This document shows positions 1 to 38,900 of a stretch of DNA of 38,900 nucleotides, in pieces. Position numbers and translations under genes: made by a program. The notes beneath the pieces are model-generated. The model worked only from the letters and a program-made list of their open reading frames with translations, had not been told where the DNA came from and searched no databases. Each line of letters begins with the position of its first letter. The stretch's first letter is position 1. Origin of the DNA: Methylovulum sp. (GTDB lineage: Bacteria; Pseudomonadota; Gammaproteobacteria; Methylococcales; Methylomonadaceae); contig JAURZI010000081.1 of NCBI GenBank assembly GCA_030653435.1, positions 1 through 38,900 on the forward strand, in the 5' to 3' direction.

Positions 1-176
1 TGGTGTTTTTGCATCCGCCGCTGATAGTCCAAAAAGGATGGGCTTTGCGTGAAAAAAACCGAGAATGCACTTAACGCGGCGTCTTCCAGCGCATATTTCT
101 GGTTGTTGCCTGGTTTTCGATAATCAGGTAACGCATTAAACTCACTACGGATCTGTTCAACTATGTTCAAGTCCAT
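1..176 (-). CDS. Transposase, N-terminal fragment (runs off the window edge)
   Basis: A minus-strand reading frame opens with ATG at 174-176 and stays open to base 1, giving 58 codons with no stop. The peptide begins MDLNIVEQIRSEFNALPDYR and continues with a stretch containing ALSAFSVFFTQSPSFLDYQ. I recognise this as the N-terminus of a DDE transposase group common in methanotroph and other gammaproteobacterial genomes, probably of the ISNCY type. The catalytic domain would lie outside the window, so I cannot tell whether the element is intact. The 130 bases between this start and the lipoprotein gene should contain one end of the insertion sequence, but I could not identify a terminal inverted repeat with only one end visible. 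The family assignment comes from memory of similar proteins and is moderately sure. Confidence 0.6.
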   Translation of the reverse strand, partial: MDLNIVEQIRSEFNALPDYRKPGNNQKYALEDAALSAFSVFFTQSPSFLDYQRRMQKH

Positions 177-314
177 CTGTTCTATGCTGAGGATGTTTGG
201 TTATTGGGGCGTTGAAAAAACTTTATTTTAGCAAGGTTTTAAATTGGGAATTGCTGATTCGCTTGCGTGGTCGTTTTAGGCCCGCAAGCTCTGACTTCGC
301 ATCGCCCGTTTTAC

Positions 315-875
315 CTAACGGTAGCGATAATACGGATAAGGCCGATAAAACCCTCCCCAATAATACGGGTAATAGCCATAGAATGAATTGTAGGGGCCAT
401 AGCCAAAACCGCCATAGCCGCCATAACCATAAGGGCTGTTAAGCTCATAAGCGGGCCATTGATAAAGGGTGGTGGCGGCAACCAGCGGCAGGCGCATGGT
501 TTTTTTGCCGACGCTGCGTTCGATATCGCCTTTTAGAACACCTGCCACGGTAATTTCCGTGTTTTTGGCATAGATCGCCGGATCCAGGAATTCGGTGCTT
601 TTAAAAACAAAACGCCCTTCGCCGGTTTCGTCGGTTAAGGGGCGGCCATAATTGCCCAGGGGATAGGAAAGCACTTGTACCAGCGTATAGTCTTGTTCGT
701 TTTCCACGTCGATGATTACTCCTCCCCAGCGCACCGGCGCCTCTTTGTAAGACGCAAGGTTTTGGCTGGCCTGACGGTAGGAAAGATCGTAGAGCGGCGC
801 ATCCTGGATGGCGGGCGGCAGGTTTGAGCAGGCGCCCAGTAATAAACAACAGAGGGCCAGTAAATAAGATCTCAT
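315..875 (-). CDS. Slp/YeaY-family outer-membrane lipoprotein
   Basis: The 186-residue protein has a short signal peptide ending in a lipobox, Leu13-Gly14-Ala15-Cys16, so it should be lipidated on Cys16 and anchored in a membrane. The central part (about residues 27-145) has the Slp-family pattern: the VRWGGVIIDVEN stretch and the ending AATTLYQWP. The C-terminal 45 residues are rich in Gly, Tyr and Phe and look like a low-complexity tail added to the family core. The start is supported by AGGAG six bases before the ATG. In Escherichia coli the Slp paralogue yeaY neighbours tsaB and yoaA, the same neighbours as here, although here the lipoprotein gene is divergent from them. The exact role of the family, linked to envelope stress and stationary phase, is not settled. 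Confidence 0.85.
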   Translation of the reverse strand: MRSYLLALCCLLLGACSNLPPAIQDAPLYDLSYRQASQNLASYKEAPVRWGGVIIDVENEQDYTLVQVLSYPLGNYGRPLTDETGEGRFVFKSTEFLDPAIYAKNTEITVAGVLKGDIERSVGKKTMRLPLVAATTLYQWPAYELNSPYGYGGYGGFGYGPYNSFYGYYPYYWGGFYRPYPYYRYR

Positions 876-1088
876 ATACGCTCCTGATTAAGACGTGAAA
901 AGTTATCGTTTCGATAGGCCTATATTAGGGGAGTTCCCCACGCATTGCGTTATTGCTGATGGTATTCTTGAATACATTACCCTACTATGTCAGGTTTTTA
1001 TTGATTGCCGTAACTTTTCAATGGCTAGCGCCTTCCTTGTGACACGCTTTTTCGCCATGACAACTTTTTTTAATGACAACCTTTTTCA

Positions 1089-3017
1089 ATGACAGAATTA
1101 GAATCATTTTTCAGTAGCGGCGGCGCGCTGTCGACGGTTATCAATGCTTACCAGCCGCGGGTCGCGCAGGTGGAAATGGCCGAGGCAATTAGCGACGCCA
1201 TTAATCAGAATCGGCATCTGATTGCGGAAGCGGGCACGGGTACAGGCAAAACGTTTGCCTATCTGGTTCCGGCGATACTTTCCGGTAAAAAGACTATTGT
1301 CTCTACAGGCACTAAAAATTTACAGGATCAATTGTTTAATAAAGACTTGCCGCTAATCCGCAAGGCGATGAAAACGCCTTTTGTCGCGGCTTTGCTGAAA
1401 GGCCGCAGCAATTATTTATGTACGCATAGGCTGAAAAATGCGTTATCGACAACATTGGGTTTCAGCAAGGAAGATGCGGCGGCACTGGCAAAAATTAATG
1501 TTTGGGCCAAGCGCACCAAAACCGGCGATACGTCGGAAATGGCGGATGTGCAGGAATCCGACCCGATCTGGTATCAGGCCACCTCGACCATCGACAATTG
1601 CCTAGGCCAGGATTGCGCCGATTACGCCGAGTGTTTTCTGGTCAAGGCGCGTAAAAAAGCCCAGGAATGCGAGATTCTGGTCGTCAACCATCATTTGCTG
1701 TGCGCGGACTGGTCGATACGCGACAGCGGTTTCGGTGAGCTGTTGCCGAACGCCGAGGTGGTGATTATAGATGAGGCGCACCAACTGGCTGATACGGCTT
1801 CCAATTTTTTAGGCATTACCGTGGGCGCCAAGCAGTTGAATGATTTGGCGCAGGACGCGCTGATCGAGTATTTTAACGATGCCACCGATATTCCCGACTT
1901 GCGGGTCGCCTGTGAAGATCTGGAACATGAGGTTAAGGACTTGAGGCTGGCTTTCGGCATCGAATTGAAGCGCGGCGAATGGCAGGAACTGGAAAACAAC
2001 CCTAATATCATGGCAGGGTTGCAGGCCGTCAAAGCGCAACTACAGCGCCTGGCTAACCAGCTGGAGCTGGCCTCGGTTAAAACCAAAGGCCTGGACAGCT
2101 GTTTTAAGCGCGCGGAAGAACTGGCCCTGCAATTAAACGCCATTCTCGACGATAAAGGCGGCAAATGGATACGCTGGTATGAAATCCATAGAAAATCCTT
2201 CACGTTAAGCCGCACGCCGCTGGATATTGCCGGTGAATTCCGGCTGTTTATGCAGCAGCATAAGGCAACCTGGATTTTTACCTCGGCCACGTTAAGCGTC
2301 GCCAATAAATTCGATCATTTTGCCAATAACCTGGGCCTGACTGATGCGGCCAGCACGAGTTGGGAGAGTCCTTTCGACTATGCCCGCCAATCGCTGTTTT
2401 ACCACCCCAAAGGCTTGCCGCAGCCTAACGACCCCCAGTTTATCCCCTTGATCGTCGGCTTCGCGTTACCGGTGTTGCAGGCCAGCAAGGGCCGTGCATT
2501 TTTTTTGTTTACCAGCCACCGCGCCCTTAAGCAGGCCGAAGAATTGCTGAAAAATAAAATCACTTATCCTTTGCTGGTTCAGGGCAGTCGGCCCAAGGCC
2601 TTGTTGCTGGAGCAATTTAAGAAAGCCGGTAATGCCGTGTTATTAGGTACGTCGAGTTTCTGGGAAGGCGTCGATGTCAGGGGTGAAGCCTTATCCTGCG
2701 TGATTATCGACAAACTGCCGTTTGCATCGCCCGGAGACCCGGTCTTGAAAGCACGTTTGGACGCGATGACGCAACAAGGGCGCAATCCGTTTTTCGAGTA
2801 CCAAATACCTGCTGCGGTCATTGCGTTACGGCAAGGCATAGGCCGCTTGATCCGTGATGAAACAGACAGCGGCGTGTTGATGGTCTGCGATCCGCGTTTG
2901 TTAAAACGGGCTTATGGGCAGATATTTCTGGACAGCGTGCCGCCGATGCGGCGTACCCGCGAACTGGCGGATGTGCAGGCCTTTTTTGTAGAACAAGCCC
3001 AAGGAACTCAAGCATGA
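1089..3017 (+). CDS. yoaA: ATP-dependent DNA helicase, YoaA/DinG family (XPD-like, Fe-S)
   Basis: The product has 642 residues, close to E. coli YoaA. It is a superfamily 2 helicase of the DinG/XPD group, expected to unwind DNA 5' to 3' during repair. The Walker A motif AGTGTGKT is at residues 48-55. The DEAH box (VIIDEAHQ) is near residue 228. Four cysteines between the first motifs (Cys111, Cys171, Cys176, Cys182) match the 4Fe-4S cluster of XPD-like enzymes. Late motifs include TSSFWEGVDVRGE and the arginine-finger region ALRQGIGRLIR. The last bases overlap the tsaB start by ATGA, so the two are translationally coupled. No clear ribosome binding site precedes the ATG. Instead the unit ATGACAA plus a T run occurs twice just upstream, at about 1058-1085. 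Confidence 0.92.
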   Translation: MTELESFFSSGGALSTVINAYQPRVAQVEMAEAISDAINQNRHLIAEAGTGTGKTFAYLVPAILSGKKTIVSTGTKNLQDQLFNKDLPLIRKAMKTPFVAALLKGRSNYLCTHRLKNALSTTLGFSKEDAAALAKINVWAKRTKTGDTSEMADVQESDPIWYQATSTIDNCLGQDCADYAECFLVKARKKAQECEILVVNHHLLCADWSIRDSGFGELLPNAEVVIIDEAHQLADTASNFLGITVGAKQLNDLAQDALIEYFNDATDIPDLRVACEDLEHEVKDLRLAFGIELKRGEWQELENNPNIMAGLQAVKAQLQRLANQLELASVKTKGLDSCFKRAEELALQLNAILDDKGGKWIRWYEIHRKSFTLSRTPLDIAGEFRLFMQQHKATWIFTSATLSVANKFDHFANNLGLTDAASTSWESPFDYARQSLFYHPKGLPQPNDPQFIPLIVGFALPVLQASKGRAFFLFTSHRALKQAEELLKNKITYPLLVQGSRPKALLLEQFKKAGNAVLLGTSSFWEGVDVRGEALSCVIIDKLPFASPGDPVLKARLDAMTQQGRNPFFEYQIPAAVIALRQGIGRLIRDETDSGVLMVCDPRLLKRAYGQIFLDSVPPMRRTRELADVQAFFVEQAQGTQA

Positions 3018-3727
3018 AATTATTAGCGGTAGAAACGGCTACCGAAGCCTGTTCCGCAGCCTTGGCGGTAGACGGCGTGATCAGCGAGCGCTATGCCATC
3101 GCGGGCAACACCCATAGCCGACTGATCCTGCCGATGATAGATGGCTTGATAACGGAGGCAGGCTTAAGCCCCGGCGATCTGGACGGTCTGGCCTTCGGCT
3201 GCGGGCCGGGTTCGTTTACCGGTGTGCGTATCGCGACCGGTGTTATCCAGGGTATCGCATTCGGCCTGGATTTGCCTGTGGTGCCGGTGTCCACGCTCAG
3301 GGCCATCGCGCAGGATTATTTTGACGGCCAGGATAAGCATCATGGCGGGACTGATGTGGCGTTGGTCGCGATGGATGCGCGCATGGGCGAAATTTTCTGG
3401 GGCGTTTATCAACGTAATGATGACGGTTTTGCCGAATTGGTCGGTCAAGAAGCGGTGGCTCCGGCAACGGACATTGTATGCCCTGACCGGGTCGGAGTCG
3501 GCCTGGGTTCGGCCTGGGGAGTATACCGGGACGAGCTGATGACGCGCCTGGCGGGTCGGGTGAGCGCTTATCAAACGGATCATCTGCCCAGGGCCAGGGC
3601 AATAGCCCGTTTAGGCTTGCTGGGATTTAGGGACGGATCGGCCGTGCCGGTAGAGCAGGCGATGCCGGTTTATCTGCGCGATAACGTCGCCAAAAAAGAA
3701 TCAGAGCGGAAAAAACCAGGGGACTAA
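3014..3727 (+). CDS. tsaB: tRNA threonylcarbamoyladenosine biosynthesis protein TsaB
   Basis: This 237-residue protein belongs to the ASKHA-fold TsaB/YeaZ family. It begins MKLLAVETATEACSAAL and carries the diagnostic GCGPGSFTGVRIA segment near residues 62-74. TsaB is the scaffold that pairs with TsaD and TsaE to place threonylcarbamoyl on A37 of ANN-decoding tRNAs, an essential modification in most bacteria. It lacks the catalytic metal site of TsaD, as is normal for the family. The gene overlaps yoaA by four bases and is followed immediately by the cupin gene, so the three probably form one transcript. The yoaA-tsaB pairing also occurs in E. coli and supports both calls. Confidence 0.93.
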   Translation: MKLLAVETATEACSAALAVDGVISERYAIAGNTHSRLILPMIDGLITEAGLSPGDLDGLAFGCGPGSFTGVRIATGVIQGIAFGLDLPVVPVSTLRAIAQDYFDGQDKHHGGTDVALVAMDARMGEIFWGVYQRNDDGFAELVGQEAVAPATDIVCPDRVGVGLGSAWGVYRDELMTRLAGRVSAYQTDHLPRARAIARLGLLGFRDGSAVPVEQAMPVYLRDNVAKKESERKKPGD

Positions 3728-4102
3728 GTGATGCAAGCGCAGATATTAAAAGCCAACCCAGCCGATGAATACTATTTCGATGAAGGCTGTTTCATCTTGG
3801 AATTGTCCAATACCCCGACAGACCCTGAGGTATCGATTGCCAGGGCGCGGGTCCAGCCGGGCGTGACGACCCAGCTACACCGTTTAAGCGGGGTTGTTGA
3901 ACGTTATGTCATGCTGGCGGGCAGCGGTGTCGTTGAAATCGGCGGGCTTCCGCCGCAAACCGTATCGGAGGGCGATGTCGTCATCATTCCGCCGCAATGC
4001 CCGCAGCGGATCACCAATAGCGGCAGCGATGATTTGATTTTTTTGGCGATTTGTACGCCGCGTTTTACACATGGCGTTTATGAGGCGATGGCGTCAACCT
4101 GA
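3728..4102 (+). CDS. Small cupin-domain protein
   Basis: This single-domain beta-barrel protein has about 124 residues. It starts either at GTG 3728, directly behind the tsaB stop, or at ATG 3731. The first cupin motif can be read as the stretch from GVTTQLHRL to VERYVMLAGSG (about residues 44-69). The second is in SEGDVVIIPPQCPQRITN. Only some of the usual histidine metal ligands are present: His52 is clear, the second His of a classical HxH is a Leu or Ser, and the glutamate (VERY) is kept. A weak or altered metal site is therefore likely. Small cupins of this kind have diverse or unknown roles, and I cannot assign a substrate. It is probably the last gene of the yoaA-tsaB operon, ending before a strong hairpin. 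Confidence 0.8.
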   Translation: MMQAQILKANPADEYYFDEGCFILELSNTPTDPEVSIARARVQPGVTTQLHRLSGVVERYVMLAGSGVVEIGGLPPQTVSEGDVVIIPPQCPQRITNSGSDDLIFLAICTPRFTHGVYEAMAST

Positions 4103-4114
4103 AACGGTGACTGC

Positions 4115-4149
4115 AAGCCGTAGGGCATGCACTGCGTGCCCTACGGCTT
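4115..4149. terminator. Strong hairpin between convergent genes (GTAGGGC-type palindrome)
   Basis: Two 16-base arms (4115-4130 and 4134-4149) pair with a single G-T mismatch around a three-base loop. The arms contain CCGTAGGGCATGC and its complement. It lies in the 56-bp gap between the cupin gene and the oppositely directed cfa gene, so it could end transcription from both sides, although no long T run follows. Its core matches the dispersed GTAGGGCGTGCC repeat family found elsewhere in the window. Confidence 0.65.
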
Positions 4150-4158
4150 CAACAGACA

Positions 4159-5298
4159 CTAGCGCACCGAGGTATAACCGCCCGGCACGCCATTCTTGGA
4201 AAAGACGATTTGCCAAAGCTGGTTGTCGCGGGCGCGGAACGCACCGGCACAGGACAGCAGATAATACTTCCACATCAGATAAAAGCGGTGGTCGTAATTA
4301 TCAATAATGCTTTGCCAGTGGTTGGAAAAATTTTCAAACCAGCACATCAGGGTCTTGTCGTAATCAGCGCCGAAATTATGTACATCTTCCAAGACTAACT
4401 TCCCTTCCGCCGCTTTGGCAATCTGTTTGATGGATGGCAGCATGCTTTCCGGAAAAATGTATTTGCCCATCCACGCATCGACCGTGACGACCGATTTGCT
4501 GCCGCCTATCGTATGCAGCAGGAACAGGCCGTCATCTTTCAGGCAGCGGCGCACGACGCGCATATATTCGTTATAGTTTTTAAAACCGACATGCTCAAAC
4601 ATGCCGATGGACACGATATGGTCAAAGCTTTCGTTGAGTTCGCGGTAATCGACCAGACGAATATCAATAGGCAGATCAGCGCAGAGTTCCTGACCTAAGG
4701 CATGCTGTTCAGCGGACAGCGTCACGCCGACACAGGAAACCTGATATTTTTCTACGGCATATTTCATAAAACTGCCCCAGCCGCAGCCGATATCGAGAAT
4801 GATTTGTCCGGGTTGAAAGCCAAGCTTCCGGCAGATCAGGTCAAACTTATGCTCTTGCGCCTCATCCAGGGTTTTGGCTTTTTGCCAATAGCCGCAACTG
4901 TAAGTCAGGCGCTTATCGAGCATGCCCCGGTACAAGTCATTGCCGATGTCATAATGCCATTTGATCAGCTCCGGCGCGAGTTGCCGACTTTGCCGGTTGG
5001 TGACCAGTCCCCAGAGCCGGTTTATGAACGTTTGAGGGTCAACGATGACTTTATCCTCAAGACGGGCCAGGCAGATTTTATGGAACAGCTCATCCAGTTG
5101 CTGGCAATCCCACCACTCGTCCATATAGGCTTCCCCTAGCCCTAACGAACCTTGCGTGAGTATCCGCTGGTAAAGGTCGGCATTGTAAACGCGGATATCC
5201 CAGGGATTGTTGCCGTTAAAAGCGATGCCTGTGCCTGCCAATAACCGCTCCAGATTATCCCGGAACCTGTTCTGTGTGTGATCAATTAGTTTGCTCAT
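4159..5298 (-). CDS. cfa: Cyclopropane-fatty-acyl-phospholipid synthase
   Basis: The 379-residue protein is close to the 382 residues of E. coli Cfa and aligns over its length from memory of the family. The N-terminal domain contains WDIRVYNADLYQRIL and GEAYMDEWWDCQQLD. The SAM-binding motif ILDIGCGWGSFMKYA is near residues 167-181, followed by the family signature SIGMFEHVG and a C-terminal WFENFSNHW. The enzyme adds a methylene group from S-adenosylmethionine across cis double bonds of membrane phospholipids, usually in stationary phase or under stress. It acts at the inner face of the cytoplasmic membrane. It is transcribed towards the cupin gene and appears monocistronic. Its upstream side is a long gap with repeats, so its promoter must lie just upstream of 5298. 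Confidence 0.95.
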   Translation of the reverse strand: MSKLIDHTQNRFRDNLERLLAGTGIAFNGNNPWDIRVYNADLYQRILTQGSLGLGEAYMDEWWDCQQLDELFHKICLARLEDKVIVDPQTFINRLWGLVTNRQSRQLAPELIKWHYDIGNDLYRGMLDKRLTYSCGYWQKAKTLDEAQEHKFDLICRKLGFQPGQIILDIGCGWGSFMKYAVEKYQVSCVGVTLSAEQHALGQELCADLPIDIRLVDYRELNESFDHIVSIGMFEHVGFKNYNEYMRVVRRCLKDDGLFLLHTIGGSKSVVTVDAWMGKYIFPESMLPSIKQIAKAAEGKLVLEDVHNFGADYDKTLMCWFENFSNHWQSIIDNYDHRFYLMWKYYLLSCAGAFRARDNQLWQIVFSKNGVPGGYTSVR

Positions 5299-5930
5299 TT
5301 TATTATAATTATGATTGCGGCCGTTACGCGGTGTAGACCTATAAACTACCCTGCATAGCGGTGGGTTAGCGTATATTCCGCATAGCAGATGCGGAGCCTG
5401 CCGATGTCCCAGTCCTGGCTGAACCTACTCCCATCTGATCGAGAAAACGTCTAAGTTTTGAAAACCGGCAACGCCTGCCGTCATACAAAACGTAGGGCGT
5501 GCCGCGCGCGCCTTTTTCGGTACCGACCGCCGATGGCCCGCACAGCGCGCCCTACGGTGTGAAAGGGCTGAATAATGACCTCTGGCAAAATCTTCAACGC
5601 TTTTTGACTCAGATGGGAGTAAGTCCGCTGGACAAGTATCCTGTGCATAGTCATCTCATCATAGTGCATCTCCTAACAATGAAAGTGGAGAGTATAAACA
5701 GCGGATGTCTTATTGTTAATAGCTCTTTATCAATAGCTTGCACCAATAACGTGTAGATGTGTATTGGTACGCTAACGTCCATCCATCTTGCCCGCAGGAT
5801 AGGCCCGGAGATGGCGGCAATGGTTTGGGCTGCACAAAAATGCTTAAGGCTGTTATCATCATGGCGGACAGATGTTGTTAAACGCGGCCCGCAGCTTTGG
5901 CGGGGGGAGTGACAGGAGGGTAGGCAGATC
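5299..5930. other. Gene-free interval with a repeat element
   Basis: No convincing coding region lies between cfa and nirJ. Bases 5426-5621 form a possible miniature element, listed separately. The flanks (5299-5425 and 5622-5930) should hold the promoters of cfa and nirJ. I saw no clear sigma-70 or FNR-like site. A ribosome binding site (AGGAGGG) is about ten bases before the nirJ ATG. The short open frames here read through the palindrome and are not believable genes. Confidence 0.6.
5426..5621. repeat. MITE-like element with GTAGGG palindrome, copy 1
   Basis: The interval is bounded by a perfect 13-bp inverted repeat: TACTCCCATCTGA at 5426-5438 and its complement at 5609-5621. Inside is a GC-rich imperfect palindrome (5491-5556, ends CGTAGGGCG and CGCCCTACG) with the small palindrome TCGGTACCGA in its loop. 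A tail at 5557-5621 contains GCTGAATAATGACCTCTGGC and GCTTTTTGACTCAGATGG. Bases 5491-5621 recur in inverted orientation at about 24763-24891 with high identity, so this is a dispersed element. I did not find a convincing target duplication. Confidence 0.7.
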
Positions 5931-7094
5931 ATGTTTAGAGTAAGCCAGTACATGCGGGAATTGATAAGCCCTACGCCGTTAACACCGGCACGAAAACCTG
6001 CAGCGCCTGTCGTGATCTGGAATTTGATCCGCCGCTGCAACCTGGCTTGCAAACATTGCTATACCACGTCGGCGGATATTGATTTTCCGGGGGAATTGAC
6101 GACACCGGAGATTTATAGCGTGATGGATGATTTGCGGGCATTTAACGTGCCCGTGCTGATCCTGTCGGGCGGGGAGCCGCTATTGCACCCCGATATTTTC
6201 GCGATTTCGCGTCGCGCCAAGGACATGGGTTTTTATGTGGCCTTGTCCAGTAACGGCACGAAAATTTCGAAGGCTAATATTGATGACATCGCCGCCATTG
6301 ATTACCAATATATCGGCGTCAGCCTGGATGGCATCCAGGACACCCATGACCGGTTCCGTCGGATGCCGGGTTCTTTTGATGAGGCCTTGCGCGGCGTGCA
6401 TTTGTGCCTTGATAAAGGCATCAAGGTAGGTATCCGGTTTACCTTGACCCAGGATAATAACGCCGATTTCCCCGCTTTGTTGCAGTTGATGGATGATAAC
6501 GACATCGACAAATTCTATTTGTCACATTTGAATTACGGCGGGCGCGGTAACAGGAACCGCAAGGATGACGCCTTTTTTTCGATGACCCGCGAGGCTATGG
6601 AGCTGCTGTTCAATACGTGTTACGGCTGGTTACAGGCGGGTAAGGACAGGGAATTCGTCACCGGTAATAATGATGCCGATGCGGTGTTTTTTCTGCATTG
6701 GGTAGGCAAGAGATTTCCCGACCGGCTCGGGCATATCCAGGCCAAGTTGGAACAATGGGGAGGTAATGCGTCCGGCGTTAATGTCGCTAATATAGACAAT
6801 CTTGGGTATGTGCACCCCGACACGTTTTGGTGGCATTATAGCCTGGGCAATGTCCGTACACGGCCTTTTTCGGAGATTTGGCAGGACAGATCCGACCCGT
6901 TGATGGACGGGCTTAAGCAACGGCCCAGGCCTTTGGAAGGCCGCTGTGCCGGTTGCCATTATCAGGCGATATGCAACGGCAACACGCGGGTGCGGGCGGC
7001 GCAAACCACCGGGAATTACTGGGCCGAAGATCCGGGCTGTTATTTGACCGATGCAGAAATCACCGCGCCTGCTTTAACGCGCATGCCTGCATAA
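5931..7094 (+). CDS. nirJ: Heme d1 biosynthesis-type radical SAM protein NirJ
   Basis: The 387-residue protein has the radical SAM cluster motif Cys36-x3-Cys40-x2-Cys43 in RRCNLACKHCYT, then LILSGGEPLLHPDIF and VGVSLDGI-like strands typical of the fold. A C-terminal auxiliary iron-sulfur site is seen as Cys339, Cys342, Cys348 and Cys370. The N-terminus (MFRVSQYMRELISPTPL) and the PVVIWNLIRRCNLAC stretch are those of NirJ, which removes propionate side chains from a heme precursor on the route to heme d1 of cytochrome cd1 nitrite reductase. The related AhbC/AhbD enzymes of alternative heme synthesis are the main other possibility. No nirS, nirF or nirDLGH gene is nearby, so the physiological partner must be elsewhere or different. 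An AGGAGGG site precedes the start. Confidence 0.83.
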   Translation: MFRVSQYMRELISPTPLTPARKPAAPVVIWNLIRRCNLACKHCYTTSADIDFPGELTTPEIYSVMDDLRAFNVPVLILSGGEPLLHPDIFAISRRAKDMGFYVALSSNGTKISKANIDDIAAIDYQYIGVSLDGIQDTHDRFRRMPGSFDEALRGVHLCLDKGIKVGIRFTLTQDNNADFPALLQLMDDNDIDKFYLSHLNYGGRGNRNRKDDAFFSMTREAMELLFNTCYGWLQAGKDREFVTGNNDADAVFFLHWVGKRFPDRLGHIQAKLEQWGGNASGVNVANIDNLGYVHPDTFWWHYSLGNVRTRPFSEIWQDRSDPLMDGLKQRPRPLEGRCAGCHYQAICNGNTRVRAAQTTGNYWAEDPGCYLTDAEITAPALTRMPA

Positions 7095-7182
7095 AGCCGT
7101 AGCGGTGTTAGCTGTGCAAGGCAGACATGGCGCTAAGCTTAAGCGCAGGACTGAATCGGGCCGTTTTTTTAGGGGTTAAACT

Positions 7183-7911
7183 ATGTTAAAGAACCGTTTT
7201 ATCAAACAACTGTCCAGCAGCTTTCTGGATTTGCTGCCGATACTTGCAGTGGTGTTGATTTTTCAGGTTCTGGTCATACGCCAGCCTATGCCTGATGCGG
7301 CACAGCTCGTTGCCGGCACGGTCCTGGTCGTGCTGGGGCTGACGTTGTTTGTCCAGGGGCTGGAACTCAGCCTGTTCCCGATAGGCGAGGCTATGGCTTA
7401 TGCGTTTGCCCGCAAAGGCAGTTTGTCCTGGTTGCTGGCCTTTGCCTTTTGTCTGGGCTTTGGCACGACGATTGCCGAACCGGGATTGGCGGCAGTCACC
7501 AAAGAGGCGGCCGCTATTGCCAGCAAAGGCAACATCATTGCCCAAACGCTTGCGGCGCAGGAGCGTTATGCACTGGATCTGCGGGTCACGGTGGCGCTAT
7601 CGGTCGGACTGGCCATTTTGATAGGCGTCATCAGGATCATTCGGGGCTGGTCGCTACATTATCTGATGCTGGGCGGTTATTGTTGCGTGGTCGCGATCAC
7701 GCCTTTTGCGCCCGCCGATATTATCGGCATTGCCTTTGATGCGGGCGGCGTTACGACCTCAACAATCACGGTGCCGCTAGTGACCGCGCTGGGCGTCGGT
7801 TTGGCCACGGCGATTAAAGGCCGCAACCCGGTGACCGATGGTTTTGGCGTAGTGGCGTTTGCGGCCTTAATGCCGGTTATTTTTGTGCTGGTGTTCGGGA
7901 TTATCAGATGA
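7183..7911 (+). CDS. DUF1538 family membrane protein, first copy
   Basis: The 242-residue hydrophobic protein has about seven membrane segments. Two conserved stretches mark the DUF1538 family: [14 protein letters not shown] (about residues 92-105) and [19 protein letters not shown] (about 188-206), the latter followed by [10 protein letters not shown]. Polar residues in such broken-helix motifs are typical of substrate or ion sites in transporters, but no function has been established that I know of. It overlaps the next DUF1538 gene by ATGA and is about 90 bases downstream of nirJ on the same strand. Between them lie a small inverted repeat and a T7 run that could be a terminator. The start has a GGGG-type ribosome binding site nearby. 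Confidence 0.85.
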
Positions 7912-8684
7912 TCGACGCGGTAAACCATTTTTTATTGACATTGTTGGCAACCTGCCAAAATATGTTGCCGATTGCCGCGATCATTGTCGTTTTTCAGTTT
8001 GTGGTGATACGCAAGCGTTTTACCCAGCTTAAGAAAATCCTGGTCGGCTTTGCATTCGTCATATTCGGTATCGCCTTTTTTCTCGAAGGCCTGGATATGG
8101 CGCTGTTCCCGCTAGGCAAGCTCATGGCGACGCAATTGACGGCCGCTGAGTTTCTCGGCACCGGTGCCGGCGAGGTGTTGACTTGGCGGTCTTACGCCTG
8201 GGTTTATGTGTTTGCCGCCAGTGTGGGTTTTGCGACGACCTTGGCTGAGCCTGCGTTACTGGCGGTTGCCCAAAAAGCCCAGCATATCTCAGGCGGAACC
8301 ATCAATGCCTGGGGCTTGCGGCTTGCCGTTTCGCTAGGTGTTGCCTTGGGATCCACATTGGGCACTGTTCGCATCATTACCGGCATAGAGCTGTATTATC
8401 TGCTGTTCGCAGGTTATGCCATCGTTATGATACAAACGCTATTCACCCCTAAGCTGATCGTTGCGCTGGCTTATGATTCCGGGCCGGTCACGACCTCAAC
8501 CGTTACCGTGCCATTGGTTACGGCATTGGGCTTGGGTTTGGCGAGCACGGTACCTGGACGTAATCCGTTACTGGATGGCTTTGGCTTGGTTGCTTTTGCC
8601 GGTTTATTTGCGGTTATTGCGGTACTGGGCTATGCCCAATTGGCCCAGTTGCTGGGCAAAGACAAACGTTCATCTACATCGTGA
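7908..8684 (+). CDS. DUF1538 family membrane protein, second copy
   Basis: The 258-residue membrane protein is homologous to the preceding gene product. Corresponding motifs are [13 protein letters not shown] (about residues 108-120) and [19 protein letters not shown] (about 192-210), again followed by [10 protein letters not shown]. The shared order of motifs and membrane segments indicates a gene duplication that gave two non-identical subunits, probably of one heteromeric complex in the inner membrane. The start codon overlaps the stop of the first copy, which supports equal, coupled translation. The gene is followed after seven bases by a P-II-like gene. Substrate is unknown, and calling it a transporter is inference from topology and partners. 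Confidence 0.85.
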
Positions 8685-8691
8685 GGCTGTT

Positions 8692-9042
8692 ATGCATTTT
8701 AAATTGATTATCGCTTTTGTCGAAGACGATAAAACCGAGCTGACGCTGGCCACCGCGCGTGAGCACGGCGCCAAAGGCGCCACCGTGATTAATAATGCCC
8801 GTGGCGAGGGCTTGAAACAAACCAAGACTTTTTTTGGCCTGAATCTGGAATCCCAACGCGACGTGCTGATGTTTCTGGTCGAAAAACATCTCAGTCGGCT
8901 TATACTCGAAAAAATCGCCAGCGTTGCGGAGTTCGACAACAAGCCCGGTACCGGCATAGCTTTTCAGATCGATGTTGAAGACGCCATCGGTGTGTTACAT
9001 CAGATTGAAGAATTAAACCAGGAACTTGAGGATAGGCTATGA
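8692..9042 (+). CDS. P-II-like regulatory protein
   Basis: The 116-residue protein has the size and strand-helix pattern of the P-II/GlnB fold. Residues 83-91 (NKPGTGIAF) match the B-loop, and VEDAIGV follows as in P-II proteins. The T-loop region (about 36-56, GEGLKQTKTFFGLNLESQ) is unlike GlnB and GlnK and has no tyrosine for uridylylation. The protein therefore probably binds a nucleotide or small metabolite without classical modification. The gene sits between the DUF1538 pair and a CBS gene, overlapping the latter by ATGA. This suggests it gates the membrane proteins as GlnK gates AmtB or SbtB gates SbtA. The ATG at 8692 has GTGAGG seven bases upstream. The fold is fairly sure; the ligand is unknown. 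Confidence 0.82.
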   Translation: MHFKLIIAFVEDDKTELTLATAREHGAKGATVINNARGEGLKQTKTFFGLNLESQRDVLMFLVEKHLSRLILEKIASVAEFDNKPGTGIAFQIDVEDAIGVLHQIEELNQELEDRL

Positions 9043-9455
9043 GTAACAAACCGCATGTCATGCGTGTTAAGGATGTCATGAAAACCGACTTTGGCACTAT
9101 AGACCGCATTGCCACGATAGGCGATGCGCTGATAAAAATGAAAACGCTGAAAACCTCGGTGCTGATCGTCAATAAACGCGATGAAGACGATGAGTACGGC
9201 ATGTTGACTTCCGGGGATATTGCCCGTCATGTGCTGGCGAAAGACCGTGCGCCGGATCGCGTGAATGTCTATGAAATCATGAGCAAGCCGGTCATTTCCG
9301 TGCATCCTGACATGGATATACGCTATTGTTCGCGGCTGTTTGCCGACTATAATCTGGTCAGGGCGCCGGTGATAGAAAACAAGGCGATTATCGGCATGGT
9401 GAGCCCCAACTCGCTGGTGTTGGATGGCTTGTACCGGCTGTTCCAGGAAGTTTGA
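9039..9455 (+). CDS. Tandem CBS-domain protein
   Basis: The 138-residue protein consists of two CBS motifs and little else. The first spans about residues 10-65 (VKDVMKTDFGTI, then YGMLTSGDIARHVL). The second spans about 78-135 (VYEIMSKPVISVHPDMDI, then IIGMVSPNSLVLDGL). A CBS pair normally binds adenosine nucleotides and reports energy state. Here it is the last gene of the DUF1538/P-II-like operon and shares four bases with the P-II-like gene. Together they could give the membrane complex two cytoplasmic regulators, one of P-II type and one of CBS type. No catalytic domain is fused. A terminator-like hairpin follows the stop at once. Confidence 0.87.
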   Translation: MSNKPHVMRVKDVMKTDFGTIDRIATIGDALIKMKTLKTSVLIVNKRDEDDEYGMLTSGDIARHVLAKDRAPDRVNVYEIMSKPVISVHPDMDIRYCSRLFADYNLVRAPVIENKAIIGMVSPNSLVLDGLYRLFQEV

Positions 9456-9479
9456 CCAACCGGTTGGGCTGGTTTTTTT
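9455..9479 (+). terminator. Rho-independent terminator after the CBS gene
   Basis: Right at the stop codon, ACCAACC and GGGCTGGT can pair around a short loop and are followed by seven T residues (9473-9479). The position at the end of the four-gene operon fits. Confidence 0.6.
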
Positions 9480-9503
9480 GCATGATAGCCGGGGTCGTGA
9501 GCC

Positions 9504-9542
9504 GATATTTTCGAGGATAAATGGCATCCAGACGAAAATATC
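9504..9542. promoter_or_regulatory. Inverted repeat upstream of the cold-shock gene
   Basis: GATATTTTCG at 9504-9513 is matched perfectly by its complement at 9533-9542, leaving 19 bases between. It lies about 125 bases before the cold-shock start, in what may be the long leader typical of csp mRNAs. It could be an operator or a leader hairpin; nothing in the sequence decides between these. Confidence 0.35.
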
Positions 9543-9666
9543 AGTACAATTTGTGCGAGCAGAGTAAAGATGTTGAACCAGTGGAAGTCCCGTGTGCTGA
9601 GGTTGTCCGGTTATCAATGTTGTAGTTCTGTATTAACCGTAAATTTTTTATTTGAGGAGTTTTCAA

Positions 9667-9870
9667 ATGGCAACAGGCACTGTAAAGTGGTTTAACAATA
9701 CTAAAGGCTTTGGATTTATTGCACCGACGGAAGGTGGCGAGGATGTTTTCGTCCATCACTCGGTTATTCAGGGCGATGGTTTTAAAACCTTGACCGAAGG
9801 CCAAAAAGTCAGTTTCGATATCGAATCTGGCCCCAAAGGTTTAACCGCTACGAATGTTTGCCCCAATTAA
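9667..9870 (+). CDS. Cold-shock protein (CspA family)
   Basis: The 67-residue product is a single cold-shock domain. RNP1 (KGFGFIAP) and RNP2 (DVFVHHSVI) are both intact, with the leading [15 protein letters not shown] stretch. Such proteins bind single-stranded RNA and DNA and melt RNA structure at low temperature or during growth transitions. The ATG at 9667 is chosen because GAGGAG lies about nine bases upstream and the family begins at this methionine; an upstream ATG at 9652 would add five residues before the ribosome binding site. Its own terminator follows, so it is monocistronic. Which csp paralogue it is cannot be told from one copy. Confidence 0.95.
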
Positions 9871-9887
9871 GGAAGCTATTCGGATGC

Positions 9888-9923
9888 AAAAAGCTGTTGT
9901 GAGTAATCGCAACGGCTTTTTTT
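9888..9923 (+). terminator. Rho-independent terminator of the cold-shock gene
   Basis: AAAAAGCTGTTGTG and CGCAACGGCTTTTTTT pair around a six-base loop, allowing two G-U pairs, and end in a T run. It is 18 bases after the stop codon. Confidence 0.85.
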
Positions 9924-10046
9924 ATTCGTGCCGACTATGATTGTTCCTAAGGTTACGCCCAATATCCACAATACTTATTACCTGAATAGGTTGTGCTTGG
10001 CACACCTTCTCCATAATCCGGACTTTCGACGCTTAACGTTAACCCC

Positions 10047-10064
10047 CTCTGGCGCGCACGGCAC
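10047..10064. repeat. Partial GTAGGGC-type palindrome (one arm)
   Basis: CTCTGGCGCGCACGGCAC here is the same as the right arm region of the full palindrome at 13103-13160, but the left arm is missing. It is probably a decayed copy. The rest of the 9924-10122 interval shows nothing I can name. Confidence 0.5.
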
Positions 10065-10122
10065 ACAATAATGCCGTAGCGATACCATCGAATCCATAGT
10101 CAAATCAAGGGAAAGCCCAACC

Positions 10123-11532
10123 ATGTCGATGCAAATTTTCCGCACCAAGCATTACTTGTCAAACGAACATTCAGATCATGGGCTTAAGCGTTGCTTATCG
10201 GCATGGGATCTGGCCTTTCTCGGTATAGGCGCCATCATCGGCACAGGCATTTTTGTGTTGACCGGCGTCGCGGCAGCCACGCAAGCGGGGCCAGCCGTCG
10301 TGCTGTCCTTTATCATTGCGGGTTTTGCCTGTACGTTTGCGGCGCTTTCCTACGCCGAACTGTCGTCATCAATCGGCGGCTGCGGCAGCGCTTACGGCTA
10401 CAGTTATGTCGCTTTTGGTGAATTATGCGCGTTTATTATCGGTTGGGACTTGCTGCTGGAGTACAGCATAGCCGTGGCGACGGTCGCTAACGGCTGGTCC
10501 GGTTATTTCTGCAACACCCTGTCGGCTATGGGCATTCCATTGCCCGTTGCGCTGACCAAAGCGCCTGAATTGGGCGGCATCATTAATTTGCCGGCTTCGG
10601 CAATCATTCTGCTGTTGATGGGTTTGCTCATCATGGGTGCAAAGCAGAGCGCCAAGGCCAATAATGCCATGGTCTTCGTCAAGCTGATCACCATCGTCGT
10701 GTTTATTGCCGTTGCTGCATTCAATGTCCATGTCGATAACTGGCAGCCGTTTATGCCGTTCGGTTGGTTCCAAACCTTGCCGGACGGAAAAACGACCGGG
10801 ATTTTCGCCGGTGCGTCGTTGGTGTTTTTTGCCTATGTGGGGTTTGATGCGGTGTCCACGGCGACGGAAGAAGCGAAAAACCCGCAACGCGACTTGCCTT
10901 TCGGCATTGTCGCCTCGTTGCTGTTTTGTACGGTTATTTATATCCTGGTGTCCGGCTTGCTGACCGGCGTCGTCAATTACACCGAGCTGAATGTCTCGTC
11001 GCCAGTTGCCCATGCACTGAACCTGATGGGCTATACCTGGGCGTCGGCGCTGATTTCAACCGGTGTCATCGCCGGGCTCTCCACCGTCATGCTGGTGCTG
11101 TATTATGCGCTGACGCGCATTATTTTTGCGATGTCCCGCGACGGCTTGCTGACCGCGTTTTTCAACAAGGTCAATCCGCAAACCCAAACGCCGGTGCGCG
11201 TCATTGTCATCTGCGGCGTCATCATGTCGTTGATCGCCGGTTTCATACCGCTGGATGAGTTGGCGGAACTGGTCAATATCGGCACCTTGGCGGCGTTTGT
11301 GCTGGTGTGCTTCGGCGTCATCGTGTTGCGTATCACCAAACCCGATATGCCGCGCCCGTTCCGCACGCCATTCAGCCCGTTGTTTCCGGTCTTGGGGATG
11401 TTGTCTTGCGGTGCGCTGATGGCTTTTTTGCCGTCCGTAACCTGGCTGCGTTTTATCATCTGGTTGGTGGTCGGTTTGATTGTGTATTTTTCTTATTCCA
11501 TGCACCACAGCAAGCTGGCAAGCGAGGCTTGA
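10123..11532 (+). CDS. APC-superfamily amino acid permease (cationic amino acid transporter type)
   Basis: The 469-residue inner-membrane protein has about 12 hydrophobic segments. The N-terminal motif LGIGAIIGTGIFVLTGVAA and the later SLVFFAYVGFDAVSTATEE mark it as a member of the APC superfamily, close to the CAT/YfnA group that imports amino acids with protons. The family signature AKNPQRDLPFGI follows the latter. Substrate cannot be read from sequence. It lies 61 bases before dabB on the same strand, so it may be transcribed with the carbon-uptake pair; whether this link is functional is unknown. The ATG at 10123 gives the expected short cytoplasmic N-terminus; an internal Met three residues later is also possible. 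Confidence 0.87.
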   Translation: MSMQIFRTKHYLSNEHSDHGLKRCLSAWDLAFLGIGAIIGTGIFVLTGVAAATQAGPAVVLSFIIAGFACTFAALSYAELSSSIGGCGSAYGYSYVAFGELCAFIIGWDLLLEYSIAVATVANGWSGYFCNTLSAMGIPLPVALTKAPELGGIINLPASAIILLLMGLLIMGAKQSAKANNAMVFVKLITIVVFIAVAAFNVHVDNWQPFMPFGWFQTLPDGKTTGIFAGASLVFFAYVGFDAVSTATEEAKNPQRDLPFGIVASLLFCTVIYILVSGLLTGVVNYTELNVSSPVAHALNLMGYTWASALISTGVIAGLSTVMLVLYYALTRIIFAMSRDGLLTAFFNKVNPQTQTPVRVIVICGVIMSLIAGFIPLDELAELVNIGTLAAFVLVCFGVIVLRITKPDMPRPFRTPFSPLFPVLGMLSCGALMAFLPSVTWLRFIIWLVVGLIVYFSYSMHHSKLASEA

Positions 11533-11593
11533 ACGGCTAAGCGCCCGCCTATACCGTAACGACCAGACCACGACATTCACAGGGAATAACACC

Positions 11594-13066
11594 ATGGGGC
11601 TACTCAGCACACTGCTTTGGACACCGGCGCTCGGGGTCTTGCTGTTAGCGATTATCCCTTGCCAGAACGCGAACTTCATCCGCCTGACCGCCAATCTGTT
11701 CGCGTTGCTGACTTTCTTGCTGGGCTGTTGGCTGCTAAGCCTTTATGACACGCATGATGCGGCCTTGCAGTTCAATGAATATTTTCCGCTTAACCCTAAT
11801 CTGGGCAGCGCCTACGCCTTGGGTGTCGACGGCTTGTCTATGCCTATGCTGGTGCTGGCAAGCTTGCTGACCTCGGTGGCCTTGTTGGCTTCCTTGACGA
11901 TTTCCACCAGTGTCAAGGGCTATCATATCTGCATACTGCTGCTGGAATTCGGCATGTTAGGCGTGTTTTTAGCCCAGGACTGGGCCTTGTTCTATATTTT
12001 CTGGGAAGTGACGTTAATCCCGCTGTTTTTCCTGATCGGGCGCTGGGGCGGTAAGCGCCGGCATGCGGCCAGCCTTAATTTTGTGCTGTATACGATGGGC
12101 GGGTCGGTGTTTATGCTGATGAGCCTGTTGGCAGTCAGCCAGTACGACTTGCAACACGGCGGCTCGTTAATGACATCGATGCACCAGGCGGCGCAAGACA
12201 TGCCCTTGTATGAACAAGTGTTGGTGCTGGTGGGTTTCCTGCTCGGTTTCGGTGTCAAATTGCCGATTTTTCCGTTGCACGGTTGGTTGCCGCTGGCCCA
12301 TGTGGAGGCGCCGAGTCCGGTCAGTATCCTGTTGTCTGGTATTTTGCTGAAAATGGGCGCTTACGGCCTGTTGCGGGTTGTCGTCATGTTACCGGAAGCT
12401 GCGCGCTTGCTGCAACCGTTGCTGATATTCCTGGGATTGTTCGGCATGCTTTACGGCGGCTTGCTGGCCTGGCGGCAAAGCAATCTTAAGGCGATGGTGG
12501 CGTATTCGTCGATCAGCCACATGGGTATCGTATTATTAGGCATAGCCAGCCTTAATGAGGCGGGTATTAACGGCGCCGTACTGCAAATGACGGCGCATGG
12601 CCTGATTGCCGGTGCGTTGTTTTTACTGATAGGCCTGCTTTATCAGCGCACCCATACGCTTGACATCCAGCACTACAGCTCGCTGTTGCAGGCCATGCCG
12701 CGTTTTGCGCTGATGATGATAGTGACGCTGTTCGCGGCGATGGGCTTGCCGGGTTTTGTCGGCTTTATTGCCGAACTGCATACCTTGATCGGTTGTTTTG
12801 AGCAGTGGCGCTGGTTGCCGGTGTTTTTCGGCATCGGCATGTTAATTACTGCGGCTTATTCAGTTCGCACCATCGGCCTGTTATTCACCGGCCCGGCAAA
12901 ACCGCGCATGCAGGGGCTGGAAGATTTACGCCCGTCTGAACTGCTGGCCTCCGGAGTATTGGTCGCGGGCATCATCTTGCTAGGCTTGCTGCCCGCCCGC
13001 TGGATTGATGTGTCGTCCGGCACATTGGTGCAACTGAACGGCCTCATCAAACAGCGGACCTTATAG
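11594..13066 (+). CDS. dabB: DabB: proton-conducting (NuoM/NuoL-like) subunit of the DAB inorganic-carbon pump
   Basis: The 490-residue membrane protein belongs to the proton-conducting antiporter-like family (NuoL/M/N, Mrp). Its sequence resembles the NuoM branch. Key charged residues are kept: Glu138 in IFWEVTLIPLFFLIGRWG, Lys222 in VKLPIFPLHGWLPLAH, Lys253 in LLKMGAYGLLR and Glu394 in GFIAELHTL. It is called DabB because the next gene encodes DabA. In that complex the membrane subunit is thought to use the ion gradient to drive one-way CO2 hydration by DabA. ATG 11594 is preferred over the longer frame starting upstream, because it follows an AGGGA site and gives a normal family N-terminus. 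A genuine complex I subunit is unlikely, since no other nuo gene is present. Confidence 0.85.
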   Translation: MGLLSTLLWTPALGVLLLAIIPCQNANFIRLTANLFALLTFLLGCWLLSLYDTHDAALQFNEYFPLNPNLGSAYALGVDGLSMPMLVLASLLTSVALLASLTISTSVKGYHICILLLEFGMLGVFLAQDWALFYIFWEVTLIPLFFLIGRWGGKRRHAASLNFVLYTMGGSVFMLMSLLAVSQYDLQHGGSLMTSMHQAAQDMPLYEQVLVLVGFLLGFGVKLPIFPLHGWLPLAHVEAPSPVSILLSGILLKMGAYGLLRVVVMLPEAARLLQPLLIFLGLFGMLYGGLLAWRQSNLKAMVAYSSISHMGIVLLGIASLNEAGINGAVLQMTAHGLIAGALFLLIGLLYQRTHTLDIQHYSSLLQAMPRFALMMIVTLFAAMGLPGFVGFIAELHTLIGCFEQWRWLPVFFGIGMLITAAYSVRTIGLLFTGPAKPRMQGLEDLRPSELLASGVLVAGIILLGLLPARWIDVSSGTLVQLNGLIKQRTL

Positions 13067-13102
13067 GATGACGATGCAAACACCATCGTTACAACAGCTG
13101 GA
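13063..13102 (+). repeat. Duplicate of the dabA start region, left copy
   Basis: The sequence TATAGGATGACGATGCAA and the bases after it resemble the true dabA ribosome-binding and start region at about 13182-13221 (ATAGGATACCGATGCAA), with about 85% identity over the first 30 bases. The left copy has its own ATG at 13074 but reaches a stop after 30 codons inside the palindrome. The two copies flank the palindrome at 13103-13160. Confidence 0.6.
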
Positions 13103-13160
13103 TAGGGCGTGCCGCTCGCGCCTTCTTTGCCTTCCCTCTGGCGCGCACGGCACGCCCTAC
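13103..13160. repeat. GTAGGGCGTGCC palindrome between dabB and dabA
   Basis: The left arm TAGGGCGTGCCGCTCGCGCC (13103-13122) and the right arm (13140-13160) are complementary with two mismatches around a 17-base loop. It belongs to the same dispersed family as the copies at 5491, 24825 and 38860. In the dabB-dabA transcript it would form a strong hairpin and could stabilise or separate the two messages. Confidence 0.8.
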
Positions 13161-13193
13161 GCCTAGAGACAGCGAGTCTCATATAGGATACCG

Positions 13194-16100
13194 ATGCAAG
13201 CATCACCGTTAAAACTGGCGCAACAGCGCATGCAGCTGATCCAGGTGTTCAATCATCTGGATCATATCCTGCCCGGTCAAGGGCCGATCCTGGATTTCGT
13301 CCATCATAATACCCTGCATGGTTACCAGCATCTGCCGTTTGAAGAGGCACTGGACACGTCGGAAAGTTTGACGGGGGTATGCGGCTATTTGCCGGAAAGC
13401 GAAAGTCGGGATTTTTATCGGCAAGGCCGTATTAATGACAGCGATTTGTCCGCTGCGTTTGCTTATTATCCCGGCTTGCAGGCCGGGCAGGTCGTGTGCC
13501 GCACAGCAGATAAGAGCATCACGCGCGACATGGTTTATCGGGTCGCGCTGTTGGCCGATTTATCACCGGTCAGCACCAGCCGTCTATCGTGGCAGACACA
13601 GGTTTTAAACGCCTTGGATACGGTGCAAGCCGATGTGCCGACAGCGATGCGCGGTTTTGTGCTGGCAGGTGGCCATGAGCGGGAGGCGGTCAGGGGCTTG
13701 TGGGACAGTTTGTTAGTCAAGCTGGAGCTGGAACCGTCGGCGCTACACCCGGAGGCGATGCTGGATTTGTCGCTGGATCAGGCGGAAAGTTGGCTGACAC
13801 AATGCTTAGCGCCGGAAAACAGCGCGTCTGTTCATGCCCACACCCAACAACAGGCCAGCCTGCATCTCGATGACAAACTGGCGCAGATCGGCGACAGCCT
13901 CAGCCTGCGCGGCTTTGTGCTGGCCTTGAGCGGCACCGACATCCTCGATTGTGTCCGCCCGCAACTGATACGCATCTGCGCGTCGGCCCTAGATGAAGGG
14001 GTGGCGGCCTGGCACAACCCTGGGCGCAGCCGCTTGGGGCTTTATCGTGCCTGGCGCGCGACTCTCTGTTATGACGCCAATCTCTTTTTACACCAGTTGC
14101 CGGACTGGCAGAATAGCATTGCCGAATTGCCTGACGATGCGTTGGATACGGTTATCCTGCAACTGACCGCGCTGGACATCCCGGAAGCGCAATGGGAGGG
14201 TTATTTGCGGCGCGTGGCCTTGGAATTGCCCGGCTGGTCAGGCATGGTTAACTGGCGGCAACGGCATACCGGCTACGGCTCCAGCGATGATGTGGCGCCG
14301 ACCTTGGCCGATTATCTGGCTATCCGGTTGACCTTGGACCGTTTGTGGTTAAACCAGGTCTGCCATGATTTATGGAAAGTCGAAGCCAGGGTCGGCTCGA
14401 TACGCGCTTATTTCCGTAAAAATCTGTCCGAATTTTTGGTGCGTAAATGCCTGTACCAGGGCGATTTGCCGGAATATCTGACGCAACTGGCAGAAGCGTT
14501 GATCATTCGCGCCGGTTCCGAACGCCAGTGCCGCTCCGACTGGCAGCAACTCGCCGATCTTATCTTGACCTGGCAGCTCAGTCCTATGGCTCAAGGCACG
14601 GCAGCCAGCGCAGAAAACAGCGGTTGGCGTCTGTTTCGCTTATGCCAGCACCTGGGCTTGGGGGCCGCACAAGTGCAGGCGCTGGATAAAAGCGATTTGC
14701 TTGCGTTGTTGGCGGTGCTGGATGAATTTAATGCGGGTGAGCGCAGTAAAGTCTGGCTGTATGCGTATGAACGGCATTACCGCGAAGATTTGTTCCAGGC
14801 CTTGCGGGCCAATCATCAGCGCGGGCGTTGGGGGCAGCGCACTACGCGCCCTGAAGCGCAAATTATCTTCTGTATGGATGAGCGCGAAGAAAGTTTTCGG
14901 CGTCATCTGGAAGAGTTGAATCCGGCTATTGAAACCTTGGGAGCGGCCGGTTTTTTTGGTATCCCTATGAATTATAAAGGACTGGATACGGCGCATGTGA
15001 TACCGCTGTGTCCGGTCACGGTAACTCCAGCACATGAAGTCGATGAGATTGCCAGACAGGGTTGCGGAAAAAGACTGCTCGCGCACCGGAAAGGGCGACG
15101 CTTGTACCAGCGCCTCAATGAATGGCTACATCAGGACTTGCGCCGCAACCTGTTGGCGTCACATATTGTTATCGACTTGATCGCACCGTTTATGCTGGCA
15201 GGGCTGCTCGGTAAAACACTGTTGCCGGGTTTGCATAAGGTTGTCATCGGTTGGTTGCACCGCGCCATCGTGCCACCAGTCGCTACTGAATTACAATTTA
15301 CGTCCACCTCTGCCGAACATCGCCAACCAGGCTTTACCGATAGTGAGCAAGCCGGGCGTGTTGCTGCATTGTTGCGTACGTTGGGATTGACTCGTAGTTT
15401 TGCGCCGATTGTCGTGCTGGCAGGCCACGGTTCGACTAGCCGGAATAACCCACATGAAGCCGCACATGATTGCGGTGCTTGTGGCGGTAGGCAGGGTGGG
15501 CCGAACGCACGGGTGTTCGCAGCCATGGCAAACCGGCCCGAAGTCCGGAAAATGCTGGCGCAACAAGGGCTGCTTATTCCTGATGATTGCTGGTTTGTTG
15601 GGGTGCAGCACGATACCTGTAGCGATGCCATGAACTGGTACGACCTAGACGTGATGCCTGCAGCGAGACGTCAGGATTTCGACCGTTTCAAAGCGGTTAT
15701 TGGGCAGGCGCAAGCATTGTCCGCGCATGAACGTTGCCGACGGTTTTTCCCAGCTGACCACGCAGCTACGCCGCGCCAAGCTCATTGGCATGTCACACTT
15801 AGGGCGCAGGACTTGAGCCAGGTTCGCCCCGAATTCGGTCATGCGACAAATGCCGCCGCTGTGATAGGACGGCGCGCAGTGACTCAAGGGTTATTTTTGG
15901 ATCGACGTGTATTTCTGATTTCATACGATTCGACACAGGATCTTGACGGCAGCATCCTTGAGAACATTTTGTTGGTAGTAGGTCCGGTCGGGGCAGGCAT
16001 TAACCTGGAATATTATTTTTCTACCGTGAATAACGATTATTACGGTTGCGACACAAAAACGCCGCATAACATCACAGGGTTGTTCGGCGTAATGGAAGGA

Positions 16101-16433
16101 ACCGGCAGCGATTTACGCACGGGTTTGCCCAGGCAAATGGTGGAAATTCATGAAGCGATGCGCTTACAGGTTATCGTTGAAGCGAAAACGACGGTGTTGG
16201 AGGCCATTTATGCCCGTCAGGAAGATCTGCGCGAACTGATAGCCGGCAGCTGGATACATTTGAGCAGCAAAGATCCCGATACCGGGGAGATTTTTGTTTT
16301 TGACCCCGATACAGGCTTTGTGCCTTGGCAGGCGGAGCTTAAAGAACCTCCGGTATGTGCAACTTCGGCTGAGTGCTATCGGGATCAGACACAGCCTGTT
16401 TCGCCCAGGTTGGTTGATCCGTCGGCGATCTAG
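13194..16433 (+). CDS. dabA: DabA: CO2-hydrating zinc subunit of the DAB inorganic-carbon pump (DUF2309)
   Basis: The 1079-residue protein matches the DUF2309/DabA family from its start ([20 protein letters not shown]) to its end. The beta-carbonic-anhydrase-like zinc site is visible: Cys560 and Asp562 in [18 protein letters not shown], His745 in [19 protein letters not shown], and Cys760 in [19 protein letters not shown]. The spacing Cys-x-Asp and the 15 residues from His to Cys equal those I recall for Halothiobacillus DabA (C351, D353, H524, C539). DabA is peripheral on the inner membrane and converts CO2 to bicarbonate when driven by DabB. In a methanotroph this would supply bicarbonate for anaplerotic carboxylation. 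The start follows AGGA with suitable spacing. The protein is longer than the Halothiobacillus enzyme, as in many family members. Confidence 0.93.
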
Positions 16434-16600
16434 CCTGACCCAACGGCGCACAGGGCAGCAGTGAGCCGGAAACGCCAGTGACCGGCTTCCCAGCCATCTG
16501 GCCTATGGGCAGAGTGTTAAAATTGACAGTTGTTCTTTTATCCTACACAGCGTAAAACCTTGTTCAATCCTTTCAATTGACAATGCGCCTGGAGGCCAAC

Positions 16601-19600
16601 ATGGCATCAGACAACGACAGTGGCCAACCGGGCGGTTGGTTTCCCAACCTCAATAATCTATTGCTCGTTCTGCTGGCGGGTACGCTATTGGTTAGCCAAA
16701 ACCCCTTTCATCAATCGCGTCCAAGCAAGCCGGAAACGGTAAAGCCTGAAGTCCGCCTAGTGGATGCCAGACCATGGCAGGATCCGTTTGAGGCTGTGGA
16801 GAAATATATTGAGAAGCATCCCAGGCCGCCTACTGATACCAGTTTGGAAAGCATCCAAGCCCAGATTAGCGCTAAAAAATCCAATAACCGTCTTAAAAAG
16901 CTCGATGTTATCGCCGTTATGCTCCCTGGGGATCCTTACTTCGAGGACAATGAAAGTCGCCGAAAACTGCGTTACGCGGTGTTGTCCGGTTTTGATGCCG
17001 CCCTGCGTTATATGCCTGAAAACTTCAACCATATCGAATATTTTCAAACCTACGCTACTCAAAAAACTACCGGGGACAACAAAGAGCAAAATTTTAGACA
17101 CAGGGTAGCTTATGAATGGATGGTTTATAAGCCCAGTGAATACACTGAACCGCCCGAAGAAAATGAAAGACGTTATCACCGCCCTCCGGTGTTAGTGCTG
17201 TGGTTGAACAATAGCGAATTTTCGGTTAAACCCCATAACAAACTGAAAAGCCTGATAAAAGAAATTTCAAAGAATAACTACTCCGTTATCCAGACTCATG
17301 TCCTGGGACCTTATAACTCGGACACGCTTCAGGATTTTGTCAACGAAGTGTTCGGAAGAAGCCCGGAGTGGGACGATGGTCAATTTAACTATTATTCGCC
17401 TAGCGCGACCTTGCAAGACGTAAGTTTGCTGAAGAATGAATGCCCTCAGTTCGTCTCAGGTCATGGGTTATGGCCGGATTTTATTGTAACAAGCCCATTT
17501 GAAAACATTGTTATGCCATCGGATACTGATCTGGACAAACCAGGGTGGAGCACATCTTGCGTTAATGAAGCTAAGCTCATGGCGTACTACCAAAAATCAT
17601 ATCTGGATAAATATCATCCAAAGCTACCCAAACAAGTAAATAGCTTTGATGCACTTCATGAACAATATTTTTTTGGTAAGTACGGTAATGATTTTCTCTC
17701 TTATTACTACCTTAACGGTACATATCTGCAAGTCATGGATATAAGCCTGAGGTATTTCAAACAAACTAATCTCCATGATTACTTCAAGGATCATGGCATT
17801 TCATTTGCCCGCGTTACACCTACAGACCAGGATTTGGCTATCGCAGTTAAAAAGGAACTTGAAATTCGGGGAATTAAACCTGGGCGCAACAATCGTGTGC
17901 TGCTGATTGGTGAATGGGACACCTTATACGGCTGGCATTTGCCTAACACCTATGCCGTCGAACTATTGAAAGATCGAGAAAATAAATGTAGGGAGGAAAA
18001 GCAACAAGGCTTAGACCCTGGCAAGCCCAATGAGGAGAAACAGCCACAACTACAAAATTGGGATGAGATTTATGATCCCGCAATTCAGTGTGTTTTTCGT
18101 TTCAGTTATTTACGCGGTTTGGACGGAGAAAAGAAACTGACTAAGGACAATAACAGCGAAAAAACGGCCAACGACAATAAAAATATTGGCGGGGCAAAAG
18201 GTGATGCCCAAAAACTGGAAGACGCCGATGGCGACAGCCAGTTTGACTATGTGCGTCGATTGGTGGCGCAAGTTGCAGAACTGGATCAGCAAATCCGTCA
18301 GCCCCGCGGCCCGGCACATGCTATCACTGCCATAGGCGTGTTAGGCAGTGATGTTTACGACAAGCTCTTGATACTGGAGGCGCTACGCGACAAATTTCCA
18401 GATGCCGTTTTTTTTACCAACGGTATGGATGCCCGGTTATTGCAACCCGAATTTAATCCGTGGGCCAGAAATTTGATCGTCGCTTCCGGTTTTGGATTGA
18501 CGCTAGACCGCCATTTGCAACGCGATATTCCGCCATTCCGTGACAGTGCACAAGCGGCTTTTTTTCTGGCTACACAATTGGCGCTGGCCAAATCCATCGA
18601 TCAGAAGCTTGTGTTCGACGCACGCCTAAAGGCACTCGCTGGTCTGACTCCAGTCGAGGTGGATGGATTGATACAACCGCCGCGCATTTTTGAGCTGGGG
18701 CGTACCCGTGCTTTTGATTTAAGCGACGGCGCTACAGCTAATGCGTGTTCGGCGCAAGCGTCCCAAGCGTCCTGTATCCATCCGGCCCCTAAATGGGCTT
18801 CTTGTCATATTTCTGGCTGGGGCATACTGGTTTGGCCAGCTTTTATCTTGTCAGCCCTGCTATTCCCTGCGCCATCCAGACGGTTTTTGCAGCATAAGAC
18901 CGGCTTTATGTTCACGCTGGCCTTGTTAGTGGTCACGTGTTGTCTTGTTATTTTCTATATTAGCCATCAGCCAAATTTAGGCACTCCAAGAGGTGGGTTG
19001 GCCGTTGTAATTTATTTGCTGATAGGGTTGGCGTATTCCGGGATGATGGTCTGGATTGCATCAATCAACGATCCAGATGTCGATAAAGAAACTCCCTCAT
19101 GGATAAAAAGCTATCTTCCATGGAATGTAATGCTCATCTTGCTAGTCCCAAGTTTAATAATATTGTGGATTTGCTTAAGGCCCGCAGGGCTACTGGCCTT
19201 TCAGGAACAGTATGCCTTCATGGAAGGTGTCAGCATGTGGCCGAGCGAAGGGCTACGATTGCTGGCGCTAATGCTTGCCGGTTATTTCATCATTGAAACA
19301 CTCCGTTTTCCCAAACAGTTTAATGGCTGGTTGGCAGGGCATTTTAATTTACCAGGCTTTTGCACAGATCAAACATTAGATGAGTGGAAGCAAACACACC
19401 CGGCTAGCCTGCGGGGGCACAATTATCTCTTGTTAATAGAATGGTTGGATTGGAAAAATTGGAAAAACACCAAAATCGAATGGCATGGGAAAACACTGGG
19501 AAAGCGATGGTTTTATTCCCTAGGTTGGGTCATTGTGTTTTATGGGGTCTTTAGCTGCGTGTTCAGTTACTTCGGTAACACCAAAATCCCCTACCGGGGC

Positions 19601-20251
19601 GAAAACATGTGGCAATTGGATGCGCTATTAACCCGGGGATTGCTGGTGCCCGCTTTTATTTTTTTACTGGTTCTCGTCGTGGATACCGTCTCTAAGGCGG
19701 TTGATCTAGCGGGGAAATGCTTTCCCGATGAACCAGACGGGGAAGAGGTGGTATGGCCGGATTCAACGCTCGCGCGCTATGCAAACTTGCTGACCATGGG
19801 GCGCGGCGATCTGCAAGAATGGGTGGGCATGCGCTTTATCGACGAACTGAACAGACGCATCTACGCGATGATAGGCTATCCGTTAATCATTGCCTTGCTT
19901 ATGGTGGTCGCCCGCTCCAGTTACTTCGATAACTGGAATGCACCGGTCGCTTTTAAACTGGTCATCGCGTCCAGCCTGGCGTTATTGCTTTATGGGGATT
20001 ACCGGCTGAAAAAATCGGCCGAAAAAGCCAGAAAAAATGCGCTGAAATCGCTCAAGCGAAAAGCCATCCAATATAAAGGCATGTCTCAGGGAGAAAAGCT
20101 GGAACAGCTCATTACCCTTATCGAAAATTTCGCTGAAGATGCCTATAAGCCTTTTAGCAAGCGGCCGATTTTCCTGCACAGTCTGCTCATCGTGATTGCC
20201 TTGTTGGTGGACTCTATCGATTACTCTTTGTTGGCCAGTAAATTTTTATGA
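16601..20251 (+). CDS. Large membrane protein of unknown function with a periplasmic-binding-like region
   Basis: I do not know a named family for this 1216-residue protein. ATG 16601 is chosen because GGAGG lies five bases before it; a TTG 24 bases upstream is the only longer option. One membrane segment (about residues 17-33) precedes some 700 mostly hydrophilic residues, probably periplasmic. That region has alternating strands and helices (RLKKLDVIAVMLPGDPYF, NNRVLLIGEWDTLYGW, AIGVLGSDVYDKLLILEALR, DAVFFTNGMDARLL) resembling type-I periplasmic binding or receptor folds. A Lys/Asn/Asp-rich linker lies near residues 500-540. From about residue 738 there are roughly ten membrane segments, with a charged cytoplasmic stretch near 1130-1170. 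It follows dabA on the same strand after 167 bases and may have its own promoter. A membrane receptor or sensor is a reasonable guess only. Confidence 0.8.
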   Translation: MASDNDSGQPGGWFPNLNNLLLVLLAGTLLVSQNPFHQSRPSKPETVKPEVRLVDARPWQDPFEAVEKYIEKHPRPPTDTSLESIQAQISAKKSNNRLKKLDVIAVMLPGDPYFEDNESRRKLRYAVLSGFDAALRYMPENFNHIEYFQTYATQKTTGDNKEQNFRHRVAYEWMVYKPSEYTEPPEENERRYHRPPVLVLWLNNSEFSVKPHNKLKSLIKEISKNNYSVIQTHVLGPYNSDTLQDFVNEVFGRSPEWDDGQFNYYSPSATLQDVSLLKNECPQFVSGHGLWPDFIVTSPFENIVMPSDTDLDKPGWSTSCVNEAKLMAYYQKSYLDKYHPKLPKQVNSFDALHEQYFFGKYGNDFLSYYYLNGTYLQVMDISLRYFKQTNLHDYFKDHGISFARVTPTDQDLAIAVKKELEIRGIKPGRNNRVLLIGEWDTLYGWHLPNTYAVELLKDRENKCREEKQQGLDPGKPNEEKQPQLQNWDEIYDPAIQCVFRFSYLRGLDGEKKLTKDNNSEKTANDNKNIGGAKGDAQKLEDADGDSQFDYVRRLVAQVAELDQQIRQPRGPAHAITAIGVLGSDVYDKLLILEALRDKFPDAVFFTNGMDARLLQPEFNPWARNLIVASGFGLTLDRHLQRDIPPFRDSAQAAFFLATQLALAKSIDQKLVFDARLKALAGLTPVEVDGLIQPPRIFELGRTRAFDLSDGATANACSAQASQASCIHPAPKWASCHISGWGILVWPAFILSALLFPAPSRRFLQHKTGFMFTLALLVVTCCLVIFYISHQPNLGTPRGGLAVVIYLLIGLAYSGMMVWIASINDPDVDKETPSWIKSYLPWNVMLILLVPSLIILWICLRPAGLLAFQEQYAFMEGVSMWPSEGLRLLALMLAGYFIIETLRFPKQFNGWLAGHFNLPGFCTDQTLDEWKQTHPASLRGHNYLLLIEWLDWKNWKNTKIEWHGKTLGKRWFYSLGWVIVFYGVFSCVFSYFGNTKIPYRGENMWQLDALLTRGLLVPAFIFLLVLVVDTVSKAVDLAGKCFPDEPDGEEVVWPDSTLARYANLLTMGRGDLQEWVGMRFIDELNRRIYAMIGYPLIIALLMVVARSSYFDNWNAPVAFKLVIASSLALLLYGDYRLKKSAEKARKNALKSLKRKAIQYKGMSQGEKLEQLITLIENFAEDAYKPFSKRPIFLHSLLIVIALLVDSIDYSLLASKFL

Positions 20252-20252
20252 C

Positions 20253-20356
20253 GTAGGTAGCCGGATTGGGTTTAAAAGGCCGGACATTATGCGGTGTGAC
20301 CACCAAAATCAGCGCAGCTGTTCCGGCCTTAACGCCCCAGCTTCGGCAATGCCTAC
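20253..20356. terminator. Nested inverted repeats between convergent genes
   Basis: GGCCGGA (20278-20284) pairs with TCCGGCC (20322-20328), with AAAA before and TTAA after. Outside these, GTAGG and CCG (20253-20263) can pair with CGG and CCTAC (20344-20356). The structure fills the 100-bp gap between the large membrane protein and the response regulator and overlaps the latter's stop. A shared terminator for both directions is the simplest reading. Confidence 0.45.
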
Positions 20357-21315
20357 ATTACCCCGCCCGCCGTGGCAGTACGCTGCAATACCATAGCAAC
20401 CGCCGCTGCGCGGGTCGCTACGCCGAGTTTTTCAAAGATATGCTCCAGATGCTTGTTGACGGTGCGAGGGCTGCTATCGAGTATCAAGCCGACTTCTTTA
20501 TTGGTCTTGCCGCGTGAAATCCACATCAATATTTCCGCTTCACGGAAGGTGAGCCCTAAGGAATCTTTCAACGACGCCAGATTCCATTCGCCGACCTCTT
20601 TTTTTAGCAACAACAGGTACTCGCCCCCGCCAGGGTTGCCTAAGTTTCGGCAGCTGGCCATGCTGGCCGAAATGCCGGTGTTGCTGCGGTACTCGCTGTC
20701 TGGTTCGCCAGCTTCCATACGCCGTATAGCCCAGACTCGTAGGGCGGTGGGCAAATACTCGCCGACCGCCATAGCGTTGCTGTGCGGCACCAACTCAGTG
20801 AGCAATGTGGCGGCGGCAGGGGTGAGCCAGGTGATGCGGCCTGACGCGTCGATAGCCAACGCGGCGAACGGGCTGTGGTTCAAGGCCTGTTCAGCGCGCT
20901 GTTTGGCTCGCGCCAGGGATAAGTGCACTTCGATACGTGCCAGCACTTCCGGCGGTCGTATCGGCTTGACGATATAGTCCAGGCCGCCTTCGCCGAAACC
21001 GCGCAATAAATTGTCGAGTTCGCTCAAGCCGGTCATGAACAACACCGGAATGTCCGTAGTCAGCGGATCGGCTTTAAGCCTGCGGCAGGTTTCAAAACCG
21101 TCGATGCCGGGCATGATAACATCCATCAAAATAATGTCGGGTTTCAAATAAGCAATTTGTTCCAGCGCCGCCAGGCCGTCGGTTGCAACCAATACCCGAT
21201 AGCCTGCTTCGGACAGGGTGTCGGACAACAGGGCCAGATTGCCCGGCGTGTCGTCAACGATCATGACAGTGCCGTTGGCATGGGGTGTATCGCTGGTTGT
21301 CTGAATTGTCGCCAT
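20353..21315 (-). CDS. Response regulator with LuxR-type DNA-binding domain
   Basis: With the ATG at 21315 the protein has 320 residues. The receiver domain (about 15-130) has the acidic pair VDD, phospho-acceptor Asp65 in ILMDVIMPGIDG and the conserved Lys in YIVKPIRPPEV. A short PAS-like region follows (ALNHSPFAALAIDASGRITWL). The C-terminal LuxR/FixJ helix-turn-helix contains LTFREAEILMWISRGKTNKE and SSPRTVNKHLEHIFEKLGV. It is the partner of the overlapping or adjacent hybrid kinase. A longer frame starts at TTG 21411, which would overlap the kinase stop by four bases and add 32 unremarkable residues. The likely targets are the divergent porin-urt-ure genes, inferred from position. Confidence 0.88.
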   Translation of the reverse strand: MATIQTTSDTPHANGTVMIVDDTPGNLALLSDTLSEAGYRVLVATDGLAALEQIAYLKPDIILMDVIMPGIDGFETCRRLKADPLTTDIPVLFMTGLSELDNLLRGFGEGGLDYIVKPIRPPEVLARIEVHLSLARAKQRAEQALNHSPFAALAIDASGRITWLTPAAATLLTELVPHSNAMAVGEYLPTALRVWAIRRMEAGEPDSEYRSNTGISASMASCRNLGNPGGGEYLLLLKKEVGEWNLASLKDSLGLTFREAEILMWISRGKTNKEVGLILDSSPRTVNKHLEHIFEKLGVATRAAAVAMVLQRTATAGGVM

Positions 21316-21407
21316 TCGGTTATCTCGTTGGTTGGACGCGCGGTATGCGCTTTTTTCGGTATCAAGGCTGTCATGCCTAATGTTACCAGAGGCGGTTGTG
21401 CAGGCTT

Positions 21408-24400
21408 TCAAACTAATAGCTTCTTGATTTCAGCAATGCGGAATTCAGCGCCTAAGGCTTTTATCCGCGCGGCAAAGGGACGGTATTCGGGCTGATGTTT
21501 GACCAGTTCATCCAGTTGTTTATTAAGCCCCAAAAGGTCGCCGATACGCACAAAATCGACCAGATGACCGATCACCTCGGCGGGGGGCGGTAATAACAAC
21601 TCTTCTTCGGTAACGGGCGGATCCGGGCCTTCGTGTTGGCAGTTCCAGGCCAGCCCGATGTGCAGTTTCAGTTTAGTCAATAAGGCCGACACTTGTATCG
21701 GTTTGGTCAGAAAATCATTACAGCCTGCATTGATGGCGGCAAGGCGGTCGGATGGATAAGCGTTGGCGCTGAGCACGATAATCGGCATCATCAGGTTTTT
21801 TTGGCGCAACCGGGCGGCAGTTTCGGCGCCATCAATACCGGGCATCGCCAGATCCAGCAGGATCAGGTCGGGCGGGTTTGTCGCAGCGGCCAATAAACAG
21901 GTTTCGCCGGAACTGGCGGCATTCATGATAAAGCCTAAGGGTTCCAGGATGGCGACAATGACATCGCGGTGTTCGGGCTGGTCGTCAACGACCAGTATTT
22001 TTTTCCTGCGTCCCCGGTAGCCGGTGATATTGTCAAGTTCTGCAGACTCCGGGGCAGGGCCAAGATTGGGCAGGAACAGCCGCACGGTAAAGCAGGAACC
22101 TTCGCCCGGCATGCTTTTTACGGCAAGTTCGCCGCCCATGATTTCCGCCAGTATTTTGCTGATCGTAAGGCCTAAGCCGCTGCCCGAAATGGCGTTGCCG
22201 GTGGTCTTGTTCAGGCGTATGAACGGCTGGAAGATGTTTTGCAGCTGTTCCTCGTCTATCCCAATACCGGTATCGCTAATTTGAAAAGTCGCCACGCCGG
22301 CGCTGTAGCCTATGCGGATCAAGATCTCGCCGCTAGGGGTGAATTTGACGGCATTGCTCAGGATGTTGATTAAGATCTGCCCGACCCGTTTTTCATCGGC
22401 GCGTACCCGTTGTGGCAAGGTGTTGAGTATCTGGCATCGAAACGACAGGCCTTTGTCTTCGGCTTGGGCTTTATAAACACGCACCAGATGTTCTATAAAG
22501 CCATGAAAATCCAGTGGTTCATTATTGATCTCAAACTTGCGCGCCTCAATGCGGGCAATGTCCAGTATATCTTCTATTAATGCCGACAAATGTTCGCCGC
22601 TACGCTTGAGCGTATCTACGGCCTGCCGTCGGTGTTCGGGTATGGACGGGTCTTTGTGCAGGATATAGGAATAGCCGATGATGCTGTTTAACGGTGTGCG
22701 GATCTCGTGGCTCATATTGCTTAAGAAACGGCTTTTTGCGCTATTGGCGGTGTCGGCCATTTTTAGCGCTTGTGCGAGTTTGGCGTCGGTTTTTTTATGT
22801 TCGTCGATTTCCATCAACAACAGTTGGGTTTGCTTGGCGGTTTCTTCATGCGCTACGCGGCGGCTTTCGTCATTCAAGATCAGCCACCAGGTGCATAAGC
22901 CGATAAACACCAGCAATGACGCATAGACTTTGATGAAATTTTCCAGCAACAGGTTAAACGCCAGTAAATAGCGTTCGGCCTTCAGCAAATCCTCATAGTA
23001 AATAATGCCGGTAAAAATGCCGGTCAACACCGACAGGAACAAAAACAGCAGGCTGAAACGCAGCAAACGTAACCTGAGCGGTAGCGGCATACGCGAGGGC
23101 AGCATGCGTTTGGCAAACACTTCCAGATAATCGTCTAGCCGCGAGCCGGGTTTGCAGGCATCCAGGCAACGCGCATCCAGCGTGCAGCATAAGGAACAGA
23201 TGCTGCCGTCGTAGGCTGGGCAATAGGCGATGTCTTCGTGTTCAAAATCGTTTTCGCAGATGCAGCATTTATTATGCGCCGCCCGGTTTTTTTCATTGCG
23301 GTCACGCGCCAGATAATGCCGGTGCCCGGTGCAATAGGCTATCGCAGGCACGAGTACAAATGCCAAGCCCAGCGCGATAAACGCCGAAAAGGCGCGGGCA
23401 TAAGCGCCGAACAGGCCGATATAGGCCAGGATGGAAATGACCGAGGCGCAGAACGTCGCAATGATGCCGACCGGATTAAGGTCAGGCAAATAAGCGCGCT
23501 TGAATTCGATGAGCTTGGGGCTCAGTCCCAAGGGTTTGTTGATGAGCAGCTCGGCGGCAACGGCGCTGATCCAGGCTATCGATATATTGGAGAACAGGCC
23601 CAGCACTTTTTCCAGCGCGCCGAACACACCGAACTCCATCAGCAGCAGTGCGATCAGCACATTAAACCATAACCAGATCACGCGTCCCGGATGGCTATGC
23701 GTGATGCGCGAAAAAAAATTGGACCAGGCCAGAGAACCGGCATAAGCGTTGGTGACATTAATTTTTACCTGGCTGAGCACGACGAACAACGTGGTAGCCG
23801 CCAGTGCCCATTGCGGGTTGGCGAACAATTCATTGTAGGCGGTCAAATACATTTGCGTCGGCTCATGTGCATGTTCCGGCGCAATGCCGTGCCGGACGGC
23901 AAGATGGGCCAGCAATGCCCCGCCCAATTGCCTGGCCATGCCGAAGATGATCCAGCCCGGACCTGCGGAAATTGTCGCCAGCCACCAGCGCAGTTTGTTG
24001 GCGGCGGTTTTTTCCGGCATAAACCTCAGGAAATCGACTTGTTCACCGATTTGCGCCACCATCGAAAATGCGACGGTTGCGGCGCTGCCGAACAACAGCC
24101 AATCGAAGCCCTGACCGCTACCGGCTATCCAGAAATAGGCCTCAACAGTCATGAGCGCATCCGGTTCTGTCGTCACGACGGCAATATACGGCGCGACCAA
24201 CAGCAACAGCCACAGCGGTTGTGTCCAGAGCTGCAAGCGGCTGATGGTCGTTATGCCGAACGTGACCAGGGGTATCACGATGACGGCGCTGATGACATGG
24301 GCGAAGGCGATAGGGATATGGAAATACAGTTCCAGCGCCAGGGACATGATGGAGGCTTCCAGCGCGAACAACGTGAATGTGAACGAGGCGTAGATCAAGG

Positions 24401-24674
24401 ATGTGACGGTTGAGCCGATGTAGCCGAAACCGGCGCTGCGCGTTAACAAATCGATGTCGATATTGTAGCGGGCTGCGTAATAGCTGATAGGGAAACTGGT
24501 GATAAAAATGACGATGCCGACGACCAGTATCGCCCAGAACGCATTGGTAAATCCGTAATTGATGGACAGAAAACCGCCTATCGCCTCCAGCACCAAAAAC
24601 GACGTGGATCCAAACGCAGTATTGGCAACCTGGAATTCCGACCATTTCCTGAAACTGCGCGGTGCAAAACGCAA
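21408..24674 (-). CDS. NCS1 transporter-like / hybrid histidine kinase / receiver fusion (probable urea-pathway sensor)
   Basis: The open frame gives 1088 residues from TTG 24674. Residues 1 to about 460 are a complete NCS1 (cytosine/purine/allantoin-type) permease domain. A cysteine-rich, probably zinc-binding, module follows (about 468-510, CCICENDFEHEDIAYC and ICSLCCTLDARCLDAC). Then come two membrane segments, a HisKA domain with His656 in FLSNMSHEIRTPLNSIIGY, an ATPase domain (DTGIGI, GSGLGLTI) and a receiver with Asp941 in LILLDLAMPGIDG. Transporter-kinase fusions such as CbrA sense substrate by the transporter part. The frame continues upstream with conserved-looking residues (RRDYNAWVANESLEDYA) back to a TAG at 24759-24761, but it contains no ATG or GTG. 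The real start may be ATT 24749 behind AGGAG, or the 5' end was altered by a repeat insertion. Confidence 0.88.
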   Translation of the reverse strand: MRFAPRSFRKWSEFQVANTAFGSTSFLVLEAIGGFLSINYGFTNAFWAILVVGIVIFITSFPISYYAARYNIDIDLLTRSAGFGYIGSTVTSLIYASFTFTLFALEASIMSLALELYFHIPIAFAHVISAVIVIPLVTFGITTISRLQLWTQPLWLLLLVAPYIAVVTTEPDALMTVEAYFWIAGSGQGFDWLLFGSAATVAFSMVAQIGEQVDFLRFMPEKTAANKLRWWLATISAGPGWIIFGMARQLGGALLAHLAVRHGIAPEHAHEPTQMYLTAYNELFANPQWALAATTLFVVLSQVKINVTNAYAGSLAWSNFFSRITHSHPGRVIWLWFNVLIALLLMEFGVFGALEKVLGLFSNISIAWISAVAAELLINKPLGLSPKLIEFKRAYLPDLNPVGIIATFCASVISILAYIGLFGAYARAFSAFIALGLAFVLVPAIAYCTGHRHYLARDRNEKNRAAHNKCCICENDFEHEDIAYCPAYDGSICSLCCTLDARCLDACKPGSRLDDYLEVFAKRMLPSRMPLPLRLRLLRFSLLFLFLSVLTGIFTGIIYYEDLLKAERYLLAFNLLLENFIKVYASLLVFIGLCTWWLILNDESRRVAHEETAKQTQLLLMEIDEHKKTDAKLAQALKMADTANSAKSRFLSNMSHEIRTPLNSIIGYSYILHKDPSIPEHRRQAVDTLKRSGEHLSALIEDILDIARIEARKFEINNEPLDFHGFIEHLVRVYKAQAEDKGLSFRCQILNTLPQRVRADEKRVGQILINILSNAVKFTPSGEILIRIGYSAGVATFQISDTGIGIDEEQLQNIFQPFIRLNKTTGNAISGSGLGLTISKILAEIMGGELAVKSMPGEGSCFTVRLFLPNLGPAPESAELDNITGYRGRRKKILVVDDQPEHRDVIVAILEPLGFIMNAASSGETCLLAAATNPPDLILLDLAMPGIDGAETAARLRQKNLMMPIIVLSANAYPSDRLAAINAGCNDFLTKPIQVSALLTKLKLHIGLAWNCQHEGPDPPVTEEELLLPPPAEVIGHLVDFVRIGDLLGLNKQLDELVKHQPEYRPFAARIKALGAEFRIAEIKKLLV

Positions 24675-24761
24675 GGCATAGTCTTCCAGGCTTTCGTTGG
24701 CGACCCAGGCGTTATAGTCGCGGCGAATTTTTGAGATATGTTGGTAAATTGTTATCTCCTA

Positions 24762-24891
24762 CTCTCATCTGAGTCAAAAAGCGTGGAAGTTTTTGCCAGA
24801 GGTCATTATTCAGCCTTTTCTCATCGTAGGGCCCGCCGTGCGCGCCATCGGCGGTTCGGTACCGGAACAGGCGCGCGCGGCACGCCCTACG
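24762..24891 (-). repeat. MITE-like element with GTAGGG palindrome, copy 2
   Basis: Read on the minus strand from 24891, this matches bases 5491-5624 with roughly 85-90% identity. It has the palindrome with ends CGTAGGGCG and GGGCCCTACG (24825-24891) and the tail with GCTGAATAATGACCTCTGGC and GCTTTTTGACTCAGATG. The outer left part with the second terminal repeat seen in copy 1 is absent. The tail ends about 12 bases before the possible ATT start of the hybrid kinase. Confidence 0.75.
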
Positions 24892-24914
24892 TTTCTGCTC
24901 ACGGTTAGCAGTTT

Positions 24915-24993
24915 GTAGGCTACGCATCGCGTACCATTTTCCACATGTTCAGATAAGGCGAAGTTCGAGAAAGGTACGCGGTGCGTACCCTAC
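24915..24993. repeat. GTAGGGTACGC-type palindrome, imperfect
   Basis: The arms 24915-24935 (GTAGGCTACGCATCGCGTAC plus C) and 24973-24993 are complementary with two mismatches around a 37-base loop. It directly adjoins the MITE-like copy 2 and ends just before the stop of the exported protein gene. This is the second, TACGC-type repeat family. Confidence 0.75.
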
Positions 24994-24998
24994 GCGCT

Positions 24999-25784
24999 TT
25001 ACCGCCGGTCATGCCCCAGTTTTAAAATTAGCGGTGAACCCTGGTTATGGATAATCAGCTGTTTGCGTTCATCGGTACGGTCAATTTCAGTTTTGACGGC
25101 GGTTTTTATTTTTTCGGTAGCGGGCGGTTCAGGCACTTTTTCAATCTTCACTTGCGGCATCCATGCCGGTTTAATCAGCAAAGGCTGGGTATGCTGTTCC
25201 GTTTGCGGCCATTGTAAATCATCCAGCAAATCAAAACAGACCGTACTGATATCGTCAACCAATCGGCCGATGATTTTATCTGGCCCGGATGGGCTGATAA
25301 GCCCGCCGGCGCTGAAGTCCATTGCCAGTTCAACGGCTTGCCGGGGATCTTTGTTGCTGCTCAAGCGGCAACTGACCGGTATGACATCGGCTTTTTGGAA
25401 GCCCGCCGCACGCGGGTCGGAATCGCCGCTGGAAAAAGAAAAGCCGACCGGCGTCGCGGCGTTGTTAATGTGGCCGATATGGACATCCAGCGTATGCGAA
25501 TACGCGCCGTTATCGGCGTTGTGCATGGGATAGCGCCATTCGGCCAGATTAGCGGCCACGCGGGCCAGCATCTGCGGCAGCGGCAGCATGAAACCGAACT
25601 GGTCAAGCTGGTCGTCGGCAATTTTTAGTTCTATCGCTTTCACGGTCGCCGTATCCAGGGCGTCAGCCGCAGCAGGTATGCAGTTGGCGGCACTTAGCAG
25701 CAACAGCAAAAATCGGCCGACGACAAGGCGGAAAGGTTGTTTGGCACAGTTGGGTGTGGGCATGTTCATCAGCAGGGTTTCCAT
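24999..25784 (-). CDS. Exported protein of unknown function
   Basis: From ATG 25784 the product has 261 residues. A positively charged N-terminus is followed by a signal peptide (GRFLLLLLSAANCIPAAADA, ending near residue 41), so it should reach the periplasm. The mature part includes LAEWRYPMHNADNGAYSHTL and DVHIGHINNAATPVGFSFS, plus three cysteines. A Pro/Lys/Glu-rich region (KVPEPPATEKIKTAVKTEID) lies before the end. I do not recognise a family. The frame can start earlier at ATG 25859, but that would place a 24-bp dyad inside the coding region, so the shorter start is preferred. It lies between the urea-pathway kinase and the divergent porin gene, which suggests a role linked to urea sensing or uptake. 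Confidence 0.7.
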   Translation of the reverse strand: METLLMNMPTPNCAKQPFRLVVGRFLLLLLSAANCIPAAADALDTATVKAIELKIADDQLDQFGFMLPLPQMLARVAANLAEWRYPMHNADNGAYSHTLDVHIGHINNAATPVGFSFSSGDSDPRAAGFQKADVIPVSCRLSSNKDPRQAVELAMDFSAGGLISPSGPDKIIGRLVDDISTVCFDLLDDLQWPQTEQHTQPLLIKPAWMPQVKIEKVPEPPATEKIKTAVKTEIDRTDERKQLIIHNQGSPLILKLGHDRR

Positions 25785-25830
25785 AGAGGCTGGTTTTACT
25801 GTAAGGGAGTTGCGGTTTGTCCGGTATACG

Positions 25831-25854
25831 TCATTTGACTGATGAGTCAGATGA
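25831..25854. promoter_or_regulatory. 24-bp dyad in the divergent urea promoter region
   Basis: TCATTTGACT and AGTCAGATGA are complementary with one mismatch, separated by GATG. It lies about 120 bases upstream of the porin start and 47 bases upstream of the chosen start of the exported protein. The size and symmetry fit a dimer-binding operator, for instance for the LuxR-type regulator encoded nearby. That pairing is inference. Confidence 0.45.
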
Positions 25855-25974
25855 CGCATTGTGCGGTTGTTCCGCCTGTCGAATAATCAGTCCCAGCCAA
25901 ACTTGTGGCTATGTCGAGACTAACTTGATGTTTTTTTAATTCGGGCTTAAAGCAAGCTTAAAAAGGGGCTTAAC

Positions 25975-27198
25975 ATGACTAATTCTACAGGGCATTCAAC
26001 AGTAGGCCGAACGCTACGGCTGTTGCCTACGATTGCGCTTGCGGCGATGGCGGCGGCATTGCCGTCGGTATCAGAAGCCGGGGCGACGTTTAAAATTGAC
26101 GATACCAAATGGGTGAGTGTCGGTGCCGGTCTACGCAGCAGTTTCAGGACTCAGGAAGATGCGGCTAAAGGCGGCAACTGGACCAACGATTTTAATCTGG
26201 ACAATATCCGTTTGTATCTTAACGGGCAAATTCACAAATATCTGAAAGTTGAATTCAACACCGATTGCCAGACTTGCGGCAATGGCGGCGAAGTTAGGGT
26301 GTTAGATGCTATCGGCAAGATTGAAGTCGATCCGCTCTACAATTTATGGATAGGCCGCATGCTGGTTCCGGCAGAACGCCGCGAAATGAACGGGCCGTTT
26401 TACAGCGCTGTTTATAATATTTTTGCCACCGGCACGCCGTTTGAATCAGCCGACTACAATGTGACGATTAAATCCGACGGCACTTCGGCCGGTTCGTTCG
26501 GACGGGATGACGGCGCGACGATCTGGGGTGCGGCATTTGGTGGGCGTTTCCAGTACGCGGTCGGATTTTTCCGTGGGCTTAGGGGCGGCGCCAATGGCGA
26601 CGACAACATTTTGTACGCCCAGCGTTTTGCCTATAACTTCTGGGAGGTCGAGAAAAACCCCGGCTATTACACGTCCGGCACGTATTACGGCAAAGGCGGC
26701 GATATCCTGACCTTGGCGGTTTCTAACCAATATCAGGAAGATGGCGCCGGTACTGCCGCCGATCCGGGTACATTCCGAGGCACTACGCTTGATGTGCTGA
26801 TGGAAAAAGTGTTGCCTAACAATGGCGTGGTCACGTTAAACGGCGAATACAAAAACTACGGCATAGAGGGCTACAGCATGGCATCGCGGCTCGCCGGCGG
26901 CGGTTTCTCGATGTTTGAGGGCGATGCTTACGATGTCAGCGGCATGTATTTATTTCCGCAAAAAGTCTGGATAGGTTTGGTGCAGCCGTTCGTCCGTTAC
27001 GTCAATGTCTCGCCCGTCAAGAGCGCCGAACGGGACGTGTACGAAGCGGGTGTCAACTATGTCATCGATGGTCATAACGCCAAGATTTCCCTCAGTTGGC
27101 AATACGGCGACCTGTTGACCAAAGGCCTGGATTACAGCTCAACCGCCTCCGGCGACAACGTCAACGCCATGAACCTCGGCTTCCAATGGCAAATCTAA
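25975..27198 (+). CDS. Outer-membrane porin, probably for urea and short amides (FmdC-like)
   Basis: The 407-residue protein has an N-terminal signal peptide (LPTIALAAMAAALPSVSEAG, cleaved near residue 36). Beta-rich sequence with alternating aromatic residues follows throughout, as in a 16-strand porin. The last strand ends MNLGFQWQI, an outer-membrane-type C-terminus, although it ends in Ile rather than Phe. Two cysteines near residue 100 (DCQTCGNGG) could form a loop disulfide. It lies 23 bases before urtA, so it very likely belongs to the urea operon and would carry urea or amides across the outer membrane. The comparison with Methylophilus FmdC comes from general knowledge and context and is not proved here. 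A phosphate-selective (OprP/OprO-like) porin is the main alternative. Confidence 0.8.
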   Translation: MTNSTGHSTVGRTLRLLPTIALAAMAAALPSVSEAGATFKIDDTKWVSVGAGLRSSFRTQEDAAKGGNWTNDFNLDNIRLYLNGQIHKYLKVEFNTDCQTCGNGGEVRVLDAIGKIEVDPLYNLWIGRMLVPAERREMNGPFYSAVYNIFATGTPFESADYNVTIKSDGTSAGSFGRDDGATIWGAAFGGRFQYAVGFFRGLRGGANGDDNILYAQRFAYNFWEVEKNPGYYTSGTYYGKGGDILTLAVSNQYQEDGAGTAADPGTFRGTTLDVLMEKVLPNNGVVTLNGEYKNYGIEGYSMASRLAGGGFSMFEGDAYDVSGMYLFPQKVWIGLVQPFVRYVNVSPVKSAERDVYEAGVNYVIDGHNAKISLSWQYGDLLTKGLDYSSTASGDNVNAMNLGFQWQI

Positions 27199-27221
27199 CG
27201 CGCACATTCTAGGAATATGTT

Positions 27222-28514
27222 ATGAAAAATTATCTGCAAGTCTGTAAAAAACTGGCTGTCACGATTGCCGTGTCGGCTTTGATGGTCACGTCTGCACATG
27301 CGGAGGACACGATTAAAGTCGGCGTGCTGCATTCCCTGTCCGGCACGATGGCGATCAGCGAAACTACGCTGAAAGACACGATGTTGATGTTGATTGACGA
27401 GCAAAACAAAAAAGGCGGTTTGCTGGGTAAAAAGCTCGAAGCCGTCGTCGTCGATCCGGCGTCGAACTGGCCGTTATTTGCGGAGAAGGCCCGTGAATTG
27501 TTAACCAAAGACAAAGTCGCCGCGATTTTCGGCTGCTGGACTTCCGTCTCGCGCAAATCGGTCTTGCCGGTCATCGAAGAATTGAACGGCATCCTGTTTT
27601 ATCCGGTGCAATACGAAGGCGAAGAGTCTTCAAAAAACGTGTTCTACACCGGCGCTGCGCCTAATCAGCAAGCCATTCCGGCCGTCGATTATCTGATGAA
27701 CGATTTAGGGGTTAAACGCTGGGTGTTGGCGGGAACGGATTATGTCTACCCGCGCACGACCAATAAAATCCTCGAGGCCTACCTGAAATCCAAGAAAGTC
27801 GCGAAAAAAGACATCATGATTAACTACACGCCGTTCGGGCATTCCGATTGGCAAAGCATTGTCGCCGACATCAAGAAATTCGGTTCGGCAGGCAAGAAAA
27901 CGGCTGTGGTCTCGACGATCAACGGCGATGCCAACGTGCCTTTCTACAAGGAACTGGGCAACCAGGGCGTATCGGCTGAAAACATCCCGGTCGTGGCGTT
28001 CTCTGTGGGTGAGGAGGAGTTGTCGGGCATCGACACGAAACCGCTGGTCGGCCATTTGGCGGCCTGGAATTATTTCATGAGCGTTGACACGACCAAAAAC
28101 GCGGCCTTCATCAAACAATGGAAAGATTACATCAAAAATCCGAAGCGCGTGACCAACGACCCGATGGAAGCGCATTACATTGGCTTCAATATGTGGGTTA
28201 AAGCGGTCGAAAAAGCCGGCAGCACCGATCCTGCCGCCGTGCAAAACGCGATTATCGGCGTGGAATACCCGAACTTGACCGGCGGCATGTCGAAAATGTT
28301 GCCTAACCACCATATCAGCAAACCGGTGTTAATCGGCGAGATCCAGGATGACGGGCAATTTGTCACGGTATGGCAAACCAACAAACTGGTGGATGGCGAT
28401 GCGTGGTCTGATTTCTTGCCGGAAAGCAAACCCATTATTGCCGATTGGACTGCGCCTATCAGTTGCGGCAACTACAACACCAAGACCAAAAAGTGTTCCG
28501 GGCAGAATTATTGA
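27222..28514 (+). CDS. urtA: Urea ABC transporter, substrate-binding protein UrtA
   Basis: The 430-residue periplasmic protein has a signal peptide cut after about residue 27 (ALMVTSAHA). It continues with DTIKVGVLHSLSGTMAISET, the typical start of mature UrtA. The motifs GCWTSVSRKSVLPVIEELNG and LFYPVQYEGEESSKNVFYTG distinguish UrtA from general branched-chain amino-acid binding proteins, and SFLPESKP-type residues near the end are as in the family. It captures urea with high affinity and hands it to UrtBC. It is separated from urtB by a perfect long palindrome, which may make urtA mRNA more abundant than the permease mRNA. Such operons are generally under nitrogen control, but I saw no sigma-54 promoter. 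Confidence 0.96.
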   Translation: MKNYLQVCKKLAVTIAVSALMVTSAHAEDTIKVGVLHSLSGTMAISETTLKDTMLMLIDEQNKKGGLLGKKLEAVVVDPASNWPLFAEKARELLTKDKVAAIFGCWTSVSRKSVLPVIEELNGILFYPVQYEGEESSKNVFYTGAAPNQQAIPAVDYLMNDLGVKRWVLAGTDYVYPRTTNKILEAYLKSKKVAKKDIMINYTPFGHSDWQSIVADIKKFGSAGKKTAVVSTINGDANVPFYKELGNQGVSAENIPVVAFSVGEEELSGIDTKPLVGHLAAWNYFMSVDTTKNAAFIKQWKDYIKNPKRVTNDPMEAHYIGFNMWVKAVEKAGSTDPAAVQNAIIGVEYPNLTGGMSKMLPNHHISKPVLIGEIQDDGQFVTVWQTNKLVDGDAWSDFLPESKPIIADWTAPISCGNYNTKTKKCSGQNY

Positions 28515-28594
28515 CAATCTGGCTTAGGCTAGCGGCTCCCGGCATTTAATGCTGCGGGCCGCAGCTTACGCCAACCTGCAAACTGCCACAGAAA

Positions 28595-28664
28595 GTAGGG
28601 TACGCAACGCGTACCTTTTGGTGATGGGCACAACATTCAAAAAGGTACGCGTTGCGTACCCTAC
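28595..28664. repeat. Perfect 25-bp GTAGGGTACGC palindrome between urtA and urtB
   Basis: The arm at 28595-28619 (GTAGGGTACGCAACGCGTAC then CTTTT) is exactly complementary to 28640-28664, with a 20-base loop. It is the best-preserved copy of the TACGC-type family here. It ends 11 bases before the urtB start, leaving only AGGA between them. In the transcript it would form a very stable hairpin separating urtA from urtB. Confidence 0.9.
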
Positions 28665-28675
28665 CAGGACATACG

Positions 28676-30325
28676 ATGAACAGCCTTCCCTTAATACGAC
28701 ACTTTAAATGGCTTGCGGTGCTGATGCTGGTCTGTTCGCTGGCGGCGCACGGCGGCCAGGATACAGCGGTGGCGCATCCGTGGCTGGATGCGCTGGACGG
28801 TCTGAAACAAGGCTCGATGCCGGAACGCGAACAAGCCATTATCAAGCTCGGCGACATCAAAGATTCGCGCAACTTGGGGATCTTGCAGGCCTTGCTCGAC
28901 GGCAAGTTATTTATTGCCAAAGCCGATGCCAGGCTGCTGATAGCGACCGATAACCACCAGGGTTTTGATGCCCGTGATGCGCTCAGCGGCGAAACTCTGG
29001 GCGCTATGGGCCATGACGCGATCACCAAAATTAATTTGACGAACAAAATGCGCGGCACGCTAAGGAAAATCATCGGCCAATTGGAATTGACCGCCGATGA
29101 CCCGGCGGTAAGGCTGGCGGCAGTCAAGGCCATGGCTAAGGCTGCGGACGAAAAAGACCTGGCCTTATTGCGGGCTCGCGCAGAGCAGGAACAGGATGGC
29201 GATGTGCGGCAAGCCATCAACGTGGCGTTGCTGTTGCGGGACATGGACAGCGATGACAAAGCCGTGCGCGTCATGGCGATTGAAGCCTTGAAAGCGTATA
29301 ACAGCCAGGATGTGGCTAACCGTTTAAACGCGATGGTGGAAAAAGATGAAAACGGCGAGTTTTTGGAAGCGGATGCCGACATCAGAAATCTGGCCAAAGC
29401 GTCGTTGATCAACATCAACGCACGCTTGCAGTGGTACAGCGCAATAGAAACGGTATTTTTCGGTTTGAGCCTGGGCGCGGTGCTGGTGTTGGCGGCAATC
29501 GGCCTGGCCATCACTTTTGGCGTCATGGGCGTTATCAATATGGCGCATGGCGAATTGATGATGCTGGGCGCTTATACCACTTATGTCATGCAGCAACTGA
29601 TGCCCAATTACCTGGGGGTTTCGTTGTTGCTGTCGATTCCGGCGGCGTTTGTCATTTCGGCGCTGGTAGGCATTGCGATCGAGCGCGGCATTATCCGTTT
29701 TTTGTACGGCAGGCCGCTGGAAACCTTGCTGGCCACGTTCGGCGTCAGTCTGATCCTGCAACAAAGCGTACGCTCTATTTTTTCGCCGTTAAACCGTAGC
29801 GTCGCGACGCCGGAATGGATGAGCGGTTCGTGGCAAATCAATGATTTTTTATCGCTGACCTGGAACCGCTTTTATATTCTGGTGTTTTGTTTGTTGGTGT
29901 TTGTCATGCTGTTGCAAATCCTCAAACGCACGAAGTTGGGCTTGGAAGTGCGGGCGGTGGCGCAAAACCGCAAAATGGCCAGGGCGATGGGCATTCCCAC
30001 CGATAAAGTGGATGCCATGACGTTTGGCCTGGGTTCAGGCATTGCCGGCGTGGCCGGTGTGGCGTTAAGCCAGATCACCAATGTCGGCCCGAATCTGGGG
30101 CAGGCTTATATCGTCGATTCGTTTATGGTCGTCGTGTTCGGCGGCGTCGGCAATTTGCTGGGAACATTGGTTGCCGGTTTTTCGTTAGGGATAGCCAACA
30201 AGTTTTTGGAGCCGTTCGCCGGCGCGGTATTGGCGAAGATCCTGGTGCTGGTGTTTATCATCTTATTTATCCAGAAACGCCCGCGCGGCCTGTTTCCTCA
30301 GAAAGGTCGGGCGGCGGATTCGTAA
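28676..30325 (+). CDS. urtB: Urea ABC transporter, permease UrtB
   Basis: From ATG 28676 the protein has 549 residues. ATG 28676 is chosen because it follows CAGGAC after a few bases and begins a signal-like segment (FKWLAVLMLVCSLAAHGG). A long N-terminal region of about 240 residues with helical repeats precedes the permease part, as is normal for UrtB. From about residue 255 the LivH-like permease domain has many membrane segments, including GVMGVINMAHGELMMLGAYT and FGVSLILQQSVRSIF. It forms the channel with UrtC in the inner membrane. The longer frame from 28652 would start inside the palindrome and is rejected. Confidence 0.95.
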   Translation: MNSLPLIRHFKWLAVLMLVCSLAAHGGQDTAVAHPWLDALDGLKQGSMPEREQAIIKLGDIKDSRNLGILQALLDGKLFIAKADARLLIATDNHQGFDARDALSGETLGAMGHDAITKINLTNKMRGTLRKIIGQLELTADDPAVRLAAVKAMAKAADEKDLALLRARAEQEQDGDVRQAINVALLLRDMDSDDKAVRVMAIEALKAYNSQDVANRLNAMVEKDENGEFLEADADIRNLAKASLININARLQWYSAIETVFFGLSLGAVLVLAAIGLAITFGVMGVINMAHGELMMLGAYTTYVMQQLMPNYLGVSLLLSIPAAFVISALVGIAIERGIIRFLYGRPLETLLATFGVSLILQQSVRSIFSPLNRSVATPEWMSGSWQINDFLSLTWNRFYILVFCLLVFVMLLQILKRTKLGLEVRAVAQNRKMARAMGIPTDKVDAMTFGLGSGIAGVAGVALSQITNVGPNLGQAYIVDSFMVVVFGGVGNLLGTLVAGFSLGIANKFLEPFAGAVLAKILVLVFIILFIQKRPRGLFPQKGRAADS

Positions 30326-30339
30326 TTCGATTTAGCCGG

Positions 30340-30364
30340 AAAAGGTGCGCGATGCGTACCCTAT
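30340..30364. repeat. Single arm of the TACGC-type palindrome between urtB and urtC
   Basis: AAAAGGTGCGCGATGCGTAC followed by CCTAT matches one arm of the urtA-urtB palindrome with a few changes. No partner arm is present in the 100-bp gap, so it is a half or decayed copy. Confidence 0.6.
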
Positions 30365-30425
30365 ATTGATTTTCGTGGACAAATAGCTTTTCCGAGACCG
30401 ATCAAAACATTCATAAGGTTCTGAT

Positions 30426-31517
30426 ATGAAATTAATAGCATTAGGCCAGGATAAAACCTGCACGGCGGTGCTGATGGCGCTGGCGGCGGTGACATTTATC
30501 ATCCCGTTCTGCAATCTGGTGTTCCCCGCCGATTCGCCGCTGCATTTTTCCGCTTATACCGTGTCGGTGCTGGGCAAATACCTGACGTTCGCGCTACTGG
30601 GCCTGTCGCTGGATTTGGTCTGGGGCTATTGCGGCATACTGGCGCTGGGCCACGGCGCGTTTTTCGCGTTGGGCGGTTATGCGATGGGCATGTATTTGAT
30701 GCGCCAGATCGGTACGCGCGGCGTCTACGGCGATCCTTTATTGCCGGATTTTATGGTGTTCCTGAACTGGAAAGAACTGCCCTGGTATTGGCACGGCTTC
30801 GACCACTTCGGGTTTGCATTGCTGATGGTCGTGCTGGCGCCCGGCGCATTGGCTTTTGTGTTCGGCTGGCTGGCGTTCCGTTCACGGGTCACCGGCGTGT
30901 ATTTGTCGATCATGACCCAGGCCTTGACTTATGCCTTATTGCTGGCGTTTTTCCGCAATGAAATGGGCTTCGGCGGCAATAACGGCCTGACCGATTTTAA
31001 AGATCTGCTGGGCTTTAACATTCAGTCCGAAGCGGTGCGCGCCGTGTTGCTGATGCTGTCGGGCATGGCCTTGATCGCCGCCTTCCTGCTCTGCCGCTGG
31101 TTGGTCAACACCAAGTTGGGGCGCGTAGTCACGGCGATACGCGACCAGGAATCGCGGGTGCGTTTTCTGGGCTATCGCGTCGAAATGTTCAAGCTGTGGA
31201 TCTTCGTGTTCGCGGCGATGCTGGCAGGTATTGCCGGCGCGTTGTATGTGCCGCAAGTCGGCATCATCAATCCCAGCGAGTTTTCGCCGCTGAATTCCTT
31301 GGAAATCGTCATTTGGGTGGCGATGGGCGGGCGCGGCACCTTGTACGGCGCCATCATCGGCGCGGTGCTGGTCAATTACGGCAAAACCGTGTTGACGGGC
31401 CTATTGCCGGAAATCTGGTTGTTTACGTTAGGCGCCGTGTTTATTGTCGTGACGGTGTTATTGCCAGACGGCATAGTCGGCTTGATGCGGCGTCGTTTAC
31501 AGGGGCAGCAGGCATGA
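30426..31517 (+). CDS. urtC: Urea ABC transporter, permease UrtC
   Basis: The 363-residue LivM-like permease has about ten membrane segments. Family stretches are LGLSLDLVWGYCGILALGHG (about residues 58-77), followed by AFFALGGYAMGMYLMR. The later segments RVVTAIRDQESRVRFLGYR and NPSEFSPLNSLEIVIWVAMG belong to the part that contacts the ATPases. It pairs with UrtB to form the transmembrane path. Its end overlaps the urtD start by ATGA. The start has AAGG a few bases upstream. Nothing in the sequence suggests damage. Confidence 0.96.
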   Translation: MKLIALGQDKTCTAVLMALAAVTFIIPFCNLVFPADSPLHFSAYTVSVLGKYLTFALLGLSLDLVWGYCGILALGHGAFFALGGYAMGMYLMRQIGTRGVYGDPLLPDFMVFLNWKELPWYWHGFDHFGFALLMVVLAPGALAFVFGWLAFRSRVTGVYLSIMTQALTYALLLAFFRNEMGFGGNNGLTDFKDLLGFNIQSEAVRAVLLMLSGMALIAAFLLCRWLVNTKLGRVVTAIRDQESRVRFLGYRVEMFKLWIFVFAAMLAGIAGALYVPQVGIINPSEFSPLNSLEIVIWVAMGGRGTLYGAIIGAVLVNYGKTVLTGLLPEIWLFTLGAVFIVVTVLLPDGIVGLMRRRLQGQQA

Positions 31518-32338
31518 ACACGTATGCGGAAAACCTGTTTGATGAGAACGACAAAATCAGCCTGGGTCATTTATTTGTCGAAGGGCAGGTCGATACCCGC
31601 CATGGGCCGATTTTATATATGGAGGATGTCAGCGTCAGTTTCGACGGCTTCAAGGCCCTGAACAAGCTGTCTTTATATATTGATGCAGGCGAGTTGCGCT
31701 GCCTGATCGGCCCCAACGGCGCGGGCAAGACCACGCTGATGGATGTCATCACCGGTAAAACCCGCCCCGATACCGGTTCGGTATTTTTCGGGCAAACCAT
31801 AGACTTGTTGCAAATGGACGAGCCCGCGATTGCCCAGGCGGGTATTTGCCGGAAATTTCAAAAGCCCAGCGTGTTCGATGCGCTGACGGTGTTTGAAAAT
31901 CTGGAGCTGGCGTTAAAAGCCGACAAGCGCACATGGCCGACATTGTTCTTTCGCTTAACCGGCGAGCAACGCGACCGTATTAACCATATTCTGGAAACGG
32001 TGGGTTTAAGCGCCTTGCAGCAAGCCCGCGCCGGCATACTCTCGCATGGGCAAAAGCAATGGCTGGAAATTGGCATGTTATTGATGCAGGAGCCTAAAGT
32101 CATGCTGGTCGATGAACCGATAGCGGGCATGACGCATCAGGAAATCGAACGCACGGCGGAGCTGTTAGTGTCGCTGCAAGGCCAGCAATCTATTGTCGTG
32201 GTTGAGCATGATATGGAATTCGTGCGTTCGATTGCGCGGAAAGTCACCGTGCTGCATGAGGGTTCGGTATTGACCGAAGGCACGATGGACGAAGTGCAAA
32301 ACGACCCGCGCGTCATTCAAGTTTATTTGGGGGGCTGA
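31514..32338 (+). CDS. urtD: Urea ABC transporter, ATPase UrtD
   Basis: The 274-residue LivG-like ATPase begins at ATG 31514, overlapping urtC by four bases. The much longer open frame starting at 31196 lies within urtC and is not used. Walker A (GPNGAGKTT) is at residues 66-74. The signature region is LSHGQKQWLEIGMLL, and Walker B with the catalytic Glu is VMLVDEPIAGMT. The switch His is in VVEHDMEFV. The N-terminal 35 residues before the first strand are longer than in LivG, as usual for UrtD. It shares one base pair of its stop with the urtE start (TGATG), so translation is coupled. Confidence 0.96.
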   Translation: MNTYAENLFDENDKISLGHLFVEGQVDTRHGPILYMEDVSVSFDGFKALNKLSLYIDAGELRCLIGPNGAGKTTLMDVITGKTRPDTGSVFFGQTIDLLQMDEPAIAQAGICRKFQKPSVFDALTVFENLELALKADKRTWPTLFFRLTGEQRDRINHILETVGLSALQQARAGILSHGQKQWLEIGMLLMQEPKVMLVDEPIAGMTHQEIERTAELLVSLQGQQSIVVVEHDMEFVRSIARKVTVLHEGSVLTEGTMDEVQNDPRVIQVYLGG

Positions 32339-33120
32339 TGCTAAAGATCAACGCATTGCAACAATATTACGGCGAAAGCCATACCTTGTGGGATTTGGAG
32401 CTGAATGTGCCGGAGGGGGCTTGTGTCTGTTTGATGGGGCGCAACGGTGTCGGCAAAACTACCTTGTTAAAAGCCATCATGGGACTGGTTCCGGTCAGGG
32501 GCGGCACGATGGCAATGGACGGTCAGCCCTTGGCTGACGGCAAGGCCGAAAAACGCGCCGAACTCGGCATAGGCTATGTGCCGCAAGGGCGGGAAATCTT
32601 TCCGTTACTGACCGTGGAAGAAAACCTCAAAACCGGCTTGCGGGCCGCCCGTAAGCACGGCATCAAAAAAATACCCGAGCATATCTACGATATTTTTCCG
32701 GTGTTGAAGCAGATGCTCAATCGGCGTGGCGGCGATTTGTCCGGTGGCCAGCAGCAGCAATTGGCGATAGGACGCGCTTTGGTGCTGAATCCGCGTTTAT
32801 TGATTTTGGACGAGCCCACCGAAGGCATACAACCGAATATTGTCAGCGAAATCGGCGATGTCATTATCCGTCTCAACCGCTCTCGCGGCACACCGCTAGC
32901 GATGCCTAAACCCAACCCTTATGCTTTGGGCGAAGTGCATGAGGCCATCAACAAAATTAATCAGGAGTTAGGCGTGACGGTGTTGCTGGTTGAGCAAAAA
33001 TTACCGTTTGCCCGAAAAGTCGCAGATCGCTTTTGCATTATGGACAGGGGACGGAATGTCGCGGTTGGCGCAATGGATGAATTGACCGAAGGCATGGTGA
33101 AACAGTATTTAACGGTTTGA
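32338..33120 (+). CDS. urtE: Urea ABC transporter, ATPase UrtE, with an internal insertion
   Basis: The LivF-like ATPase has 260 residues, whereas UrtE proteins are usually about 230. Walker A (GRNGVGKTT) is at residues 34-42, the signature LSGGQQQQLAIGRAL at about 134-148, and Walker B LLILDEPTEG at about 154-163. The extra length is an insertion of about 28 residues after EIGDVIIRLN (near 181-208, containing GTPLAMPKPNPYALGEV), just before the strand VTVLLVEQKLPF that carries the switch region. The frame is intact and all ATPase motifs are kept, so the protein may still work. The insertion is close to the position between Walker B and the switch loop, where it could affect the ATPase cycle. 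Confidence 0.93.
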   Translation: MLKINALQQYYGESHTLWDLELNVPEGACVCLMGRNGVGKTTLLKAIMGLVPVRGGTMAMDGQPLADGKAEKRAELGIGYVPQGREIFPLLTVEENLKTGLRAARKHGIKKIPEHIYDIFPVLKQMLNRRGGDLSGGQQQQLAIGRALVLNPRLLILDEPTEGIQPNIVSEIGDVIIRLNRSRGTPLAMPKPNPYALGEVHEAINKINQELGVTVLLVEQKLPFARKVADRFCIMDRGRNVAVGAMDELTEGMVKQYLTV

Positions 33121-33173
33121 TGGATTTGTGGATGCGGGAAGGTATCGCGTTTTTTAGCTAATCAACGGTTTTC

Positions 33174-33199
33174 AAAACGGCGCACGATGCGTATCCTGC
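33174..33199. repeat. Degenerate single arm of the TACGC-type palindrome between urtE and hupE/ureJ
   Basis: The sequence AAAACGGCGCACGATGCGTA then TCCTGC resembles one arm of the repeat at 30340, with several changes. It lies in the 150-bp gap after urtE, where nothing else could be named. Confidence 0.45.
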
Positions 33200-33270
33200 T
33201 TATTTCGTGGTACATTCATCACCTCCCCAAGTTTCGACTTGGCAACCTGTAAAAATAATGAGGAACTGTT

Positions 33271-33852
33271 ATGAAAGTAAAATCATTGGGCGTATTGGCC
33301 GCTTTATTGTCATTGTTATCATTACCTGTCTACGCGCATACCGGCATCGGCGCAGTACATGGCTGGCTAGATGGCGTGTTGCACCCGTTAATCGGCATCG
33401 ACCATTTATTGGTCATGCTGGCGGTGGGTTTATGGGCCGCGATGCGCGGCGGGCGGTCGTTATGGTTGTTGCCAACGGCATTTTTAACGGCAATGGGCGC
33501 AGGTGCGGGTTTATCCTTGCTCGGAGTCACCGTCGCGGCGGCGGAAAGCTGGGTTGCGGTTTCGGTAATAGCTTCTGGCCTGTTGGTATGGCGTAACACG
33601 CGTATGTCAGCCGTTTTGGCAACGGCCTTAGTCGCGGTCTTCGCACTCGCTCACGGTTATGTCCATGCCTTGGAACTTACGGACGGCACCGACGCGCTGG
33701 CCTATTCGGCAGGCTTTTTGTTGACCACGGCTGTGCTGCATGGCTTGGGTGTTGCGGTTGGCTTATTGGCGGCGGCCAGGTTGAAAATGCTAGGCGCCGG
33801 GTTTGGCTTGGTCTGCGCTGTGGTTGGGTTGGGTTTTTTGGCTGGGGCTTGA
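33271..33852 (+). CDS. ureJ: HupE/UreJ-family membrane protein (probable nickel permease)
   Basis: The 193-residue protein starts with a signal-like segment ending PVYAHTG. Six or so further membrane segments follow. The family motif HPLIGIDHLLVMLAVGLW (about residues 36-53) provides His and Asp residues proposed to bind a metal, and a second His-containing stretch is FALAHGYVHALEL. HupE and UreJ proteins accompany hydrogenases and ureases and are thought to import nickel. With ureD and ureABC just downstream, nickel supply for urease is the natural reading; no hydrogenase gene is present. GAGGAA precedes the ATG. The symbol ureJ is chosen by context. Confidence 0.88.
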   Translation: MKVKSLGVLAALLSLLSLPVYAHTGIGAVHGWLDGVLHPLIGIDHLLVMLAVGLWAAMRGGRSLWLLPTAFLTAMGAGAGLSLLGVTVAAAESWVAVSVIASGLLVWRNTRMSAVLATALVAVFALAHGYVHALELTDGTDALAYSAGFLLTTAVLHGLGVAVGLLAAARLKMLGAGFGLVCAVVGLGFLAGA

Positions 33853-33933
33853 GTTGGCTTAAGCTCTGCAGACAGTGCCTGGAAAAGAAAGCTTATAGTC
33901 AGTATATAAATACTCAACGCGGGTAATCGCATA

Positions 33934-34779
33934 TTGAACCCCAACGCCTTGCAAAAAGCGGCAAACATCCCACAATCCCAAGGCTGGCAAGCCCAACTAG
34001 AACTGGGCTTCGAACATAAATACGGCAAAACCGTACTGGCGCAACGCCGCCATATCGGCCCGTTAACGGTGCAGCGGCCCTTTTATCCCGAAGGCGAGGT
34101 ATGCCATGTCTATGTGTTGCATCCACCTGGCGGCGTTGTGGCGGGGGATAACTTGACGATAGCCGTTAACGCCGCGACGGGTAGCGCTGCGTTGGTTACG
34201 ACACCTGCGGCGGGCAAGTTTTACCGTAGCGACGGCAAGCTGGCGCGGCAACAACTGGCGTTGACGGTAGCGGCGGGTGCATCGTTGGAATGGTTGCCGC
34301 AGGAAACGATTATTTACGAAGGCGCACAAGTGGCGTCGGATGTGCGTTTGGATTTGGCGGCCGACGCGCGCTTTATCGGCTGGGAAATCCTTGCACTGGG
34401 ACGGCCTGCCGCGCAGGAAGGTTTCACTACAGGTGACGTCGCTATGAATTGGCAAATCTTCCGCGCTGGCGAGTTGTTTTATCGTGAACGCATGCGGATA
34501 GATGCCGGGGCGTTTGCCGCCAACTGGGGCTTAAACGGGCATTCCGCCTGCGGGACGATGTTCGCGTGCCCTGCCACGGCGTTGCAGTTGGCGGCAGTAC
34601 ACGCATTGATTGGCGAGGCTTCCGGGCGTGGCGTGACGTTGTTGGGCGATATGCTGGTCTGCCGAGCCCTGGACAGCCGCGCCGACCGGTTACGCGATTT
34701 TTTCCAGCAGGTTTGGCGTTTGTTGCGGCCGGATGTTGTTGGCCGCGATGCTTGTGCGCCGCGTATTTGGGCGACTTGA
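33934..34779 (+). CDS. ureD: Urease accessory protein UreD
   Basis: The 281-residue protein has the UreD pattern: GPLTVQRPFYPEGEVCHVYV and LHPPGGVVAGDNLTI near residues 40-75, PAAGKFYRSDG, EWLPQETIIYEGA, and the C-terminal ending CAPRIWAT. UreD (UreH) is the first chaperone to bind apo-urease and, with UreF and UreG, enables nickel delivery and carbamylation of the active-site lysine. The only usable start is TTG 33934, since the frame is closed upstream at 33907-33909 and offers no ATG or GTG; the family N-terminus fits it. It is followed not by ureA directly but by a small cysteine-rich gene. Confidence 0.93.
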   Translation: MNPNALQKAANIPQSQGWQAQLELGFEHKYGKTVLAQRRHIGPLTVQRPFYPEGEVCHVYVLHPPGGVVAGDNLTIAVNAATGSAALVTTPAAGKFYRSDGKLARQQLALTVAAGASLEWLPQETIIYEGAQVASDVRLDLAADARFIGWEILALGRPAAQEGFTTGDVAMNWQIFRAGELFYRERMRIDAGAFAANWGLNGHSACGTMFACPATALQLAAVHALIGEASGRGVTLLGDMLVCRALDSRADRLRDFFQQVWRLLRPDVVGRDACAPRIWAT

Positions 34780-34806
34780 TTAACCAGGAATGGCGTTTGC
34801 CCTTTT

Positions 34807-34826
34807 ATCAATCAATCAATCAATCA
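34807..34826 (+). repeat. Tetranucleotide repeat (ATCA)5 before the GDCCVxC gene
   Basis: Five tandem ATCA units end 14 bases before the ATG of the small cysteine-rich gene. Slippage could change the spacing of its translation signals. With five units, variation would be slow, and no effect can be shown from sequence. Confidence 0.7.
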
Positions 34827-34840
34827 ACCAAGAAAAATAA

Positions 34841-35059
34841 ATGCCAACACTCATCCTTGAATCAACAGTCACTTGTCCAGAATGCGGTCATACAAAACTG
34901 GAGATCATGCCAACTGATGCTTGCCTGTGGTTTTATGAATGCGAAGCTTGTCATGGGCTGCTACGCCCGAAGGCCGGTGATTGTTGTGTTTTTTGTTCTT
35001 ATGCCACGATACCGTGCCCACCTATGCAGCAAAGTGGTAAAAATTGCTGTAGCCAATAA
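34841..35059 (+). CDS. Small cysteine-rich GDCCVxC-motif protein
   Basis: The 72-residue protein has two CxxC-type pairs: Cys12 and Cys15 in TCPECGHTK, and Cys35 and Cys38 in YECEACHGLL. It then has the motif GDCCVFCSYATIPCPPMQ (about residues 47-64) and a final CC. It belongs to the small family named for the GDCCVxC motif, in which one cysteine position is selenocysteine in some organisms; here all are ordinary Cys codons. The fold suggests a zinc ribbon. Function is unknown; relatives I recall occur near metal or metalloid genes. Its place between ureD and ureA is unusual and could point to a role in nickel handling, which is speculation. Confidence 0.8.
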   Translation: MPTLILESTVTCPECGHTKLEIMPTDACLWFYECEACHGLLRPKAGDCCVFCSYATIPCPPMQQSGKNCCSQ

Positions 35060-35160
35060 CATTATGTGGGTTTCGTTGTCGGCATTTTTTGCTTGCAATA
35101 TCAACACATCAGTGGCGCACCATTGAAATCAACCTTCTTTTGTGAATACTGGAAACCACT

Positions 35161-35463
35161 ATGCAACTGACACTACATGAGAAAGACAAGTTATTGATCT
35201 TCACCGCAGCTTTGTTGGCAGAGCGGCGCAAAGCCCGTGGCCTGCGGCTGAATTATCCCGAAGCCGTCGCGTATATTTCTGCGGCCATTATGGAAGGAGC
35301 CAGGGACGGGCGCAGCGTTGCCGAGCTGATGGAATACGGGCGCACCTTGTTAAGCCGGGATGATGTCATGGACGGCATCAGCGAGATGTTGCCGGACGTG
35401 CAGGTGGAAGCGACGTTTCCTGATGGCACGAAATTGGTCACGGTGCACAACCCGATAGCTTAG
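35161..35463 (+). CDS. ureA: Urease gamma subunit UreA
   Basis: The 100-residue protein matches UreA over its full length: [20 protein letters not shown], the conserved [28 protein letters not shown] and the ending [12 protein letters not shown]. It forms the alpha-beta-gamma trimer unit of urease in the cytoplasm. Urease hydrolyses urea to ammonia and carbamate, hence CO2. The separate ureA, ureB and ureC genes are the usual bacterial arrangement. A 100-bp gap separates it from the upstream small gene; I see no clear signal there. Confidence 0.97.
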
Positions 35464-35519
35464 GTCGCGCTGACGCTTTTATGCCCTATGGGTAACCTCA
35501 ACACATTTTAGGAGACGCC

Positions 35520-35852
35520 ATGATCCCCGGAGAAATCATCCCCGCCGCTGGCGAGATTGAGTTAAACGCCGATTGCCCGACGCTGACCCTGGTAGTTGCC
35601 AACAGCGGCGACCGCCCGATACAAGTCGGCTCGCATTATCATTTTTATGAAACTAATCCGGCCTTGCATTTTGACCGCGAATTGGCGCGGGGCTTCCGTC
35701 TGGATATTCCGGCAGGCACGGCGGTGCGCTTCGAGCCTGGACAGCAGCGGCAAATCCAGTTGGTGCCGTTCGGCGGTTTGCGCCGTGTTTACGGGTTTCG
35801 GCAAGCGGTCATGGGCTGTTTGGATGCCAAACCAGCAGAGGCTAAGTTATGA
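35520..35852 (+). CDS. ureB: Urease beta subunit UreB
   Basis: The 110-residue protein starts [16 protein letters not shown] and carries [18 protein letters not shown] and [20 protein letters not shown], the standard UreB signatures. It is a structural subunit that packs on UreC and helps shape the active-site entrance. AGGAG lies seven bases before the ATG. The stop overlaps the ureC start by ATGA, so the subunits are made in a coupled way. It is 56 bases downstream of ureA. Confidence 0.97.
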
Positions 35853-37552
35853 GCAAAATCAGCAGATCAGCCTACGCGGATATGTTCGGCCCGACCACGG
35901 GCGATAAAGTCCGTTTGGGCGATAGCGAATTGTTTTTACAAGTCGAAGCCGACCGCACTTTTTATGGCGAAGAAGTTAAATTCGGCGGCGGCAAGGTCAT
36001 CCGCGACGGCATGGGGCAAAGCCAGGTGGATTCCTTTACCGCGATGGATTTGGTGATTACCAATGCGCTGGTCGTCGATTACTGGGGCATCATCAAGGCC
36101 GATGTCGGTGTTAAAAACGGGCGCATCGCCGCGATAGGCAAAGCGGGCAATCCCGACATCCAATCCGGCGTGGACATGATTATCGGCCCCGGCACGGAAA
36201 TTATCGCGGGCGAAGGCAATATCCTGACGGCAGGCGGTATAGACGCGCATATCCATTTCATCTGCCCGCAACAAATTGAAGAAGCGTTGAATTCCGGCGT
36301 GACGACGATGATAGGCGGCGGCACCGGCCCCGCGACGGGCACAAATGCCACCACTTGCACGCCAGGCCCGTGGCATATACAGCAAATGCTGTTGGCCTTG
36401 GACGGCTTTGCTATGAATTTCGGCTTGCTGGGTAAAGGCAACGCCAGCTTGCCCGGCGCGTTGGAAGAGCAAATCCAAGCCGGGGCGATGGGTTTGAAAC
36501 TGCACGAAGACTGGGGCACAACGCCCGCCGCGATAGATTGCTGCCTGGGCGTCGCCGAGCGCTTCGATGTGCAGGTGGCGATCCACACCGACACGCTGAA
36601 CGAATCCGGTTTTGTCGAGGACACCATCGCCGCGTTCCAAGGCCGCACGATACATACCTATCATACTGAAGGCGCGGGCGGCGGCCATGCGCCGGACATC
36701 ATCAAGGCCTGCGGATTGCCGAATGTGCTGCCGTCATCCACCAACCCCACGCGGCCTTACACCGTCAATACCGTGGACGAGCATCTGGATATGCTGATGG
36801 TTTGCCATCATCTCGACCCCAGCATTCCCGAAGACGTCGCCTTCGCCGAATCACGTATCCGCCGGGAAACTATCGCCGCCGAAGACATCCTGCACGACTT
36901 GGGCGCGTTCTCGATGATTTCGTCGGATTCGCAGGCGATGGGCAGAGTCGGTGAAGTGATTATTCGCACCTGGCAAACCGCGCATAAAATGAAAATCCAG
37001 CGCGGCGCATTGCCCGAAGACGGCGCGGATAACGACAATTTCCGCATCAAACGCTATATCGCCAAGTACACGATCAATCCCGCCATCAGTCACGGCATCG
37101 CCCATGAAGTTGGCTCGATAGAAATTGGCAAACTCGCCGATTTGGTGCTGTGGAATCCGGCGTTTTTCGGCGTAAAACCTAGCCTGGTTTTAAAAGGTGG
37201 TCTGATTGCCGCCGCCGCGATGGGCGACCCCAACGCGTCGATACCCACCCCGCAACCCGTACATTATCGGCCTATGTTCGGGGCGTTCGGCGTCACCGCA
37301 GCCGCCACGTCGATGATTTTCCTGCCGCAAGCGGCGGTGGCAGGCGGCGTGACGACTGCGTTAGGTTTGCATAAACGCATAGGCGTCGTCAAAAATACCC
37401 GTAACATCGGCAAGAAGGATTTGATTCATAATGCATACCAACCCGTGATGGAAGTTGACCCGCAAACTTATGCGGTACGGGCGGACGGGCAGTTGTTGAC
37501 GTGTGAACCGGTGGCGGTGTTGCCGTTTGCTCAGCGGTATTTTTTGTTTTGA
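35849..37552 (+). CDS. ureC: Urease alpha (catalytic) subunit UreC
   Basis: The 567-residue protein has the normal length and all catalytic features. The nickel ligands His134 and His136 are in [10 protein letters not shown], the bridging Lys217 is in [10 protein letters not shown] at the same number as in Klebsiella urease, and further ligands are in [10 protein letters not shown] and [14 protein letters not shown]. The flap segment [20 protein letters not shown] carries the mobile catalytic His. The last Asp ligand is in [12 protein letters not shown]. The protein should be active if matured. The maturation genes ureE, ureF and ureG, which often follow ureC, are not here; the next gene is unrelated and AT-rich. 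Confidence 0.98.
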
Positions 37553-37657
37553 GTCATTGGATGTAGGATAGGCTGATGTTAGGAAGCCCATCAAAAAATC
37601 ACTTCCTGTTTCTTTGCCATCCTATCTCACTAAACAACCATCTCAATAAAGCTGATT

Positions 37658-38800
37658 ATGAATCGTTCAAAGTACTTCAATTACATAAGTGACAAACTTA
37701 ATGAGTTTGCCAGCCTAATTCTATTGAGAGGTAGCTTTAATCTTCTCGATTACCATATTCACTCGGAAAGATTTTTTCGGGACTTTTTTAATATGCTATT
37801 TGATTTGAAGCTGGTAAAAACAGCGGATCACAATGAGCCTGGGATTGATTTAGTCGATGAAAATAATCGAATTGTAGTCTCGGTATCCTCAACATCTACC
37901 AAAGATAAGATAGAACGTTCTTTAAAAAAAGTTAATCCAAAGTATTCTGGCTACAAATTCAAATTTATTTCTATATCTAAAGATGCAGACCAGCTAAAAA
38001 CAAAATCTTATTCAAATCCGCATAATTTGATGTTTGAACCAGCAGTAGATATCTATGATATTCAAACATTGCTGGGTTTGATTTTGGAAATGGAAATTGA
38101 CCCGCTAGGAAATATTTTTAGTTTTATAAAGAATGAGCTTGGTGGCGGAATTCTTTCTCAAGAATTAAAGCCAATTGATAGTTTAAAAGACTATCTTACA
38201 GATATTGAGAATTGGAAAGAAATCGAGACTGAAGATATAGGTTACTACTATGAACTACATCCAGAATTCAAAATCATAACGAACAGCGACTTTCATGAAA
38301 AATATGAAGAACCGTGGTGTTCTCGATTTTACAGACCCGAGTCATCCCTATATGAATATTTCGTTAAATACCAAGACACTATGTTGTCTACAGTTTGTAT
38401 AGTTGGCTGTAATGGTGCTAGATTTTTTACGGCTGTGCCTTCAATATGGCTTAGAGATTCAACAACCGATTATTTTTATTCATATTATCTCATTAAGGAT
38501 TCCATTGAATATTTAGTTGGTGAATTGATTCAAGAAAAAATAGTGGCTGCAAATTTAAGTAATTCTTTGATTGACAAAGATATTAGAATATTTGAGTCGG
38601 AAGAGCTTGCAAGGCAATCAATTGATGACGATTTTTCCAATAATGGGTACGAGTATATTTACTATAGCTTTGATAAGAAAACTCAAGTTTATTCTCGAAT
38701 TGTGGGAGGCGATAAGGAAGAGTTACCATTGCGCTGGCTACAATGGTGGGGAAATTTAAAGCAATTACAGTTGAAATCAATGTTTCCCGGACTTCTTTAG
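37658..38800 (+). CDS. SMEK-domain protein of unknown function, AT-rich
   Basis: The 380-residue protein has an N-terminal region (about 1-140) that matches what I know as the SMEK domain. The core is SKYFNYISDKLNEFASLILL, then IHSERFFRDFFNMLFDL, then IDLVDENNRIVVSVSSTST and YKFKFISISKDAD. This domain occurs in mobile, sporadic genes thought to belong to conflict or defence systems; its activity is not established. The Asp-x(n)-VVSVSS layout hints at a nuclease-like core, but this is weak. Residues 150-380 are not recognised. Base composition is far more AT-rich than the neighbours, and rare AT-ending codons dominate, so recent transfer is likely. It stands alone, between ureC and a palindromic repeat at the edge. 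No partner gene is in view. Confidence 0.72.
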   Translation: MNRSKYFNYISDKLNEFASLILLRGSFNLLDYHIHSERFFRDFFNMLFDLKLVKTADHNEPGIDLVDENNRIVVSVSSTSTKDKIERSLKKVNPKYSGYKFKFISISKDADQLKTKSYSNPHNLMFEPAVDIYDIQTLLGLILEMEIDPLGNIFSFIKNELGGGILSQELKPIDSLKDYLTDIENWKEIETEDIGYYYELHPEFKIITNSDFHEKYEEPWCSRFYRPESSLYEYFVKYQDTMLSTVCIVGCNGARFFTAVPSIWLRDSTTDYFYSYYLIKDSIEYLVGELIQEKIVAANLSNSLIDKDIRIFESEELARQSIDDDFSNNGYEYIYYSFDKKTQVYSRIVGGDKEELPLRWLQWWGNLKQLQLKSMFPGLL

Positions 38801-38859
38801 CTCCCAAGCACCCGCTCTCATCGTTATACACAACACTGTCCCGTCTCCGGAATCCCCCG

Positions 38860-38900
38860 GTAGGGCGTGCCGTGCGCGCCTTAGCTTCCAAGGCGCGCAC
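38860..38900. repeat. GTAGGGCGTGCC palindrome, cut by the window end
   Basis: The left arm begins GTAGGGCGTGCCGTGCGCGC at 38860. After the seven-base loop AGCTTCC, the complementary AAGGCGCGCAC runs to the last base. The rest of the right arm is presumably outside the window. It lies 60 bases after the SMEK gene. Confidence 0.75.

Follow-up and report, generated by a model that had tools for sequence, protein, structure and literature searches.

P-II-like and CBS-domain genes adjoining an UmpAB-type DUF1538 pair: candidate regulators of a probable monovalent cation:proton antiporter

P-II proteins are known for their part in nitrogen and inorganic-carbon uptake. In the GlnK-AmtB and SbtB-SbtA systems, trimeric P-II proteins block trimeric transporters, and control by P-II appears to be limited to transporters able to be trimers (PMC10710835). 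Among DUF1538 proteins the closest described system is UmpAB of Halomonas zhaodongensis, reported in 2017 as a DUF1538 pair acting as a Na+(Li+,K+)/H+ antiporter (PMC5484666). A cloned 4.2-kb fragment of H. zhaodongensis DNA, in which umpA and umpB were the final ORFs reported, restored salt growth of an antiporter-less E. coli; the two proteins form a heterodimer by co-immunoprecipitation, and vesicles carried out Na+/H+, Li+/H+ and K+/H+ exchange, most actively at pH 9.0 (PMC5484666). UmpAB was active in E. coli without P-II or CBS, so that neither is needed for its basic activity. The terms P-II, PII and CBS are absent from the paper, and since umpB is the last ORF described there, the genes downstream of it were probably absent from the cloned fragment.

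The window analysed here is a stretch of 38,900 nucleotides from a contig of Methylovulum sp., whose 4.66-Mb genome holds one DUF1538 pair, on this contig. ORFs and Pfam matches confirmed the initial annotation's reading of four tightly packed plus-strand genes for two DUF1538 proteins, a P-II-like protein and a bare CBS pair (Table 1). Its description of starts and stops that overlap or almost touch was likewise borne out by two 4-base overlaps (7908-7911 and 9039-9042) and one 7-base gap (8685-8691). For the P-II-like gene the ATG at 8692 was taken as the start, the longer listed frame beginning at an upstream TTG. A terminator had also been described after the unit; a hairpin with seven T is present, but it is not exceptional, as 47 of 200 shuffled sequences fold equally well. 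In a scan of 7000-9700, no sigma-70-like promoter was found in 7095-7182. Urea-transport-like and urease genes are also present in the window.

Table 1. Features of the four-gene unit in window coordinates.
Feature	Position	Strand	Evidence
umpA-like gene, DUF1538 membrane protein, 242 aa	7183..7911	+	Pfam PF07556 221.5 bits (cut-off 22.6); NCBIfam UmpA 342 bits (cut-off 490)
umpB-like gene, DUF1538 membrane protein, 258 aa, C-terminal tail basic	7908..8684	+	Pfam PF07556 217.7 bits (cut-off 22.6); NCBIfam UmpB 300 bits (cut-off 500)
P-II-like protein, 116 aa	8692..9042	+	Pfam P-II 37.2 bits (cut-off 25); AlphaFold2 model pLDDT 84.5
Stand-alone CBS-domain pair, 138 aa	9039..9455	+	Pfam CBS 63.5 bits, two stretches
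Possible intrinsic terminator, hairpin and seven T	9449..9479	+	Weak against shuffles (z -0.68)

The DUF1538 pair and its substrate

The two membrane proteins are products of adjacent homologous genes, are 42% identical to each other, lie over the PF07556 cut-off and carry the TTxAEP (seen as TTIAEP) and VTTSTxTVPL motifs as first described. Among NCBIfam models the pair scored best with UmpA and UmpB, which represent the subunits of a Na,Li,K/H+ antiporter. The pair resembles UmpAB in its two overlapping genes, its homologous proteins with seven helices each, its family and its conserved charged residues (PMC5484666), and differs in scoring under both NCBIfam equivalog cut-offs. Because of these scores, that the pair shares the antiport function of UmpAB is something we infer from sequence likeness. 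The UmpA cut-off was passed by none of 121 Halomonadaceae genomes, the nearest seven of which reached 423-448 bits. Compared with four Halomonadaceae loci, which carry near-orthologs of UmpAB, the window UmpA and UmpB were 51-59% identical (56-59% for UmpA alone), and the window P-II was 60-65% identical to the P-II proteins of the same loci.

Six charged residues are common to UmpA and UmpB of H. zhaodongensis, namely three Arg, two Asp and one Glu (PMC5484666). Residues of the same kinds and numbers stand at motif positions in both window proteins, and by our own matching they would be the six counted in the paper. Each is conserved in no fewer than 226 of 229 UmpB or 230 of 233 UmpA sequences, taken from loci as far as L272 with a score above 100 and free of stops. 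Two of the residues did not vary at all, the Glu of the AEP motif and the Asp that precedes GGV/GPV: E99 and D186 in all 233 UmpA sequences and E114 and D190 in all 229 UmpB sequences. The initial annotation had called the transporter a candidate undescribed one, which is not supported, DUF1538 pairs having been known as UmpAB since 2017; its expectation that two DUF1538 proteins make a heteromeric transporter agrees with the co-immunoprecipitated heterodimer (PMC5484666).

The same annotation had taken ammonium or bicarbonate as a possible substrate from the position of the unit. The Dab inorganic-carbon genes do lie 2.1 kb downstream, they and the urea-transport-like and urease genes share the window with the unit, and the P-II-regulated transporters already known include AmtB and SbtA (PMC10710835), all of which might favour an ammonium or bicarbonate channel or transporter gated by P-II as in GlnK-AmtB or SbtB-SbtA. 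We consider this very unlikely. The only activity that we found measured in the DUF1538 family is the antiport of Na+, Li+ or K+ against H+ (PMC5484666), the invariant charged residues are kept from Halomonadaceae through to the window, and none of the other fetched loci matched the Dab genes (E 1e-15), where 109 distinct units other than that of the window have at least 3.5 kb of downstream DNA and many loci have short flanks. The window neighbours compared with the locus ORFs at this threshold were the Dab genes, a 1224-aa ORF, an amino-acid permease and the radical-SAM, CFA-synthase and cold-shock genes. Only the cold-shock gene recurred, in 16 loci besides the window's own, and the permease had one weak match (L134, 87 bits). 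A substrate read from the neighbourhood was therefore rejected.

Conservation of the P-II-like and CBS genes beside the pair

Loci were fetched by DUF1538 and not by P-II (L001-L272, from part of the genomes), and 232 distinct pairs were recognised in them; the search profiles were built partly from the same loci that were counted. A P-II gene followed DUF1538 in 171 of the 176 distinct pairs with at least 750 bases downstream, 12 of these having it in the same chain, a genetic linkage as in P-II-gated transporters. The conserved adjacency for which the initial annotation had proposed a search was thus found for P-II in all but five pairs and for CBS in part, a CBS gene following the pair in 120 of 167 units with at least 1500 bases downstream and missing in the other 47. 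By these counts the four-gene arrangement is far beyond chance. Adjacency of DUF1538 and P-II spans four phyla, and the named records among the loci include Campylobacterota, Halomonas, Marinobacter, Thioalkalivibrio, Desulfobulbaceae and a Scalindua. In the phylum of the Scalindua genome, DUF1538 was present in 4 of 149 genomes with P-II adjoining in all four, in three of them beside a divergent fused form.

Five pairs were exceptions to the adjacency: in L169 the P-II gene was upstream of the pair, in L164 and L272 it was on another contig (with CBS also, in the genome of L164), and in L177 and L179 no P-II was next to the pair and other P-II copies were present in the genomes. For the Halomonadaceae pairs nearest to UmpAB, comprising seven near-ortholog genomes and a Halomonas assembly with a broken umpA (G482), P-II came directly after umpB in eight of eight, and CBS was seen in five. 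The Halomonadaceae genomes are those of the family of G130, a genome taken as Halomonas from the 94.8% identity of its locus to H. campaniensis DNA. In two genomes (L213 and L215) the operon with separate genes is found next to one with fused UmpAB.

Co-occurrence across whole genomes followed the same pattern. DUF1538 was found in 63 of 81 relatives of the window's genome and in 126 of 398 genomes of its phylum; at E 1e-15, 121 of the 398 had both DUF1538 and P-II, five had only DUF1538 and five had only P-II. Among the relatives, where our A2 profile separated P-II of this clade (60 to 160 bits) from ordinary P-II (20 to 30 bits), a clade P-II of at least 60 bits was present in 62 of the 63 genomes with DUF1538 and in none of the 18 without it, as counted by hand. 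The exception, G015, had a sole DUF1538 gene at a contig end, and in G038 the two genes were on two contigs, each near an end. Of eight named DUF1538 genomes searched whole, clade P-II was not found in three, the Persephonella, Verrucomicrobiia and Nitrospirota assemblies, in which the DUF1538 gene was at or almost at a contig end and an assembly gap is possible. Conserved adjacency, co-occurrence and the natural fusions described below make P-II a likely dedicated regulator of the pair, in keeping with the role first proposed for it.

The P-II-like protein and its fusions to UmpAB

The window protein has a P-II domain and a ferredoxin-like fold (AlphaFold2, Foldseek), its model being of lower confidence in the T-loop and matching P-II, GlnK and CPII structures. 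The uridylylation tyrosine was indeed missing as first noted: KTFFGL stands where the canonical tyrosine loop would be, with KQTKTFFGLNLESQ at the position of HTELYRGAEY. That canonical loop was exact in 9 of 12 control P-II proteins, of which two others had variant loops with tyrosine and one had a variant without. The window protein (FDNKPGTGIAF) and the two aligned fusion sequences retain the GxG of the B-loop, which was missing in six aligned P-II sequences beside fused UmpAB. The window P-II has no cysteine and hence no SbtB-type redox loop.

In a quick tree of 93 sequences (81 chosen from 261 distinct P-II proteins, and 12 controls) the operon P-II proteins split from the controls (SH-aLRT 99) as a clade of their own apart from GlnB/GlnK, so that both this placement and the lack of the T-loop tyrosine set the window protein apart from canonical GlnB/GlnK. 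The P-II proteins beside fused UmpAB and those within fusions fell into one set of 29 sequences (18, 10 and a single one on a very long branch; SH-aLRT 100) spanning Gammaproteobacteria and Campylobacterota. The fused case L142 fell elsewhere, and the P-II proteins beside separate genes did not form one group in this tree, many of whose inner forks were unresolved (47 of 89 open). By this grouping, P-II would seem largely to follow the type of its transporter.

Twelve proteins of Campylobacterota, about 638-674 aa in length, contain both DUF1538 domains and P-II in one chain (L079-L089 and L093, with L079 cut at a contig end). The Pfam P-II score was over the cut-off of 25 bits in five of five fusions checked (25.7 to 34.7 bits), and the twelve loci showed no P-II or CBS gene outside the fusion. 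A model of the UmpA-UmpB-PII fusion of L080 (pLDDT 81, pTM 0.72) revealed helix breaks in both halves, at TTVAEP and at a second, 11-residue stretch. Its P-II end alone gave outstanding PDB matches, among them SbtB and CPII structures, and its membrane part had no PDB match at E 0.001 or below (Foldseek). VcINDY was considered as a fold relative of the membrane part and not used, as TM-scores were 0.15-0.23. A search of the PDB with the DUF1538 profile at E 10 returned one row (E 0.56) and no SbtA or other transporter chain.

In 27 fused forms the linkers were hydrophilic or weakly hydrophobic, with 19-residue maxima of -0.38 to 1.44, the helices on either side having 1.6 to 2.7, and contained no extra hydrophobic helix. 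Seven helices per half and no added linker helix would place the UmpA and UmpB halves in opposite orientations in the membrane, and the P-II domain, located at the UmpB C-terminus, would then be cytoplasmic given the topology of UmpB. Charges averaged over 140 separate UmpA and 140 UmpB sequences were mostly in accord with this, with a basic N-terminus for UmpA and an acidic N-terminus and basic C-terminus for UmpB; the GRNP loop was basic in both halves, which lends no support to opposite orientations.

Proposed control of the antiporter and P-II copies elsewhere

We think it likely that the operon encodes an UmpAB-type monovalent cation:proton antiporter together with its own cytoplasmic regulators, the P-II-like protein and often the CBS pair. 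UmpA and UmpB would form a pseudo-symmetric heterodimer of opposite membrane orientations with seven helices each, two of them broken, and two invariant residues, the Glu within the TTxAEP break and the Asp next to the VTTSTxTVPL break, would probably serve as its cation/proton sites. Presumed to be a trimer, the P-II-like protein may dock at the cytoplasmic face near the UmpB C-terminus and set antiport activity by an adenine-nucleotide-type signal, with the CBS pair as a second input for nucleotide or ionic strength. The likely purpose would be Na+/K+ extrusion and pH control only when proton influx is affordable. Here the inverted topology, the docking, the ligands and the sign of regulation are what we infer; family membership, conservation, co-occurrence, fusion and the P-II fold are results of this analysis, and the antiport activity is that published for a relative.

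The reading of P-II as a putative gate on UmpAB, with CBS as an auxiliary input, draws on analogy with GlnK-AmtB and SbtB-SbtA (PMC10710835). The unit resembles GlnK-AmtB in its adjoining transporter and P-II genes, in the P-II fold and in the T-loop as the presumed contact, and differs in a P-II protein of a separate clade without the canonical tyrosine, in another transporter and substrate, and in the extra CBS gene. With SbtB-SbtA, the cyanobacterial bicarbonate system, it would share control of a sodium-coupled secondary transporter by a P-II-like protein, whereas the DUF1538 profile matched no SbtA chain, the window P-II lacks cysteine, and the window unit has a CBS partner. If control by P-II is limited to possible trimers, as it appears to be (PMC10710835), a trimer of UmpA-UmpB heterodimers is predicted. 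Because UmpAB is active in E. coli without P-II or CBS (PMC5484666), the two are suggested to modulate it, restraint being more likely than activation.

Alternatively, P-II and CBS might be assembly or stability factors for the heterodimer and not sensors, a reading that we hold to be highly doubtful. The tight order of A, B, P-II and CBS and the fusions would be equally expected of structural subunits, and the loss of the B-loop GxG in the six sequences beside fused UmpAB would fit this as well. Against it, P-II and CBS are both members of superfamilies that sense ligands, the window protein and the two aligned fusions retain GxG, and E. coli produced active UmpAB with neither protein present (PMC5484666).

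The role of the CBS protein is the weakest part of the interpretation of P-II and CBS as regulators of the antiporter, its gene being missing in 47 of 167 units. CBS pairs bind adenine nucleotides. By profile, the nearest solved relative of the window pair is the CBS part of CBS-CP12, a cyanobacterial CBS fusion (PDB 5nmu, E 4e-38); CP12 is absent from the 138-aa window protein, in which only CBS was found.

While the protein families themselves are known, the coupling of UmpAB to the two candidate regulators seems to be new: among the literature matches listed, none linked UmpAB with P-II or CBS, and a 2024 review of P-II-like proteins (Selim and Alva) might already mention the link. If true, a cation/proton antiporter would be placed under P-II control for the first time, with CBS supplying a second sensor, and, through its conserved partnership with a Na+/K+:H+ antiporter, P-II would come to include salt, potassium and pH control among its roles. 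The adjacency of P-II across phyla and its fusion suggest that cells control the exchanger directly by internal state. The published UmpAB would then have to be reread as cloned and assayed without the genes that follow in its near relatives (PMC5484666). Fusion proteins make the question of coupling testable with one polypeptide.

P-II copies of this subfamily were also found away from UmpAB. In two of the 81 relatives, both of which have the usual operon as well, a second copy was beside a 658-660-aa protein with Na_H_Exchanger, TrkA_N and TrkA_C domains (Pfam), which we take to be a Kef-type K+/H+ antiporter. These neighbours belong to another Pfam membrane family than DUF1538, and the two cases, both in the taxonomic family of the window, make a link of the subfamily to Kef-type antiporters suggestive only. 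Tentatively, and with less confidence than we place in the operon's own regulators, the P-II clade might be a distinct, widespread signalling class mainly controlling monovalent-cation:proton antiporters, found with UmpAB in four phyla, fused to it in Campylobacterota and recruited to a Kef-type antiporter in close relatives of the window's organism, with UmpAB acting as a trimer of inverted heterodimers.

P-II and CBS could instead signal the ion or energy state to targets other than the transporter, with co-expression as their only reason to share the operon. The P-II-CBS pair that stands apart from umpAB in G164 and G236 and the same-subfamily paralogs beside unrelated genes in some lineages would speak for such targets, and the twelve single-chain fusions and the adjacency in 171 of 176 pairs over four phyla speak against them; on balance we find this unlikely. 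Seventeen further P-II loci were without a typical DUF1538 pair, one of which (L291) has a weak UmpA-like stretch. Pfam matches for the neighbours of 11 of the 17 included DusB with a two-component system, SH3_3, MutS, ETF-QO, an amino-acid-kinase protein and others, and the idea that the subfamily is exclusive to UmpAB and antiporters was rejected on account of the copies beside DusB, SH3_3, MutS and ETF-QO genes.

P-II proteins of the UmpAB clade beside other genes

P-II proteins of the clade that accompanies UmpAB also occur beside other genes, and in two loci from relatives in the window's taxonomic family, L273 and L274, the neighbour is a Kef-type antiporter, a single protein with Na_H_Exchanger, TrkA_N and TrkA_C domains. 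A solo P-II of this clade lies in L285, where the channel gene, on the same strand, encodes Ion_trans, TrkA_N and TrkA_C domains. In two distant genomes within the window's phylum (L286 and L290) the adjoining gene is that of ETF-ubiquinone oxidoreductase, with an SH3_3 protein additionally beside the P-II in L286.

Coordinates of features in the window and in the fetched loci
Feature	Position	Remark
P-II of UmpAB clade	L273:1216-1563	directly adjoins Kef-type antiporter
P-II of UmpAB clade	L274:5533-5880	directly adjoins Kef-type antiporter
Solo P-II of UmpAB clade and neighbours	L285:4850-8575	SH3_3 gene near; channel gene further on
Small ORF, Planctomycetota unit	L338:2624-3010	after P-II
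Small ORF, Planctomycetota unit	L339:2623-2949	after P-II
Small ORF, Planctomycetota unit	L340:2640-3077	between P-II and a CBS gene
Cold-shock protein gene	window 9652-9870	downstream of UmpAB operon
DabB-like gene	window 11594-13063	Pfam domain (Proton_antipo_M)
DabA gene	window 13194-16430	832 bits
ORF, 1224 aa	window 16577-20248	no Pfam family matched at E 0.001
ABC transporter genes and urease alpha subunit gene	within window 27222-37549	domain matches

Doubled and enlarged units

Two complete umpAB-pii-cbs units adjoin each other in the Halomonadaceae loci L213 and L215, one with separate UmpA and UmpB and the other with a fused UmpAB; after this latter unit comes a second P-II. The small ORFs of the Planctomycetota loci L338 and L339 appeared, by eye, P-II-like around the start of the T-loop; a Pfam search of the two returned no P-II match.

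Other genes of the window

The DabB-like and DabA genes, 2.1 kb downstream of the UmpAB operon, are a pair for inorganic-carbon accumulation. The ABC transporter genes gave matches to Peripla_BP_5, BPD_transp_2 and, twice, ABC_tran; we labelled this transporter as putatively urea-type. The 1224-aa ORF had no counterpart among the ORFs of the fetched loci. Besides the window's own locus, 16 of those fetched contain a match to the cold-shock gene, and 13 of these 16 belong to the same family.
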